64,000 bases of DNA. Origin: Gammaproteobacteria bacterium. Its GTDB lineage: Bacteria; Pseudomonadota; Gammaproteobacteria; Pseudomonadales; JAUIET01. A model generated the notes under the pieces. It was not told the DNA's origin and searched no databases. It was given only the letters and a program-made list of their open reading frames with translations. Shown here piece after piece: positions 1-64,000 of the stretch. Numbering within the stretch: the first letter of the stretch is position 1; the number at the start of each line of letters is the position of its first letter. The translations under genes and the position numbers were made by a program. The stretch spans positions 124,001 through 188,000 of the forward strand of contig JAUIET010000003.1 of NCBI GenBank assembly GCA_030429735.1. Reading direction: 5' to 3'.

Positions 1-1
1 C

Positions 2-163
2 ACAGGGGTACCTGTGCTCAGGCAAATTTGTCACTGTATAGAAGACGACGTTAAGTCGGGGCAGATTGAGAAGGCGTACGCCCGCGCTGATCAGCTGGAT
101 GCGGAAATTGCTCGATTGCTTGCCTGGCATGAACAACACGACCTGGACGTATTGTTCGAGTAA
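2..163 (+). CDS. C-terminal end of an unidentified protein (partial)
   Basis: An open frame enters from the left edge and ends at TAA 161-163, giving 53 residues that are mostly helical and charged (pattern IEKAYARADQLDAEIARLL). It converges on recO with 7 bases between the stops. I do not recognise the protein. The helical tail would fit the last helices of an Hpt domain of a hybrid histidine kinase, but that is a guess from pattern only. The frame is intact and no other strand offers a better reading here. Confidence 0.45.
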   Translation, partial: TGVPVLRQICHCIEDDVKSGQIEKAYARADQLDAEIARLLAWHEQHDLDVLFE

Positions 164-170
164 GCGCAGT

Positions 171-896
171 CTATGTCTTACTTTTCCGGAATATGTCGCG
201 GGAGTTCAAGGTTTTGCCTTTCAGCATATGTTGTAACGCTTGCTGGTTAACGTGCTTGAGAGTCTTCAGCACCATTGGCTCGCTCCATTCACCGCGAAGC
301 ACTTGTTGCAATACCTCACCCGCAATCGGTAATACCTGTTTGTCTGCTGCGGCGCTGGAAACTGGCCGGAAGCCAAGTCCCGCTAGAAACTCGTAGTGCT
401 TTGCCGCACTGATGGGGCTCAAACCATCAGATTCCCTGTCGAAGCTCAGACCATAACCCAGGCTGTCCATTAACTTCAGCTCAAAGTTGCGTAAATGGGC
501 TTCGAAATTAGTGGTTTTGTGCAGGGCGAGTAATACATCCTCATAGGCCTGGAACACGTCCGCCTGTTGTACATGCGGCAATAGCAGATGGTACAACAGC
601 TCGTTTAAGTACAATCCACTGAACAGCCTCGCGCCGTGTAATCGTTCAAAGCCAAACTGCGAATCGATTTCAAAGCTTGCGACCGATTTCAGATCACCAC
701 GGCCAAACAACCCCAGATGATAATGCAGAAATGGCTCCGGGCGTGCCCGCGCTCGAGTGCCCTTACGCCCGCCTTTGAAGACGGCTGACACGCGACCTTG
801 CTCACGAGTGAACAAGTCCAGCATCAAACTTGTTTCACGAAAAGCCCGAGCGTGCAAAACATACGCCGTATAGGTCTGTGTACGAGAGCGTGCCAC
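171..896 (-). CDS. recO: DNA repair protein RecO
   Basis: RecO anneals single-stranded DNA and, with RecR, loads RecA on SSB-coated gaps in the RecF pathway; it acts in the cytoplasm. The 241 residues match the family length. The N-terminal OB fold (about residues 8-85) carries the usual YVLHARAFRETSLMLDLFT start and the GRVSAVFKGGRKG segment, followed by the helical C-terminal part. It is the last gene of the rnc-era-recO group, 14 bases after the era stop, an order found in many Gammaproteobacteria, though pdxJ, a common next gene, is absent. No anomaly seen. Confidence 0.96.
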   Translation of the reverse strand: MARSRTQTYTAYVLHARAFRETSLMLDLFTREQGRVSAVFKGGRKGTRARARPEPFLHYHLGLFGRGDLKSVASFEIDSQFGFERLHGARLFSGLYLNELLYHLLLPHVQQADVFQAYEDVLLALHKTTNFEAHLRNFELKLMDSLGYGLSFDRESDGLSPISAAKHYEFLAGLGFRPVSSAAADKQVLPIAGEVLQQVLRGEWSEPMVLKTLKHVNQQALQHMLKGKTLNSRDIFRKSKT

Positions 897-910
897 GCAA
901 CACTTACCCG

Positions 911-1807
911 CTAATCGAAGCCCAGGCTTTTGAGCGCCCGCTCATCATTGGACCAACCCTGCTTGACTTTCACCCATAAACGTAACATGACCTTGGTCTC
1001 AAACATTGCTTCCATGTCGGCACGGGCCTGGCTACCAATTGTGCGCAGCCGAGAGCCCTGTTTACCAATAATGATTGCTTTCTGCCCCGGTCGCTCCACA
1101 TAGATAGTTGCTGCAACATCGAGTAAGCGACCATCGCTTTTGAATTGCTCGATTTCTACGGCGGTCTCATAGGGCAATTCCTTGCCTAACTGCCGCACCA
1201 GTTTTTCGCGAATCAACTCAGATACCAGGAAGCGCTCACTTTTGTCCGTCACTTGATCGTCAGGAAAATGAAATGGGCCCTCGGGTAATCGGGCTGTTAC
1301 TTCTTGTTGTAACTCGCTTAAGTACTCGCCATGCAAAGAGGCCACCGGCAAGAAGCTGGCGAAGCTGTAGTTGTTCTGCAAGTCTTGAATAAAGGGCAGC
1401 AGATCCCGGCGGTCTTTGAGTAAATCGATTTTGTTAATGACCAACAACACTGGAACCTTGCTGGCTTGCAGCATCTGTGCAATCCATTGTTCTTCCTCGC
1501 CCCAGTGAGTGCGATCGACAACAAACAACACCAAGTCAACGTCATCTATTACCGATCTTGCTGTTCGATTCATGTATCTGTTGACCGCACTGCTCGTGAA
1601 ATTTTTATGCAATCCCGGTGTATCCACAAACACACACTGACTGGTCCCCTCAGTTCGAATACCGAGGACACTGTGTCGGGTTGTTTGTGGTTTGCGCGAG
1701 GTTATGCTGAGCTTCTGACCCAACAGGTGATTCAACAGGGTGGACTTACCTACATTCGGTCGACCGATGATTGCCACATATCCACATCGCGTGGCCGTTG
1801 TAGTCAT
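911..1807 (-). CDS. era: GTPase Era
   Basis: Era is an essential GTPase that binds 16S rRNA near its 3' end and helps small-subunit assembly. G1 GRPNVGKS is at residues 15-22, G3 DTPG at 62-65 and G4 NKID at 125-128. The C-terminal KH domain with GKQGSRLRTIG lies at about 230-298. The 298 residues are the usual length. It follows rnc by 20 bases and precedes recO, so one transcript probably carries all three. Confidence 0.98.
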   Translation of the reverse strand: MTTTATRCGYVAIIGRPNVGKSTLLNHLLGQKLSITSRKPQTTRHSVLGIRTEGTSQCVFVDTPGLHKNFTSSAVNRYMNRTARSVIDDVDLVLFVVDRTHWGEEEQWIAQMLQASKVPVLLVINKIDLLKDRRDLLPFIQDLQNNYSFASFLPVASLHGEYLSELQQEVTARLPEGPFHFPDDQVTDKSERFLVSELIREKLVRQLGKELPYETAVEIEQFKSDGRLLDVAATIYVERPGQKAIIIGKQGSRLRTIGSQARADMEAMFETKVMLRLWVKVKQGWSNDERALKSLGFD

Positions 1808-1827
1808 AACGAATGCGTCACAGTGGA

Positions 1828-2511
1828 TTAGTCATTGGATTGCAGCCGCTGCAGTACAGCCGCTGCGGCGCGCTGTTCGGCTTCCCGGCGGTTACCGCCT
1901 GTGCCAGATAACGGTGCTTGTAGCGATGTCACCTGACACTCCACTTCAAACAGCTGCTCATGCGCTTTTCCACTGGTTTTCTTCAAGCGATACTTTGGTA
2001 AGGGTTGTTTTTGAGACTGCATAAGCTCCTGTAAGCGCGTTTTGGCGTCTTTACCCGGGTTGTTCGGATCAAGCTCATCGAGTCGTGCGGAAAAAAAGCG
2101 CTCAATCAGATTTTTGCTTGTCGCGATGTCGGCGTCAAGATGAACTGCACCTATAATCGCTTCCACTGCATCGGCCAATATCGATGCTCTGCGACGCCCA
2201 CCACTTTTCGCCTCGCCCGATCCAAGCTTCAAGTTCGGTCCCAGGTTTAACTCCGTGGCAATGTTGGTCAGGGTGTTGCCCCTGACCAGATTTGATCGCA
2301 TACGGCTCAAATCGCCTTCGCTGCATTGTGGAAAACGATTGTAAAGTAACTCGGCAATGGTGAAGCTCAGGATCGCGTCACCAAGAAATTCCAGTCGTTC
2401 GTTGTGATGTGCAGAATAACTGCGATGAGTCAGCGCCTGGCTCAGCAGGCGTTTGTCAGAGAAGCAGTAATTCAGTCTGCTTTCGATTGCTGACTCGGCG
2501 GCTTCAGCCAC
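1828..2511 (-). CDS. rnc: Ribonuclease III
   Basis: RNase III cuts double-stranded RNA during rRNA maturation and mRNA turnover. The catalytic signature ERLEFLGDAIL is at residues 38-48, and further acidic residues of the Mg site follow (DAVEAIIGA). The C-terminal double-stranded RNA-binding domain covers about 158-225. The length of 227 is typical. Its start overlaps the stop of the DUF4845 gene by 8 bases, so translation is probably coupled. Confidence 0.98.
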   Translation of the reverse strand: MAEAAESAIESRLNYCFSDKRLLSQALTHRSYSAHHNERLEFLGDAILSFTIAELLYNRFPQCSEGDLSRMRSNLVRGNTLTNIATELNLGPNLKLGSGEAKSGGRRRASILADAVEAIIGAVHLDADIATSKNLIERFFSARLDELDPNNPGKDAKTRLQELMQSQKQPLPKYRLKKTSGKAHEQLFEVECQVTSLQAPLSGTGGNRREAEQRAAAAVLQRLQSND

Positions 2512-2911
2512 CGCTGCGTTCCGCCTGCAGTGTAATTGCGGGGAACTTCAGTACAACGTCCATATTCCCGATCAGAGAGGACCTGCGTTCATAATCAAGA
2601 GTCGCCGTCAGACTGCTCTTTGTACGCTCGAAACTTACGTCATTTTCACCGAGAAATTCGATTCTATTCACCTCAAGACGCCTGGACAGCATACTCCTCA
2701 GCTTCTTTTTCGACACATTACCCTGCGTTGCAGCTTCATCCAGCACGTCCTGCAGCGCTTCCTCTACGGTCCAATGATCCATATACATCGGAAACACCTT
2801 AATGGCAGAGATCACGAGTATGGCGCCAAACATGATCGCAAACACCACAATCAAATCGATAGCACCGCGCTGCCGATAGCGGTGATTTTCAGCTGGAGTA
2901 GATACCTTCAT
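2504..2911 (-). CDS. DUF4845 membrane protein
   Basis: A 135-residue protein with a pilin-like N terminus: a short basic stretch, then one membrane helix (GAIDLIVVFAIMFGAILVIS) and a soluble domain. DUF4845 proteins typically sit between lepB and rnc, as here; their function is not known. I chose the ATG at 2911 because it has a GTAAGG ribosome site and fits the family. An in-frame start at 3049 would run into lepB and add 46 unrelated residues. The 74 bases to the lepB stop hold nothing obvious. Confidence 0.85.
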   Translation of the reverse strand: MKVSTPAENHRYRQRGAIDLIVVFAIMFGAILVISAIKVFPMYMDHWTVEEALQDVLDEAATQGNVSKKKLRSMLSRRLEVNRIEFLGENDVSFERTKSSLTATLDYERRSSLIGNMDVVLKFPAITLQAERSGG

Positions 2912-2985
2912 ATTCCTAACCTTACTTTGGACAACTGGGTGATCATTCAAGTATAGGAGAAAGCGCAGCGGTGGGCTATTTATCG

Positions 2986-3828
2986 CTATTGCACCTTGCC
3001 AACTCGCGAAAAGCTGGGCAGGCTTAAAAACTCTTCCCAGTGCATCCAAATCGCAAAGGCTTTGCCCACAATATTTGCCTCAGGAACCTGACCCCACACC
3101 CTGGAATCGCTGCTATTGTCGCGATTATCACCCATTAGAAAATAGTGGTCCGGACGGACTTTCACGGAAAAATCATCTAACAGATAACGGCGCAGGTCTT
3201 GCCTGACTTTATGCTCAACGCCATTCAGGGTTTCTGTTACCAGGCGCTCACTGGGTCGGTTGGGCGGCAGATCGGCGAGCAAGGTTTGCGGCTGCTCAAC
3301 ACCATTGATGGTCAACACTTTGTCTTTATATTCGACTAAATCACCGGGCAAGCCAATCACACGTTTAATGAAGTACTGTTTGGTGTGTGGCGGGAAGAAC
3401 ACCATCACTTCACCGCGCTTTGGCGTATTCATTTCCATGACTTTGGTTCTGATCACCGGCAGGCGGATACCATAGGTAAATTTATTGACCAAAATAAAAT
3501 CACCCACTTCAAGGGTAGGAATCATTGATCCGGAGGGAATCTGGAACGGCTCAACAATGAACGAACGCAAAATCAACACAATGGCGAGCACGGGGAACAG
3601 GGATCTGGAGTACTCTACCAGAACGGGCTCGCTTGCCTGCTCTTGGGCAGCCGCCAGGAACCGCTGTTGATCGGCGCTTCCTTCCTTGTCCCACTCGGGC
3701 CAATCCAGCTGTAATTGCTCAATGGTAGCCAGTCGATTGCGGCGCATCGTAAGCGAATCCAGCAACCAAATCATGCCGCTACCAAACACCAGCAAAACAA
3801 GAATCAGAGGGAAGTTTAGATATTCCAT
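2986..3828 (-). CDS. lepB: Signal peptidase I
   Basis: LepB removes signal peptides from exported proteins at the outer face of the inner membrane. Two N-terminal membrane segments (about residues 5-24 and 76-92) precede the catalytic domain. The nucleophile is Ser101 in PSGSMIPTL and the general base Lys155 in KRVIGLPGD. The GDNRDNSSDSRVWG box lies near residue 245. The 280 residues are normal for proteobacteria. It starts 3 bases after the lepA stop, the classical lepA-lepB pairing. Confidence 0.97.
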   Translation of the reverse strand: MEYLNFPLILVLLVFGSGMIWLLDSLTMRRNRLATIEQLQLDWPEWDKEGSADQQRFLAAAQEQASEPVLVEYSRSLFPVLAIVLILRSFIVEPFQIPSGSMIPTLEVGDFILVNKFTYGIRLPVIRTKVMEMNTPKRGEVMVFFPPHTKQYFIKRVIGLPGDLVEYKDKVLTINGVEQPQTLLADLPPNRPSERLVTETLNGVEHKVRQDLRRYLLDDFSVKVRPDHYFLMGDNRDNSSDSRVWGQVPEANIVGKAFAIWMHWEEFLSLPSFSRVGKVQ

Positions 3829-3831
3829 GCC

Positions 3832-5631
3832 TTATTCGCTCACCTTCAAAACGGCTAAAAAAGCTTCCTGCGGAATTTCCACCCTGCCAACTTGTTTCAT
3901 GCGTTTCTTACCCGCTTTTTGTTTTTCTAACAATTTCTTCTTTCGTGTTACGTCACCACCATAGCATTTTGCGGTCACATTTTTTCGCAGCGCCTTGACG
4001 GTTGTACGCGAAATAATTTGCCCTCCAATCGCTGCTTGAATAGCCACATCAAACATTTGCCTGGGGATGAGTTCCTTCATTTTATCAGTCAATGCCCGCC
4101 CACGTGACTGAGCCTGGTCCCTATGCACGATTGTAGCAAGAGCATCGACTTTCTCTCCATTGATGAGTATATCGACACGAACCAGTGGCGCTGCCTGAAA
4201 ACGTTCAAAGCTGTAATCAAGCGATGCGTAGCCGCGACTCACTGATTTCAAGCGATCGAAAAAATCCAGGACGACCTCATTCATAGGCAGCTCATAGCTT
4301 ACCGACACCTGCTGAGCCAGAAAGCTCATGTCTTTTTGAACACCGCGCTTTTCCACACACAGCGTGATAACACTGCCCAAGTGCTCCTGCGGTACCAGGA
4401 TATTTGCTCTCACGATCGGTTCACGCATCTCGGCTATGTTGCCCGAATCTGGCAATTTTGACGGATTATCAACCGACAACACCTCGCCTTTGTTATCGAC
4501 AACTTCAAACACCACGGTCGGGGCTGTGGTGATCAGGTCCAGGTCGTATTCACGCTCCAATCGTTCCTGAATGATCTCCATGTGCAGCATGCCAAGAAAA
4601 CCGCACCTGAAGCCAAAGCCGAGTGCATCGGACGTTTCAGGTTCATAAAACAGGGATGCGTCGTTTAAGGTCAACTTGGCCAGCGCATCGCGGAACGCTT
4701 CATAGTCATCGGTGCTGACCGTAAACAAGCCCGCATAGACTTGCGGCTTGACCTGTTGAAACCCGGGCAGAGCTGCAACCGAAGACTGATTTGCACTGAC
4801 GATGGTATCGCCGACGGGTGCGCCGTGGATTTCTTTGATTCCCGCCACAACATAGCCGACTTCACCTGCCTTGAGCTCGCCTTTTGATTGGCGTTTAGGG
4901 GTAAAAATGCCGACGTCGTCTACCTGATGGCTGCGGCCAGTGGATTTAAGAGTGATCTTGTCGCGGGCACGCAGCACTCCATGCTTGACCCGCACCAATG
5001 ACACCACACCCAAGTAGTTGTCGAACCAGGAATCAATAATCAGGGCCTGCAAAGCGCCATCAATATTCCCCTCCGGAGGCGGCACTTTGGCGACCAGCTG
5101 CTCCAGTACATCAACTATGCCCATGCCGGTTTTTGCACTGACGTGCACGGCCTCGGATGCGTCCAGGCCGATGATATCTTCAATCTCCTCAGCGACTTTG
5201 TCTGGATCGGCCTGCGGTAAATCCATTTTATTCAGCACAGGAATCACTTCCAGACCCTGATCAATAGCCGTGTAACAATTGGCCACTGATTGTGCCTCCA
5301 CGCCCTGAGCGGCATCGACAATCAGCAATGCCCCTTCACACGCCGCCAATGAGCGTGACACTTCGTAACTGAAATCCACGTGCCCTGGCGTATCAATAAA
5401 ATTAAGCTGGTAGTGCTTTCCGTCTGCGGATTCATAGTCCAAGGTTACCGATTGGGCCTTGATGGTGATGCCACGCTCGCGCTCAATATCCATGGAGTCA
5501 AGCACTTGTTCGGCCATTTCACGCTCAGCCAAACCACCACAGTGCTGTATAAAGCGGTCGGCCAGCGTCGATTTGCCGTGGTCAATGTGGGCAATAATTG
5601 AAAAATTTCGGATATGTTGAAGGTCAGTCAC
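3832..5631 (-). CDS. lepA: Elongation factor 4 (LepA)
   Basis: LepA is a ribosome-binding translational GTPase implicated in back-translocation and in ribosome assembly. The P loop AHIDHGKST is at residues 14-22, with DTPGHVDF and NKMD boxes following. The EF-G-like domains and the LepA-specific C-terminal domain ([20 protein letters not shown]) are complete at 599 residues. It is encoded directly upstream of lepB. The 148 bases separating it from mucD contain short inverted repeats and probably its own promoter. Confidence 0.98.
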
Positions 5632-5742
5632 ACATTGGCACTCAGACAGCTAGTCGGCGCTGTCGTAGTCGCGCCGTTAACGGGCCGCGATTCTACCCTA
5701 TTTCACTGCCTGGGGCCGCCAAGCGACCCCGACAATGGGGAT

Positions 5743-5754
5743 TTAACCGGTTAA
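5743..5754. repeat. 12-bp palindrome TTAACCGGTTAA upstream of lepA
   Basis: A perfect palindrome in the mucD-lepA gap. A second inverted repeat, CGGCGC (5655-5660) and GCGCCG (5671-5676), lies between it and lepA. Neither is followed by a T-run, so I do not call a terminator. They could be regulatory or mere chance. Confidence 0.3.
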
Positions 5755-5779
5755 TACCGGTGTCTTTTCCAGCTAAACG

Positions 5780-7198
5780 CTATTCGCTCACTTTGATAGC
5801 GACAAACCCGGGTTGTCCGCCGCGAACAATTCGTACCGCCACGTGTTTATTCGCAGGCAGTCCTTCTACGATCGAATCGAAGTCTTCCAGAGTATCTGTC
5901 GCTTTGTTGTCGATTGAGGTAATGACATCACCGCTGCGTAGACCGCCTTCGCTTGCCGAGGAGCCGGGAACAACCGAGCGTACCACCACGCCACCCTCAA
6001 GTTTCAGGCGCGCTTTCTGCGCGTCGCTCAAGTCGAGCACAACCAGACCCAATCGGCCACCATTTGCCTTACGCTCATCCTGGTTACGGCTGGCGACATT
6101 GCTGACGCCGTCGTCCAGACTGCCGGTTTTCATGCGCAGGGTTTTGCGCTTACCATCGCGGAATACCAGGACGCTGACGCGCTTATCCGGTGCAGTGCGG
6201 CCGACAATGTGCGGAAGGTCCGCTGACTCACCAATCTCCTGGCCGTCAAACTCCAGAATCACATCGCCCACTTGAATGCCACCTTGTTCTGCAGGTCCGT
6301 CTTCAACCACTTGCGATACCAGTGCGCCGGCCGGTTTGCTCAAGCCAAAAGATTCAGCCAAATCACGATTTATATCCTGAATACCGACGCCTAACCAGCC
6401 ACGTACTACCTGACCATCGCGCTTGAGCTGATCGATCACATTTAACGCGGTACTGACGGGTATGGCGAAAGACAGGCCAATCGAGCCCCCGGATCGGGTG
6501 TAAATTTGCGAGTTGATGCCGACCACCTCGCCATCCATATTGAATAGTGGGCCGCCGGAATTTCCGGGGTTGATGGCCACATCAGTTTGTATAAACGGCA
6601 CGTAATTCTCGCCTTTTTCAGTGGGTAGCGAGCGCCCCTTCGCGCTAACGATACCGGCGGCCACTGAATAGTCCAAACCAAATGGTGAGCCTATTGCCAA
6701 TACCCATTCGCCCACATCGAGGTCTTCTGACTTGCCCATCTTGACCGTTGGTAATCCGCTGGCCGCTACTTTGAGTAATGCAAGATCCGAGCGCTCATCG
6801 GTGCCAATGACTTCGGCAACAAACTCTCTCCGGTCCTGCATGATCACTGATATTTCATCAGCGCCATCCACAACGTGATTGTTGGTCAGCAGGTACCCAT
6901 CTTCTGAAATAAAGAAGCCGGAGCCAAGCCCCTGCCCCCTGCGCTGCCTGGGTTGCTGGTCAAAAAACCGACGAAACATCTCCGGAATCTCCTGATTGTC
7001 TTGCAGATCCGGCGTCCGGCTCGCGGTTGGTTTACTCACCGTGCTTATCTTGACCACGGCAGCCGCACTTTCTTGCACTATTTCAGTAAAATCGGGAAGT
7101 TCAGCCGCGTTAGATACGCTAACCGTGCTAAACAGAACAACAAACAGGCACTGCGACAAACGTTTTGCCAAGTATTGACTCGTTACAGTAGACAACAT
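5780..7198 (-). CDS. mucD: Periplasmic serine protease, MucD/DegQ family
   Basis: A trypsin-fold HtrA protease that degrades misfolded envelope proteins; in this gene order it is the MucD member of the sigma-E regulon. With the ATG at 7198, preceded by AAGGAA, the protein has 472 residues, a signal peptide ending near residue 32, and the triad His108 (NNHVVDG), Asp138 (RSDLALL) and Ser214 (GNSGGP). Two PDZ domains follow (about 275-370 and 380-472). The reading frame extends upstream to 7324, but that would bury the signal peptide. It is the fifth gene after rpoE. Confidence 0.95.
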   Translation of the reverse strand: MLSTVTSQYLAKRLSQCLFVVLFSTVSVSNAAELPDFTEIVQESAAAVVKISTVSKPTASRTPDLQDNQEIPEMFRRFFDQQPRQRRGQGLGSGFFISEDGYLLTNNHVVDGADEISVIMQDRREFVAEVIGTDERSDLALLKVAASGLPTVKMGKSEDLDVGEWVLAIGSPFGLDYSVAAGIVSAKGRSLPTEKGENYVPFIQTDVAINPGNSGGPLFNMDGEVVGINSQIYTRSGGSIGLSFAIPVSTALNVIDQLKRDGQVVRGWLGVGIQDINRDLAESFGLSKPAGALVSQVVEDGPAEQGGIQVGDVILEFDGQEIGESADLPHIVGRTAPDKRVSVLVFRDGKRKTLRMKTGSLDDGVSNVASRNQDERKANGGRLGLVVLDLSDAQKARLKLEGGVVVRSVVPGSSASEGGLRSGDVITSIDNKATDTLEDFDSIVEGLPANKHVAVRIVRGGQPGFVAIKVSE

Positions 7199-7333
7199 AC
7201 TTATTTCCTTTGTACTAAACATATGATGGCATTTGGCTATTTTACACCTCTGCCTTAATGCTATGACAGACCGAATAGCACTGGGTTGCATTGAACCGCT
7301 GTTAAAAGTGTAAAGAGATTGCAAATTATTGTT

Positions 7334-7771
7334 TTAGCTTAGTATTTTCACCAGCTTCGGCGTGTAGGACGCGCTGACCGTGCGCTGATCCACCGCACGA
7401 CTTAGCGCGAACCCCGCGCACAAGCCCATGAATGAGCCGGTGATCAGCGCCAATTCGCTGCTTGTCCACATACTCAGAGTTAAGGGGGTAACGATCATTG
7501 TCGCCAATGGCAGTAGATACACACGCAACGCACCGAACAGCAAGGCATTGTCCGGTAATTCAAAACTTACCTGATCGTGCAGCTTGGGTTGCTTGCCTGA
7601 GTGGCCGATGGTGCTGATCTTAACCTGGCGAGATCGCTCAGGGTAAAGTGATGCGAGCACATTCTGGCCGCACGCCTGTTTCGCCGCGCATCCGCCGCAG
7701 GTTGACTTTTCGGTGGTCTCTATCCAGACAGCCTCCTCTTCCAGCGCAACAACTCGACCAATTTCAAGCAT
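7334..7771 (-). CDS. rseC: SoxR-reducing / sigma-E regulatory protein RseC
   Basis: RseC/MucC is an inner-membrane protein that tunes sigma-E activity and is linked to SoxR reduction. The cysteines C25, C28 and C34 (CGGCAAKQACG) are characteristic. Two membrane helices follow at about 82-128. Its 145 residues fit. It lies 6 bases after rseB, in the normal rpoE-rseA-rseB-rseC order. Confidence 0.93.
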   Translation of the reverse strand: MLEIGRVVALEEEAVWIETTEKSTCGGCAAKQACGQNVLASLYPERSRQVKISTIGHSGKQPKLHDQVSFELPDNALLFGALRVYLLPLATMIVTPLTLSMWTSSELALITGSFMGLCAGFALSRAVDQRTVSASYTPKLVKILS

Positions 7772-7777
7772 GGCGGC

Positions 7778-8797
7778 TTATTTTTTGCTGACCGCGACGG
7801 CACTAACGGGCTTCATGTGATCCGTCAGCTTCACCGCTGTTTGAATAGGAATTTCGCCCACCACGGTCACGGACATCCACTGCTGGCCGATTTTCTTGGG
7901 CACCCAATAGGCGAGTGTACTGCCGGTTCGAACTTCAAAAGGTTCAATCGCCGAATCGGTTTTTTCAACGAACACTGAAAACAAGGTTATGCCATCGGTG
8001 AAGTGCTGTGACTGCACCATTTTATTCAGGTCTTCCATTCTGTGCCGATGGTGACTGGCCTGCATAAACCCCTTAGGCAACCAGGCCAGCTGCCAACTCG
8101 ATTCGCCAGGCTCACTCGAGTTCAGCGGCAAGCTGTGGTAATTCTCATGCAAAGCCTTATCGCTGTTGATTTCTGCGGCCTCAGGGTCAACTTCCTGGCC
8201 AATGGCAATCTGGATAAATTGTGACGTTTCCAGTACCCGTTCGTTAGAATCCAACACCTCGGATTTCAGTAATATGCCGGACGCTTTGTCCAGATACAGC
8301 CGATGTTTGTAGCGATAGCTGTCTTCCGGTATCACACTCAACACTTGCACAGGCCGCATCGCCACATGGGTACTGCCGCCCAGTTTTAACCGATACAATC
8401 CGGTAAAATCGAAGTTTCCGCCTCGGCCTACGCCCGCCAGCAAGCCACCGGTCGCCCCACCCATAATCAGCTGACCGCCCGCATGCACGCAATCTGTTGG
8501 GTGGTTCGCGCGAATCACCTCTACCGGCTCGCCGTCGAGGTACTGCAGCCGCTCGTGCTCCCGTCCGTCCTTCACCAGATGAACAATTCGCATCGAACGC
8601 ATGTCAGAGCCGCGATTAGCGACCAGAATGCCATCGTAGTCTTGTTCCCGAAAGCCACTCGCCATCCGTTTCAGCCAGTACGCCGGCACACTCTTGTCAC
8701 CCACTGCCGTTTGTTCTGGCGCTGGGTTAGCGGCAGCCACACTGGCAAACGCCAGCACGCACAACAGCGTGCCAAACAGTTGAGTGACTGCTTTCAC
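7778..8797 (-). CDS. rseB: Sigma-E factor regulatory protein RseB/MucB
   Basis: A periplasmic protein that binds the RseA periplasmic domain and protects it from cleavage until lipoprotein or LPS signals accumulate. It has a signal peptide (residues 1-23, ending VAAANPA) and the LolA-like N-terminal domain plus the smaller C-terminal domain, 339 residues in all. Its start overlaps the rseA stop by 4 bases, so the two are coupled in translation. Confidence 0.95.
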   Translation of the reverse strand: MKAVTQLFGTLLCVLAFASVAAANPAPEQTAVGDKSVPAYWLKRMASGFREQDYDGILVANRGSDMRSMRIVHLVKDGREHERLQYLDGEPVEVIRANHPTDCVHAGGQLIMGGATGGLLAGVGRGGNFDFTGLYRLKLGGSTHVAMRPVQVLSVIPEDSYRYKHRLYLDKASGILLKSEVLDSNERVLETSQFIQIAIGQEVDPEAAEINSDKALHENYHSLPLNSSEPGESSWQLAWLPKGFMQASHHRHRMEDLNKMVQSQHFTDGITLFSVFVEKTDSAIEPFEVRTGSTLAYWVPKKIGQQWMSVTVVGEIPIQTAVKLTDHMKPVSAVAVSKK

Positions 8798-9381
8798 CGC
8801 TCAACCCTGTAATTTGTGACTCTGGCTAACGGCAATGCGCCCTGTGAGCCATTCATGCTTGCGTGCTTTGCGTGAATTTGCATGTATTGACTGAGTCTTT
8901 GCTGCAATAAAGCCTGCGATGCTGCGCGATCCGTCTCATCATTCGAGGCCAGATTTGTTTCAGCGACTGTGCGCGCATTTTGCCTGTCGGTCAGGGCTGG
9001 CAAGGGGGACGCTGTTAAGGGCGCCAACTCGGCCAGCTGTGCAGGTCTTTGCTCAGGCCCGACTCCATGCAGCCCTTGTGTCGCAAAGACAACCACCGCA
9101 GCCACACTGGCGGCCACTGCAAAACCGCCGGCGGGCTTCATCCAGCCCCAGCTCCTACTGATTGCTGCTTCATTATCGATCGCTTCAGCGACAGCCCCAC
9201 TAATGTCGATGCTTGCCCAATCCGCTTGATCATGCATTGCTGCTTGCGCGGTTGAGTAGCGCCTGTATTGTTCGCTCACTGCCGTCGACTCAGATGCCTG
9301 CTTGAGGATCTGACGCACTTCAAAATCCGTGGCTTCGTCGTCCATCAAGGCTGATAAGGATTGCCGCAATTGCTCTGTCAT
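8794..9381 (-). CDS. rseA: Anti-sigma-E factor RseA/MucA
   Basis: An inner-membrane anti-sigma factor that holds RpoE until regulated proteolysis frees it. The N-terminal cytoplasmic part (LRQSLSALMDDEATDFEVRQ) is the sigma-binding RseA fold. One membrane helix lies near residues 87-104 (FAVAASVAAVVVFA), then a periplasmic tail. I chose ATG 9381, which has AGGA upstream, over a GTG at 9399. The protein is 195 residues. It sits between rpoE and rseB, as expected. Confidence 0.94.
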   Translation of the reverse strand: MTEQLRQSLSALMDDEATDFEVRQILKQASESTAVSEQYRRYSTAQAAMHDQADWASIDISGAVAEAIDNEAAISRSWGWMKPAGGFAVAASVAAVVVFATQGLHGVGPEQRPAQLAELAPLTASPLPALTDRQNARTVAETNLASNDETDRAASQALLQQRLSQYMQIHAKHASMNGSQGALPLARVTNYRVER

Positions 9382-9496
9382 GTTCCTATGCTCTCTCACT
9401 GAATGCGAACCGCGTATTCCTGCGGCCCGGGATAATCTTGCTAATGCCGGACGGCTCGTTCGGCTATCACATACACTCTTGCCCTGTTTAGTCGCC

Positions 9497-10075
9497 TTAT
9501 CTGAACAAAGGTTCCAATTGCCTGTCTATTGCTTCCCTGGCACGAAATATCCGCGATCTAACGGTGCCAACCGGACAATCCATGATATCGGCGATGTCTT
9601 CATAGCTCAGACCATCAAATTCCCGCAAAGTTACTGCGGTACGCAGATCTTCCGGCAATTGCGTGATGGCCTTGTTCACAATATCTTTAAGTTCCGCGCC
9701 AAACAGCTGATTTTCCGGGTTTTCGATGTCTTTCAGCTGCCCAGCCGACTCAAAATACTCAGCGTCCTGCACGTCTATGTCACTGCCCGGCGGCCTGCGG
9801 CCTTTGGCCATCAAGTGGTTTTTAGCCGTGTTGATAGCGATTCGATACAACCAGGTATAGAACTGGCTGTCGCCTCGGAATTTTGGCAGTGCGCGATAGG
9901 CCTTGATGAAGGCTTCCTGAGTGACGTCCTGGACCTCACCGGAATCTCTCACATAGCGCGAGACCAGACCCAGAATCTTGTGCTGGTATTTGATCACCAG
10001 TAAATCGAACGCTCTTTTATCGCCTTTCTTAACGCGCTGAACCAGCTGTTGGTCTGACTGACTGCTTGGCTCCAC
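9497..10075 (-). CDS. rpoE: RNA polymerase sigma factor RpoE (AlgU)
   Basis: The extracytoplasmic-stress sigma factor. Region 2 (LLVIKYQHKILGLVSRYV, then TWLYRIAINTAKNHL) and region 4 (LREFDGLSYEDIADIMDCPVG) are complete within 192 residues. The start is GTG at 10075 with GAGGT about 6 bases upstream; no ATG fits better. It heads the rseA-rseB-rseC-mucD group and diverges from nadB over 148 bases. I could not find a convincing GAACTT/TCTGA sigma-E promoter in that gap. Confidence 0.97.
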   Translation of the reverse strand: MEPSSQSDQQLVQRVKKGDKRAFDLLVIKYQHKILGLVSRYVRDSGEVQDVTQEAFIKAYRALPKFRGDSQFYTWLYRIAINTAKNHLMAKGRRPPGSDIDVQDAEYFESAGQLKDIENPENQLFGAELKDIVNKAITQLPEDLRTAVTLREFDGLSYEDIADIMDCPVGTVRSRIFRAREAIDRQLEPLFR

Positions 10076-10223
10076 TGACTGACCTCAAAGGCGGCTTAAA
10101 GACGTAGGCGCGACGGCGCATTCCCTATTACAATGCACGAGGCTGTAACAAGCGGGCGCTATGGTAGCCGGCTGCTGCCATTTGGGCAACTCAGCAAGGC
10201 GGGGTAAACGAACAGTAGATTCT

Positions 10224-11786
10224 ATGAATACAGACTTCTCCCACGACGTTCTGATAATTGGCAGCGGGATTGCAGGCCTGTCACTGGCCCTTAGCTTATC
10301 TAAACGAGGCCGAATTGCCGTTCTCTCCAAGGCCGCTATGCAGCAGGGTTCGTCTTTCTATGCACAAGGCGGAATAGCAGCTGTAATCGACCCTGAAGAC
10401 AGTGTTGAGTTGCATGTCAGTGACACGCTGAATGCTGGAGCGGGGCTCTGCGACGAAGACGCTGTGCGCTTTACTGTTGAGAACAGCAAGGCAAGCGTTG
10501 AATGGCTTATCCAGCAGGGCGTTGAATTCACGCGCGGCGATGACAACGATTATCACCTTACCAAGGAAGGTGGCCACAGCCACCGTAGAATTCTGCATGC
10601 GGCGGACGCTACCGGCAAAGTCGTGGTCGAAGCACTGATACGCAATGTGCTGAATGAACAACGCATCGATATTATGGAAGAACACGTCGCCGTCGATCTA
10701 ATTGTTGAACAAGGTCGCTGCGTTGGCGCCTACGTGCTTGACCGCAAGAGCAGCCACGTGGACACTTTCAAGGCACGTTTCGTTGTTCTGGCCACTGGCG
10801 GTGCCAGCAAGGTGTATTTGTACACCAGCAATCCCGATGGCGCTTCCGGCGATGGTATTGCCATGGCCTGGCGCGCGGGTTGCCGCGTGGCCAATATGGA
10901 GTTCAACCAGTTTCATCCCACCTGTCTGTACCACCCGCAAGCAAAGTCATTTTTGCTGACTGAAGCCCTGCGCGGAGAGGGGGCTTATTTGCGACTGCCG
11001 GATGGCGAGCGCTTTATGCATCGGTTCGATGATCGCCTGGAGCTGGCACCGCGCGATATTGTCGCCCGCGCCATTGACCATGAGATGAAGCGACTGGGCA
11101 GTGACTGCGTGTATCTGGACATTAGCCATAAACCCAAAGAATTTGTTGCAGACCACTTCCCCACGGTCATGGAAGGCTGTGCGCGTTTCGGACTGGACAT
11201 CACCAGTCAGCCAATACCGGTGGTACCCGCCGCCCACTACAGCTGTGGTGGCGTGATGGTCGATCAAAATGGTCGTACCGATCTTGAAAGTTTGTATGCA
11301 ATCGGTGAAACAACGTTTACTGGCCTGCACGGCGCAAACCGCATGGCCAGCAACTCCTTGCTGGAGTGCATTGTTTATGCAAAGTCCGCCTGCGAACACA
11401 TTGAGTCTCTGTGGGACGTGGTGGATACTCCGGCCACACCGGATGCCTGGGATGAATCCCAAGTGACAGACTCTGATGAAGACGTTGTGATTTCGCATAA
11501 CTGGGATGAGTTACGCCGCTTTATGTGGGACTACGTAGGCATCGTGCGTACAGACAAGCGATTGCAACGAGCGTTGAATCGAGCGGATCTTCTGCTGGCT
11601 GAAATTGCTGAATATTACAGCAACTACAAAGTCAGTAGCGACCTGATCGAACTGCGCAATTTAGCGCAAGTGGCGGAGTTGATTATTCGCTCGGCAATGC
11701 AGCGCAAGGAAAGCCGTGGTCTGCATTACACACTGGATTATCCGCAACTAGCTGCGCGCGCCGAAAACACCGTGCTTACGCCGTAA
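10224..11786 (+). CDS. nadB: L-aspartate oxidase
   Basis: NadB oxidises L-aspartate to iminoaspartate, the first step of NAD synthesis from aspartate, using FAD. The dinucleotide-binding motif GSGIAG is at residues 13-18 of the 520-residue protein. The succinate-dehydrogenase-like signature MEFNQFHPT and the substrate-binding HPTCLYHP and [11 protein letters not shown] segments are present. I chose ATG 10224 because the frame upstream (from 10161) adds a non-conserved stretch. The 3' end overlaps ygfX by 39 bases in convergent orientation. Confidence 0.96.
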
Positions 11787-12251
11787 TTCCTGCTTTTCTG
11801 AGGATTCATTGCGTAAAGCAACTCGCAACAAGCGCATCAGCTCGGCGTCGGCCGAATCATTGAACAGGCATACGCTCGGTTGTAGCAGTATCTTCGGGCA
11901 ATGCTGCGCCCGATCCAGCTTGAACGACAGGCAAATCAGACTGGCGGTCATGGTCGAATGGTGCCCCACCAATGTCGCAGTATGCCAATCCTGGTTTGCG
12001 GTTTGCAACGACCAACCCGACTCGCTCAGCCGAACAGCAATCACTGACGATTTCGCACGCAACAGATAAAAACGCCGGTAAGCATCCCAAGCAAGACACA
12101 ATAAGCAGAGTAAGGCAGAAAGTGGCACTACTGAGCTAGCCGACTGAATCCACACCATAACAATGGCTGCCAGACAGGTGAGTAGCAGCACAACCAGTAG
12201 CAGAAGGAATATCCTGGATGGTTTAAGACAAATCTCTAGGGGTATTTGCAT
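11748..12251 (-). CDS. ygfX: YgfX-family membrane protein (CptA-like)
   Basis: A 167-residue protein with two N-terminal membrane helices (about residues 12-58) and a small cytoplasmic domain containing the W-x-L-Q and LVGHHS pattern of YgfX. The family partners SdhE; in E. coli it has been described as a toxin affecting cell division, and as a partner in flavinylation genetics. ATG 12251 has AAGGA upstream and overlaps sdhE by 29 bases. The sequence is divergent, so family assignment rests partly on position next to sdhE. Confidence 0.75.
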
Positions 12252-12489
12252 GTTGCACAATCCTTTGCACAATAGGGCGAAGCGATTCTTCCTCCGGCTG
12301 GCTACGTTGCATCATCCACGCGTAGATTTCAGTGTCTTCGCAGGCCAGTAGTGCCCGGTAAGCGTGCTGCTGCTCTTCAGTCAAATTAGCGTATTGCTGC
12401 TCAACAAAGGGCACCAGAATCAAATCCAGTTCCAGCATTCCGCGCCGACTGTGCCAGTAAACCCGGCGGGCTTCTTCATCGCTGGCCAT
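12223..12489 (-). CDS. sdhE: FAD assembly factor SdhE
   Basis: SdhE helps attach FAD covalently to succinate dehydrogenase. The RGMLELDLIL motif, including the conserved RGxxE, is at residues 17-26 and the acidic LLACEDTEIYAWM region follows. With ATG 12489 (AAGGA upstream) the protein is 88 residues, the family length; longer frames from 12618 are not supported. It is paired with ygfX downstream and diverges from ygfZ, whose start lies 96 bases away. Confidence 0.93.
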   Translation of the reverse strand: MASDEEARRVYWHSRRGMLELDLILVPFVEQQYANLTEEQQHAYRALLACEDTEIYAWMMQRSQPEEESLRPIVQRIVQHANTPRDLS

Positions 12490-12585
12490 TGCTGCTAATC
12501 CTTGGGAAAGATGCGCTATTATAACCGACTCAACACTGCCAAGGTGTGCGAAGCTGAAGATTCGTACCCGTACCGAAGAAGCTGA

Positions 12586-13482
12586 ATGATGCCAGATGCT
12601 ACAGAGCGAGCAGCCCACTGGAGCTGCTTACGTATTGAAGGTCCAGATACCCGGCAATTTTTACAGGGCCAGCTAAGCAATGACGTCACAATGATAACGT
12701 CCGAACAGGCTATTTTCGCTGGCTTGTGCACACCCAAAGGTCGCCTGCTGGCTAACTTTTATTTGGTGCAGACTGGCGCTGATGCTAACGAGCTATTGCT
12801 ACTCGTGCCTGAGTCGTCGGCTCAGATTGTGTTAAGCACGCTGTCAAAGTACATTGTGTTCTCCAAAGCAGAGATTTCCATCGTGCCTGAGTGGACAGTC
12901 GCCGGCGCAGAAATCAATGGCCATTCTGGGTCAACGGTAAAACTACCCGCTGATCAATCGCTGTCATGCACCACCTGCGCCGGCGGCATCATAATACGCA
13001 TAACACAGGGGCAGCCACGCTGCTTGCTGGCCTGTGACGTCACTGATGTGAGCGCCATGGATTCTGTGGTGACAATACAAAGCGCGAATGATTGGGCGCT
13101 CAGTGATATACGAGCCGGGCTGGGTTTTGTTGAACAGCAAACCAGCGATCAATTTATACCGCAAATGCTCAATATGCATCTCACAAACGGAATCAGCTTT
13201 ACCAAAGGTTGTTACACTGGCCAGGAAATCGTCGCAAGAACAAAATACAAAGGGGCGGTAAAGCGGCAAATGGTGCGTTTGCGCGTGGCTACTGATTGCT
13301 TGCCGATTGCAGGAACACCACTTGACAATGAATCCGGTGATAAAGCGCTAGGTACGGTGATTTCAGCCGCGCGTGCGGACAATCAATATATCGAGATGTT
13401 AGCCGTTCTCAACAATCCGGAAATGCCCGCTTATTTTGAAGGTAGGGCAACGCAAACATTGCCTTTGCCCTATCTGGCTTAA
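12586..13482 (+). CDS. ygfZ: Folate-binding Fe-S maintenance protein YgfZ
   Basis: YgfZ is a tetrahydrofolate-binding relative of GcvT that helps maintain certain iron-sulfur proteins. The diagnostic motif KGCYTGQE is at residues 207-214, and the N-terminal DTRQFLQGQLSNDV segment is typical. Two ATGs in tandem (12586, 12589) make the start uncertain by one codon. Its stop overlaps the M48 protease stop by 4 bases in convergent orientation. Confidence 0.94.
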   Translation: MMPDATERAAHWSCLRIEGPDTRQFLQGQLSNDVTMITSEQAIFAGLCTPKGRLLANFYLVQTGADANELLLLVPESSAQIVLSTLSKYIVFSKAEISIVPEWTVAGAEINGHSGSTVKLPADQSLSCTTCAGGIIIRITQGQPRCLLACDVTDVSAMDSVVTIQSANDWALSDIRAGLGFVEQQTSDQFIPQMLNMHLTNGISFTKGCYTGQEIVARTKYKGAVKRQMVRLRVATDCLPIAGTPLDNESGDKALGTVISAARADNQYIEMLAVLNNPEMPAYFEGRATQTLPLPYLA

Positions 13483-14933
13483 CGCACAACTTTCAACCAC
13501 TCGCCTGCTTTTGGTTCGCCATAAGGGTAGTAACCATTCATCAATCGCAGCTCTTCTTCAGCGAACTTCTTGATCGGGCTTTGCTCGGCCAGTTTCGCAA
13601 ACGTTGTGCCGGGAGGTACTTGCTGCCAGGTAATGTGCCTGGATAGTGCTATGTTCTTCTCATAGTCATTGAGTGGTCGAAAGCTCCAGAACGTTGCCAT
13701 AAACAGGGTATCGTAAAAACTGTTCTGTTTGTCTTTATCAACCTGAGCAACGAACAGGAATGCGCGCTTCTTGTGAAACATCACCGCTACCCGTCGCTCG
13801 GGGTACTTATCAGATGCCGGAACACGGCCTGTATATCCTTTCACTGTGTCAGAATCCAGCGACTCACCATCAATCAAATTGCTGAATCCACGCGACTCCT
13901 TCAGGTACTGCTCAGGGGACACATCTTCTTTCAGTTTCTTGACTCGCATCTGAATCACCGCCCCATCACTTGGACCACGCGCCTGAATAATTGAGCCCCG
14001 GCTTTTAATCTTCCAACCGCTTGGGTAAGCCAGCGTGAAGTCCATCGGTCGGTTTAAATAACGGCTACCATTGGTTCTCGTCACCAGCGGGTAATCTTTA
14101 AACTTGAATCCTTCCATTTGGCGTTCAAATTCGCCGTCCAGGCCACGGCTAACCTGTCCTTCCTTAAGCCCCCCCACCTCACGAACCAGATTTTGCAGGC
14201 GTTTATCATTGCGCGGGTGGGTGGAAAACAAGCCGTGATAGCCAGACACTTTACGCCCTTCCTCTTTCGCCTTGAGTCGTTCAAATCGCTCGTGGTCCTT
14301 GAGTGTGGCGATTCCATCAATCATGGCGTCCGGCGGATAACCGGCGGCGAGCAAGTAGCGCGCGCCCGCCTCATCTGCCTCCAGCTCGTTCTCGCGCCCG
14401 TAGCCGGTGACCAACGCGGTACCGGCCAGGCTACCCAAACTGTTGGTCGCGTTGGCTGCTGTACCACTGCCCGTGGTTACACCAACAGCAATGGCTGCAA
14501 TCGTTGACAAGGCTTTGCTCAACCCGGATGCCGTCGACCTCTTTTCCGGGTGGCGGTGCACCAGATGGCCAATTTCATGACCAATTACGCCGGCCAGCTG
14601 CGCCTCCGACTGAATATACGTTAACAACCCGCTATTGATGTAGACGAAGCGCCCCGGTGTTACAAAGGCGTTGATGGTCGGGTCGTTGAGTACAGTGAAT
14701 GTCCATTTCTCATCCGCCATTTCACTCTGCGACACCATCAAATTGCCCAGCTTGCTCACGTACGCTTGCAGTTCCTCGTCTGGGTAACGGCTTTCGCTGT
14801 TCAGCTTTTCGTATGCTTCACGGCCTTGCTTTTCAGCCTTTGATTCCGCAATGGCAATGGGTGAGAAGCCTGAAGTGCTGAAAAGCAGCAAGCATGCAAC
14901 AACTACCAGCCCTTTGTTAAACGCGTTGACCAT
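13479..14933 (-). CDS. M48-family periplasmic zinc metalloprotease
   Basis: A secreted metalloprotease of the BepA-like M48 group. The signal peptide covers residues 1-29; the zinc site is HEIGH at 119-123, with the third ligand expected in ENELEADEAG near 187-196. The C-terminal third (LAYPSGWKIKSRGSIIQARG onward) is an extra domain seen in some M48 proteins rather than the TPR domain of BepA. At 484 residues it starts 16 bases after the lipoprotein gene at 14950, so it may be the last gene of the long envelope cluster. Its substrate is unknown; outer-membrane quality control would be the usual role. Confidence 0.88.
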   Translation of the reverse strand: MVNAFNKGLVVVACLLLFSTSGFSPIAIAESKAEKQGREAYEKLNSESRYPDEELQAYVSKLGNLMVSQSEMADEKWTFTVLNDPTINAFVTPGRFVYINSGLLTYIQSEAQLAGVIGHEIGHLVHRHPEKRSTASGLSKALSTIAAIAVGVTTGSGTAANATNSLGSLAGTALVTGYGRENELEADEAGARYLLAAGYPPDAMIDGIATLKDHERFERLKAKEEGRKVSGYHGLFSTHPRNDKRLQNLVREVGGLKEGQVSRGLDGEFERQMEGFKFKDYPLVTRTNGSRYLNRPMDFTLAYPSGWKIKSRGSIIQARGPSDGAVIQMRVKKLKEDVSPEQYLKESRGFSNLIDGESLDSDTVKGYTGRVPASDKYPERRVAVMFHKKRAFLFVAQVDKDKQNSFYDTLFMATFWSFRPLNDYEKNIALSRHITWQQVPPGTTFAKLAEQSPIKKFAEEELRLMNGYYPYGEPKAGEWLKVVR

Positions 14934-14949
14934 TGGCTACTCCTTCGCT

Positions 14950-15615
14950 CTAGGCGTCGGGAAACATCTGATTTATCTGGCGAGACAGGCTGTTGCATAT
15001 AGACGTTTTGACTCTCGCAATCAGTGGCAGTGGTACAACAACCGCTGGCATGTAGGACGTTCCTTCGGCACTGGCGCTCAGCTCGGCAACGGGCTGGTCC
15101 TGGGTAATATCCCACACTGAAACCTCGTATTCGCCATCATCTTCCCAGGTACCGAACCCGAGGCAACCCGCACCACCAACGCCAATGGAACATGAGATAC
15201 CGCCTGCGCTGTCACCTCGCACAGTTTTACCATCAACCCAGACTATATACTGCAAGCCCATTTTTTTGACTTCTTCAGCGATGATTGGTTTCGCCAGCAT
15301 TGCCTTCAATCGACCAAGTTGCAGTGGCGCAGTTCGCGGCTCGAACCACGGATACAGACGGTCTGCAAACTCGCTCTCTGTGTACACTTGAACGGCATTC
15401 TTGCCTTTGCCAATTTGCTTGCCAATGCAAGACACCACAAAAGGTTCAGTAACAGCGCCGCTGGTGTGCCTGCGCCCCAGGACTGCAATCGATCTATCCG
15501 CTAACAGATCAACGCTGTCGCGTCTGTATTCATCGATGGTGGTCGTTGTGCACGCTGACAGCAAGGCCAAAACTGCCACAGCAAGCAGTCGCACACGGTC
15601 TGCTAGTTTCATCAT
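14950..15615 (-). CDS. Predicted outer-membrane lipoprotein
   Basis: A 221-residue lipoprotein: the lipobox LLSAC puts the lipidated cysteine at residue 22, followed by Thr, so outer-membrane sorting is likely. ATG 15615 has a strong GGAGGGAGA site and overlaps the preceding gene's stop by 4 bases; frames that begin at 15723 lack both. The mature part contains a glycine- and cysteine-rich loop (GISCSIGVGGAGCLGFGTW) and a WDITQ strand typical of small beta-rich lipoprotein domains. I do not recognise the family. It is the penultimate gene of the cluster and probably works with the neighbouring lipoprotein. Confidence 0.8.
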   Translation of the reverse strand: MMKLADRVRLLAVAVLALLSACTTTTIDEYRRDSVDLLADRSIAVLGRRHTSGAVTEPFVVSCIGKQIGKGKNAVQVYTESEFADRLYPWFEPRTAPLQLGRLKAMLAKPIIAEEVKKMGLQYIVWVDGKTVRGDSAGGISCSIGVGGAGCLGFGTWEDDGEYEVSVWDITQDQPVAELSASAEGTSYMPAVVVPLPLIARVKTSICNSLSRQINQMFPDA

Positions 15616-16604
15616 TCTCCCTCCACTTTCTGTGCCGCCCGCCGCTGGCGCTGTTCTCTGGCTTGCAGCCATCGTTCTACGGCCGGTAACGCGCTGAATC
15701 CCGTTGAAAATGCAGCGCCGCAATCACGAAGCGCCATTTGAGTCGCTGCCTGCAGAGCATCTGCTTGTGAGGTCATCATTGCTGACGGTGTTTTGCCATA
15801 GCAGGGCAGATTCCAACGCGTCACGACATCGTCGTTGTTGTCATAAATCACGAAATCGTACTGCAACCAGATTTCGTACACTTTCGTTCTGGTCGATCGC
15901 GGCGTTGTGTATTGCAGGCGTTTAATCTCAGGCACAACGTATAAATCCATATCCCCGGGCCTGTTTTCCGGCTCCAGGGAATCGAGCAAACTAGCTTGCT
16001 GGAACACCGGTGGCAGAACGCGACGCACCATGCGCGCTTGCGCCTCACCCAGTGCAACACGCATCTTCAGTCGCTGCTTACGCTTGTTCTTGGCGTCACC
16101 AGCGTCTTCTGAATTATCGGCCGCCTGTTCCTGTTGCGTAGACTGCGCAGAGCGCGCCGCAGTGGCCTCCGCATTCTCGGGATTTGTGCCCGAGTCAACG
16201 CTCGCTGGCTCATTCGCCGAGGTCTGTTTAGCGCTGCTCTCTGCATCGCTTCCTTTCTCGGCGATTTCTTGCTTACCGCCGTCTGCCTCTTCATCGCCTT
16301 CCTGCTGTTCAGCAGCTTGAGCTGGAGTTTCCTTTTTTGCTTCCTTTTTTTTCGGTTTGTTTTTTTTCTTTTTCTTTTGCTTTACCGGAACATTTTCAAA
16401 TTCCTGATAAACGTATTGTTCAAACTCAGGTGATATGTATATGCCCATGTGGACCGGGGATGGAACAACCAATGGTGTCGGGAACTCTTGTGATACATCC
16501 ACTTCCAGATTGGTAGAGCTGGCACAGCCGGTCAGCAGGCCCGCCAGTATCAACCGCGGTAAATGGAGACTTGAATTGGAATTTCTGGCGGCGATCAAAC
16601 TCAT
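15612..16604 (-). CDS. Predicted lipoprotein with a charged low-complexity linker
   Basis: A 330-residue protein with lipobox LTGC (Cys27). After a short N-terminal region comes a run of Lys, then alternating Glu/Ala/Gln/Ser (about residues 75-180). A folded C-terminal domain follows (about 182-310) with two conserved-looking cysteines (NLPCYGK and LRDCGAA). The linker would let the folded domain reach away from the membrane, across the periplasm or cell wall. No family recognised. It follows the second VWA gene by 77 bases. Confidence 0.8.
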   Translation of the reverse strand: MSLIAARNSNSSLHLPRLILAGLLTGCASSTNLEVDVSQEFPTPLVVPSPVHMGIYISPEFEQYVYQEFENVPVKQKKKKKNKPKKKEAKKETPAQAAEQQEGDEEADGGKQEIAEKGSDAESSAKQTSANEPASVDSGTNPENAEATAARSAQSTQQEQAADNSEDAGDAKNKRKQRLKMRVALGEAQARMVRRVLPPVFQQASLLDSLEPENRPGDMDLYVVPEIKRLQYTTPRSTRTKVYEIWLQYDFVIYDNNDDVVTRWNLPCYGKTPSAMMTSQADALQAATQMALRDCGAAFSTGFSALPAVERWLQAREQRQRRAAQKVEGE

Positions 16605-16681
16605 GCAAATTCCTTTATCATTGCGGGGTGCGGCATACTGTTCATAAGCGTCTTTTCCAGCTGGACATCAAACAATGAATA

Positions 16682-17680
16682 CTATTCCGGCACAAGCCCA
16701 ACGAAACTGCCGCCATTGCGATAGGTCATTTCACGCATCATGGTCGCAAAGCGGGTGGGGCTTGCGCCGGGCCTTACACCACGTCCGGCGATCAAATGCG
16801 GGAAACCAACGGCATGAATGCGCACCAGCCGCTTGCCATCTTCAATTTCGCGGTTAATGCTGTCAATGGTTAGCAAAACACGTTCGATAGATCCGCCGTT
16901 AAAATCATCACCGTAAACAAAGATACTGATTTTCTTACCGGGTTCATAATAGGTTCTGACGGCGGCTTCCAGGCCCTCAACAGGACTACTATTGCTGAAC
17001 GGCGTCCAGTTTTGCAAGCTGCGTATGATTGCGCGGCGTCGATGCGGCTCATCCGTCATCCATTTTTGCCGAAAACGGGTGAACATATAGTTGCCCATAT
17101 CATTCATGATCTGAATTCCTTTTACCTCAGGGTAAACATCCAGCGTGGCAATAATCTCTCGCTGCAAACGTGGCCAGGCGGAATTCACCATCGAACCTGA
17201 GGTGTCAATAATGAAGATCAGGTACTCGCTGTCCACAGGTATACCGCCAATAATGTCGTTGCTGCGCTGTGACGAGTCGCCCAGCAATCGCTGCATTTCC
17301 TCAGTCAATGCCTGTCGTGCGGATGCTAATTCACCGGCAAGCAGAGTATTAGTATCGGCGTCATCATCAGTTGCATTGAATTCACCGCGCAGTACGGTAA
17401 GTTCGCCCTGCAGCTGAGCCACGTACTTTTTGATTTGCGACAATTGCTCGCGTTTTGACAGCAAATCTTCGTTTTCCACACGCGCGTCGCCACGAACCTC
17501 AAACAGCTGCTCTTGTAATTCGGCAATACCCGCCTCGGTAGTCTGAGGCGAGTCCACAACAGCAGCAGGATCCATAATCTTGGTGATCAGGAGCAATAGG
17601 ATAATCGCGCCGAAACCGCAGCAAATGACATCGAGAAACGCGATGTTCATATCGTCACTGCTTCGTTTTCTGAGCCTCAT
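16682..17680 (-). CDS. Membrane-anchored VWA protein with ExbD-like helix (second copy)
   Basis: Order: short basic N terminus, one membrane helix with the FLDVICCGFGAIILLLL pattern (Asp17), a predicted coiled coil (about 50-135), then a von Willebrand A domain from about residue 150 with the metal-site start DTSGS at 159-163. The single helix with an Asp in LDV resembles the proton-relay helix of ExbD/TolR/MotB. ATG 17680 overlaps the first VWA gene by 4 bases and has AAGGA upstream; the protein is 332 residues. The VWA domain should face the periplasm. Role unknown; probably a partner of the ExbB-like protein at 20156. Confidence 0.85.
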   Translation of the reverse strand: MRLRKRSSDDMNIAFLDVICCGFGAIILLLLITKIMDPAAVVDSPQTTEAGIAELQEQLFEVRGDARVENEDLLSKREQLSQIKKYVAQLQGELTVLRGEFNATDDDADTNTLLAGELASARQALTEEMQRLLGDSSQRSNDIIGGIPVDSEYLIFIIDTSGSMVNSAWPRLQREIIATLDVYPEVKGIQIMNDMGNYMFTRFRQKWMTDEPHRRRAIIRSLQNWTPFSNSSPVEGLEAAVRTYYEPGKKISIFVYGDDFNGGSIERVLLTIDSINREIEDGKRLVRIHAVGFPHLIAGRGVRPGASPTRFATMMREMTYRNGGSFVGLVPE

Positions 17681-18762
17681 GGCCAATCCTTGGATGGACT
17701 GAGAAACGAACCGCGCGTTCGAGCGGCAAGATTCCAGTAGGCAGCTGCGGCGATTGGATCGCCCTCCATCGGAGCCAGTATCACGTTAACCGGAATACCT
17801 TCTGGCAAGTTGCGTACTGCTTGCACAAACAGCTTCAGCCGCTTATCGCTGTTCACCTGGCCTGAAGAGGGCTTTTCACCCTGGGTCGGCAACCCGTCGG
17901 TTAACAAAATGATGTTATCCGGGCGAGTGACAAAACCATCGATTGCGTCGAAGGCGTTCGCAAGACTGGTACCACCAGTGGGCACCAGTCGCCTGACCTC
18001 GGCCATCGCCTCTTCCAGTAGCGGCGTATCCGATACGCTGAGCCATTGACCATCTGTACCCTCCAGCACAGATTTCACGTTTGTATTGAACGCGTAGATC
18101 TGATATTCACTGTCTTGAGGAAGCTGCGCCGTTAACCAGTCGACCATAGCAATAACAGATTGCCATTTGGGCGCCCTACGCTGTTCCACCGCGGGTAAAT
18201 TACGAAGCCTGAGGATGTTGACCACAGTTCGGTCCAGCATACTCGAAGAGGCATCCAGCAAGATAAGAATTCGACGCCCGCCCACTCTTAGACCGGTCAA
18301 ATATTGGCGCTCACCTTCACCACGAACAAAGCGAGAGCGTCTTCCCTGTCCTTCAAGATCCGCAGAGCGCAAGCGCTCAAGCTCCTCTTCCAGGGTATTG
18401 ATCTCTGTTTTTAGCTGGTTGATATGCTCAATCTTCGACAGACTGTCGGCATTCTCTTCGGCCAGCTCTTGTTTGAGATTACGAATTTCCTCCACCAGAA
18501 CTTTCGACGCACCGTTTACTTCAACAAGCTCCTGCTCAACAACTTTCCTGGCATTTTTGGCTTCCGCCAGAAGCTCCTCTTCCAAGGCTATATCGCGTTC
18601 CAGTAATCTGACTTCTGACAGCTCGGCATTCGGATTTTCGACAGACTGAGTACTGTCAGCATGTTCAACAATCAGAAAAATCAGTACCACTGCGCCGAAA
18701 CCACAGGACATCACGTCCAAAAAGGACAGATTGAACGTGGTTGTGCTGCGCTTACGCCTCAT
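17677..18762 (-). CDS. Membrane-anchored VWA protein with ExbD-like helix (first copy)
   Basis: A 361-residue homologue of the next gene. The membrane helix at 13-32 reads FLDVMSCGFGAVVLIFL with Asp16; a long coiled coil spans about 45-135. The VWA domain has a complete MIDAS set: DASSS at 170-174, a Thr in TGGTSL and an Asp in LLTDGLP. So it can probably bind a divalent metal and a protein ligand. The start overlaps the preceding gene by 11 bases. The two VWA proteins are likely a heteromeric pair. Confidence 0.86.
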   Translation of the reverse strand: MRRKRSTTTFNLSFLDVMSCGFGAVVLIFLIVEHADSTQSVENPNAELSEVRLLERDIALEEELLAEAKNARKVVEQELVEVNGASKVLVEEIRNLKQELAEENADSLSKIEHINQLKTEINTLEEELERLRSADLEGQGRRSRFVRGEGERQYLTGLRVGGRRILILLDASSSMLDRTVVNILRLRNLPAVEQRRAPKWQSVIAMVDWLTAQLPQDSEYQIYAFNTNVKSVLEGTDGQWLSVSDTPLLEEAMAEVRRLVPTGGTSLANAFDAIDGFVTRPDNIILLTDGLPTQGEKPSSGQVNSDKRLKLFVQAVRNLPEGIPVNVILAPMEGDPIAAAAYWNLAARTRGSFLSPSKDWP

Positions 18763-20119
18763 TCCCTCGTGCTCCGCCAGCGCCTACCACTTCGATCAGC
18801 CGCAACTGCGCTCCGTTTTCTGTCAGCCGTATCACATCGCCTTTTCTAAGCGCGGCCACTTCGCCATTTTGTTGAGACGAGTTGTTGAGCCAGTATTGCT
18901 TGCCATCAAGCGGGATAATACGCAGTTGGCCATTGGCATCACAAGCTAACTCAGCAACCGCCACACTGCCCGATTGTTGCGACCAAACGATGGCGTCACC
19001 CAGACAATCCAGATAGACAGACTTGCCATGAAATGGCCAGGCCGCATTGTCGATCATGAAATGAGTAATTTGACCAACTCCGCGAATCGTATCCGCAGGG
19101 TCTGCAGCACTGGACTGGTTGACTGACGCGAATCCATGGCCATCGCTTTTGTTGGCCGGCAATCGCGTGATAAAAGGCAAGGTAGGTGTGTTAGTACAAA
19201 TTTTTTGTTGATACTTTTCCACAGCCTCAGCTGCGGCGCCTCGTCCCATCGCTTGAATTCTGGCATCCAATCCGGCAAATCCGGGCAATTCTGCCAAGCG
19301 ATGACTGCACAGTATCTGTTCCACCGGGCCAAAACTGTTCAGCCTGTGCTCGAGCTGTTCAAAAAACTTCTTCACGGGCGTCAACATAATGTCCCGTTCA
19401 ATCTTTGCATGGTGCTTGTTCAGTAAATCAAATTGAAAGACAGTGGCACCAGTATTGTTCTGCAGCTTGGCTGGTAGTAAATCCCATAGCTGTTGCTCTA
19501 TGGCCGCATCGTGCAGGGGGTCGAATCGACACTGCTGAATAAACGCATCCGCAATTATCCGTACCCACTGCTCGTACAGGTCAATGAGACCAAATCCATC
19601 GATACTCATGGTACCGGTGCGCTGGACATACCCATCGGAAAACTCGAAGCCGCCAATGGCCATCTGATGCAGTTGCAGGTCACAGAACACTCCAGATGTC
19701 GCCTGATCAGCAGTGCTCGCCATAGCCACGGTTTGATCCAATAGGCCCACAGCTTCGAAAGAGCACTGTTTCGCCACGCCAAGCAGCACGGCCATGTGTT
19801 GCTCGTCGTAATTCGGTGGCACGACAAACACGCCACGCTCAAATCCTGTGCTTTGTTGCTGCGCAAACTGCAGAAACTTATACGCCAGGTCAGCATGATG
19901 TCTGGCGAATGGGTTGAGTTCAGGTGTTTCAACCATTGTTAGCTGTTGAATGAAGCGGTTATTTATTTGCAATGGTTGCAAGCGCGCACAGGCACGCGCC
20001 TGTTCGCCAAACAATAGCCCAGTCGACTCAAGCAGCGCGTAAGCTGGGACGCTGGTACTCTCAGCGCCCTGCCAAATTGAGAATTCAATGTCGTTGATTT
20101 CTATCGCTGCGTCGTACAT
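18752..20119 (-). CDS. Degenerate Hsp70/actin-fold protein with FHA-like C terminus
   Basis: A 455-residue cytoplasmic protein. The middle of the N-terminal half reads like the actin-ATPase fold: VPPNYDEQHMAVLLGVAKQC and GLLDQTVAMAS match the Hsp70 pattern VPxxF...A...GL.....N.P.AAA, followed by a DLQLHQMAIGGFEF strand where Hsp70 has DLGGGT. The phosphate-loop glycines are missing, so ATP use is doubtful. About residues 380-450 resemble a worn FHA fold (YWLNNSSQQNGEV..LRKGDVIRL). It lies between the ExbB-like and VWA genes. No named family recognised; the fold call is by pattern. Confidence 0.65.
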   Translation of the reverse strand: MYDAAIEINDIEFSIWQGAESTSVPAYALLESTGLLFGEQARACARLQPLQINNRFIQQLTMVETPELNPFARHHADLAYKFLQFAQQQSTGFERGVFVVPPNYDEQHMAVLLGVAKQCSFEAVGLLDQTVAMASTADQATSGVFCDLQLHQMAIGGFEFSDGYVQRTGTMSIDGFGLIDLYEQWVRIIADAFIQQCRFDPLHDAAIEQQLWDLLPAKLQNNTGATVFQFDLLNKHHAKIERDIMLTPVKKFFEQLEHRLNSFGPVEQILCSHRLAELPGFAGLDARIQAMGRGAAAEAVEKYQQKICTNTPTLPFITRLPANKSDGHGFASVNQSSAADPADTIRGVGQITHFMIDNAAWPFHGKSVYLDCLGDAIVWSQQSGSVAVAELACDANGQLRIIPLDGKQYWLNNSSQQNGEVAALRKGDVIRLTENGAQLRLIEVVGAGGARGNEA

Positions 20120-20155
20120 CTTCCAATCCGGTTCGGTTTATCGGTCACGCGAAGC

Positions 20156-20953
20156 CTAACGTACCTGCAGATGCGGCATCAGGTTTGTGTCACAATACTG
20201 CTGGCTATCGAGTACAAGTCGCTCTTGCATTAATTGCAACTGATGCATCAGAAACATGATCAAAATACTGACCACAAGAGCAACAAAAGTGGAGTTAAAT
20301 GCGACACCCAGGCTACTGGTAACCCCGGAGATATTGCCCTCCACAGCCTGGTGCGCCTGACCAAGCGCTGAGCCAATCCCGCGCACAGTGCCAATAAAGC
20401 CTATCGACGGTATCGCCCAGGCGATGTATCTGACCATCGCCAATTCCGAATCCAGCCGGTCAGCCTCGCTTTCACAAACCTCCTTGATCGACGTAGCAAC
20501 GTCCTGGATGCTTTCAGTTGAACCAAAGCGCTGCAACGCTATCAATAAGGCTCTGGGAAGCAAACTTTGCTTTTCTTCCGGTGGCAATGCTTGCAAGCCG
20601 CGAGAATGATCCCTCGCGTCTCTCGGCAACACGCTGGTGCCAGGGCTGATATTAAGCAAGTTCCGGTCGAGCATTTCTCGCTGCCGACTAATGCTGCGCG
20701 CCTTGTAACCCATAATCGCGATAGCCCATAACGCCAATATGAAGCAGGTTTCCTGTTCGTAGTCTTTGAGCACGACATACAGTGAGCGCGACGGTATATA
20801 TGCGCCGCCTTCTGCCTCCAGGCGTGCCTGCTCCGCGAGCAGCGATTCCGCCTGCGGACGGATCAGACCTACGTACACGGTGTGCACTACAATCACTGCC
20901 AACAACAGGGCGAGCAATTGGTACAAAAATTCACTGCTTACATTATTTTTCAT
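20156..20953 (-). CDS. MotA/TolQ/ExbB-family proton channel protein
   Basis: A 265-residue inner-membrane protein. Helices lie at about 9-30, 71-83, 176-193 and 213-237. The last two carry the family signature, IPSIGFIGTVRGIGSAL and SSLGVAFNSTFVALVVSIL, the proton-channel region in TolQ/ExbB/MotA. In known systems five such subunits surround a dimer of ExbD/TolR/MotB; no normal ExbD gene is here, but the two VWA proteins supply matching helices. The N-terminal periplasmic segment after helix 1 is longer than in TolQ. It is 42 bases after the small secreted protein gene. Confidence 0.9.
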   Translation of the reverse strand: MKNNVSSEFLYQLLALLLAVIVVHTVYVGLIRPQAESLLAEQARLEAEGGAYIPSRSLYVVLKDYEQETCFILALWAIAIMGYKARSISRQREMLDRNLLNISPGTSVLPRDARDHSRGLQALPPEEKQSLLPRALLIALQRFGSTESIQDVATSIKEVCESEADRLDSELAMVRYIAWAIPSIGFIGTVRGIGSALGQAHQAVEGNISGVTSSLGVAFNSTFVALVVSILIMFLMHQLQLMQERLVLDSQQYCDTNLMPHLQVR

Positions 20954-20995
20954 TAGCGCACCTGTTCTCCAATGCTTTTGTAACCGCCATTCATT

Positions 20996-21352
20996 CTAAA
21001 TATCTGCCGGAAAAGAAACGGACAGATCTTCCGAAACTCTCTCTGTTGGCTCAAACCGCTTGGGTGGTGGTTTGTCCGATTGCGCATCGTCAGGTACTTT
21101 TACAGGCCCCTCGCCACTGCCATCATCACCGCCAGCTTGTGGTCGGGTTTTCCCAACCGGAGCTGAACGACCACTTAACTCAACATCGCCTTCTTCCGAT
21201 TCTCCAAGTCCACGATCATCGAGAATAATAAAATCATCATCGTCCTGTGCGATTACCGAATTGCCTGGCAAAAGCGCCAGAACCATCGCTAAGCCAATTG
21301 CCCAAGGCGATTTTTTAGTGAGCATAACGAGCAATTCTGAAGCCAAGGTCAT
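20996..21352 (-). CDS. Small secreted acidic protein
   Basis: Up to 118 residues. A signal peptide (LAMVLALLPGNSVIAQ) is followed by an acidic low-complexity chain (DDDDFIILDDRG, then Gly/Pro/Asp) and a short C-terminal motif ending SVSFPADI. Two ATGs are possible, 21352 (AGAGAG site) and 21325; the second gives 109 residues. The 5' end overlaps the preceding gene. No homology recognised; it may be a small periplasmic adaptor for the ExbB-like protein encoded next. Confidence 0.65.
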   Translation of the reverse strand: MTLASELLVMLTKKSPWAIGLAMVLALLPGNSVIAQDDDDFIILDDRGLGESEEGDVELSGRSAPVGKTRPQAGGDDGSGEGPVKVPDDAQSDKPPPKRFEPTERVSEDLSVSFPADI

Positions 21353-23396
21353 CTCTCTTTTTGTCTGAATAGTCTCGATAGGACAGACGCAATTCTACTT
21401 GCGAGCCGTGCCGCCAACTGGACCCGCGAACAACGTGGTAGTTACTACTCTCTGGCCCAAAGGGGTCAACCTGCTCGCCAGCGGCTTGTCCTGGCGCATA
21501 AAAATCGTGCACCCATTCTGCGACATTACCGCCAATATCATACAAGCCGTGCTGATTCGGAGTGAATTTCGCAACTGGTGCAGTCGCTGCAAAGCCGTCG
21601 TTATAATGTCGAATAACGCGTGACAACATGTAACTTCCGGACGCATCAGCGAAGTTTCCCGCCTTCGGTGGTATAGGCCATTCCTGCCCCCACGGAAATT
21701 TTAAAGTTGTCGAGTCCAATGTGCGGGCCACCCAGGCCCACTCAGCCTCTGTTGGCAGACGATAGCCATTCGCCTCCTTATTGACGGCAACCAGCGCGTC
21801 TTTTTCTATTGTGTACACCGCGTCCAGACCCTGCTCGGCGCTCAACCAGTTACAATACAACGCGGCGTCAATCCAGCTTACCCGAACGACTGGCTGCTGG
21901 TCACCATTCAAACTCTTATCTTGTACACGTTTCGACGAGTGAGCCGATCGAAACTGACGATACTGCGCGTTCGTTACCTCGGTTGTGGACATGTAAAAGA
22001 ATTTCTTCAGTGTTACCTTGCGCAATATCTCGTTTGCCCTTCGCCCCGGTTCACGGCGTGATGCCCCCATAGTAAATAGCCCCGGTTTGAACAGCAGCAT
22101 GGTTTGACCCGCCGGGCTGCTGATTGTGGGTTCAATTGCCGCAAGACGGGCCTGCGCCGGGGTTTGCAGGCTCACGTCGAGTCGTTGTCGAAAGCCTGGC
22201 CGAGGGGTGATTGTTGTCACAAACGGCAAATAGCCTGTCTTGCTCACCCGGATACGGTGAGGAACCGCGGGTAGCTTCAGTACGCCACTGGTGGGTGCTA
22301 CGGCGCGACCGTTGACATCAACGCTAACGCCTTGCGTACCCAGGTTCAATTGAATCTCACCGGTTTGCGCACTCAGCGACAACTCAAGCGAATGCTCACT
22401 GGCCGACGCATAACTGACAGTCTCTCTTTTCTTGCTGAAGCCCTGCTTAAACAATTCAATGTTGTGTGTCTGGTCCGCAGCCAGCGCTAGCTGCAACGGT
22501 GTTTGCCCTCGGTAATCGCCATTGACCAGAACGCCCGCATCATCTGGCCGGCTGCTAAGGTTCAACACCGCGTCTGCGGCTTGTAGCTCAATCGTGCCCA
22601 TTGCATTGGCAACCCCGGCGGTGACCTGCAGTTCTTTTTCCCAGGTTTTGAACTTGTCGAGCTTTAAGCTCACCGTACGCTGGCCCTGAATGAGTTCGCC
22701 CGTGAACGGCGTTACGCCGAGCAACTGTTCACCGGAGAACACCTCGGCTCCTTGTGGACTGGAATCAATACTCAAGCTGGCCCAGGCCGGCTCTAGCTCG
22801 ACTACCAACTGCTGCTTGAAACCACCCCCCAAAACACTCAGGGTCTGCTCCTTGGTAAAGTAGCGCGGATGTGAAAAACTCAATTGCCGGTCACCCGGTG
22901 CTAATAGCACGTTCTGTAAAGGCGTTTCGCCATGCTCTTCACCATCAACAGTGACCATCACCCCTTCCGGTGAACTGCTCACCCGGTACTCATCCGGTTT
23001 ACGCTGCAGTACGTACCGAAATGCCTGCTGACTGTCCTCACCCACATCAAGCTCGGCGTGCAGTGTTTCGAACTCAGGGTGGCTGATCGCTACGGTGTAG
23101 CGCCCAGGAAACATGAGCCGCCGCTCACCCAATAGCAGCTGCAAACCGCCATCAACATTAATTTCCGGATTGTCTACCTGAGCAGTGATTCGAACAGATT
23201 TGGCTTGCATCAACGCAAACAAGAGCAGACCTGCCACGCCAACAACCGGCAACACCACCACCCAAATGCCTCGCTTCACAACTGCCTGCGCTGGCGCCGC
23301 ATCGGGCATTGGCGCAAAATCAACGGGGCTTATATGCGCCTGCGATGAGGTGTTCGGATCGGGCTGTTTACCCGATGTATTAGATGGGTTCGACAC
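21315..23396 (-). CDS. Membrane-anchored PEGA-repeat protein with FGE-like (SUMF1) domain
   Basis: A 693-residue protein with one membrane helix near residues 44-63. Several PEGA-type beta repeats follow (about 65-430; e.g. SSPEGVMVTVDGEEHGETPL and SSPQGAEVFSGEQLLGVTPF). A C-terminal formylglycine-generating-enzyme fold starts near 445 (MGASRREPGR..., YRLPTEAEWAWVAR, GGNVAEWV, VVRGSSW, GFRIAR). The cysteines that make FGE active are absent in the VVRGSSW-GFR segment, so I expect a binding domain. GTG 23396 has GAGGTGG upstream and overlaps the previous stop by 17 bases; an ATG at 23480 would overlap far more. Confidence 0.85.
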   Translation of the reverse strand: MSNPSNTSGKQPDPNTSSQAHISPVDFAPMPDAAPAQAVVKRGIWVVVLPVVGVAGLLLFALMQAKSVRITAQVDNPEINVDGGLQLLLGERRLMFPGRYTVAISHPEFETLHAELDVGEDSQQAFRYVLQRKPDEYRVSSSPEGVMVTVDGEEHGETPLQNVLLAPGDRQLSFSHPRYFTKEQTLSVLGGGFKQQLVVELEPAWASLSIDSSPQGAEVFSGEQLLGVTPFTGELIQGQRTVSLKLDKFKTWEKELQVTAGVANAMGTIELQAADAVLNLSSRPDDAGVLVNGDYRGQTPLQLALAADQTHNIELFKQGFSKKRETVSYASASEHSLELSLSAQTGEIQLNLGTQGVSVDVNGRAVAPTSGVLKLPAVPHRIRVSKTGYLPFVTTITPRPGFRQRLDVSLQTPAQARLAAIEPTISSPAGQTMLLFKPGLFTMGASRREPGRRANEILRKVTLKKFFYMSTTEVTNAQYRQFRSAHSSKRVQDKSLNGDQQPVVRVSWIDAALYCNWLSAEQGLDAVYTIEKDALVAVNKEANGYRLPTEAEWAWVARTLDSTTLKFPWGQEWPIPPKAGNFADASGSYMLSRVIRHYNDGFAATAPVAKFTPNQHGLYDIGGNVAEWVHDFYAPGQAAGEQVDPFGPESSNYHVVRGSSWRHGSQVELRLSYRDYSDKKRDDLGFRIARYAH

Positions 23397-25002
23397 AGCG
23401 AATATCCACCTCAACGGCGTTCGAATCCAAAGGCACAACAAATTCCTTGCGTACGTCGCGATATCCATCGCGAATACCAACCGCTGCGTATCGCCCAGGT
23501 TTCAAATTCAATCGATGCTGCTGAATTGTGCCAAGTCGTGCAATGCGCGGCAAAGAAACCTGCGTGAAGCCATCAGAATGTATCGTGACCGGCCTGGATT
23601 CTCTTGACGCTCGCAACTGTTGTTCCAGAGTGCCGAGTTGAGAGCGCAGGCGCGGGCCAGGTGCCGAAATAGCGCGGCCAGCCGTAACAATCTTCAGTGC
23701 TTTTTGATAAATCTCGGCGTTAGCCAAGCGCAAGGGATCGTTACTCAAGGTTTGCAGCGCCGAGTCCATTTTCAGTCGTTGACGGGCGTAAGCAAGCCGC
23801 TTGCTTGCATCACCGAGCTTGCTATCTATCGTCAACGCAGCCTCATATGCCTCAACGGCAGCAGCCCAGTTCTCCGCAGCCTCGCTGCGCTCAGCAGTGT
23901 CGAAATGCCCAGCCATTGCATTCAGGGCTTGTTCATTTCGCACTTGCTTTATCGCAACTCCGGGTTGCGTTTCATCCGGTTTTAGCCTGGCGGCCGCATT
24001 GAAGGAATCAATCGCCGCCTGGCGACGACCGGCGTCCAGGTTACGATAACCTTCCGACATCAGGCGCGTATAGTCCGCGTCTCGAATTCGATCAGCCAGA
24101 TTACTCATTCGCGGCGTCAAAACATCGCTACGGGCGTCATCCAGCGCCAGCGCATTCGCCAACTGCGTGCGCGCAGCACTTAGGTCACCTTGCTCTTCAA
24201 GTGCGTCGGCTGCTAACAGTGCCACATGTACTTCATCCAATACAGACAGCCGTGCCAGCCCGACGTTGGCATCTTCATTGTCCGGACGAATCGCCAGCAC
24301 TAAATCAAAAGCCTGCCGGGCTGTTTGTGCATCATTGTCAGCAATGGCTTGATTGCCTTGTTGCAAGGCGTCAACAATACGTTGATCGACGCTATCAAGT
24401 AAGGTATCGGCGATGCCAAGCGCTCTTTGAAAGGAATCTGTAGCCTGACTGAATTTGCGCGTTCGATAGAACTGATCTCCTTGCTCAGCAAGTTCCAGAA
24501 TGTTTCCAAACTCTTGCTCACCCCACCGCTGCACCTGCAGCTCCTCCAATTGAAACTGCTTATCCAGCAAGGGTTCAAGCGCCTGCTGAGCCGCTTGCCG
24601 CTCTCGTTCCATTTGCGCTTTTTGCCATGGGCTGCTTTCCGCAGCGGGCGTTTCCACTGCCGCGCTTGCGACGTCGTCGTTCGGATCGCTGGTCGCCTGC
24701 GGCGGCGGCACAACTCTGGGTAGCAAAAAGATGACGGCGAGTGCGAGAACCAGTAGTGCACCAACAGTTGGCAGTATCCAGCCGGGGCGGCCTGCCTGCG
24801 CCCCTAACTCAGTTGCACCCGCTGCAGAGTCAGTTTCCAGCGCGCTGAAATCAAGATCAATCGGCGCAATTTCCTGATACACGCTGTCATGCATGTTCAC
24901 GCCAGCGGCAGATTCCGAGTCGGGTACACGCGCAGAGGCCGCATCGATTCGCTTGGAGCCATTACCGGGGTTGGCCGGTGTATCTGATGGTCTGCGACTC
25001 AC
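23380..25002 (-). CDS. Membrane-anchored TPR protein with C-terminal PEGA-like domain
   Basis: A 540-residue protein. An acidic cytoplasmic N terminus (1-73) leads to a membrane helix at about 75-95, then a helical linker and a row of TPR-type helices (about 150-400, e.g. QQGNQAIADNDAQTARQAFDLVLAIRP). A small beta domain closes it (about 455-540, HRLNLKPGRYAAVGIRDGYRDV), the PEGA pattern also found in the next gene. It begins 1 base after the lipoprotein gene's stop. Likely a periplasmic scaffold; no specific function known. Confidence 0.8.
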   Translation of the reverse strand: MSRRPSDTPANPGNGSKRIDAASARVPDSESAAGVNMHDSVYQEIAPIDLDFSALETDSAAGATELGAQAGRPGWILPTVGALLVLALAVIFLLPRVVPPPQATSDPNDDVASAAVETPAAESSPWQKAQMERERQAAQQALEPLLDKQFQLEELQVQRWGEQEFGNILELAEQGDQFYRTRKFSQATDSFQRALGIADTLLDSVDQRIVDALQQGNQAIADNDAQTARQAFDLVLAIRPDNEDANVGLARLSVLDEVHVALLAADALEEQGDLSAARTQLANALALDDARSDVLTPRMSNLADRIRDADYTRLMSEGYRNLDAGRRQAAIDSFNAAARLKPDETQPGVAIKQVRNEQALNAMAGHFDTAERSEAAENWAAAVEAYEAALTIDSKLGDASKRLAYARQRLKMDSALQTLSNDPLRLANAEIYQKALKIVTAGRAISAPGPRLRSQLGTLEQQLRASRESRPVTIHSDGFTQVSLPRIARLGTIQQHRLNLKPGRYAAVGIRDGYRDVRKEFVVPLDSNAVEVDIRCVEPI

Positions 25003-25003
25003 G

Positions 25004-26272
25004 TTAGCCTCTGTCGTTGCTTAACGCAGGGGCCTCGGCAGCGTTCTGGTCTACGTCAATCGAGAGGTTGGGATTTGTAAGTTCCTGACCGTTCTCTCTT
25101 CGGTATATTTCTCGCAGAAGTTCCCGCCATTGCTGGTATTGGTCTCCCACAGTACCGGTCAGCGTGATGGTCTGGTCTTCTAACTCGATAACCTGCGGCG
25201 TAATGGCCGCCGTTACCGATTCGCTTATTTCTATGAAGTCGGCCTCATGCTGGCCACGTTCCTGACTTTTCTGAATAGCGCTGGTTATCAGCGACGTGCC
25301 AGCGTAAATACCAACACCACCGCCCGCACGGTTCGCACTGCCGCCCTGCCCGATCGCCACAATACTGGCGATCACTGCCGCCGCTCCAGCGATGCCGCGG
25401 CTCATTGAGCTGCGCCGCAAATCGCGAATGGCAACAGCGTGATCATAACTACGTTCACGCCATTCAAGATAGGGTACATCCATCTGCCGATGGAACACTC
25501 CATAGTAGTCCTGCAGCGTATCAACAAACAAATAATCGCGATCGCGAATCTTGCGAACCCGCTGCAGCATCGGGTCAAGTTCCGACGGCAGGCGCTTCAC
25601 TTGGTAAATGCCATCATCATCTTGTTGCAAATGACCACCGAATGCCTCCGGTGAAAAGTCCTGTGCAAATCTAAGCTCAGCCACTGTTCTTATATCACTC
25701 ACGTCCGCAGCACTCAGTTGCTGGCGATATTGCGCAATGTCATTGGAAATTCGGTTGTATATCGATTGGAATGGTTCCTCGTCCACACGCCGTTTTTTGT
25801 AGACAAAATCGCTGATCACCTCGCGGTACTCGCGATCAAACCAGTGTTTGCCAGTACTGTCTTCAACCTTAATTTGCAGCCCAAGACGCTCGCCATCAGA
25901 TTCCAGAATTTTCCCATACACATGCACATCAACTGACGCGATGGTCGACGGTACTACGCGCACTGCACCCCAGTGCCCCGAGCTTTGCATCGTTTCCATC
26001 AGGTTAAATGGCAAGTATCGCGCTTCGCCTTCTCTGACTTCGGGGAATATATTCTGCTCATCGCCGGCTGAATCCAGACCGGGGTCAAATATATTTATCC
26101 CCACATCCAACAGCAAATGCTCAGGTAGCAACTGTTCAGCCACTTCCAGGCTTTTTACTTCCGACGTTTTCACCCGTGTCGTCGAACAGGCCTGCAATAC
26201 AAATGCGCACAGCACGCACACCACAATAGAGCGATTGCGGCGCAGAGATTCATGAAAAGTGCCAACGCTCAT
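25004..26272 (-). CDS. Predicted large lipoprotein of the envelope cluster
   Basis: A 422-residue lipoprotein with lipobox VLQAC (Cys29). The mature chain has an N-terminal LLLDVGINIFDPGL segment, an extended soluble region, a possible small hydrophobic Gly/Ala-rich helix (AGAAAVIASIVAIGQGG) near residue 300 and a C-terminal part with TITLTGTVGDQYQQWRELL. ATG 26272 overlaps the preceding stop by 1 base (TAATG). I do not recognise the family. It sits between another lipoprotein and the TPR gene. Confidence 0.78.
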   Translation of the reverse strand: MSVGTFHESLRRNRSIVVCVLCAFVLQACSTTRVKTSEVKSLEVAEQLLPEHLLLDVGINIFDPGLDSAGDEQNIFPEVREGEARYLPFNLMETMQSSGHWGAVRVVPSTIASVDVHVYGKILESDGERLGLQIKVEDSTGKHWFDREYREVISDFVYKKRRVDEEPFQSIYNRISNDIAQYRQQLSAADVSDIRTVAELRFAQDFSPEAFGGHLQQDDDGIYQVKRLPSELDPMLQRVRKIRDRDYLFVDTLQDYYGVFHRQMDVPYLEWRERSYDHAVAIRDLRRSSMSRGIAGAAAVIASIVAIGQGGSANRAGGGVGIYAGTSLITSAIQKSQERGQHEADFIEISESVTAAITPQVIELEDQTITLTGTVGDQYQQWRELLREIYRRENGQELTNPNLSIDVDQNAAEAPALSNDRG

Positions 26273-27255
26273 TATCGCTGCCCAGCCTTGTATTTGCGGT
26301 ACTCTTCCCAAAGCTTGTCCCGGAGTTCAGGATCTTGCTCGCGCTCAGCTGCTTCGCGAATCTGTCTGGCCACCAGGTCATCGTCATCACCATCGGGAAT
26401 ATCATCAGGCACGGTATTGGTGTTGCCTCGACCCCGATTACCGCCGGATCGCGACCCCGAAGCACCTGCTGCGGTTTCGCCCCCACCGCCAGTGCCGCCC
26501 GCTGATTGAGAACCTGATGGTGGTGGTGGAATTCTGGACTCCTGGCCACCACCCTGCTGGCCACCACTCTTGCCACTGGGGCCTGAGCCATTGCTGCCAC
26601 CGGGTGCGCCGGATTGACCGGGCAAGCCGGGCAAGCCGCCACCCGAACTGCCACCCGCACCAGCCGTCTCCATACCTACTGCACCCGCTTGCCCCGCCAA
26701 AATAATACCGTCGAACACATCAAGCGACGCTTCAAACTCAATATCCAGACCGTCCTGTCCGCCAGACGAGACACCGCCTGAGTCGCTGGCCTCACCTAAT
26801 ACACTGCCGCCACCACTACCTTCCAGACCCGGCAGGCCTTCGATACCCACGTCAAAATCGACGTCTTCCAGCCCTGTTCCAACATCATAGTCGTCGTCAG
26901 TCAACACCCCACCAGTGTCTGTACCACCGTTTGCGCTGGCAGTCTGAGATCCGCCGGTGGACGGCTGAGCATCGGTACCGGCACGGCTGGTGCTAGGTGC
27001 CGGTAGTTCGCTGGCACCACTTTGCGTTGCTGCCGTTGAATCCGCGCCCCCTTCGCGAGTATCACCACTTGACGGCAGAGCCCCGGTAGGTACACCGGCA
27101 ACCGGTGCTGTTGGCATGCCACCAGCTGTCGTTGAACCGGCTGCCGGAGACCCGCTCGAAGGCGGCGAGGATGAGCTGCTGCTGGTCTCTTCTTTGCACG
27201 CAGACAACAGAATCAGCGGGGTCAATAACACTGCAAAGCCAAATTTACTGCTCAT
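26272..27255 (-). CDS. Gly/Ser-rich low-complexity lipoprotein
   Basis: A 327-residue lipoprotein: LLSAC puts the lipidated Cys at residue 20. Nearly the whole chain is Gly, Ser, Thr, Pro and Ala, broken by a short acidic patch (DDDYDVGTGLEDVDFDVG). It ends in a compact charged motif of about 45 residues (DDDDLVARQIREAAEREQDP then LWEEYRKYKAG). The tail is probably the interacting part and the rest a flexible tether. ATG 27255 has GGAG upstream and overlaps the preceding gene by 11 bases. Function unknown. Confidence 0.75.
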   Translation of the reverse strand: MSSKFGFAVLLTPLILLSACKEETSSSSSSPPSSGSPAAGSTTAGGMPTAPVAGVPTGALPSSGDTREGGADSTAATQSGASELPAPSTSRAGTDAQPSTGGSQTASANGGTDTGGVLTDDDYDVGTGLEDVDFDVGIEGLPGLEGSGGGSVLGEASDSGGVSSGGQDGLDIEFEASLDVFDGIILAGQAGAVGMETAGAGGSSGGGLPGLPGQSGAPGGSNGSGPSGKSGGQQGGGQESRIPPPPSGSQSAGGTGGGGETAAGASGSRSGGNRGRGNTNTVPDDIPDGDDDDLVARQIREAAEREQDPELRDKLWEEYRKYKAGQR

Positions 27256-28771
27256 CGTGAGTCTCCGCGTCGGTCGATGCATCTTGTGTTGCCTGGTCGG
27301 CCCGTTGTGCATCGGTCTGAGTTGCCGAATCGGCCTCTGCCACCGTTGTTTTATCCTGCGACGAAGCCTCGCCGGCTGGCGCAGTACGTGCCGCTACCGC
27401 CGGGTAGTAGTAAACATATCGATACTTCATTCCCTCGGTACTCACAGGCTCTCCATCGACAAAACGCGGCCGGAAACGCCGCCCCTTGAGCTCACGCATT
27501 GCGGCTCTGCGCTTTGAGGGAGTTTGCGGATGTTCTTCGATGAAACTGGCATTGCTTACTGACCCAGTGCGCGACAAATCCAGTTCCAGCAATACATACC
27601 CTTGCGCCATGCCCGGCCCAATTGGATCCAGATAATCCACGTAGTCTGCTGCAAAATCGAGCACCGCGGGGGCACCAAACAACTCATCGCGGATTTTGAT
27701 TCTCTGCTCGTCACCACTGAGCAATTCATACGCCTGAGCGTAGGTCTTGATTGCGGACTGACGCTTATTGAAGCGCAGATACCAATCGCCCAACTCTATG
27801 ATCGCTTCGGCTTGTGCTCGTGGACCAACCTCTTCATTGTGCTGGTAGATCTTTACCACTTGCCGTGAGCTGCGCAATCCCGATAGATACCCCTGCGACA
27901 CCAGACGCGTGCCCTGACTGAAGCTGTGGTCACTCTCACGACCACCTATGTTGTGCAGTTGCTCAAGCCGTCGTTGATCTTCCGCTTCCTGCTGCATGAT
28001 ATGCGCCAGGTAAAAATCGGCGACTCGCCTGCCGCGCAATTGCTTGGCCAGGCGCAAGTCAGTTTCACCAAAATTTATTTCGATCACCCGCGAGGCTGCC
28101 GCGAACAGGGATCTTGCCATCTGCAGGTGGTGCACAGGTTGAGGGGTAACGTCTTCGAAAAACGCGTACATATGCCAGCGGGTCAATTTATCAAGCACCG
28201 GCAGCATGCGCTCATCTGTCCAGCCAAAACTCTTGCCATTTATTTCCATCATAAAATGGTGCTGGTCGTCTACCGCTTCCCAATCACCCAGGTGGGCGTA
28301 GCTTTGCACCATGTTTTCCAGCAACGGCAATACACTGGGAGAAAACAGGCCTTCATTGATGCGCCTTATGTGGGCGCTCTGGTTGAATGTCTTGATTGCT
28401 TCTGAGTGGTCGCCCATCTGCTGCTGGGCTTCACCCAAACCTTGCAACGCTTCCGACAGCCGAGGATTGTAGGCTCCAAATTGCGCATGCAATGCCTCAA
28501 CTTCAGCCTGGTACCGCTGCAAACGTTCCTTGGCAGGGCTTGAGACAAACTCAGCGGATGAAAATGGTTCTCCGGTTTCTGTAAGGGGATCAGTCGCTTT
28601 GTCAGCAAGCGAGGTTGTGGCGATTGCAGACGCACTTAGCGCCGCGAGGGCGAGCGACAACATGCTCCGAATAATCACAGAGCGAGGCAGTTCGCCGTCA
28701 CCGGGGCCGCTTAAAACTGTGTTTCTATCCGTGTCCGTCATTGGCGCGATTGTTTTATTGGCAACACCCAT
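27245..28771 (-). CDS. Secreted TPR protein with TonB-C-like domain
   Basis: First gene of the cluster. A signal-peptide-like stretch (SMLSLALAALSASAIATTSLA) precedes TPR-type helices, with the clearest repeat GLGEAQQQMGDHSEAIKTFN. Near the end, YVLLELDLSRTGSVSNASFI and MRELKGRRFRPRFVDGEPV match the TonB C-terminal domain pattern, followed by a Thr/Ala/Gln-rich tail. The start is uncertain: ATG 28771 gives 508 residues, ATG 28741 gives 498 and a GTG at 28819 gives 524; none has a clear ribosome site. A TonB-like domain in a cluster with an ExbB-like protein is suggestive. Confidence 0.75.
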   Translation of the reverse strand: MGVANKTIAPMTDTDRNTVLSGPGDGELPRSVIIRSMLSLALAALSASAIATTSLADKATDPLTETGEPFSSAEFVSSPAKERLQRYQAEVEALHAQFGAYNPRLSEALQGLGEAQQQMGDHSEAIKTFNQSAHIRRINEGLFSPSVLPLLENMVQSYAHLGDWEAVDDQHHFMMEINGKSFGWTDERMLPVLDKLTRWHMYAFFEDVTPQPVHHLQMARSLFAAASRVIEINFGETDLRLAKQLRGRRVADFYLAHIMQQEAEDQRRLEQLHNIGGRESDHSFSQGTRLVSQGYLSGLRSSRQVVKIYQHNEEVGPRAQAEAIIELGDWYLRFNKRQSAIKTYAQAYELLSGDEQRIKIRDELFGAPAVLDFAADYVDYLDPIGPGMAQGYVLLELDLSRTGSVSNASFIEEHPQTPSKRRAAMRELKGRRFRPRFVDGEPVSTEGMKYRYVYYYPAVAARTAPAGEASSQDKTTVAEADSATQTDAQRADQATQDASTDAETHDEQ

Positions 28772-28909
28772 TAAGACCACATTCTGAAGCGTTCGTTCCA
28801 GTTGCTGTAAGCATGCCACAGTGTGCTCAGATATTCATGAACAAAACCTGAATGTTACGCCCCGACAACCATCGGCGCCGACCAATACCGCCCTCGTCAC
28901 GCTCGCGGC

Positions 28910-31069
28910 CTAACTCGCCTTTAACTGCAGCCTTCGCTTGTGCAACAAAGGCTCGGTATAGCCACTGGGTTGTTCACACCCCTTAAATACCAGATCGCAG
29001 GCAGCCTGAAATGCGATACTCGTCTCAAAGTCGCCTGACATGGGCTGATAAAGCGGGTCGCTTGCATTCTGCTGGTCAACAATCTTCGCCATTCGTTGCA
29101 AGGATTGTTCTACCTGCTCAGGGGTACATACTCCGTGCAGCAGCCAATTGGCGATGTGCTGACTGGAAATTCTAAGCGTTGCCCTGTCTTCCATCAGTCC
29201 TACGTTGTTGATATCGGGTACCTTGGAACATCCTACGCCCTGATCAACCCACCGGACCACATAACCCAGGATACCTTGCGCATTATTATCCAGCTCCTGC
29301 TGTATCTGGGCGTCACTCAGCGCAGAGACATCAGGGCATAAGGGGATGGTCAAAATGTCGTCCAGGCTCGCCAAAGGTCGCCTGGCGAGGTTCTTCTGCA
29401 CGTCCGCAACACTCACCGCATGATAATGCATAGCGTGCAGCGTGGCAGCAGTGGGTGAAGGCACCCAGGCGCAATTGGCACCGGCACGCGGGTGGGCTGA
29501 TTTGACCTGCATCATTTCGGCCATTTCGTCAGGCTTGGCCCACATGCCCTTGCCAATTTGAGCACGGCCGGACAGTCCGCAGCGCAAGCCAACGTCAACG
29601 TTCCAGTCTTCATACGCTTTAATCCAGGCCTGGTCTTTCATCGGCCCTTTCGGCACCATCGGCCCGGCGTGCATGGAGGTGTGTATTTCATCACCTGTAC
29701 GGTCAAGAAACCCGGTGTTGATAAAGATCACGCGTTCGCGAGCGGCGTGAATACACGCTTTCAGGTTAACGGTGGTCCGCCGTTCTTCGTCCATGATACC
29801 GACCTTCAAAGTATTTCTTGCCACACCGATGAGGTCTTCAACGGCAGCAAACAAGCGGCAGGTAAACCCGACTTCTGCCGGACCGTGCATTTTCGGTTTC
29901 ACAATATAAACACTGCCGGCACGCGAATTGCGGATGGGACTGTTGCCCAACAAGTCATGCTTGGCGATTAAACTGGTGATCACGCCGTCCATAATGCCTT
30001 CGGGTATTTGCTCACCGTCGGCGCACACAATCGCCGGATTTGTCATCAGATGGCCAACGTTTCTAATCAACAGCAGGCTGCGTCCGGGCAGCGTAAGCGC
30101 ACTGCCATCAAGTGCCGTGTATTCACGGTCTGGATGAAGTGTGCGAGTTAAATCCTTACCAGATTTACTAAAAGTCTCTTGCAAGCTGCCGCGCATTAAG
30201 CCCAGCCAGTTGCGATAAACACCCACCTTATCGTCGGCGTCCACCGCGGCCACAGAATCTTCGCAGTCCTGGATCGTGGAAATCGCAGACTCCAGCAGCA
30301 GATCTTTAACGCCAGCCGCGTCGGTGCTGCCAATAGGTGAAGCAGGGTCGATCTGAATCTCAACGTGAAGATTATTGTTCTTCAGCAAAATTGCGCTCAA
30401 CACACCATGGTCGGATTTGGTACCCAGCAGCTGGCCAGAATGGCGCAGCTCACTCTGGAATTTGCCTTGTTTGACCACCAGCCTGCCATCATCAACACTG
30501 TATTGTGTTGCATCTGCATGGCTACCAGTCTGCAAAGGAAAATGCCGATCGAGAAACGCGCGAGCATACTGAATCACCTTTTCACCACGCACCGGGTTAT
30601 AACCTGCCGTTTTCTCAGCGCCTTCAGTGGAGGGGATTACATCGGTACCGTACAGGGCATCATATAAACTGCCCCAGCGAGCGTTTGCGGCATTCAGTGA
30701 AAATCGGGCATTGGAGATCGGCACCACCAGTTGCGGACCTGCTATCTGCGCTATCTCGGCGTCTACGTTGCTGGTTTCTATCTGAAAATCGCCTGGCTCT
30801 GGCAACAGATACTCTATGTCTTTCAGAAAACCCGTGTATTCGGCCGCATCGAATTCTGTGCGTGCATTGGCTTGATGCCAGGCATCTATTGTCAGTTGCA
30901 ACTCTTCTCGTTTTTCAAGCAACTCGCGATTCTCTGGCGCAAACTGCTCGACAATCCGCGCAAATCCCTGCCAAAACTCATCTTCGCTTACACCGGTGCC
31001 CGGCAGCGCTTCCTGCTCGATAAAATCAGCGAGTACTTCGGCCACCTGCAGACCATGCTTATTGATCAA
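28910..31069 (-). CDS. glcB: Malate synthase G
   Basis: Condenses glyoxylate and acetyl-CoA to malate in the glyoxylate bypass or for glyoxylate use. At 719 residues it has the G-form length. The family pattern is seen in [35 protein letters not shown] and the C-terminal [16 protein letters not shown]. The start is TTG at 31069, with AGGA 9 bases upstream; no ATG or GTG fits as well. It is separated from the cluster downstream by 138 bases and from fbiC by 185, so it is probably transcribed alone. Isocitrate lyase is not in the window. Confidence 0.96.
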
Positions 31070-31129
31070 TTTGATTGTTCCTGTAACTTGGTGAAATTCT
31101 TGTAATTTTATCGCAATTGAGGGTGATTA

Positions 31130-31143
31130 TCCATGCGCATGGA
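31130..31143. promoter_or_regulatory. 14-bp palindrome upstream of glcB
   Basis: TCCATGCGCATGGA is a perfect palindrome about 60 bases upstream of the malate synthase start, a plausible position for an operator. I cannot name a regulator for it. Confidence 0.35.
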
Positions 31144-31193
31144 AATGCTGCGAGCATAGAAAGGCTTGCCGATTAGCACGTCGTGACTTATGT

Positions 31194-31215
31194 TAAGGGA
31201 CACTAGTGCCCCTTA
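31194..31215. repeat. Inverted repeat between glcB and fbiC
   Basis: TAAGGG (31194-31199) and CCCTTA (31210-31215) enclose the self-complementary CACTAGTG. It lies 40 bases past the fbiC stop. A hairpin could end the F420 transcript, but no T-run follows on either strand. Confidence 0.35.
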
Positions 31216-31254
31216 CGGGCGGACAATAACCGGGCGCAGGAAGGTTTTTGCAAT

Positions 31255-33738
31255 TCAATTCCGGATCAGCGGAATTCGATCTCCGTTGTTGTGCTTAACG
31301 GGGGCCGTATTCGAAACCGCGATCAAGTCTTCTGCCATAAACGATGCATCTCGTCGCTCAGCGCTTACATCACCGTACAGTGTTGTGCGCATTCTGGGGA
31401 CGCGGCCCGCCAGATGGATTAATGCTTCCATCTGTTCCGGACCGGTTTCCTGGCCGTGATCAGCACCGGCGGCTCGAGTGATCGTTTCGTTCATCAACGT
31501 GCCGCCCAGATCATTGGCGCCCGCCTGTAAGCAGCGAACAACGCCTTCATGACCCATTTTTACCCACGATGCCTGGATGTTGTCGATATAGCCATTGAAT
31601 ACCAGGCGCGAAACAGCATGCATCAGAACACATTCTCGAAATGTGGGCCCCTGACGGGCTTTGCCCTTCAGGTACATGGGCGCTTCACTGGCGACAAATG
31701 GCAACGGCACAAATTCAGTAAACCCGCCGGTGCGCTTCTGGACCGCCAAAACGCGCAACAAATGGCGCGCCCAGTGTTGATAAGCCTCGACATGGCCAAA
31801 CATGATGGTTGCAGTAGTGCGAATACCAAGAGAGTGCGCCTCTTCAACCAGCTGAAGCCACTGTGCAGTATTTATTTTATCCGGGCAAATAACCGCGCGT
31901 ATGGAGTCGTCCAGTATTTCAGCCGCGGTGCCTGGCAAGGTAGATAAACCCGCATCTTTAAGCTGCTGCAAAAAAGCCAGGGTGGAAATACCCAGCGTGG
32001 CCGCGCCTTGCCATACCTCCAAGGGTGAAAACGCATGAATGTGCATATCCGGTGCGGCGTCCTTAACGATGCTGCAAATCTCAAGGTATTTGTCGCCGGT
32101 GTAGTCGGGGTGTATACCGCCTTGCATACAGACTTCGGTGGCGCCGCGCTGCCAGGCTTCTGCTACACGCCGAGAAATTTCTTCGTCGCTAAGATCATAG
32201 GGGCGACCGCGCAGGTTCTCACTCAGTTTCCCCTTGGAAAAGGCACAAAACTGGCATTTGAAGTAACAAATATTGGTGTAATTGATGTTGCGGGTCACCA
32301 CGTAACTGACAGTGTCACCATTGACCTGCTCTCGAACGGCATTGGCCGCGTCGCACACATAAGCAAAATCGTTGCCACGCGCTTCAAACAAACGAACAAT
32401 GTCAGTCTCATTAAGCTGTTCCCGGCCTTGCGCTTTGGCCACGATCTCGGTGATCGTACGGCTAGCCGAGGCTCGGTTAAGGCGCTCTGGCTGGTCCAGT
32501 AATGCGCTGTCTCTGGGGGGGCATACCGAGTGAGAATCGCCGGTCAACCATCGATCAACACGCGGCAACCCCTGGCCATCCAGGTGTTTTGCCACCCGCG
32601 GCTTCATCTCGTCATCCAGCCAGTGATCGCCGTTTTGTGCAAAGGTCGGGTATATTGTTAAACGCTCGTGTAACTGTTTACCCGCATTGGCTGTTTCGCG
32701 CTCGAGCTCTTTAAGATGCGGCCATGGCGCTTCCGGGTTAACGTAGTCCGGTGTCACTGGCGATACCCCGCCCCAATCATTGATACCGGCGGCTACTATC
32801 TGCGGCAACACACCCGGGCTCAAATTGGGTGGTGCTTGAATACTCATGTCGACGCCGAACAATATTCTCGCCACAGCAATCGTCCATAACAAGTCACCTA
32901 GGTCAGGTTCCGGGGCTTGGTGCATCAAGGTGCCAGGCTTGGCGCGAAAATTCTGGACAATTACTTCCTGAATATGCCCGTATTGCTGATGCAGACGACG
33001 AATTGCGAGCAAAGACTCAATACGTTCAAGCCTGGTCTCCCCGATACCAATCAGTATGCCAGTCGTAAACGGAACTCGTGCTATACCTGCGCGCTCTATG
33101 GCTGCCAATCTTGTTGCCGGTTGCTTATCCGGTGAACCGTAGTGCGGCATGCCTTTTTCGCACAGCCGTTCCGAGGCGCTCTCCAGCATGATGCCCATAG
33201 ATGCTGAAACAGGGCGCAGCAGGGCAAGCTCTTCTGTACTCATGCATCCTGGGTTCAAGTGCGGCAATACGCTGGTTTCTTCGGCGACACGTCGTGCAAC
33301 ATGGGCCAGGTAGTCAATGGTGGTTGCGAAGCCCATCTCTTCCAGCGCACGCCTGGCTGTGCTGTAACGTAACTCGGGCTTCTCTCCCAACGTGAATAAA
33401 GCTTCCTTACAACCTTGTGCTTCAGCCTGTTTTACAGATTCCAGTACGGCATCCACGGGCATGTAAGGCAATTCTATGCGTTTTGGCGTTTGCGCAAAGG
33501 TGCAGTAATGACATACGTCCCTGCATAAATGCGTTAGCGGAAGGAACACTTTCCGAGAATAGGTCACCAGCTGCCCGTGACCGGAGTCGCGCAGACTGCC
33601 AGCCAAAGGAATCAAGCTCTCCGCCTCATTCAACGCAACCAGGCCGAGCGCTTGCTCATCATCCAATACCGCGCCAGCTTCCAGCAATGCGAAAGTGTCT
33701 GCGGCAGTATACTTCTCTGTTGAACGGTCAGTTGCCAA
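31255..33738 (-). CDS. fbiC: FO synthase (fused CofG-CofH), FbiC
   Basis: A radical-SAM enzyme that makes 7,8-didemethyl-8-hydroxy-5-deazariboflavin (FO), the F420 chromophore, from tyrosine and 5-amino-6-ribitylaminouracil. Both halves are present in one 827-residue chain: the CofG half with the cluster cysteines C72, C76, C79 (CRDVCHYC) and the CofH half with C491, C495, C498 (CYFKCQFC). The fusion is the actinobacterial FbiC layout; archaea have separate proteins. The start is TTG 33738, 10 bases after the cofC stop; the frame has no ATG or GTG there. It is the last gene of the F420 operon. Confidence 0.95.
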   Translation of the reverse strand: MATDRSTEKYTAADTFALLEAGAVLDDEQALGLVALNEAESLIPLAGSLRDSGHGQLVTYSRKVFLPLTHLCRDVCHYCTFAQTPKRIELPYMPVDAVLESVKQAEAQGCKEALFTLGEKPELRYSTARRALEEMGFATTIDYLAHVARRVAEETSVLPHLNPGCMSTEELALLRPVSASMGIMLESASERLCEKGMPHYGSPDKQPATRLAAIERAGIARVPFTTGILIGIGETRLERIESLLAIRRLHQQYGHIQEVIVQNFRAKPGTLMHQAPEPDLGDLLWTIAVARILFGVDMSIQAPPNLSPGVLPQIVAAGINDWGGVSPVTPDYVNPEAPWPHLKELERETANAGKQLHERLTIYPTFAQNGDHWLDDEMKPRVAKHLDGQGLPRVDRWLTGDSHSVCPPRDSALLDQPERLNRASASRTITEIVAKAQGREQLNETDIVRLFEARGNDFAYVCDAANAVREQVNGDTVSYVVTRNINYTNICYFKCQFCAFSKGKLSENLRGRPYDLSDEEISRRVAEAWQRGATEVCMQGGIHPDYTGDKYLEICSIVKDAAPDMHIHAFSPLEVWQGAATLGISTLAFLQQLKDAGLSTLPGTAAEILDDSIRAVICPDKINTAQWLQLVEEAHSLGIRTTATIMFGHVEAYQHWARHLLRVLAVQKRTGGFTEFVPLPFVASEAPMYLKGKARQGPTFRECVLMHAVSRLVFNGYIDNIQASWVKMGHEGVVRCLQAGANDLGGTLMNETITRAAGADHGQETGPEQMEALIHLAGRVPRMRTTLYGDVSAERRDASFMAEDLIAVSNTAPVKHNNGDRIPLIRN

Positions 33739-33748
33739 GCGGCGCTCT

Positions 33749-34417
33749 CTAGGTTGTTAAAAAAGTGTGGACATGCTCAGCCATGGCCAGCTGCTGGTGT
33801 TTTTTTAACTGCTGCAGGTCAGCAATTTCATCTATATCGAGACTTGCGCCAGGCAAATCAATAACTTGCGATTGTATGTTGTGCTTGTTCGCGAAAGCCA
33901 GATGTTTTGCCAAACTTCCCGCACCGTAATAAAACTGCATGGCTGCAGGGGGCGACACAAGCAAGCAATTTGTGCCCAATTGATGTCGATCTGGCGCGAT
34001 CGATAGCTTGGTCCGAGAGTTTATACTAGCATGGGCCGCCAGCAGTGTTTCCACCTCGTCAGCATTCAGCAGTGGCAGATCACCATGCACTACCAGCAGG
34101 TTTTTGCACTGGGTCACGAGTTCTCTCGCGGTTAACTGAACCACCGGGTTCAGGCCGGTGCACCCGTGCGGTTCCGCAATAGCCGTTGCGCCCAGCGTGC
34201 GTGCCAGCGCGGCGGCTTCGCTGTCGTCGCTTACCAACATGACCCTGCCTACGGCTTTGCTACTCAACAAGGCCTTCAAGGTGTCTTTTAACATCGCTGC
34301 GACAAAGGCAGGGCGCGAGCCATTTTCCAAATGCGGGGCGAGTCTGTTTTTGCCACCACGCAGGCTGCGAAACGGAACTATGGCAATGGTATCCACAAAC
34401 ACCTTAAGCAGGCTCAC
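33749..34417 (-). CDS. cofC: Phospholactate / phosphoglycerate guanylyltransferase CofC
   Basis: CofC uses GTP to activate a three-carbon phospho-acid (2-phospholactate, phosphoenolpyruvate or 3-phosphoglycerate, depending on organism) for transfer to FO. The nucleotidyltransferase start VPFRSLRGGKNRLAPHL (residues 15-31) and the VVHGDLPLLNADEVETLL segment (Asp metal ligand) are typical; the length is 222. Which acid is used cannot be read from sequence by eye; proteobacterial enzymes are reported to prefer 3-phosphoglycerate. It overlaps cofD by 14 bases. Confidence 0.92.
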   Translation of the reverse strand: MSLLKVFVDTIAIVPFRSLRGGKNRLAPHLENGSRPAFVAAMLKDTLKALLSSKAVGRVMLVSDDSEAAALARTLGATAIAEPHGCTGLNPVVQLTARELVTQCKNLLVVHGDLPLLNADEVETLLAAHASINSRTKLSIAPDRHQLGTNCLLVSPPAAMQFYYGAGSLAKHLAFANKHNIQSQVIDLPGASLDIDEIADLQQLKKHQQLAMAEHVHTFLTT

Positions 34418-35363
34418 GGGTTAATGCATGTAACAAGGTGCTTGCTAATTGAGACTGGTCACTCACGCTGCGCATGATTGTCGGCATACATAGCACCTGC
34501 ATACCGAGCGATTCGATCTCGCCCGCCAGCCCTGCATCTTGCTCATCGATCACAAAATGACTGATTACACCTTGATAGTATCGAGCCACGCCCAGTGCGT
34601 CACACGGCATGTTCAATTCTTGCAGCATTTTGGCAGCCGGTCCTTTCAACGCCTTGCCGCCAACTATGGGTGACACTGCCGCGACCGGTACCTGCAGACT
34701 GCCCAGTACCTGCCTGACATTGGCCAGGCCAAGTATTGGGTCCACGCTGACAAACGGGTTTGACGGGCACACAATCACCGCTTGATACGTATTTGCGGTA
34801 AGCGACGAGTAGTAGGCAGGCAGTGGAGTGGCCGATGCCTGCCCCTCGAACCGAAACCCATGCACCTTTGGTTCACATTGGCGCGCTACAAAATACTCCT
34901 GAAACTCAAGCTCACCCTGTTCGGTATCGACCATGGTGCACACTCTGTCATTGCTCATTGGAAACAAAGAATGCTTAATGCCGAGGGCTTCGCAGAGGTT
35001 CTGACTTGTCTCACTGAGGCTTAAGCCTTGACGAAGCAGTTCGCTGCGCTGCACATGCACGGCCAAATCCCTGTCGCCCAGCTGGAACCAATTCGCCCCA
35101 TTTAGGCGGGTCAGTGTTTCCAGAAAGTTCCAGCTTTCGTTAGCAACGCCCCACCCCCGTGCGCGATCATTAATGCCCGCCAGGGCATACATCACTGAAT
35201 CAAGGTCAGGGGCAATGTACAAACCAAGGTGCTCAAAGTCGTCGCCTGTATTGGCGACTATCTGCAAACGCTCGGGAGGCAGCACGCTGGCCAGACCAGC
35301 AGCAAGCTTGGCGCCGCCCACGCCACCGGACAGCGCTAAAACAGGCGCTTTAGACGTAGTCAT
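34404..35363 (-). CDS. cofD: 2-phospho-L-lactate transferase CofD
   Basis: Transfers the activated phospho-acid from the CofC product to FO, forming F420-0 (or its dehydro form). The N terminus LALSGGVGGAKLAAGL (residues 9-24) is the family's nucleotide-binding start, and NTGDDFEHLGLYIAPDLD (38-55) contains the conserved substrate site. The 319 residues are normal. Its ATG overlaps the cofE stop by 4 bases. Confidence 0.95.
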   Translation of the reverse strand: MTTSKAPVLALSGGVGGAKLAAGLASVLPPERLQIVANTGDDFEHLGLYIAPDLDSVMYALAGINDRARGWGVANESWNFLETLTRLNGANWFQLGDRDLAVHVQRSELLRQGLSLSETSQNLCEALGIKHSLFPMSNDRVCTMVDTEQGELEFQEYFVARQCEPKVHGFRFEGQASATPLPAYYSSLTANTYQAVIVCPSNPFVSVDPILGLANVRQVLGSLQVPVAAVSPIVGGKALKGPAAKMLQELNMPCDALGVARYYQGVISHFVIDEQDAGLAGEIESLGMQVLCMPTIMRSVSDQSQLASTLLHALTREPA

Positions 35364-36118
35364 AAAAACAAATCAAGAGAGGGGTCACGAATCAGCACAC
35401 TGGCATCCTCGTCGAGCGACGCCGTGACGGGCGCCCCGCGCATCAGCACAACTGGACTCGCTTCTCCAGCCTGCCCCATCATCATTGACGCGGCGGCGGC
35501 CATCTCGTCGGCAATGCCTACCGTTGTGACACGCAACTCGTTGCCAAACATATCCTGACCGCCGATTAAATCCTGGACGGGTTGCAGGCCGGATGAGCCG
35601 ATGGCTATTCCGCAAGTGCCATTGCGCCAGGCCCTACCGGCACTGTCATTGATAACAACAGCCAACGGACACGCCGCCGCCCTCTCCAGGAACGCACGTA
35701 AATCGGCAGCACTCTTGTTCGGGTCAACGGGCAACAGCAAGGCGCGCGGGGATTGCTCGCTGGTTTGAATATTTGATTGGTCTATGCCCGCGTTAGCATG
35801 CACAAAACCCAGGCGATGTCGGACAATAAGGACGCCCGGGCGTTTGCGTACAACCGACTCGGATTCTTGCAAAATCAATTCAACCAGCCGCGGGTCTTTG
35901 TCAACGTCCGCCGCCAACTCCAGTGCGGTCGCCCCCGGTACCACCTCATGCAGATTGACGTATCGATTTTCGGCCTTGGATACAATTTTTTGTGCTAGCA
36001 GCAGCACATCCCCGCCTTGAAGAGCCAAACCATTGGCCTGGATACTATCAAGAATCAGCTTGCCCAGATGATCGCCAGGTTCTATCAGAGGGAAACTGCC
36101 AAGCGCAACTATTTCCAT
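35360..36118 (-). CDS. cofE: F420-0:gamma-glutamyl ligase CofE
   Basis: Adds gamma-linked glutamates to F420-0 with GTP. The N terminus matches the family from [20 protein letters not shown], and [21 protein letters not shown] is the conserved core. I chose ATG 36118 (GAGG upstream) giving 252 residues, the CofE length; longer frames (36154, 36214) add an unrelated N terminus. No nitroreductase domain is fused, unlike mycobacterial FbiB, so a dehydro-F420 reductase, if needed, must be encoded elsewhere. Confidence 0.93.
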
Positions 36119-36182
36119 GCGCCTCGCCTGTGTCGGGGCGGTTGAGGTCGCCATACAAAAGTCTATTGTGGCCGGTCGCGGT

Positions 36183-36866
36183 TTAGTCCAGCCCGGTAAT
36201 GCGGATGCCCGCATGACATTTATAACGCTTATTGATGCTGATCAGTATTGAGGTCAATGCCTCGGCAGCAGCTGCATTGTCAATCGGTCCGGCGTGAAAA
36301 CCGCGCATACCGGCGGCTTCGATAAGCTTGATGACTTCACTGCGTGCATCCACATTATTACCCGTTACCAGTACATCGCAATCAAGACCATGGCCTTCTT
36401 GCAAATGATGGGCCGCAACATTTTGAAAGGCCGATACCACACGCACCGAATCACCCAACAGGGCTTGTGCACCAGCACCCGCCGAACCTGATTCGGGGAG
36501 CTGCACGCGGGCAACTTTGGGCGGTACCAACGGAACCGTTACATCCACAAGAATTTTTCCATCCAGCGCGCCCTTTACATACTCCAGCGTACTCAGCTGA
36601 TGACCGAATGGCACAGTCAATACAACCAGATCGGCGGCCTCAGTGGCAGCCAGATTTTCCATGGCGCTGACCGCGTCAGCAGACGCACCACGCTCATCCA
36701 TGACCTGTTGCAGGTCTTGCAGGGCTGCTTCCGCTTTCTCCTGGGTTCTTGAACCAATAATCACTGCATAACCGGCTTGCGTCCAACGTCGAGCGAGACC
36801 CGTGCCCAGCGCACCGGTTCCGCCGAGTATTGCAATTGTTGGAAGTGACGTAGATTCGTCTGACAT
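36183..36866 (-). CDS. npdG: F420H2:NADP oxidoreductase NpdG (FNO)
   Basis: Moves hydride between NADP(H) and F420. The NADP-binding loop GGTGALGTG lies at residues 15-23, then IIGSRTQEKAE (NADP phosphate site). LTVPFGH and SAFQNVAAHHLQ are family segments. ATG 36866 (AAGG upstream) gives 227 residues. It heads the operon npdG-cofE-cofD-cofC-fbiC, so cofactor synthesis and its main reductase are made together. A related 6-phosphogluconate-like NADP protein is possible but the operon makes NpdG much more likely. Confidence 0.93.
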   Translation of the reverse strand: MSDESTSLPTIAILGGTGALGTGLARRWTQAGYAVIIGSRTQEKAEAALQDLQQVMDERGASADAVSAMENLAATEAADLVVLTVPFGHQLSTLEYVKGALDGKILVDVTVPLVPPKVARVQLPESGSAGAGAQALLGDSVRVVSAFQNVAAHHLQEGHGLDCDVLVTGNNVDARSEVIKLIEAAGMRGFHAGPIDNAAAAEALTSILISINKRYKCHAGIRITGLD

Positions 36867-36879
36867 AGTCAAAGCCTTA

Positions 36880-36921
36880 TGTAGACAGGCAGTACACTGC
36901 TGTAGACAGGCAGTACACTGC
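36880..36921. repeat. Perfect tandem duplication of a 21-bp unit
   Basis: Two identical copies of a 21-bp unit, 36880-36900 and 36901-36921, lie 14 bases upstream of the npdG start in the npdG/SDR gap. Each copy contains the inverted repeat GCAGT-AC-ACTGC (36889-36900 and 36910-36921). The 21-bp period equals two helical turns, which suits paired protein binding. A weak promoter-like pair (TTGAAA 36972-36977, 17 bases, TTAAAC 36949-36954, minus strand) would place them in the transcribed leader. Confidence 0.75.
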
Positions 36922-37060
36922 GCGGTCTTGTTGTGAAGAGGGCCGGCAGTTTAATGCGTGACCACCGATTGTTTCAAGCCTCAAGTGTTTGTTCTAATAC
37001 GGTCTGGTTAACGATGAGTGAGTGACAAACGTGGAAAGCAGCGTCAGCAACAGTCTGGAT

Positions 37061-37816
37061 ATGAGTAACAGAACCGTGATCGTGACCGGTGGCGCACGCG
37101 GCGTAGGTCGTGGGATAACGGAGGTATTTCTCGCAGCAAATGCCAATGTACTGATTTGCGGGCGCACGGCACCGGACGATTTACCTGCTGTACGGGGCAA
37201 TACCGCAGTATTTGTTGAATGCGACGTGAAAGACCCCGAGTCTATCCAGGCCTGTGTTGATGTGGCCATGGCCAAATTTGGCCGGATTGACACGCTGGTC
37301 AACAACGCCGGGGGTACACCACATGCCGACTCGGCAAGCGCATCGCCCCGATTTAACGAAGCGATAATTCGGCTGAATCTGGTTGCTCCATTTACCTTTG
37401 CCCAGGCTGTCAATCGGGTAATGCAAGAGCAGGACGACGGCGGCTCAATCATCAATATCGCCAGCGTGAGCGCAATTCGCCCTTCCCCTGGTACTGCAGC
37501 CTATGGTGCCGCCAAAGCTGGCCTGATAAACCTGTGCTCATCATTGGCGGTTGAGTGGGGGCCTAAAGTTCGGGTGAATGCAGTGACTGCAGGCCTGATT
37601 CAAACCGAACAAAGTCACCTGCATTACGGGGATCAGGAAGGTATCGATGCGGTGGGGCGCACAATCCCTCTGCAGCGCATGGCATTTCCCGAGGATATCG
37701 GGAATGCCTGCCTGTATCTTGCGTCGCCTTTGGCAAGCTTTGTAACAGGCACCAGCCTGGAGGTGCACGGCGGTGGTGAAATACCGGCAATTTACGATGC
37801 CCAGAACGCGACCTGA
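37061..37816 (+). CDS. Short-chain dehydrogenase/reductase
   Basis: A classical SDR of 251 residues. The cofactor motif TGGARGVG is at 9-16, NNAGG at 81-85, and the catalytic Ser near 137, Tyr148 and Lys152 are in place (AAYGAAKAG). The substrate is not evident. It diverges from the F420 operon across a 194-base gap with the tandem repeat, so co-regulation is possible. The start could also be GTG 37022; I chose the ATG at 37061 because SDRs normally begin just before the motif. Confidence 0.88.
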   Translation: MSNRTVIVTGGARGVGRGITEVFLAANANVLICGRTAPDDLPAVRGNTAVFVECDVKDPESIQACVDVAMAKFGRIDTLVNNAGGTPHADSASASPRFNEAIIRLNLVAPFTFAQAVNRVMQEQDDGGSIINIASVSAIRPSPGTAAYGAAKAGLINLCSSLAVEWGPKVRVNAVTAGLIQTEQSHLHYGDQEGIDAVGRTIPLQRMAFPEDIGNACLYLASPLASFVTGTSLEVHGGGEIPAIYDAQNAT

Positions 37817-37996
37817 ATGACTTGAAAACGAGCACATACAAAATCGATCAAAATCCCTACTAATCGCTTACTATTCCACCATATAAGTATATTTTTCAAT
37901 CACTTAGAGCGGAAATTGTACTACCTTTCTTGCTGCATTCATGCGCCCTTGGTGCGATAATTCCGGTCATCTAACACCGTTTTAGAGGCCGCGGCC

Positions 37997-38380
37997 ATGC
38001 CCGAACAACTGATGATTGCAATCGCCTTGCTCTGCCTGCTGTTCATCGTTGAATACATCCTCGGTCTGTTGCCGGGGGACCCGTTCAAGAGCATCAAGAT
38101 CATCGGCAATGTGCTTCGTTTCCAGCGCAGTGCGATGTCCCGGCAATACAGCATTCAGAAAGGCAGCATCCACAAAGTAATTATCACGCCTGGTCACATT
38201 AGCCTGAAGTTAAATGAGAACTATGGTAATAAGGTGCTGAATCTGAATTTTGAGCGGCGTTATGCGCAGCAACTGCACACCTTTCTTGCCGAACACCTGA
38301 GCAATGCCAGCTTTGAGTTCATTGATGCTCGACAAAGCGCTGAAGCAGCCACGAAGCCGTTCATCAGCGTGGTCGAATAA
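37997..38380 (+). CDS. Small membrane-anchored protein of unknown function
   Basis: A 127-residue protein with one N-terminal membrane helix (LMIAIALLCLLFIVEYILG) and a basic soluble part that resembles a small beta domain (KVIITPGHISLKL). The ATG has AGAGG upstream. The preceding 180 bases (37817-37996) are A+T-rich and show no hairpin. I recognise no family. It precedes the flippase gene by 100 bases. Confidence 0.7.
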   Translation: MPEQLMIAIALLCLLFIVEYILGLLPGDPFKSIKIIGNVLRFQRSAMSRQYSIQKGSIHKVIITPGHISLKLNENYGNKVLNLNFERRYAQQLHTFLAEHLSNASFEFIDARQSAEAATKPFISVVE

Positions 38381-38480
38381 GTAGCCAGGTGCTCGAATAA
38401 GCGCAATCTCCTGTAGTGCAAACGCAGGTATCAGCTACGCTTAAGTTTTAGCTGTATCAGCTGCAAGCTGCGCGTTGGCG

Positions 38481-39947
38481 ATGAGCAAAACCGACAATTC
38501 CACGCAAATTGCCAAAGAGGCATTGACCTTATCGCTCAGTAATTATCTGTGCCGAATTATTTATCTGGTTCGAGGGGTTGGCGTTGCCGCTTTGCTTCAG
38601 CCAGAGGTTTATGGTGTCTGGAGTGTATTGAAAGCACTGCAGGACAGTACCGCATTCAGCAATATGGGTTCATCCTTTGCATTATTGCGGGAGGTCGCCC
38701 TTAATCGCGGCAAAGGCGCTATAAATAATGACTACGCGCTGCAACAAACCTCGCTGAACCTGTCTCTGCTGGTCACCGTGGTGATTGCCATAGTCTTATT
38801 GGCACTCAGTTTTACCCCACTGATGCCCGATATTGGCCCCATATTACGCATCAGCTTGATTGTGATGATTTTATCGGCCGTCACGTATTACATTCCACGA
38901 CAGCTGCAAGCCCAGACTGAGTTTTACTTTCAGGCGCGTTATCTTCTGGTCTATGCATCTCTAAACACCGGGTTCAGTTTGCTTGCCGTGTATTTTTGGG
39001 GGCTTACGGAAATGCTGTGCGGTTTGATACTCGCACATGTGCTGGCAATTGCCTACGTGCACAAACACGGGCACTTGCAGTTCAGCCTGTTTTTCGAAAT
39101 GGCACTGGCGAAAAGATTGATTGCGGCGGGTTTGCCGGTAATGCTGGGTGCCGCCCTGTTCTTCTTTCTTCGCGCGGTTGACCAGTTTCTGGTGTATGCC
39201 CTTATTGGAGGTGTGGCCGCAGGCTATTACGCCATATCAAATTTCGTCGCCATGACCGTCACCCAGGTGCCGGTCGCGCTTGCTGCAACGTTGTTTCCGC
39301 GCATGATGGAGCGGCACAGCGATGGCGCGAGCCGCAGGGAAATAGAACATCTGTTTTTCGAACCGTTAAAGTTCCTATGTATTGGCACCCCAATTATTCT
39401 GGGCCTTACATTTTTTGCGATAGAGCCTGTGCTGCACTTTTTTCTGCCAGCTTATTTTCCAGCGCTGGCCGTGATACGCATTGCTCTTATCGGCATTTAC
39501 TTTCAGTCCATCTGGTCCTTGTCACATTCTCTATTGCTTACCTTCGAAAAACAAACACAGCAAATGTGGCTGGCGCTGGCTTTAATCGTATTCAATGCGC
39601 TCGTTGTCGCCGTTGCCATCGGTCTTGGCGGCAGCGTTGAAACAGTCACCTGGGTAGCTTCTGCTGTCAGCCTGCTGTCAGCGATTTTGATTTTGATTTA
39701 CATATTCAAACTGTTGCAGCGCCCCACAGGCAGCAACTTGAAAACCCTTGTCGCCATTCTATGGCCGGCAAGCTATGGCGTAGCAGCCTGTTTGCTGATC
39801 GATTCGATGTTGGATGTTGGCAGCGGCAGTTACGCGGTATTGCTTGATGGCAGTGTAAAAACAGTCATCTTTGCGGTCGTCTCCTTACCATTGCTTGGCT
39901 TACTGTGGCGTGGCTGGCAGCAGCGCGAGACTGTTACAACACTATAA
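38481..39947 (+). CDS. Polysaccharide flippase (MATE-like Wzx family)
   Basis: A 488-residue protein with many membrane helices (about 12-14 by eye). The N terminus (YLCRIIYLVRGVGVAALLQP) and the segment LFFFLRAVDQFLVYALIGG match oligosaccharide flippases that move lipid-linked sugars across the inner membrane. No glycosyltransferases lie beside it, so its substrate cannot be inferred. ATG 38481 follows a TTG at 38475. Its end overlaps the methyltransferase stop by 6 bases in convergent orientation. Confidence 0.82.
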   Translation: MSKTDNSTQIAKEALTLSLSNYLCRIIYLVRGVGVAALLQPEVYGVWSVLKALQDSTAFSNMGSSFALLREVALNRGKGAINNDYALQQTSLNLSLLVTVVIAIVLLALSFTPLMPDIGPILRISLIVMILSAVTYYIPRQLQAQTEFYFQARYLLVYASLNTGFSLLAVYFWGLTEMLCGLILAHVLAIAYVHKHGHLQFSLFFEMALAKRLIAAGLPVMLGAALFFFLRAVDQFLVYALIGGVAAGYYAISNFVAMTVTQVPVALAATLFPRMMERHSDGASRREIEHLFFEPLKFLCIGTPIILGLTFFAIEPVLHFFLPAYFPALAVIRIALIGIYFQSIWSLSHSLLLTFEKQTQQMWLALALIVFNALVVAVAIGLGGSVETVTWVASAVSLLSAILILIYIFKLLQRPTGSNLKTLVAILWPASYGVAACLLIDSMLDVGSGSYAVLLDGSVKTVIFAVVSLPLLGLLWRGWQQRETVTTL

Positions 39948-40868
39948 CGAAAACACCAGCATTTTCAGGCTACTTTGCGAGTTAATGTCTGGAAATGCGG
40001 CGGAGTTTTCCAATCTACCTACGTATTCACTGGCAGGTAAATACTCCGTAAAAGCACTCCGCAGAAAGTGCTCGTTCAGATTCGGGGCATTCAACATGGC
40101 CAGAACTAAAGCGTCCTTGCGCAATAGTCGCGGCAATTTACGAATCAATTTCGGATAATCCGACTTCGCCACAAAACTCCCTGGTTGAAAACTTGGCGGG
40201 TCTACGATCACCAGGTCGAAAGGGCCCATTTTCGCCAGCCGCGATACCGAGCGAAAAAACTCGTAAGGCATAAACTTCGCTCTCGACAATTTATCGGGCA
40301 TTTCTGAAAAATTGATATGATGATTTCCTTGTGCGGTGCGAATAGCACTTCGGCTCATATCAACATTCACAACTTTGGCTGCGCTACCCTGTAGAGCGGC
40401 CACGGAAAAAGCACCCGTGTATGCAAATAGATTGAGAACCTTTCGATTGTTAGCGTTCTGCCGAACCCAGTTACGGGCCGGTTCAGCATCAAGGAAAAAG
40501 CCGATATTCTGATTGCCAGATAGGTTCAACTCAAATTCCGCACCATGCTCTTTAGCAACAACCCGGTCCGGCACAACACCATCTAACACTTCTATACTGC
40601 TTGGCTTGGTGTAGCGTCGCAGCAGAGCGATGCAGCTTATGCCTTTATCAGCGGCGAGCGGCGAAATTTCTTGCGTCCATGCCATGATGGCTGCGTCGCT
40701 TAAGGAGTCATCGAACAAGCTGATCAGCATCAGGGGTGCAAATACGTCGACGCAGATGGATTCGAGACCAGGGTAAGTCAAACCTCGCCCGTGAAAAATA
40801 CGACAACTATCTTCACCAAGGCGTTGCAGACCGAGCTCGCACTCAGCACTTAGCGCACTAAGATTCAT
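39942..40868 (-). CDS. Class I SAM-dependent methyltransferase, RlmI-like
   Basis: A 308-residue methyltransferase. The SAM-binding motif VLNLFAYTGAFSVAALQG and catalytic-type DLVIVDPPSFQ motif match the 23S rRNA m5C family (RlmI/RlmK-like), but the N-terminal PUA domain of RlmI is not visible; the N-terminal part is short. The substrate is therefore uncertain. It overlaps pdxB by 4 bases, so it is made with PdxB. Confidence 0.85.
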   Translation of the reverse strand: MNLSALSAECELGLQRLGEDSCRIFHGRGLTYPGLESICVDVFAPLMLISLFDDSLSDAAIMAWTQEISPLAADKGISCIALLRRYTKPSSIEVLDGVVPDRVVAKEHGAEFELNLSGNQNIGFFLDAEPARNWVRQNANNRKVLNLFAYTGAFSVAALQGSAAKVVNVDMSRSAIRTAQGNHHINFSEMPDKLSRAKFMPYEFFRSVSRLAKMGPFDLVIVDPPSFQPGSFVAKSDYPKLIRKLPRLLRKDALVLAMLNAPNLNEHFLRSAFTEYLPASEYVGRLENSAAFPDINSQSSLKMLVFSL

Positions 40869-41986
40869 GCCAGTGTAAAACCAAGTTCGCCTAACAACAG
40901 ACGATTTTCAGTAGGCAATGAAGAGTCAGTCAGCAAGGTTGTTTTGGCGAATTCCCGACGTAGCGGATAGGACTTTCGCAACAGATCAAACGCCGTACCC
41001 ATATCTGCGTCATTCACGGCGCGACGCAATCGTGCATCGTCCTCGCGCACATCATAGGCTCTTAACACAATATCTCGAACCTTCACTTGCCCTTCGCAAT
41101 CCAACAGATTGTCAGAGTTGTCTTCGCTGCTTGCGCACGATGTTAGGGCAAAAAAACGGTAGAGAGCATCCACAATCATTGCAGTGCCCCTTTTTTTTGC
41201 GTCAGCGGCATAGCCGGCGATGTGCGGGGTTGCAATACTCGCCATCTTCAGCAGCTCACGATCGATATTGGGTTCGCTTTCCCAGACATCCAACACCGCA
41301 TGCACGCCGGGATTGTCACGCAAACAGCGCTTTAGGTCCTGCGTGGCAATTGCCGCACCGCGGCTGGTATTGATCAACATCACCCTGGCAGGTAGTTGCG
41401 AAAGAAAAGCCTCATCGACCATATGAAAGCTTGGATGAGAACCGGTATGGCTGAGCGGAACATGTAGAGTGACCAGATCGCAGTCAGCCAGCTCATGCAG
41501 GGACTTAGCCAATGGGCAGACAGAGTTTGAGAGAAATGGGTCGTAGCCAATCACCTCATAGCCGAAGGCCGCCAAACGGCGAGCCACCCGCCCCCCCACC
41601 TGCCCCAGCCCAATAACTCCAGCTCGCAGTTGAGCGTCCGCTATACGGTCTGGCTCTGGCACGAGTGCGCAAACAGCAGAACATACGTAATCGGCCACCG
41701 AATCGGCATTGCTACCGGGAGCATGACAAAATGCAATATCGGCCTGCTTGAGATAGGCTAAATCAACATGATCAGTGCCAATGGTGGCACTGCCAACGAA
41801 ACGCACCGACGTGCCTGCCAGCAGCTGTTCGTTAACCTCTGTCACTGAACGAATCAACAAAGCGTCGGCGTCTTTTACGTCAGCTCTGGACAGGGATCGG
41901 CCCGCCAAGGTTCTGAGTTCCAGGTTGGAACCAATACAGTGTTCGAGCGCGGCAAGATTCTCATCTGCCAGCACTTTGATGGTCAT
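40865..41986 (-). CDS. pdxB: Erythronate-4-phosphate dehydrogenase
   Basis: PdxB oxidises 4-phosphoerythronate in pyridoxal phosphate synthesis. The NAD fold motif VIGLGQVGGRVARR, the RGAAI segment and the C-terminal PdxB-specific dimerisation domain (AYDVREDDARLRRAV) identify it. ATG 41986 overlaps the xni stop by 4 bases; an ORF start at 42214 would add 76 residues that overlap xni and are unconserved. The protein is 373 residues, as expected. Confidence 0.95.
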   Translation of the reverse strand: MTIKVLADENLAALEHCIGSNLELRTLAGRSLSRADVKDADALLIRSVTEVNEQLLAGTSVRFVGSATIGTDHVDLAYLKQADIAFCHAPGSNADSVADYVCSAVCALVPEPDRIADAQLRAGVIGLGQVGGRVARRLAAFGYEVIGYDPFLSNSVCPLAKSLHELADCDLVTLHVPLSHTGSHPSFHMVDEAFLSQLPARVMLINTSRGAAIATQDLKRCLRDNPGVHAVLDVWESEPNIDRELLKMASIATPHIAGYAADAKKRGTAMIVDALYRFFALTSCASSEDNSDNLLDCEGQVKVRDIVLRAYDVREDDARLRRAVNDADMGTAFDLLRKSYPLRREFAKTTLLTDSSLPTENRLLLGELGFTLA

Positions 41987-42891
41987 AACGTGCCCCAAAC
42001 AGCGCTTTTTTCTATTGTGCTCAAAATGCCCCCGGTCAGCCCGATTTTTTGCAGATAACGCGTTAGTGCACGCCGCGAGGGTACATCCCATCGTAAATCG
42101 GTAATCCGGAACGACATGGGCACCCGATCTTCCAGCTGCACAAGTTGTCTTGCAATCGCTATTTGTTCTGCATTCTCTTGTAAAGACAAGCGCAAACGCG
42201 CTCCGCCCCGCCACTGCCCGTTAGTAAGGTCATCAAGATTTAGTTGCAAGACTGCCAGCGTATCAAAGTGGTTCAGCAGTTTCGCGGCGGTTTTCGCTCC
42301 TATTCCAGGTACGCCAGGAATATCATCAATTGGGTCGCCCAAAAGCGTTTGATAGTCAACTAACTGATCCGGGCGCACCCCGAACTTTTCAACAATCGCA
42401 TCGCAGTCAAGCACTCGCCCGTCAGCCGGATCAAACACGCAATCACCGGATTTTTTGATCAGCTGAGCTAAGTCTTTGTCACGGGAGACTATATGCACCG
42501 GCCGGCCGCTACCGCGCGACGCGCGCGCCAGGCTGGCGATTAGATCGTCAGCTTCATACCGCGTATGTGCGTAGCTGCGAATACCAAGCAATTCTGTCAC
42601 TCGCTGGCAGGCTTCGAGCTGAAAAACAAGGGAGTCATCGGGCAATGCGCGACTGCTTTTGTAGGCCGGGTAAATGTCATTTCTAAAACACTGGCCCAGG
42701 CTTTCATCGAAAGCAGCCGCTATGCGTGCCGGCTTAAGCTCCGATAGTAACTTGAGTAAAAACAATGTGTAGCCGTACACTGCGTTCAGTGAAAAGCCTT
42801 GATCGTTATGCCAGGCATCTGGCATTGAAAAGTAGCTTCGAAAAATATAAATTGAGGCATCCAGTAAATACACTGGCTGGCGGTTAGCCAT
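41983..42891 (-). CDS. xni: Flap endonuclease Xni (ExoIX-like)
   Basis: A 5'-nuclease-domain protein of the PolA-N family acting on flap DNA. The N-terminal VYLLDASIYIFRSYF, the metal-binding RYEADDLIASLA and SRDKDLAQLI, and the helix-hairpin-helix GVPGIGAKTAAKLL are clear. The start could be 42891, 42915 or 42927; I chose the first (302 residues). It overlaps epmC by 8 bases, so this group is one transcript. Confidence 0.88.
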   Translation of the reverse strand: MANRQPVYLLDASIYIFRSYFSMPDAWHNDQGFSLNAVYGYTLFLLKLLSELKPARIAAAFDESLGQCFRNDIYPAYKSSRALPDDSLVFQLEACQRVTELLGIRSYAHTRYEADDLIASLARASRGSGRPVHIVSRDKDLAQLIKKSGDCVFDPADGRVLDCDAIVEKFGVRPDQLVDYQTLLGDPIDDIPGVPGIGAKTAAKLLNHFDTLAVLQLNLDDLTNGQWRGGARLRLSLQENAEQIAIARQLVQLEDRVPMSFRITDLRWDVPSRRALTRYLQKIGLTGGILSTIEKSAVWGTL

Positions 42892-43444
42892 CAGCGCGAA
42901 TCCGGCTACTGACATGCTGTCGCCCATAAAACGCTGTCAGCGCCTGGTAAAACTGGTTCGCTCTGCCAGGCAGTCCATCGACTAAAAATCGTTGTCGTTG
43001 TGCAGCTCGACGTTGATTAAACCATTCACTTGAATACTCTGGAATTTTCAGATTATCGAAACTGGGTCGAAACGGGTATCCAGATGCCAGCGAAAACAAT
43101 TCCTCCAAGGCTTGCGGTTTTACCTCTGCGCGCTCGAATGCTCGCTGTTGCTGCAAGGTTCTGTCGGCAATATACCAATAGCCATAGTCTGTTTGCGTCA
43201 AACGCCGTGCGCCTGCCAGGCACCAGTGCGCCACTTCGTGCAGCGCGCTTGCGAAATAGTCAGCGGTAAAGATAACGCGTGCGTAAGAGCAGTCGTCATT
43301 GGCCGGCAGATATAATGGCTCATCACCACCACTCACCAATATTGTTTTTTCCTGCAGATAAAACAGATCATTAAACAGGCGGACGAGATCATTCGCGCTG
43401 TGTCTGCCAGGGTCTTTTGTCTGGGTTGGGTCAGTGAGCTTCAT
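42884..43444 (-). CDS. epmC: Elongation factor P hydroxylase EpmC
   Basis: EpmC hydroxylates the lysylated lysine of EF-P. The metal-binding HEVAHW lies at about residues 69-74, followed by DYGYWYIADRT and GYPFRPSF, the family pattern; 186 residues. EF-P, EpmA and EpmB are not in this window. It overlaps hisN by 14 bases. Confidence 0.9.
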   Translation of the reverse strand: MKLTDPTQTKDPGRHSANDLVRLFNDLFYLQEKTILVSGGDEPLYLPANDDCSYARVIFTADYFASALHEVAHWCLAGARRLTQTDYGYWYIADRTLQQQRAFERAEVKPQALEELFSLASGYPFRPSFDNLKIPEYSSEWFNQRRAAQRQRFLVDGLPGRANQFYQALTAFYGRQHVSSRIRADG

Positions 43445-44294
43445 TCAGCACGCCAAGCGCTTCTTGATGCAGAGCAGGTGTTGCCGCCGCAATAACTTGA
43501 CCACCCGAGCGTAATGGTTCGCCGCTCCAGGTGCTGATCACTCCGCCGGCGGCCTCTACAATCGGCACCAGCGGGAGAATATCGTAATCTTGCAGATCAG
43601 CTTCAATAACCAGGTCAATTTGCCCCATTGCCAGCAGGCAATAGCAATAGCAGTCTCCACCATAGCGCATCAAACGGCAACGTTGGGCAACGGCCTGATA
43701 TCGATCAAACGCGCCCGGAATATGATCAAATATCTCCGGGTGAGTACTAAAAAGCGTTGCCTGAGCCAGCGACTCAACGGAACTGACGCGCAACGGTTGA
43801 CCTTTCTCCAACTGCTCTCTAAACAACCAGGCTTGCGGGCACTGATCATCACGCAAGCCAATAAAAGTCTCTTTCAGGTAAGGCTGGTGCATCGCCCCCA
43901 GCAACGGTTCGCCTTTGTAGAGAAGTGCCAGCAAAACACCCCATGCGGGTACACCTGAAATAAAAGAACGTGTGCCATCAATAGGGTCGATCAACCATTG
44001 GTAGTCATTGTTTGTTGCCCCTTCACGCGGTTGGAATTCTTCGCCAACAATTGAATGCTGTGGAAAACGATGCTCGATAAGCTCGCGCAGTCGACGTTCT
44101 ACGGCCTTGTCGGCTTCAGTGACCGGGTCAAATTTGCCTGGCAAGGCTTTGTTTTCGACGCTCAGTCCGCTGCGGAAATAGTCCAGGCTTTTTGCGCCAG
44201 CCGATTGCACTGTGGAGTAAACAAAGCGAAACAGTTCATCAAGGTTATCTGTTGGTAATGGATTCACACCAGGCCTGAATATCTCGTGGATCAA
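43431..44294 (-). CDS. hisN: Histidinol-phosphatase HisN (inositol monophosphatase family)
   Basis: A 287-residue metal-dependent phosphatase. The metal ligands are in GEEF (84-87) and DPIDGT (103-108) with a second Asp in DLQDYDILPL. The IDGTRSFISGVPAWGVLLAL pattern matches the HisN group, which dephosphorylates histidinol phosphate, better than plain inositol monophosphatases. The His function is inference; broad substrates are known in the family. It is the first gene of the group and diverges from the permease gene by 49 bases. Confidence 0.85.
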   Translation of the reverse strand: MIHEIFRPGVNPLPTDNLDELFRFVYSTVQSAGAKSLDYFRSGLSVENKALPGKFDPVTEADKAVERRLRELIEHRFPQHSIVGEEFQPREGATNNDYQWLIDPIDGTRSFISGVPAWGVLLALLYKGEPLLGAMHQPYLKETFIGLRDDQCPQAWLFREQLEKGQPLRVSSVESLAQATLFSTHPEIFDHIPGAFDRYQAVAQRCRLMRYGGDCYCYCLLAMGQIDLVIEADLQDYDILPLVPIVEAAGGVISTWSGEPLRSGGQVIAAATPALHQEALGVLNEAH

Positions 44295-44343
44295 GAAACG
44301 CTATACTATCGCATAATAAGAACTGAGCAATGAGAAGCCACCG

Positions 44344-45657
44344 ATGTTGAGCTTAGCCGGACTGATAATAGCCCTCCTTTTGCTAATGTGGGTAACCTTG
44401 CGTGGCGCAAACCCACTGGTAGCCGCACCGGCGTGCGCAATCATTGTGGCCGTTACAGGTGGGCTGGATTTTTTTCCTACTCTGAACGCGAGCACGGAAC
44501 AAGCCAATTACGTTGAGTCCTATATGCAGGGCTTCACCGCGTTTATTGGTGCGTGGTTTTTCATGTTCTTGCTGGGCAGTATTTTTGGCAAGCTCATGGA
44601 AGACAGTGGGGCTGCGGCCAGTGTCGCCCATTGGATTTTAGCCAAATTTGGCTCGCAGCATGCGCCATTAGCCGTGGTATTGGCGTGCGCAATACTCACC
44701 TACGGCGGTGTCAGCGTTTTTATTGTGGCGTTCTCTGTGTACCCAGTTGCGGTTGGCTTGTTTCATGAAGCCAATCTGCCCAGACGGTTCATACCTGGCT
44801 GCCTCGCATTTGGTTCAGCAACATTTACCATGACGTCAGCAGGCTCACCAGAAATCCAGAACTGGATTCCAATTGAATTCCTGGGCACGTCACCGTATGC
44901 GGCCTGGCAGGAAAGTCTGGTGGTGGCCGTGATTATGGCGGGTGTGGGTTACGTTTTGCTGAATCGTATGGTACGGAATGCGGTGGCCGCCGGGGAGCAT
45001 TTCATCGCTCGGGACGATGACCCTCAGGCAGACACATCCAATCTTCCCAATCCGATGGTTTCGATGCTACCACTGCTTGCCGTACTGGGTTTCAGCTTTG
45101 GGTTTCATCAAAGCCTGGGCAAATACGCATTGGTTATTGCATTGGGCGCCGGTTGTTTGCTGACCTGGGCGCTGAACGTCAAAACACTGAAAGCGCCAGG
45201 CGTGGCATTGGGGATTGGCGCTATGGGCGCGCTGGTGGCAATCGGCAATACAGCCGCTGTGGTGGGTTTCGGTACGGTTGCAAAAGCCTCGCCCGCGTTC
45301 GATTTGGCGGTAGGCTGGTTAACCAACCTGCCCGGCAATGAGCTGATCGGCGCGTCCATAGCCGTAACCATTATATGCGCGTTAACCGGCTCCGCCTCAG
45401 GTGGGCAATCCATTGCTTTGCCTGCCGTGGCACCACACTACCTTGAACAAGGGGTTGATCCGGATGAATTGCACCGGATGGTTGCCATTGCATCCGGTGG
45501 TTTGGATTCACTGCCGCACAATGGCTATGTCGTTACAACCATTCGTGCGATCTGTGGCGAAAACTACCAAAACGCGTATCCACCGGTCGCCGTGCTGACA
45601 GTATTGGTCCCGATGCTTGGCATGGCCATCGCACTAACCTTGTTTACCGTGTTCTAG
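44344..45657 (+). CDS. GntP-family gluconate:H+ symporter-like permease
   Basis: A 437-residue inner-membrane transporter with about 12 membrane helices. [16 protein letters not shown] and [19 protein letters not shown] match the GntP family, whose members carry gluconate or other hydroxy acids. No metabolic partner gene is adjacent, so the substrate is open. It ends 4 bases inside the tusA gene's stop, in convergent orientation. Confidence 0.88.
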
Positions 45658-45896
45658 CCCGACTGTTTGCGCACCCAATAGAGGTAACTTTCCTTAACCC
45701 GGGAAGTAGACAACAGCTCATGGCCTAGAAATTCGCAGAATTTTGGGATGTCCCGTTGCGTTGATGGATCGGTTGAAAGCACCTTGATCACATCACCGGG
45801 CTCTGCATCGCGAATACTATTGTGCAATAGCATGACCGGTTCAGGGCACAGCAGACCACTTGTATCCAGAACGTGCTGCCATTCGAGCTCGCTCAT
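45654..45896 (-). CDS. tusA: TusA/SirA-family sulfur carrier
   Basis: An 80-residue sulfur-carrier protein. The cysteine that receives sulfur is C17 in LLCPEPVM, the invariant CPxP motif. It may take part in tRNA thiolation or in sulfur trafficking; family members vary. Its ATG overlaps the yheU-like stop by 4 bases. Confidence 0.9.
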
Positions 45897-46138
45897 GATT
45901 CACCTGGCGCTGGCACTGTGTGTAGAGCAAGATCCTTGGCGGACACCAGGTTGCAGCTATCAGAGGCAGCATCGAATACTACCCGCACATCACCGCTTGC
46001 CAGCTGCCGCTGCACGGCCTCGCATTTCTGGGAAAAGCTAAAGTCCTGCTGCCCGTAATCTGTCCCTTCGCGGCTGACAAACTCCTCAATAAGTCCCTGC
46101 AGAGCCTCTGCCGACAATCGATCTGTGGGTATAATCAA
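45893..46138 (-). CDS. YheU-family protein (UPF0270)
   Basis: An 81-residue protein with the family pattern [28 protein letters not shown] and [12 protein letters not shown]. The function of YheU is not known. It is translated with tusA and diverges from gcvR over 27 bases. Confidence 0.85.
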
Positions 46139-46165
46139 AACACTATTCTACGGAGGGCGCATCTG

Positions 46166-46681
46166 ATGCAATCCCATATTGTATTTACATTCATGGCACC
46201 AGACAAACCTGGCTTACTGGAAACTCTCGCCGCAACAGTAAGCGCACATGACGGCAGCTGGCTTGAGAGTAAACTGGCCCGCCTGGGTGGCCAGTTCACC
46301 GGTATAGTACGCGCCGAAGTACCCGCCAGTCACAGTGATGCAATGATGAATGATCTGCTTAAGCTACAGGACAATGACTTTGTCATTACCTTGCATGCCG
46401 AGGCAATGCCAGGCAACGAAACATCTCGCACGCTGCGCAGTGTTGAGGTACTGGGAAATGACCGGCCCGGTATTGTCCATGAGTTGTCACGCGCATTCAG
46501 TAAATGGAATATCAATGTTGAGCAGCTCAATAGCGAAATTCGCAGCGCTCCAATGAGTGCTGAGCGCTTGTTCGACGCTGAATTGGACATTGCGGTACCG
46601 GGTGATCTGGACGCCGAGCAATTTGAAGATGAGCTGGAGCAGATTGCCAATGAACTGGACCTGGATATCGCCTTGAAATAG
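46166..46681 (+). CDS. gcvR: Glycine cleavage system regulator GcvR-like (ACT domains)
   Basis: A 171-residue protein with two ACT domains (about 5-80 and 92-171), including the PDKPGLLETLA and NDRPGIVHELSRAF segments typical of GcvR. In E. coli GcvR binds GcvA and glycine to control gcvTHP. The gcv genes are not in the window. The stop is embedded in a 13-bp tandem duplication (46669-46694). Confidence 0.87.
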   Translation: MQSHIVFTFMAPDKPGLLETLAATVSAHDGSWLESKLARLGGQFTGIVRAEVPASHSDAMMNDLLKLQDNDFVITLHAEAMPGNETSRTLRSVEVLGNDRPGIVHELSRAFSKWNINVEQLNSEIRSAPMSAERLFDAELDIAVPGDLDAEQFEDELEQIANELDLDIALK

Positions 46682-46694
46682 CGCCTTGAAATAG
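46669..46694 (+). repeat. 13-bp tandem duplication at the gcvR stop
   Basis: CGCCTTGAAATAG occurs twice in direct succession (46669-46681, 46682-46694). It includes the TAG stop of gcvR. It looks like a recent slippage or duplication event. Confidence 0.8.
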
Positions 46695-46710
46695 AGGCAC
46701 GCAATGTAGA

Positions 46711-46932
46711 TTACTTGCGCAAACCCCTGATAAAGATCAATAAACCAGCCAGTAAGGCACCCAGTACCGCCGTGGCGGCAATCAGGAGTAGGCACAGCAA
46801 AAAGAACTCGAATTGTTCCTCGGGATCAGCACCCCAGGTTTTGATAGCCGATCCTACCAACACGACAGTAGCAACAACGGCAAGTATAAGCGTTTTTGCC
46901 AGGCGCCAACGGCGCCGCGCTTTGCTTACCAT
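46711..46932 (-). CDS. Small membrane protein of unknown function
   Basis: A 73-residue protein with two predicted membrane helices (LAKTLILAVVATVVLVGSA and FFLLCLLLIAATAVLGALL) and basic ends. It starts 3 bases after the stop of the gene at 46936, so it is coupled to it. No family recognised. Confidence 0.65.
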   Translation of the reverse strand: MVSKARRRWRLAKTLILAVVATVVLVGSAIKTWGADPEEQFEFFLLCLLLIAATAVLGALLAGLLIFIRGLRK

Positions 46933-46935
46933 GGT

Positions 46936-47400
46936 TCAGGCGTTTTCCAGCTGACGAAAGAAGCCCTTGTCTTTGGTCCATTCACAACGCATCTCGAACT
47001 CGTGCGAGCCTGGCACATGAAATTGATCGGCTGTTTCCCAAATATGCGTATGAGTTCCGGAAAACGGCGTTTCAAGATGTACAACAGCACTCACCCAGTA
47101 CATTTTGCCCAGCATGTCTTCGAAGGCCTCTAGCCAGTGCTCCCATTCATACTCTACACCCGCGTATGGCGCGCCGAAATGCATCATTGCGGAATAGTAG
47201 CCGCCTGCGTTAATACTGCTGTTGGGGATAGAGAACATATCTCGGTACAACAGGGTACAGGCATTGAACTCCGGCAATTCGAGCAACACTCTTCTATTAG
47301 TGATGAGCCGATCCTGGGTATCAACGGAGGGAGCAAGCATCACCTCGTCCCGGACAAAGCCGTAGACCGTGGTTTCGTTTTCGCTGATCGGCGCGAGCAT
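46936..47400 (-). CDS. Conserved-looking protein of unknown function
   Basis: A 154-residue protein (from ATG 47400) with a run of aromatic and acidic residues (EYEWEHWLEAFEDMLGKMYW) and a His-rich stretch (GTHTHIWETADQFHVPGSHE) that could bind a metal. No signal peptide is clear; a start at 47466 would add 22 hydrophobic residues. I do not recognise a family. It is upstream of the small membrane protein. Confidence 0.6.
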   Translation of the reverse strand: MLAPISENETTVYGFVRDEVMLAPSVDTQDRLITNRRVLLELPEFNACTLLYRDMFSIPNSSINAGGYYSAMMHFGAPYAGVEYEWEHWLEAFEDMLGKMYWVSAVVHLETPFSGTHTHIWETADQFHVPGSHEFEMRCEWTKDKGFFRQLENA

Positions 47401-47543
47401 GCTTGATATGGTGACTCTTGGAATGACGCAGGGGAGGATTAAAGCAAGTTCGAGCGCGCAAGCCAATGTGAAGAATGAATATTGCCAAAGACTGGACCGG
47501 ATTGACGGTCAACATGGCATTTTCTTTGCGTAATCACGCGGGA

Positions 47544-48614
47544 TTACCTCTCAACACCAGCGTTTTGCCCCCGGTCACGCAGGGCATGGTCCAGCAATAC
47601 GATTGCCAGCATCGCTTCAGCAATTGGCGTTGCGCGAATTCCGACGCAAGGGTCGTGTCGCCCAGTCGTTACAACTTCGACGTCGTTGCCTAGTTTGTCA
47701 ATACTTTGACCAGCCTGGCGAATACTTGAGGTAGGCTTGAGTGATAGATGCGCCACAATGTCTTGACCACTACTGATGCCGCCGAGTGTGCCGCCAGAAT
47801 TATTGCTGAGAAACCCTGCGCTGGTTATTTCATCGCGATGCTCGCTGCCTTTTTGCTCGACAACCGCACAACCGGAGCCCAATTCCACCGCACGCACGGC
47901 ATTAATACTCATTAATGCGTAAGCAATCTCGGCATCAAGTTTGTCAAATACGGGTTCCCCCCACCCCACTGGCACACCGCTGGCTATCACAGAGATCTTT
48001 GCACCAATTGAGTCGCCTTCTTTGTTCAACTCAGCCATATAACGCTCCATCTCGGAAACAAGATCCGGGTCGGGGCAAAAAAACGGATTATCTTCAATTG
48101 TGTCGAGGTCTATATTTCGAATTTTAAGTGGCCCCAGTTGCGACAGGAAGCCATAGATCTTGACACCAAATTCAGCCTGCAAATATTTCTTGGCAATCGC
48201 ACCGGCGGCGACGCGCATTGCTGTTTCGCGAGCAGATGCCCGGCCGCCGCCACGATAATCTCTAATACCGTATTTCTTATGGTACGTCAGGTCAGCATGT
48301 GCGGGGCGAAAGCTGTCTTTTATGTTGGTGTAATCTTTTGAGCGTTGATCTGTGTTGCGAATCATCAGGCCAATCGGAGTGCCGGTGGTTTTACCCTCAA
48401 ACACACCAGACAAAATCTCTACCTCATCCGCTTCTTTGCGTTGAGTGGTATAGCGGGAGGTACCGGGCTTGCGCCGGTCAAGATCACGTTGCAGGTCGGC
48501 AACATCCAGCGCCAAACCAGGGGGGCAGCCATCCACGACACAGCCCAGTGCCGGGCCATGACTTTCACCAAAGGTTGTTACTGTGAACAGTTTGCCTATT
48601 GTATTGCCGGCCAT
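47544..48614 (-). CDS. aroC: Chorismate synthase
   Basis: Last enzyme of the shikimate pathway, converting EPSP to chorismate with reduced FMN. The signature GESHGPALG is near residue 17, [20 protein letters not shown] in the middle and [18 protein letters not shown] near the end. The 356 residues are normal. It is transcribed after prmB across a 71-base gap. Confidence 0.97.
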
Positions 48615-48685
48615 AATTATTCAGATCAACAAAAAAGAAGTTGCGGAATTATACGCGCTTGACGGCCTGATGACGGGGTGTCTGA

Positions 48686-49594
48686 CTAAAAATGTTTTTG
48701 CAGCTCGCTTTTGTCCAGTACAAAAACACCGTGCCCACCGCGTTCGAATTCAAGCCAGTTGAACGCGATCTGCGGGTAACTGGCTTCCAGCGCTGGCTGG
48801 CTGTTACCGACTTCCACAATCAGTATGCCCCTCTCATTCAGACGTTCTGCAGCGCCTTTCAACAGACGATGCACGATATCAAGCCCGTCGTTGCCAGCGG
48901 CCAAAGCCATTTCCGGCTCGTGTTTGTATTCAGCGGGCATAGTCGCGAAATCTTCCGCGTCGACATAGGGTGGGTTACTGACAATAACATCGTAGCATTC
49001 GCCATCAGGCAGAGACGAAAACAAGTCAGAATGATAGACGCTAATACGGGACTGCATATTGTGCTCAAGCACGTTGATGTTTGCTAATTCCAGTGCCGAT
49101 TGACTGAGGTCAGACAGCGTAACCTTTGCCGTTGGTAAATAGTGCGCCGCGGCGATACCGATACAACCCCCGCCCGTACAAAGATCCAGTACGTGTCCAA
49201 TTTCTGCCGCCGGCTTCCATGGCTCAAACGCGCGTTCAATCAGCTCGGCAATCGGTGAGCGCGGAATCAACGCTCGCTCGTCTGCCTTGAAACGCAGCCC
49301 TGCAAACCATGCTTCACCGTTTAAATACGCCGCAGGTATGCGCTCCTTGATCCGAGTGGCGATCACGACAGTCAGTAATTTCCTTTCTTCAGACGTTAAT
49401 CGTGCGTCCAGCACCTCACTCCCGGTTTCGGCAGGCAGGTGCAGAGCGCGCATCACTAATTGCACTGACTCATCCCAGGCGTTGTCCGTACCATGGCCAA
49501 AACACAATCGATTTTCGTTGAAACGTGACGTGCCCCAGCGGATGAAATCCCTGACCGTTAGCAACTCCTTGCTGGCAATGTCTAAATCGTTCAT
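48686..49594 (-). CDS. prmB: Ribosomal protein L3 glutamine methyltransferase PrmB
   Basis: A class I methyltransferase that modifies a glutamine in ribosomal protein L3. The SAM motif VLDLCTGGGCIGIA and the catalytic NPPYVD motif are present. The N-terminal helical domain is of the PrmB type rather than PrmC. The 302 residues are normal. It stands directly upstream of aroC, a common gammaproteobacterial order. Confidence 0.92.
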   Translation of the reverse strand: MNDLDIASKELLTVRDFIRWGTSRFNENRLCFGHGTDNAWDESVQLVMRALHLPAETGSEVLDARLTSEERKLLTVVIATRIKERIPAAYLNGEAWFAGLRFKADERALIPRSPIAELIERAFEPWKPAAEIGHVLDLCTGGGCIGIAAAHYLPTAKVTLSDLSQSALELANINVLEHNMQSRISVYHSDLFSSLPDGECYDVIVSNPPYVDAEDFATMPAEYKHEPEMALAAGNDGLDIVHRLLKGAAERLNERGILIVEVGNSQPALEASYPQIAFNWLEFERGGHGVFVLDKSELQKHF

Positions 49595-49728
49595 TACGGT
49601 TCCTGGTGATCAGTTACTGGGGCACAATGTCGCTGCTGAGTAAATAGCGGCCTGTGGGCGATATCTGCAATTGAGAAAGAGGTCTGATATTATGCCAGCA
49701 GAACTTTACGCAGTACGGAAATATTGTC

Positions 49729-50271
49729 ATGAAAGAAGCCTATGAAAGCATAATCAGCGCTGTGGGTGAGGATCTGGCACGACCTGGTTTGCAAGATACG
49801 CCAGCTCGCGCCGCGAAAGCGATGCAGTTTCTGTGCAACGGCTATGACAAAACTGTGGATGATGTCGTTAACAATGCGCTGTTTCCATCGGACTGCAATG
49901 AGATCGTGTTAGTCAAGGACATCGAGCTTTACTCATTGTGCGAACATCATTTATTGCCGTTTATTGGCAAATGTCATGTTGGGTATTTGCCGCAAGGCAA
50001 AGTGATTGGCTTATCCAAAATAGCAAGAATTGTGGATATGTTCGCTCGCCGACTTCAGATTCAGGAAAACCTGACTTTACAAATCGCCGAAACCATTCGA
50101 GACGTTACCAATGCCGCGGGCGTGGGGGTAATTGTCGAAGCAAAGCACATGTGCATGATGATGCGCGGCGTTGAAAAGCAGAACTCATCAATGAAAACCT
50201 CCGCGATGCTGGGCACTTTCCGCTCAAGTGAAGTAACACGTATGGAGTTTTTATCGCTGGTTAAGGATTGA
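49729..50271 (+). CDS. folE: GTP cyclohydrolase I
   Basis: Converts GTP to dihydroneopterin triphosphate, first step of folate synthesis. The zinc site is C71-E-H-H74, with a second cysteine in HMCMMMRG. The catalytic and GTP-binding core ([23 protein letters not shown]) is complete at 180 residues. It diverges from prmB over 134 bases. Confidence 0.97.
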
Positions 50272-50276
50272 GTCGC

Positions 50277-51185
50277 TTACTCGATTATCAGCAGCTCCAG
50301 CCTGTCTTCACCTGGTTTTCCACCTGGCGCCAAAGGCCCCAGGCCATGAGCTTCAACAAGGCTTGCATCAGCGCCAAGCTCAATAAGACGACCGCGTAAC
50401 AAGACCGCCATGTCCAGCGATTTTTTCTTCATGGCATCAACGCTGCCTGCCCCATAGGCGTGGCCAACCACATGAACTGTTTTACCGGAGCGGCTCAGCC
50501 AGTCCACCACCTGGCTTAGCTTTGCTGATCTTTCCTTGATCACGGCAATGTCGGCAGGCAAACCAACACGGCCACTTGCTTGCAGTTGATCTGACCAGCT
50601 TTTCACGCTGCTGCTTTCCGGCTGCGCAACAACTAAATCAATGCGGGCGTACACTCGCTTATTACCGCGTTTGATGACATACACAGCAAGCAGTTGATTT
50701 GCTCGTTCAGATATCAGGTAATGCTGGTTTGCGTCAGGCCCATACAGGCGTTTTTCACTGTAGATCACGTTCGCCCATTTATTGCTGTCTCCGCATGAGC
50801 GACCAGCACAATAAAACACATCGTCGAATCCGGCGTCTGCTATTTGCGATCGAAAGTGCTCAAATACATCTGCCGCCGTGACCCTATCTGGGGCCCGGTA
50901 GGTGATGCTGGTGTGAGCGCCGTACACCCGGCGCTCCTGTTCGGCCTGCCATCGATTATTGAGCTTTCGCACGCGAGCCAATGCAAACAGGAAGTCCGCA
51001 TTATCGTCATGATCATAGCGAACAATGCCAGAGTCTCTGTAGCGGGTGAGAAACTCAATATCCGCGCTACCGTCTGCATCAGGCACCGCAGACTGCGCAT
51101 GGGCGGGCGATTCGCCTAACGCGAGACACAAGAGCACCGCAAGCGGCAAAAGGCATTTAAGCCGGATAGGTTTTATCGCATACAT
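50277..51185 (-). CDS. DUF4892-OmpA-like envelope protein
   Basis: A secreted protein of about 302 residues. The signal peptide is RLKCLLPLAVLLCLALG. The N-terminal domain (about 60-180) follows the DUF4892 pattern (DVFYCAGRSCGDSNKWAN). The C-terminal part (about 215-302) resembles an OmpA-type peptidoglycan-binding fold with VDWLSRSGKTVHVVGHAYG. The start is 51185 or 51194. It likely links the outer membrane to the cell wall. Confidence 0.8.
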   Translation of the reverse strand: MYAIKPIRLKCLLPLAVLLCLALGESPAHAQSAVPDADGSADIEFLTRYRDSGIVRYDHDDNADFLFALARVRKLNNRWQAEQERRVYGAHTSITYRAPDRVTAADVFEHFRSQIADAGFDDVFYCAGRSCGDSNKWANVIYSEKRLYGPDANQHYLISERANQLLAVYVIKRGNKRVYARIDLVVAQPESSSVKSWSDQLQASGRVGLPADIAVIKERSAKLSQVVDWLSRSGKTVHVVGHAYGAGSVDAMKKKSLDMAVLLRGRLIELGADASLVEAHGLGPLAPGGKPGEDRLELLIIE

Positions 51186-51186
51186 A

Positions 51187-52080
51187 TCATTCATTGGCCA
51201 GAAACTGCCTTATACGGGGCACTATCTCATGAACCGGGTCTTCCATGTGAAAATGATGGTTTCCCTCGACACTTATCATCGTCACCTTTGCGTTTTTTTC
51301 TGCAAATTCCTTTAAATAGGGCGCACGCTGCAACTGAGCTTTGCTTACAAAAAACAGGGTGTCACTTTCAAGATCCTGATACAAGCTCTCATTCATCTCG
51401 CCGCTCAGCTTAACCGCGGACCGGCCTTTGAGTCGCTCGTCATGACGCCAAACAAAGCCGCCACCCACTGCGCGGCTGCCACGGCGTAAGATACGAATAG
51501 CAGAATCATATTCTATCGGCATCAGTAACTGCCGCAATTCAACCGCTTTATCCAGCGAGTCGAACGGCTTTTGCGCCACATTCTGTGCTTTTTTCGCCAG
51601 GTAACGCCGCTCATCTCGAATGTACTCACGCAGATTTTTGGTCGCCTCCTCAACAGGGCTTGGCATAGGCATCAATGTGTCCAGAGTCAGCAGCTTGGTT
51701 ACACGCTGCGGCGATGAGATGGCCAGCAAAGTCGCGATCATACCACCGCGAGAATGACCCACTACGTTGAAAGTGTCCCACCCCAGTTGGTCGCATATTG
51801 CCAGCAAGTCCACCAGGTCTGACCAGATAAGGTACTGACTACTGGGTGGACGGTGACTGCTGAGTCCCTGCCCGGATAAATCAACCGCCACAACTCGACA
51901 CTGCGTAAGCAATGGCGCCAACACATCGAAGCTCGCCGCATTGTCCAACCAGCCATGCAAGGCCAACAACGGAATGCCATCTTCTGGCCCAAAGGCTTTC
52001 GCCGCGTAGCGCATATCACCTACATCAAAGTGCAGCTCGTCAACAGCATCGTCTACATCAGCTGACATCGGCATGCCCAT
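51187..52080 (-). CDS. Alpha/beta hydrolase
   Basis: A 297-residue hydrolase. The nucleophile is the Ser in GHSRGGM, the oxyanion motif is LHGWLDN and the catalytic His is in GNHHFHM. The substrate is not evident. Several close ATGs (52080, 52074, 52068) make the start uncertain. It overlaps gpsA by about 20 bases. Confidence 0.87.
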   Translation of the reverse strand: MGMPMSADVDDAVDELHFDVGDMRYAAKAFGPEDGIPLLALHGWLDNAASFDVLAPLLTQCRVVAVDLSGQGLSSHRPPSSQYLIWSDLVDLLAICDQLGWDTFNVVGHSRGGMIATLLAISSPQRVTKLLTLDTLMPMPSPVEEATKNLREYIRDERRYLAKKAQNVAQKPFDSLDKAVELRQLLMPIEYDSAIRILRRGSRAVGGGFVWRHDERLKGRSAVKLSGEMNESLYQDLESDTLFFVSKAQLQRAPYLKEFAEKNAKVTMISVEGNHHFHMEDPVHEIVPRIRQFLANE

Positions 52081-53122
52081 CAGTACCCGTAGCAGTGCTC
52101 ACATCGGTCGCCTGCAGAAATTCTACATCACTGGTTTGCTCACCACTCATCAGCCGACTGATCACTGCTCCAACTTCCTTGTGCTCAATCAAAATTGCGT
52201 AGAGTCCGCCCACCAGCGGCATGTAGATCGCTCTATCGTCGGCCATTTGTTTGACCATCTGTAGCGTATTCAGGCCCTCGGCAACCTGTCCAAGTTCGGC
52301 CACAATAACATCCAGCGATTTACCCAAACCAATCTGGTAACCCAGTTGATAGTTACGGCTTAATGGCGACATGCAGGTGACAATCAAATCGCCAACCCCG
52401 CTCAAGCCCAAAAACGTCATTGGGTTAGCTCCCATATGGACCGCAAAACGGCTCATCTCTGCCAGGCTTCGCGTCAGCAACATGCCGATAGTGTTCTGCC
52501 CTAAATTCATTGCCCCGCCAATCCCGGCCACGATTGCATAGATGTTCTTCAAGGCTCCGCCGAGCTCAACACCAAACACATCGGGGTTCGCGTACACGCG
52601 GAAGTTAGGCGATTTCAGCAGGCTTTGAACAGTTTGCTGAACGTCTTTATCAGCACTGGCAATGACTGTGCCAGTCATTTGCCCCGCTGCTACTTCCTTG
52701 GCCAGGTTTGGGCCGCTCATCACGGCAATTTTAGCCTGCGGTAACTCCTCAGCGAGTACCTGGCTCATCAACTTATAGCTACCGCTCTCAATACCCTTGG
52801 TCATACTCACCACCAGAGTATCCGGCGTAAGCCACTGCTGCATGGTATTGGCCAGCTGTCTGCTCGACGAGCTGGGTACTGCCACGAAGACTACGTCACA
52901 GTTTGAGACCGATTGACGCAGATCCGTGCTTGCTATCAGGCGTTCATCCAATCGAAAGTCCGGTAAATAGCGACTGTTGCAATGCTGCGTATTGATTTCT
53001 TCCGCATCATCGGCGTTACGCAACCACAGGGTTGTGTCATGCTGATTGCCAGCGAGAATATTGGCGATAACCGTACCAAAACTGCCACCGCCCAGAACGG
53101 CGACTCTTGCGTTTCCGCTCAT
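52058..53122 (-). CDS. gpsA: NAD(P)-dependent glycerol-3-phosphate dehydrogenase
   Basis: Makes sn-glycerol-3-phosphate for phospholipids. The NAD motif GGGSFGT is at residues 11-17. Lys in ALKNIYAIVAGI and the GLSGVGDLIVTCMSPLSRNYQLG signature are in place. The length of 354 includes an extra C-terminal tail. It is downstream of htpG by 119 bases. Confidence 0.96.
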   Translation of the reverse strand: MSGNARVAVLGGGSFGTVIANILAGNQHDTTLWLRNADDAEEINTQHCNSRYLPDFRLDERLIASTDLRQSVSNCDVVFVAVPSSSSRQLANTMQQWLTPDTLVVSMTKGIESGSYKLMSQVLAEELPQAKIAVMSGPNLAKEVAAGQMTGTVIASADKDVQQTVQSLLKSPNFRVYANPDVFGVELGGALKNIYAIVAGIGGAMNLGQNTIGMLLTRSLAEMSRFAVHMGANPMTFLGLSGVGDLIVTCMSPLSRNYQLGYQIGLGKSLDVIVAELGQVAEGLNTLQMVKQMADDRAIYMPLVGGLYAILIEHKEVGAVISRLMSGEQTSDVEFLQATDVSTATGTDGHADVS

Positions 53123-53241
53123 AGGTCCACACTGCTTATTATTGGTCGCTGCAGGCCCAAGGCACGTGCTGCACTTGAACCTGCAGTATACTCATCAACT
53201 GGCCCCGAACAAGCCAGCGACCTGACTGGCCCGGTAGCCGG

Positions 53242-55170
53242 CTAATCCGTAAGCTCCAGCAGCAAACGATTCAAGCGCGCTACAAAAGACGCTGGATCTT
53301 TCAACTGGCTGCCTTCTGCAAGGCGTGCCTGATCAACCAGAACGCTCAGCAGCTCCTTGAACCGATCTTCATCCGCTTCTGAGTCAAGCTTGCTTACCAG
53401 GGCATGCTCAGGGTTCAGCTCAAGTGTTGGCGTTGTTTCCGGCACCTGCTGCCCCGCAGCCTCCAGAATACGCTGCATCTGCGCACCCATATCGTGCTCG
53501 CCCACCACCAGACACGCCGGTGAATCCGTCAGACGATTGGTAATACGAACTTCTTTGACTTCGTCACCCAGCGCCTCTTTGGCCCGTTCAACCAAGCCAC
53601 TGTGTTTCTCCGATAGTTCCTGCTGGGCTTTTTTATCGTCTTCGTTGTCTAACTCGCCAAGATCAAGTTCGCCCTTGGCAACGTCTTGCAGTTGCTTGCC
53701 ATCAAACTCCATCATGTGGCCCATCAGCCAGTCATCAACGCGGTCGTGCAACAACAAGACCTCAATGCCTTTCTTGCGGAACACCTCAAGATGCGGGCTA
53801 TTCTTCGCTGTCGTCAGGTTCTCACCGGCAATGTAATAGATTTTGTCCTGACCTTTCTTCATACGCTCAACGTACTGCGCCAGAGACTGATCCTGATCTT
53901 CGCCCTCGCTGTGCGTTGTTGTGAAGCGCAACAGGCCTGCGATCTTCTCTTTATTGTTAAAATCTTCGGCAGGGCCTTCTTTCAGCACTTGGCCGAACTC
54001 TTTCCAGAACCTTGCGTATTTCTCCGCATCGTTCTTGCTCATTTTCTCGAGAGTATCCAGAACCCGCTTCGTGACCGCATTGCGAATACTGTCGATATTG
54101 GGGTCGTTTTGCAGTATTTCGCGCGACACATTCAAGGGCAGATCGTTGGAATCGATGACGCCTTTTACAAATCGCAGATACAGGGGCAGAAATTGCTCGG
54201 CATCGTCCAGGATAAAAGTTCGCTGCACATACAACTTCAAACCACGCGCTGCGTCGCGCTGCCACATATCGAACGGCGCGCGACCCGGCAAATACAGCAA
54301 GCTGGTGTATTCGAGTTTGCCTTCAACCTTATTGTGGCTCCAGGCCAGTGGGTCTTCGAAATCGTGCGAAATGTGTTTGTAGAATTCTTTATATTCATCA
54401 TCACTGACGTCTTTGCGTGACCGCGTCCATAACGCCGTAGCGGCATTAATCGCTTCGTACTCCGGCGCCTTTTCGGCATCATCCTTCTTTTCTTCGTCCT
54501 CGTCTGCACCCGGTATTTCCTGCTTCACCATCATCACAGGAATGGAAATGTGGTCAGAGTATTTCTTGATAATGCTGCGCAATCGGTAAGCGTTGGCAAA
54601 CTCAGCTTCATCGGATTTGAGGTGCAGAGTAATCGTTGTTCCTCGACTGTCTTTTTCAGCATCTTCAATGGTGAAGTCGGCTTCTCCAGCAGACTCCCAT
54701 ACAGTGGCTTCATTGATAGCGGTTCCGGCTCGACGAGTAAGCACCGACACTTTATCCGCAACAATAAACGCAGAATAAAACCCAACGCCGAACTGGCCAA
54801 TAAGCTGCGAATCTTTCTTCTGATCGCCGGTCAGGCTTTCCAAAAACTGCGCCGTGCCGGACTTGGCTATAGTACCGAGATTGGTAATCACTTCATCGCG
54901 CGACATGCCTATGCCATTGTCGGCAATGGTGATGGTCTTGGCTTCTTCATCAAAGTCGATCTGAATTTTGAGCTCGCTGTCGTCACCGTACAGCGAGCTG
55001 TCAGACAAGGCTTCAAACCGGAGTTTGTCGACGGCGTCAGACGCGTTAGAGATTAACTCACGTAAAAATATCTCCTTGTTGCTGTACAGGGAGTGGATCA
55101 TCAACTGAAGAAGTTGCTTGGCTTCGGTTTGAAAGCCCATTGTTTGCTTGGCGGCCGTCTCTGCGGTCAT
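53242..55170 (-). CDS. htpG: Molecular chaperone HtpG (Hsp90)
   Basis: Bacterial Hsp90. The ATP-binding N-terminal domain has the [17 protein letters not shown] and [11 protein letters not shown] motifs. The middle and C-terminal domains complete the 642 residues. A convincing sigma-32 promoter lies upstream (55214-55241), as expected for a heat-shock gene. Confidence 0.98.
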
Positions 55171-55213
55171 GGATAGGATCTCCTTGATGAGGATTACTTG
55201 AAACTTTGCTGGT

Positions 55214-55241
55214 ATATTGGGGTTATTTCAGCTGTTTCAAG
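55214..55241 (-). promoter_or_regulatory. Sigma-32 heat-shock promoter of htpG
   Basis: On the minus strand, CTTGAA (55236-55241) and CCCCAATAT (55214-55222) are separated by 13 bases, matching the RpoH consensus CTTGAA / CCCCATnT in sequence and spacing. The transcript would start about 35-40 bases before the htpG ATG at 55170. Confidence 0.85.
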
Positions 55242-55414
55242 GGGTTTGGAGAGGAAAAAATCAGTGCTTTTCGAGAGACCGCTGATTTAACATGCAATCT
55301 CGCCGATAGGGAGTTACGAACCACAGCCAAAAGAGAGCTCGCTACGGAGCTCAACACCAAACAGGTTGCACTGAGAGACGCCGAATCGAGTATCGATCAG
55401 AGGCGAGCACTAAG

Positions 55415-55438
55415 CGCTTGCACATGCATGTGCAAGCG
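55415..55438. repeat. 24-bp perfect palindrome between sucD and htpG
   Basis: Two 12-base halves, CGCTTGCACATG and its exact complement, meet at 55426/55427. In RNA it would give a stem of about 10 pairs with a 4-base loop. It lies 28 bases after the sucD stop with no T-run behind it, so it is not a classic terminator; a 3'-end-stabilising hairpin or protein site is possible. Confidence 0.8.
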
Positions 55439-55466
55439 TCCAGGGAGGCAGGCAGGACAGCGGGGC

Positions 55467-56342
55467 TCAAGCCCAGCCGGTAATCTCACCCAACGCCTTG
55501 CCGATATCCGCCAGGCTTCGAACGGTTTTAACGCCTGCATCTTCCAGCGCAGCAAACTTCTCGTCTGCCGTGCCTTTTCCACCCGCGATAATCGCTCCCG
55601 CATGCCCCATGCGTTTTCCAGCTGGCGCCGTGACTCCCGCTATGTAGCTGACCACAGGCTTGCTGACGTTGTCTTTGATAAATGCCGCTGCTTCCTCTTC
55701 CGCGGTTCCACCGATTTCACCGATCATAACGATCGCTTCGGTTTTAGGGTCTTGCTCAAACCTACCCAGAATGTCGATGAAATTGGAACCCGGTATTGGG
55801 TCACCGCCGATACCAACACAGGTTGATTGGCCAAAACCCGGATCCGTTGTTTGCTTAACGGCCTCATAGGTCAATGTACCGGAGCGGGAAACAATTCCCA
55901 CCTTGCCCGGAAGGTGAATCTCACCAGGCATAATGCCAATTTTGCATTCGCCAGGTGTGATCACACCCGGGCAGTTAGGACCAATTAATGTGACGCCTTC
56001 ACGATCACAAACAATCTTTGCTTCCAGCATATCCAGGGTTGGAATGCCTTCAGTAATACAGACTACCAGCTCCAGACCTGCGTTTGCCGCTTCCAGTATT
56101 GAGTCTTTACAAAACGGCGCGGGCACATAAATAACAGACGCCTGAGCACCGGTTTTTTCAACCGCCTCGGAAACCGTATCAAATACCGGAAGGTCCAGGT
56201 GTTTTTGCCCACCCTTGCCCGGTGTAACTCCGCCAACCATTTTCGTTCCGTAGGCAATTGCCTGCTCGGTATGGGAAGTACCTTGCGAACCGGTCAGACC
56301 CTGACAGATAACCTTGGTGTTTTTATCGATCAGAATACTCAT
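55467..56342 (-). CDS. sucD: Succinyl-CoA synthetase alpha subunit
   Basis: The alpha subunit carries the CoA-binding Rossmann domain (residues 1-130, with [10 protein letters not shown]) and the phosphorylated histidine near GHAGAII. The 291 residues are normal. It overlaps the sucC stop by 1 base (TAATG), so the two subunits are translated together. Confidence 0.98.
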
Positions 56343-57508
56343 TACTTGCCTCCCGCGGCTTTTACAGCCTGTTCCGCTGCATCAGTCAATGATGAAGCAG
56401 CAATGATGTTGAGACCGCTGTCGGCCAGTTTCTTGGAACCCAATTTGGCGTTGTTTCCTTCAAGGCGAACCACCACAGGAACACTCACCCCCACTTCCTC
56501 GACAGCGCCAATTATGCCCTCGGCAATCAGATCACAGCGTACGATACCGCCGAATATATTGACCAGAACCGCTGACACATTCTCATCTGACAAGATGATC
56601 TTGAATGCCTCGGAAACACGCTCTTTGGTCGCGCCGCCACCTACGTCCAGAAAGTTGGCTGGCTGACCGCCGTGATGCTTCACAATATCCATAGTACCCA
56701 TTGCCAGCCCAGCACCGTTGACCATGCAGCCAATGTTGCCATCCAGCGCAACGTAGTTTAACTCCCACTGAGAAGCGTGCACCTCGCGTTCATCTTCCTG
56801 AGAGGTATCGTGCATTTCGCGCAATTTTGGCTGTCGATACAAGGCGTTGCTGTCTATATTGAGTTTGGCATCCAGGCAGTGCAGATTGCCTTCTTTGGTA
56901 ATAACCAGTGGGTTAATTTCCAGCAATGCCAGATCATTTTCCACGAACAGTTTGGCCAGGCCCTGAAAAATCTGGGTAAATTGCTTGATTTGCGCGCCTT
57001 GCAAGCCTAACCGAAAGGCAAGATCACGACCCTGGTATGGCATGGCGCCAACCAGTGGGTCGATTTCCGTTTTCAGAATTTTTTCAGGCGTTTCATGCGC
57101 GACCTTTTCGATCTCTACACCACCCTCAGTGGACGCCATGAACACAACACGCTGAGTGGAACGATCGATCACTGCGCCCAGGTACAACTCCTGGTCGATG
57201 TCCGTGCAGGCTTCAACCAATATTTTGCTTACTGGTTGGCCGTTCGCATCTGTTTGGTAGGTGACCAGGTTTTTACCCAGCCATTTATGCGCAAAATCTT
57301 CTACTTCCTGCTTGGTTTTAGCCAGCACGACGCCCCCAGCCTTGCCACGGCCACCCGCGTGAACCTGGGCTTTGACCACCCATATGTCACCGCCAAGTTT
57401 GCCGGCTGCTTCAACCGCTTCCTTGGCACTATCGACGGCATAGCCTTCTGAAACAGGCAAGCCGTATTCTGCAAACAGTTGTTTGCCTTGGTATTCATGC
57501 AGATTCAT
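56342..57508 (-). CDS. sucC: Succinyl-CoA synthetase beta subunit (ADP-forming)
   Basis: The beta subunit has the ATP-grasp domain, starting [19 protein letters not shown], with [16 protein letters not shown] near residue 45, and the C-terminal CoA-ligase domain ([16 protein letters not shown]). The 388 residues are normal. It follows lpdA by 153 bases holding a stem-loop. Confidence 0.98.
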
Positions 57509-57618
57509 TGCAACACCTTTGTTGGTTTTTGGTTTGGAACTCTGTCGTTCCGGTAAGGACGTTCAGGCACAGTCGCACCAGCGGCGCGTATTGTCCCGTA
57601 AACGGCGTGGTTTATCAA

Positions 57619-57639
57619 TGTGAGAGCAAAGCCCTCACA
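57619..57639 (-). terminator. Stem-loop between lpdA and sucC
   Basis: TGTGAG (57619-57624) and CTCACA (57634-57639) pair, with an inner GC/GC pair and one A-C mismatch around an AAA loop. The transcript then reads TTGATAAA, not a full T-run, so it may be an attenuator or RNA-processing site rather than a strong terminator. Confidence 0.35.
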
Positions 57640-57661
57640 CAAAAAGTGGGTTATTTCACCC

Positions 57662-59131
<1,470 letters not shown>

Positions 59132-60346
59132 TTAAAGTTCTAACAATATGCGCGCCGGGTCTTCCAGCATGCCTTTAATGGCCACCAGAAACTGCACCGC
59201 TTCTTTACCGTCAATCAGACGATGGTCGTAGGACAATGCCAGATACATCATCGGCAAAATCACCACTTCCCCATTCACCGCCATGGCACGATCTTGTATG
59301 TTGTGCATACCGAGAATGCCGGTTTGTGGCGGGTTTAGTATGGGTGTCGATAACATCGAGCCAAACACACCACCATTGGAAATGGTAAAGGTGCCGCCGG
59401 TCATCTCGTCGATGCTCAGCTTGGCCTCAGATGCTTTGTTTCCGTAGTCGACTATTTTCTTCTCGATATCCGCCAGACTCATACTGTCTGCGTCACGTAA
59501 CACCGGAACCACAAGCCCACGTGGGGAGGACACGGCAACACCGATATCGTAGTAACCGTGGTACACAATATCGTTACCATCTATCGAGGCGTTCACCGCC
59601 GGGAAACGTTTTAGAGCTTCTGTTGCTGCTCGAACAAAGAACGACATAAACCCTAACTTGGTGTTGTGAGCTTTCAGGAATTGGTCTTTAAACTTACTGC
59701 GCAAGTCCATTACCGGCTTCATGTTCACCTCATTGAAGGTGGTCAACATCGCCGTTTCCTGACTGGCTTGCAGCAAACGCTCAGCCACTTTGGCGCGCAA
59801 ACGAGTCATTGGCACCCGCTTTTCCACACGCTCACCCGGTGCAACCAATTCTATCTCTTCATCCGGTGCTGCAGCGACAGGTGCGCTACTGGCAGGTTTG
59901 GCGTTGCGTGCAGCGTTCGCGGCGTTCATTACATCTTCTTTCGTAACCCGCCCACCTTTGCCTGTGCCGGTAATACTGGCAGGATTCAAACCTTCCTCTT
60001 CTGCAAGCTTGCGCGCCGCGGGACTCAGAATCTTTTCGCCACCATCAGCGGCACTGGTGTTCTCTGTAACTGCATCACTTTCCTCAGCGGACTCGTCCGC
60101 TGGCGCAGCACCTTCCTCAAAGTGCGCGATAAGCTCGTTGGAAAGAACAACATCACCTTCCTGCTTTAGTATCTCGCTGATGCTGCCGTCGGCAGGTGCA
60201 ACGACTTCAAGCACAACTTTATCTGTTTCTATATCAACAATGAGTTCGTCACGACTCACTGCCTCGCCAACCTGCTTATGCCAGGTGGCAATACTGCCGT
60301 CGGCGACTGATTCTGGAAATTGTGGCGCCTTTATTTCTATCGCCAT
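59132..60346 (-). CDS. sucB: 2-oxoglutarate dehydrogenase E2 (dihydrolipoyl succinyltransferase)
   Basis: The 404-residue E2 has one N-terminal lipoyl domain with the lipoylated Lys in ETDKVVLEV (near residue 43), a peripheral-subunit-binding domain (about 105-145) and the catalytic domain ending in [13 protein letters not shown] with the catalytic His-Asp. The Ala/Glu-rich linker is typical. It follows sucA by 45 bases. Confidence 0.98.
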
Positions 60347-60391
60347 TGTCTTGCTCTCCGTATTGTTTTGCGTTGTGCTGTTAAGGCGCGG

Positions 60392-63247
60392 TTATTCGAA
60401 AACACCTGCGTCCTTGGTTAGTGCATTGCTAATCAGTTTTTCCTGCTCTTGCAAATGACGCGACATATACCCCGCTGCGGGTGCCGCGGAGGCAGGCCGA
60501 GCGATACATTCCAGGAATATACTGCGTTTGTGCTGGTACAACACATTGCGCATGTGATGCTGGCTCGAATACCAGGCGCCCTGATTCATGGGTTCTTCCT
60601 GGCACCAGAACACCTCACTCAGGTTCTGGTAAGGCGCGAGAATATCGGCAAGCTCTTCCTCAGGGAACGGGTACAGCTGTTCGAGGCGCACTATGGCGAT
60701 ATGGTTCAACTCCAACTCATCACGGCGCTCAAGTAAGTCGTAATAGACTTTTCCAGAGCAAAGAAGTACTCGCTTGACGTCATTGGGCTCTATCGCGTCG
60801 CTGGTTTCACCGATCACATTCTGGAATTCACTGTCGGCCAATTCCTCCAGGCTTGAAACCGCAGCCTTATGTCGCAACAGGCTTTTCGGGGTCATCACAA
60901 TCAGCGGCCTGCGCATCGGGCGAATCACTTGGCGCCTTAACATGTGGAAAATCTGGGCAGGCGTTGTTGGTACGCAAACCTGAACATTGTGCTCGGCGCA
61001 CATTTGCAGAAACCGCTCCAACCTCGCGCTAGAATGTTCCGGGCCCTGCCCTTCATAACCATGTGGCAACAGCATGGTCAGGCCACTTAATCGTTGCCAC
61101 TTGTGCTCACCGCTGGTTATAAACTGGTCGATAACCACCTGGGCGCCATTGGCGAAGTCGCCAAACTGCGCTTCCCATATCACCAGGCGGTTGGGCGCGG
61201 TTGTGGAGTAACCGTACTCAAAGCCGAGAACGGCCTCTTCAGAGAGAAAAGAATCGTAGATATCAAAGTCTGGCTGTCCGTCGGCGATGTGCTGCAACGG
61301 CACGTGGCGGTCACCGTCTTTCTGGTTGTGCAACACCGCATGCCGGTGGGAAAACGTACCGCGGCCAACGTCCTGCCCGGTGAGCCTGATCGGGTAGCCT
61401 GCATCTATCAGACTCGCGTACGCCAAAATCTCGGCCATACCCCAATTCAACATTAAGGTACCCGCCGCCATTTTTCGGCGATCCTCGATAATCTTTTGAA
61501 CCTGGCGTTGCAGTACAAAACCTTCAGGTACGCGATTGACAGCCTCACCGAGGCGCTGCAGCGTTTTCAGATCAAGACGCGCATCAAATTCCGCCGTCCA
61601 GTCATGGCCTAAATAAGGCGTCCAATCCACAAACATGGCCTTATCTGGTTCGCTAACCAGACTTTTGGCCACGTGCCTGCCATCGTCGAGCGCCGTACGA
61701 TAACCATCAACTAACTCTTTGTCTTGCTGCTGATCGATCACGCCGGCTGCAATCAGTTTCTTGGCGTACAGATCACGGGTGGTAGTTTGTTTACGAATAC
61801 GCTGATACATCAGCGGTTGAGTTGCGGCCGGCTCGTCAGCTTCATTGTGACCCCGGCGGCGATAGCATATCAAATCAATAACCACGTCTTTATCAAATTG
61901 CTGGCGATAATCCATGGCCAGTTCGGTGACAAACAACACTGCTTCGGGGTCGTCACCATTAACGTGAAAGATCGGCGCTTGCACCATTTTCGCAATGTCA
62001 GTGCAATATTCGGTCGAGCGAGCGTCTTCCTGCCGGCTGGTGGTAAAACCCACCTGATTATTGATCACAATATGAATCGTACCGCCAGTTGTGTAGGCAC
62101 GCGTTTGCGACATCTGAAAGGTTTCCATCACAACGCCTTGGCCTGCAAAAGCAGCGTCACCATGCATTATGATCGGAATCACCTGATCTCTGGCCGTGTT
62201 GTTGCGACGATCCTGGCGAGCACGGACAGAACCCTCGGCGACCGGACTGACAATTTCAAGATGCGATGGGTTGAACGCCAGTGCCAGGTGCATTTCGCCA
62301 TTCACGGTCATCACGTTCGATGAGAAACCCTGGTGGTACTTAACGTCACCAGAAGTTTCCAGTGACACATGTCCCTCAAACTCGTCAAATAACTCAGCCG
62401 GATTTTTGCCCAGGATATTGACCAGCACGTTCAGCCGACCACGGTGCGCCATGGCCAACACAATTTCTTTGGCAGAGTAATGGCCGGAGCGCTGAATTAG
62501 CGCATCCAGCATTGGAATCAGACTTTCACCGCCCTCCAGACCAAACCGCTTGGTACCGGGGAATTTTGAACCCAGATATTTCTCCAGACCTTCAGCAGCC
62601 GTCAGCCGTTCCAGCAAATGAATGCGTTCTTCCGCACTGTACTCCGGCGCAGAGCGCACCTTATCCATTCGTTGTTGAATCCAGTGACGCTCTTCCGATT
62701 CTACAATATGCATGAATTCAGCACCGACACTGGCGCAATAGGTACTCTGTACTGCGTCGAGAATCTCTCGAAGCGTGGCTTCTTCCTTGCCAATGTAGAG
62801 ACTGCCGGTCTGGAAAATGGTGTCCAGATCCGCTTCTGACAGTTTGTGGTAGGAAAGTTCGAGATCGGGGACACGTGGCCGCTGCCACAAGCCTAATGGG
62901 TCCAGGTCTGCATGCTGATGTCCGCGCTGCCGATACGCGGAAATTAGCTGAACAACCCGAACCTGTTTACGCTCATATTCTGTACTGGTGCTCTCCGAGC
63001 TGGCCTCAGGTCGCACGCCACGTGCGTGTTGTTTAGCCAATAATTGAAAATACTCACGCACTGTAGAGTGCGGAATATCCTGAGTTGTGCCATTGACCTG
63101 CGGCAATCGCTCGAAATAGCTGCGCCACTCCGGTGGAACGGAGTTCGGGTCTTCAATGTACTGTTCATACATTGTTTCGATATAAACCGCATTGCCACCC
63201 GATATGTGCGAGGTGCGCCACAATGCGTGCATTGAATTGTTCTGCAT
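60392..63247 (-). CDS. sucA: 2-oxoglutarate dehydrogenase E1
   Basis: The thiamin-diphosphate E1 of 951 residues. It shows AMAHRGRLNVLVNILGK, GDAAFAGQGVVMET (thiamin site) and the C-terminal GQDVGRGTFSHRHAVLHNQ segment. ATG 63247 has AGGACAGGA upstream and matches the start of E. coli SucA; an ATG at 63271 adds 8 residues. It is transcribed after sdhB. Confidence 0.98.
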   Translation of the reverse strand: MQNNSMHALWRTSHISGGNAVYIETMYEQYIEDPNSVPPEWRSYFERLPQVNGTTQDIPHSTVREYFQLLAKQHARGVRPEASSESTSTEYERKQVRVVQLISAYRQRGHQHADLDPLGLWQRPRVPDLELSYHKLSEADLDTIFQTGSLYIGKEEATLREILDAVQSTYCASVGAEFMHIVESEERHWIQQRMDKVRSAPEYSAEERIHLLERLTAAEGLEKYLGSKFPGTKRFGLEGGESLIPMLDALIQRSGHYSAKEIVLAMAHRGRLNVLVNILGKNPAELFDEFEGHVSLETSGDVKYHQGFSSNVMTVNGEMHLALAFNPSHLEIVSPVAEGSVRARQDRRNNTARDQVIPIIMHGDAAFAGQGVVMETFQMSQTRAYTTGGTIHIVINNQVGFTTSRQEDARSTEYCTDIAKMVQAPIFHVNGDDPEAVLFVTELAMDYRQQFDKDVVIDLICYRRRGHNEADEPAATQPLMYQRIRKQTTTRDLYAKKLIAAGVIDQQQDKELVDGYRTALDDGRHVAKSLVSEPDKAMFVDWTPYLGHDWTAEFDARLDLKTLQRLGEAVNRVPEGFVLQRQVQKIIEDRRKMAAGTLMLNWGMAEILAYASLIDAGYPIRLTGQDVGRGTFSHRHAVLHNQKDGDRHVPLQHIADGQPDFDIYDSFLSEEAVLGFEYGYSTTAPNRLVIWEAQFGDFANGAQVVIDQFITSGEHKWQRLSGLTMLLPHGYEGQGPEHSSARLERFLQMCAEHNVQVCVPTTPAQIFHMLRRQVIRPMRRPLIVMTPKSLLRHKAAVSSLEELADSEFQNVIGETSDAIEPNDVKRVLLCSGKVYYDLLERRDELELNHIAIVRLEQLYPFPEEELADILAPYQNLSEVFWCQEEPMNQGAWYSSQHHMRNVLYQHKRSIFLECIARPASAAPAAGYMSRHLQEQEKLISNALTKDAGVFE

Positions 63248-63351
63248 TGACTGTCCTGTCCTGGTGCCCATGCTAAAGAGTTGAAGGGCTGCATTACTTC
63301 AAGAGTGTAGCCCTGTTCTAACTATAAACACAAATGCATGCACAGAGCGGG

Positions 63352-63376
63352 ACGATGCCTGTCTGACAAGCATCGT
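63352..63376. repeat. Inverted repeat between sdhB and sucA
   Basis: ACGATGC (63352-63358) and GCATCGT (63370-63376) pair around CTGTCTGACAA. It is in the sdhB-sucA spacer with no T-run; a regulatory or RNA-processing hairpin is possible. Confidence 0.4.
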
Positions 63377-63437
63377 AAATTTGACTAACAGAACCGTTTT
63401 GTACGAAAAATAACCACGTTTTTCATACCCTCCCGGT

Positions 63438-64000
63438 TTACGTTGCGCGCTGTAGCAACATATTGCGGATATGGCCGATTGCGCGCGTGGGGTTTAGTCC
63501 TTTGGGACACACAGAGACGCAGTTTTGAATACCATGGCAACGAAACACACTGAAAGGGTCATCCAATCTTGATAAACGTTCCTCAGTTGCCGTGTCGCGA
63601 CTGTCCGCCAGAAAGCGATACGCTTGCAACAAGCCTGCCGGACCAATAAATCGGTCAGGATTCCACCAGAATGATGGACAACTTGTTGAACAGCAAGCGC
63701 ACAGAATACACTCGTAAAGCCCGTCAAGTTTCTCTCGCTCCTCCGGTGTTTGCAAACGTTCGATACCGGGAGCTGGTGTGTTATTGATCAGGTATGGCTG
63801 TATTTTCTCGTATTGGGCATAAAACATGCTCATATCAACAACCAGGTCCTTAACGACCGGCAATCCAGGCAGGGGACGTACTACTAACTTGTTATTTTTT
63901 ACCGTTTCTGACAAAGGTGTGATGCAAGCAAGACCATTCTTGCCATTCATGTTCACGCCGTCCGAGCCGCACACTCCTTCCCGACACGATCGGCGGAACG
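63438..64000 (-). CDS. sdhB: Succinate dehydrogenase iron-sulfur subunit (partial)
   Basis: The gene enters from the right edge. The visible C-terminal 187 codons include [10 protein letters not shown] ([2Fe-2S] ligands), [17 protein letters not shown] ([4Fe-4S]) and [16 protein letters not shown] ([3Fe-4S] and last ligands), the full cluster set. The start lies outside the window. It precedes sucA, as in Pseudomonas. Confidence 0.97.

Follow-up and report, generated by a model that had tools for sequence, protein, structure and literature searches.

Twelve genes and the M48 protease gene next to them form a single compact and conserved array in the window (the whole stretch of DNA analysed here, 64,000 nucleotides), and this is confirmed by the open reading frames and by their recurrence in other genomes. 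The array probably spends proton-motive force on the cell envelope. We think it rather likely, though well short of certain, that it encodes a trans-envelope machine driven by this force, where an ExbB channel would move a pair of VWA proteins, with the products of genes 05 and 04 acting as scaffold and that of gene 08 as a docking factor. The original prediction of a proton-powered envelope machine ending in VWA domains is graded as supported, the sequence evidence being that homologues are gathered and that motor residues are conserved.

A compact and widespread array

Genes 01 to 12 are open reading frames of the minus strand, as are all features located below, running from 28819 down to 14950, and the M48 gene comes next at 14933-13479. 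Neighbours overlap or are separated by at most 77 bases, going by the listed starts, several start codons being uncertain. The operon-like packing on one strand that had been proposed for the twelve genes and the adjoining M48 gene is thus borne out by the reading frames, by Pfam and by the recurring order. Promoter and terminator scans stayed near chance (8 against a mean of 10.4; 21 against 16.9, sd 4.0). A seven-gene core is kept in another class: lipoproteins A and B (genes 02 and 03), the TPR protein (gene 04), the PEGA-FGE protein (gene 05), ExbB (gene 07), VWA1 (gene 09) and VWA2 (gene 10). The remaining genes are accessory, and gene 01 went undetected in the other-class clusters L165 to L168. 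The array ends with gene 13, the M48 protease (13479-14933; Pfam M48, 6e-36), whose match to NCBIfam BepA (2.9e-27) lies far under the family cut-off.

The gathering of homologues in other genomes was a check set beforehand. Eighty named loci, the best 80 of at least 580 stretches encoding a VWA2 relative (a count of stretches, not of genomes), were scored with best-hit-per-locus HMM models; Pseudoalteromonas denitrificans and a Microbulbifer are represented among them. Within these 80, the complete set of 13 genes is found in 43; the window's order is kept in 42 of them, and gene 13 is the final gene in 42 of the 43 complete loci. Across 194 genomes of the order, the ExbB type (E up to 1e-30) is found in 43 and the VWA pair in the same 43, while a 44th, G116, shows a single partial VWA match (E 9e-4). 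Lipoprotein B occurs in 42 genomes (E up to 1e-10), all inside the 43 with the ExbB type. The array is therefore widespread, and its homologues are indeed found together. There are exceptions: locus L173, where ExbB and lipoprotein B were undetected within the stretch analysed, L174, where lipoprotein B was undetected, and L172 and L174, where ExbB is placed after VWA2. Among the flanking genes, ygfZ accompanies the array in one of 20 loci and malate synthase in none of the 20, several of which stop before or within that distance. With a gene order that recurs and flanking genes that are not carried along, the array is beyond chance. VWA2 found no match at E 1e-5 in a plasmid collection.

A putative proton motor ending in VWA domains

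Gene 07 (20156-20953, core) encodes a channel subunit of the ExbB/TolQ type, as its match to MotA_ExbB (PF01618, 9e-15) and its alignment with TolQ indicate; both pore threonines are kept in 106 of 106 ExbB sequences, in agreement with the channel that had been predicted. Two further core genes, gene 09 (VWA1, 17677-18762) and gene 10 (VWA2, 16682-17686), share an architecture made of a transmembrane helix with an aspartate, a coiled coil and a VWA domain with a MIDAS site. The conserved helix aspartate is residue 16 in VWA1 (codon 18715-18717) and residue 19 in VWA2 (codon 17630-17632); it is present in 113 of 113 aligned VWA1 sequences, three rows being gapped, and in 117 of 117 VWA2 sequences. 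The DxSxS pattern is complete at every position in 117 of 117 VWA2 sequences, and in VWA1 it reads 113 D and one A, then 114 S and 114 S, with two rows gapped. Gene 09 is matched by VWA_2 and VWA_3 in Pfam; gene 10 has a sub-threshold VWA match (E 0.2), but hhalign pairs the family profiles of the two genes over 314 columns (99.6%). Against solved structures, the VWA1 profile finds mostly coiled-coil chains. All in all, the residues needed for a proton motor of the 5:2 type are conserved in ExbB and in the VWA proteins. The earlier description of two VWA proteins with ExbD helices stands for the VWA pair and for the helix aspartate; kinship of this helix with that of ExbD was judged by eye, and Pfam ExbD does not match the VWA proteins. 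There is no ExbD-family gene near the ExbB gene, the six PF02472 matches of the genome all lying outside the window's contig.

The idea of an ExbB/VWA rotor was proposed in 2025, with AF3 models of TolQ and paired TPH-vWA proteins in an Idiomarina loihiensis family, a type reported mostly in Proteobacteria and Verrucomicrobia (PMC12204202). In that family, a TolQ homologue adjoins a heterologous vWA pair, as happens here (a kinship by description only), tolR and exbD are absent nearby, as on the window's contig, and an ExbD-like transpore helix bears an aspartate and the channel a threonine ring, to which the residue conservation seen here corresponds. In contrast, PEGA-FGE, Hsp70-fold, lipoprotein and M48 genes are named for it neither in section 8 of the article nor in the legend of its Fig. 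4. Idiomarina is not represented among the best 80 of the at least 580 loci. No other description of the module or its genes turned up in the text of open-access articles; the word VWA is absent from the accessible part of a paper on MotAB evolution (PMC12505986). The label 'uncharacterised' given to the cluster holds for its phenotype and fails for the motor concept, in print since 2025 (PMC12204202). What the present analysis adds is the full module, together with the tail motif of genes 05 and 04 that accompanies gene 08.

A MotA/ExbB channel is also what the array shares with Zorya ZorAB, and ZorA2 weakly matches gene 07 (6e-4). PADLOC, run on the products of genes 01, 03 to 05 and 07 to 12, gave weak matches of which this is the best, and no other Zorya protein among those ten; we accordingly do not call the array a defence system, in line with the original prediction, which set Zorya apart. 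TagR-PpkA of the T6SS was considered as a parallel and not used.

Lipoproteins and the likeness to Tol

The four lipoproteins that had been announced are retrieved by a simple pattern, with lipobox-like sites in most members of each family: 71 of 90 for gene 02 (lipoprotein A, 26272-27312, core), 79 of 91 for gene 03 (lipoprotein B, 25004-26311, core), 86 of 100 for gene 11 (lipoprotein C, 15612-16604, accessory) and 68 of 93 for gene 12 (lipoprotein D, 14950-15723, accessory). The product of gene 02 is of low complexity with a conserved C-terminal segment, DDDIVARQIREAA...EYRKYK. That of gene 03 would consist of a weak TolB-N/LptE-like domain followed by long helices (AlphaFold pLDDT 75); Foldseek relates it to LptE (8h1s, E 1.5e-3) and TolB (4r40, E 5.7e-3), with nothing under 1e-3, and the lipoprotein B profile has no match among solved structures at E up to 1. 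The small accessory gene 06 (20996-21352) has a signal-like N-terminus, looks disordered and carries a conserved C-terminal peptide, SED.SVSFP.DI.

These features recall Tol-Pal and ExbBD-TonB, with which the array has in common a TolQ/ExbB-type channel, lipoproteins and a weak TolB-N-like domain. One could then imagine a Tol-like envelope stabiliser, working alongside Tol-Pal, where the pull of the VWA pair on lipoproteins of the outer membrane serves to hold or constrict that membrane. The ExbB profile, which among solved structures matches only TolQ chains (E up to 0.01), would fit, as would the TolB match of lipoprotein B and the presence of several lipoproteins with an M48 protease close by. 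Yet the fold matches of lipoprotein B all stay above E 1e-3, a Tol system is probably already present, as the genome holds other ExbB/ExbD-family genes (one pair being TolQ-like by eye), and the array is devoid of the expected partners: for TolR, TolA and Pal, Pfam gives no ExbD or OmpA family match in genes 01-13, and TonB_C appears just once, below threshold, in gene 01. We hold this stabiliser to be improbable, if still the best of the alternatives, and the absence of TolR and Pal families agrees with the earlier statement that the cluster is not Tol-Pal.

A putative scaffold with a dead enzyme fold

Gene 05 (21315-23480, core) encodes a cytoplasmic tail, a transmembrane helix, four PEGA domains and an FGE fold, a composition foreseen in outline and recovered by Pfam (FGE-sulfatase 6e-44, four PEGA stretches 2e-40). 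The active-site cysteines are found in none of the 100 gene 05 rows in which the active-site segment, near the C-terminus, is present; as read from this alignment, the FGE fold has lost its catalytic cysteines. Gene 04 (23380-25002, core) likewise has a cytoplasmic tail and a transmembrane helix, followed by TPRs (TPR_2, 6e-7). TPRs are also present in the accessory gene 01 (27245-28819; 6e-10), announced as a TPR/TonB-C protein: the first half of that name is retained, and the second is reduced to a TonB_C-like C-terminus (7.5e-4, 20.4 bits) that falls under the Pfam cut-off of 24.6 bits.

In the T9SS and gliding motors PorKLMN/GldKLMN, too, an FGE-fold protein deprived of catalytic cysteines, PorK, stands beside a proton motor (PMC12421860). 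The array could be a surface-transport or motility machine of that kind, its motor driving a scaffold with a structural FGE-fold subunit, and NCBIfam GldK is matched by all 21 gene 05 proteins scanned. However, the best of these, the window's own, reaches 132 bits against a cut-off of 350, and among solved structures FGE/SUMF1 chains outscore PorK (114 against 94 bits), so that a PorK-specific origin of gene 05 was dropped. Gene 05 has a transmembrane helix, whereas PorK is a lipoprotein; the rotor here ends in VWA domains, the FGE protein is anchored in the inner membrane with PEGA repeats, and the array is found here in Pseudomonadota. Searches of the genome for SprA and GldM were without match, as were their positive controls. 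Such a machine appears to us unlikely, somewhat more so than the Tol-like one.

A probable pseudo-chaperone and its candidate docking peptide

Returning to the preferred machine, the accessory gene 08 (18752-20119) is without a match in Pfam. AlphaFold (pLDDT 88.5) predicts for it an Hsp70 nucleotide-binding-domain fold, in line with the Hsp70-like protein initially proposed (Foldseek best 6e-17; VIA Z 27.5, with 306 residues superposed at an rmsd of 2.7). Neither of the two phosphate-loop patterns of Hsp70 occurs in any of 101 rows, the segments being present in 96 of these, and the protein is probably a pseudo-ATPase without phosphate loops. No signal or transmembrane segment was seen. Its profile weakly matches FHA-domain chains (best E 0.0095), Pfam FHA being sub-threshold on genes 08 and 05. 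The C-terminus resembles the FHA-like N-terminus of gene 05 of other lineages (hhalign 95.4% over 58 columns, 83.8% in global mode), in an alignment for which the gene 05 N-termini were cut by hand and seven controls stayed under 1%.

The tail of gene 05 carries the motif ISPVDFAP (23310-23333), a candidate docking site for gene 08. Written as [ILV]x[PA]xxFxP, an expression composed after viewing the tails of a first set, it is present in 85 of 89 loci with gene 08 and in none of 10 without; shuffled tails gave it a mean of 1.4 times and a maximum of 7 in 99, and ExbB tails once in 109. With the expression fixed, 31 further loci, 25 of them scorable, gave 19 of 21 with gene 08 and none of four without (15 of 17 and none of four once four loci duplicating earlier ones were removed). 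Counted by row, the motif is present in 96 of 102 with gene 08 and in none of 14 without, with about four independent events behind the contrast. The strict motif also occurs in the gene 04 tail in 29 of 80 loci with gene 08 and in none of eight without, the window's gene 04 having a variant, IAPIDLDF (24847-24870), that the strict expression does not match. On a quick VWA2 tree, which flags long branches, gene 08 changes at least four times and the motif eight times; when independent pairs were drawn at random, the motif went with gene 08 in an average of 3.3 out of 4 and never against it, four events being too few to reach significance. From a motif that accompanies gene 08 and is absent without it, we infer that gene 08 may dock on the gene 05 tail and on that of gene 04, where the motif is less strict.

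PilM is a member of the actin/Hsp70 superfamily. Its binding partner is PilN, which it contacts in the cytoplasmic portion (PMC4471445). The proposed docking of cytoplasmic gene 08 on an inner-membrane protein by way of that protein's short tail would be akin to PilM-PilN of type IV pili and to GspL; unlike PilM, gene 08 matches Hsp70 among the matches listed, and its phosphate loops are lost. That the ExbB/VWA set is instead a proton-gated signalling device whose state is relayed to the cell by the FHA-like domain of gene 08 (or gene 05) is very improbable, even with an Hsp70 fold free of signal or transmembrane segments, as Pfam finds no kinase family in genes 01-13, FHA scores are weak, and gene 08 is sometimes missing while the core is intact.

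How the machine might work

In the trans-envelope machine, a TolQ/ExbB-type channel would be built from five gene 07 subunits, and its pore would hold one N-terminal helix each from VWA1 and VWA2, an unlike pair that gives 5:1:1 instead of 5:2. Proton exchange of the pore threonines with the helix aspartates might turn or swing the pair and so move the periplasmic VWA domains. Through their MIDAS sites, these heads could grip the inner-membrane-anchored scaffold of the dead FGE/PEGA protein and the TPR protein of gene 04, and would relay force to the lipoproteins of genes 02, 03, 11 and 12. Where present, cytoplasmic gene 08 would bind the tail motif and thereby bring genes 05 and 04 close to the motor.

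A bolder version, which we regard as a long shot, would make the array the equivalent, in Gammaproteobacteria, of the T9SS/gliding drive: a proton motor whose asymmetric VWA1-VWA2 rotor moves a dead-FGE/PEGA scaffold that carries or displaces surface lipoproteins, with motif-reading gene 08 directing assembly from the cytoplasmic side. The array would be of interest for a rotor of two unlike parts, for heads of the VWA kind where peptidoglycan-binding ones are usual, and for a pseudo-chaperone whose candidate docking peptide lends itself to testing. As the module is compact and lies among unrelated genes, its function should be reachable by few deletions. If the counterpart of the T9SS/gliding drive were true, it would represent a new class of force-transmitting envelope machines for secretion, surface motion or adhesion.

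A proposed proton motor with VWA-ended subunits

Twelve genes run on the minus strand of the window from 28819 to 14950, directly followed by an M48 protease gene, as the original prediction described. In transcription order, with domains assigned by Pfam and NCBIfam, these minus-strand genes code for a TPR/TonB-C-like protein (gene 01), lipoproteins A and B (02 and 03), a TM-TPR protein (04), a TM-PEGA-FGE protein (05), a small protein (06, 20996-21352), an ExbB/TolQ-type protein (07), an Hsp70-fold protein (08), VWA1 and VWA2 (09 and 10), lipoproteins C and D (11 and 12) and, last, the M48 protease (13). Malate synthase G lies upstream and ygfZ downstream; they flank the array in 0 and 1, respectively, of 20 fetched loci, several of which end before or inside that distance. 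Elsewhere in the window, the large protein encoded at 31255-33738 (-) combines two Radical_SAM stretches with a CofH_C domain. This is the make-up of a fused CofG/CofH (FbiC), an indication that the genome encodes F420 biosynthesis. At 11748-12618 (-), SdhE (PF03937) overlaps a membrane protein of the Cpta_toxin family (PF07254).

Counted over distinct family members, the helix Asp is present in 113/113 aligned VWA1 proteins (three rows gapped) and 117/117 VWA2 proteins, and two threonines of ExbB, aligned to stretches of TolQ helices two and three, are both found in 106/106. The MIDAS motif DxSxS is kept in VWA2 at every position (117/117) and in VWA1 almost as strictly (D in 113 with one A, S in 114, S in 114, two rows gapped). 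The window's genome has eight MotA_ExbB matches and six ExbD matches, none of the latter on the window's contig; the VWA helices FNLSFLDVMSCGFGA and MNIAFLDVICCGFGA look, by eye, like ExbD helices of the same genome, such as VNLTPLIDVVFLLLIFFM (L151).

PMC12204202 describes vWA homologues, tethered by a TMH, that occur together with tolQ homologues but with no tolR/exbD. Most form heterologous pairs; they have a transpore helix and a conserved Asp, which the reported AF3 models place within a Thr ring. Genes 07, 09 and 10 match this description of the TPH-vWA motor in each feature tested. The central idea of the original prediction, a proton motor whose moving subunits end in VWA domains, is thus probably right, but it is prior art, having been proposed in that work. 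That the gene 07 protein would drive the VWA1/VWA2 pair is supported by the residues and by those published models. Section 8 of the same paper names no further genes for this family.

A conserved seven-gene core

Within the order, VWA1 was detected in 44/194 genomes, one of which (G116) holds a single partial match (9e-4) and the other 43 two or four matches each. The ExbB type (E up to 1e-30) occurs in the same 43, without G116, and lipoprotein B (E up to 1e-10) in 42, all within the 43; in the remaining genome (G085) the contig end falls inside gene 04. The anticipated gathering of ExbB-like and VWA genes is borne out: both types occur in the same 43/194 genomes, and gene order is kept in most of the loci. 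The VWA2 profile, which also picks up VWA1 and some weak partial matches, has matches in 35/370 genomes of the class and 13/397 of the phylum, including seven of one genus from a different class.

Profile HMMs for the 13 genes, based on the window plus 18 loci, were applied to the best 80 of at least 580 confirmed stretches, many of them cut by contig ends or the 10 kb flank and five (L056, L062, L064, L081, L086) duplicating HMM-building loci or sharing their VWA2. Among these 80, all 13 genes were found in 43 loci, 42 of which keep the window's order; the detected genes lie on one strand and in order in 77, and the seven-gene core (02, 03, 04, 05, 07, 09, 10) is complete in 58. Four loci from another class (L165-L168) and L169 show seven genes in the order 02-03-04-05-07-09-10, as in the window, and L195 agrees. 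Exceptions are L172 and L174, with ExbB downstream of VWA2; ExbB was not seen in L173, nor lipoprotein B in L173 and L174. Two genomes carry, besides the main type, a divergent second copy (L050, L051) with 6/13 genes recognised (03, 04, 05, 07, 09, 10). Nine cluster-bearing genomes of the order encode lipoprotein B a second time, away from the array; in the eight such loci fetched (L216-L223) no further cluster gene was recognised.

The N-terminal domain of gene 03 is weakly like TolB-N and LptE (no E < 1e-3). Conserved peptides end genes 06 and 02; that of gene 06, which among the rows listed resembles SE.ISEDLSVSFPVDI, follows a variable linker, an arrangement resembling that expected of a C-terminal docking tag.

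Proposed docking of gene 08

The predicted model of gene 08 has the fold of an Hsp70 nucleotide-binding domain. Neither phosphate-loop pattern was found in any of its 101 sequences (the segments are covered in 96), so gene 08 is probably a pseudo-ATPase. Its C-terminus matches profiles of FHA chains weakly (best E 0.0095). In gene 05, the segment corresponding to that of the catalytic cysteines of true FGEs has Cys in 0/100 rows holding it. PorK too is without these cysteines, according to PMC12421860. The gene 05 proteins of several lineages begin with an additional FHA-like domain, which hhalign matches to the C-terminus of gene 08 (95.4% local and 83.8% global, with hand-cut N-termini; seven other cluster families each gave <1%).

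A short motif, [ILV]x[PA]xxFxP, scored as [ILVM].[PA]..[FY].[PAL], sits in the gene 05 and gene 04 tails directly ahead of the TM helix. In gene 05 it is present at 85/89 loci with gene 08 and 0/10 without; the misses are L105 (a one-letter variant, IESVAFQP), L175, L177 and L183. Among 99 shuffled gene 05 tails the motif appeared in 1.4 on average and in 7 at most, and among ExbB tails in 1/109. The strict motif in gene 04 was found at 29/80 loci with gene 08 and 0/8 without, the window's own gene 04 having a variant only. A further set of 31 loci, 25 scorable with the regex unchanged, gave 19/21 with gene 08 and 0/4 without, or 15/17 and 0/4 once four duplicates of earlier loci (L199, L202, L204, L208, each holding gene 08 and the motif) are removed. 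Combined, and with 8 rows removed because their VWA2 is identical to another, the sets amount to 116 rows: gene 08 and the motif occur together in 96, gene 08 only in 6, neither in 14, and the motif only in 0. On the VWA2 tree, a quick one that flags long branches, gene 08 is gained or lost at least 4 times and the motif 8; across independent pairs the motif either goes with gene 08 or shows no difference, and in no pair does it run against it, 0.05 being out of reach of a sign test on 4 events. One locus, L212, holds 12/13 genes, with gene 08 missing and no motif in the gene 05 tail; its partner on the tree is L210, where both are present, so this is apparently a separate loss.

Taken together, the tail motif and the FHA-like alignment suggest a meeting of the gene 08 and gene 05 proteins at the cytoplasmic face, much like that of PilM with the cytoplasmic part of PilN (PMC4471445). 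Co-occurrence supports the proposed docking of gene 08 on the gene 05 tail.

Place among known systems

Judged by the families found in genes 01-13, the GldK family cut-off, a Zorya scan of ten cluster proteins and the active-site cysteines, respectively, the array is not Tol-Pal, T9SS, Zorya or a catalytic FGE system, in line with the original prediction for Tol-Pal and Zorya. It may nonetheless work like Tol-Pal and T9SS. The putative scaffold role of genes 04 and 05 is supported by the precedent of PorK: in the proton-driven machine to which it belongs, an FGE fold serves as docking hub (PMC12421860, PMC12635249, PMC5445135). Envelope stabilisation, surface transport and adhesion are possible jobs for the array. 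What is new here is the setting of an already proposed motor: a conserved core of seven genes, joined by up to six accessory ones, and a predicted docking code.
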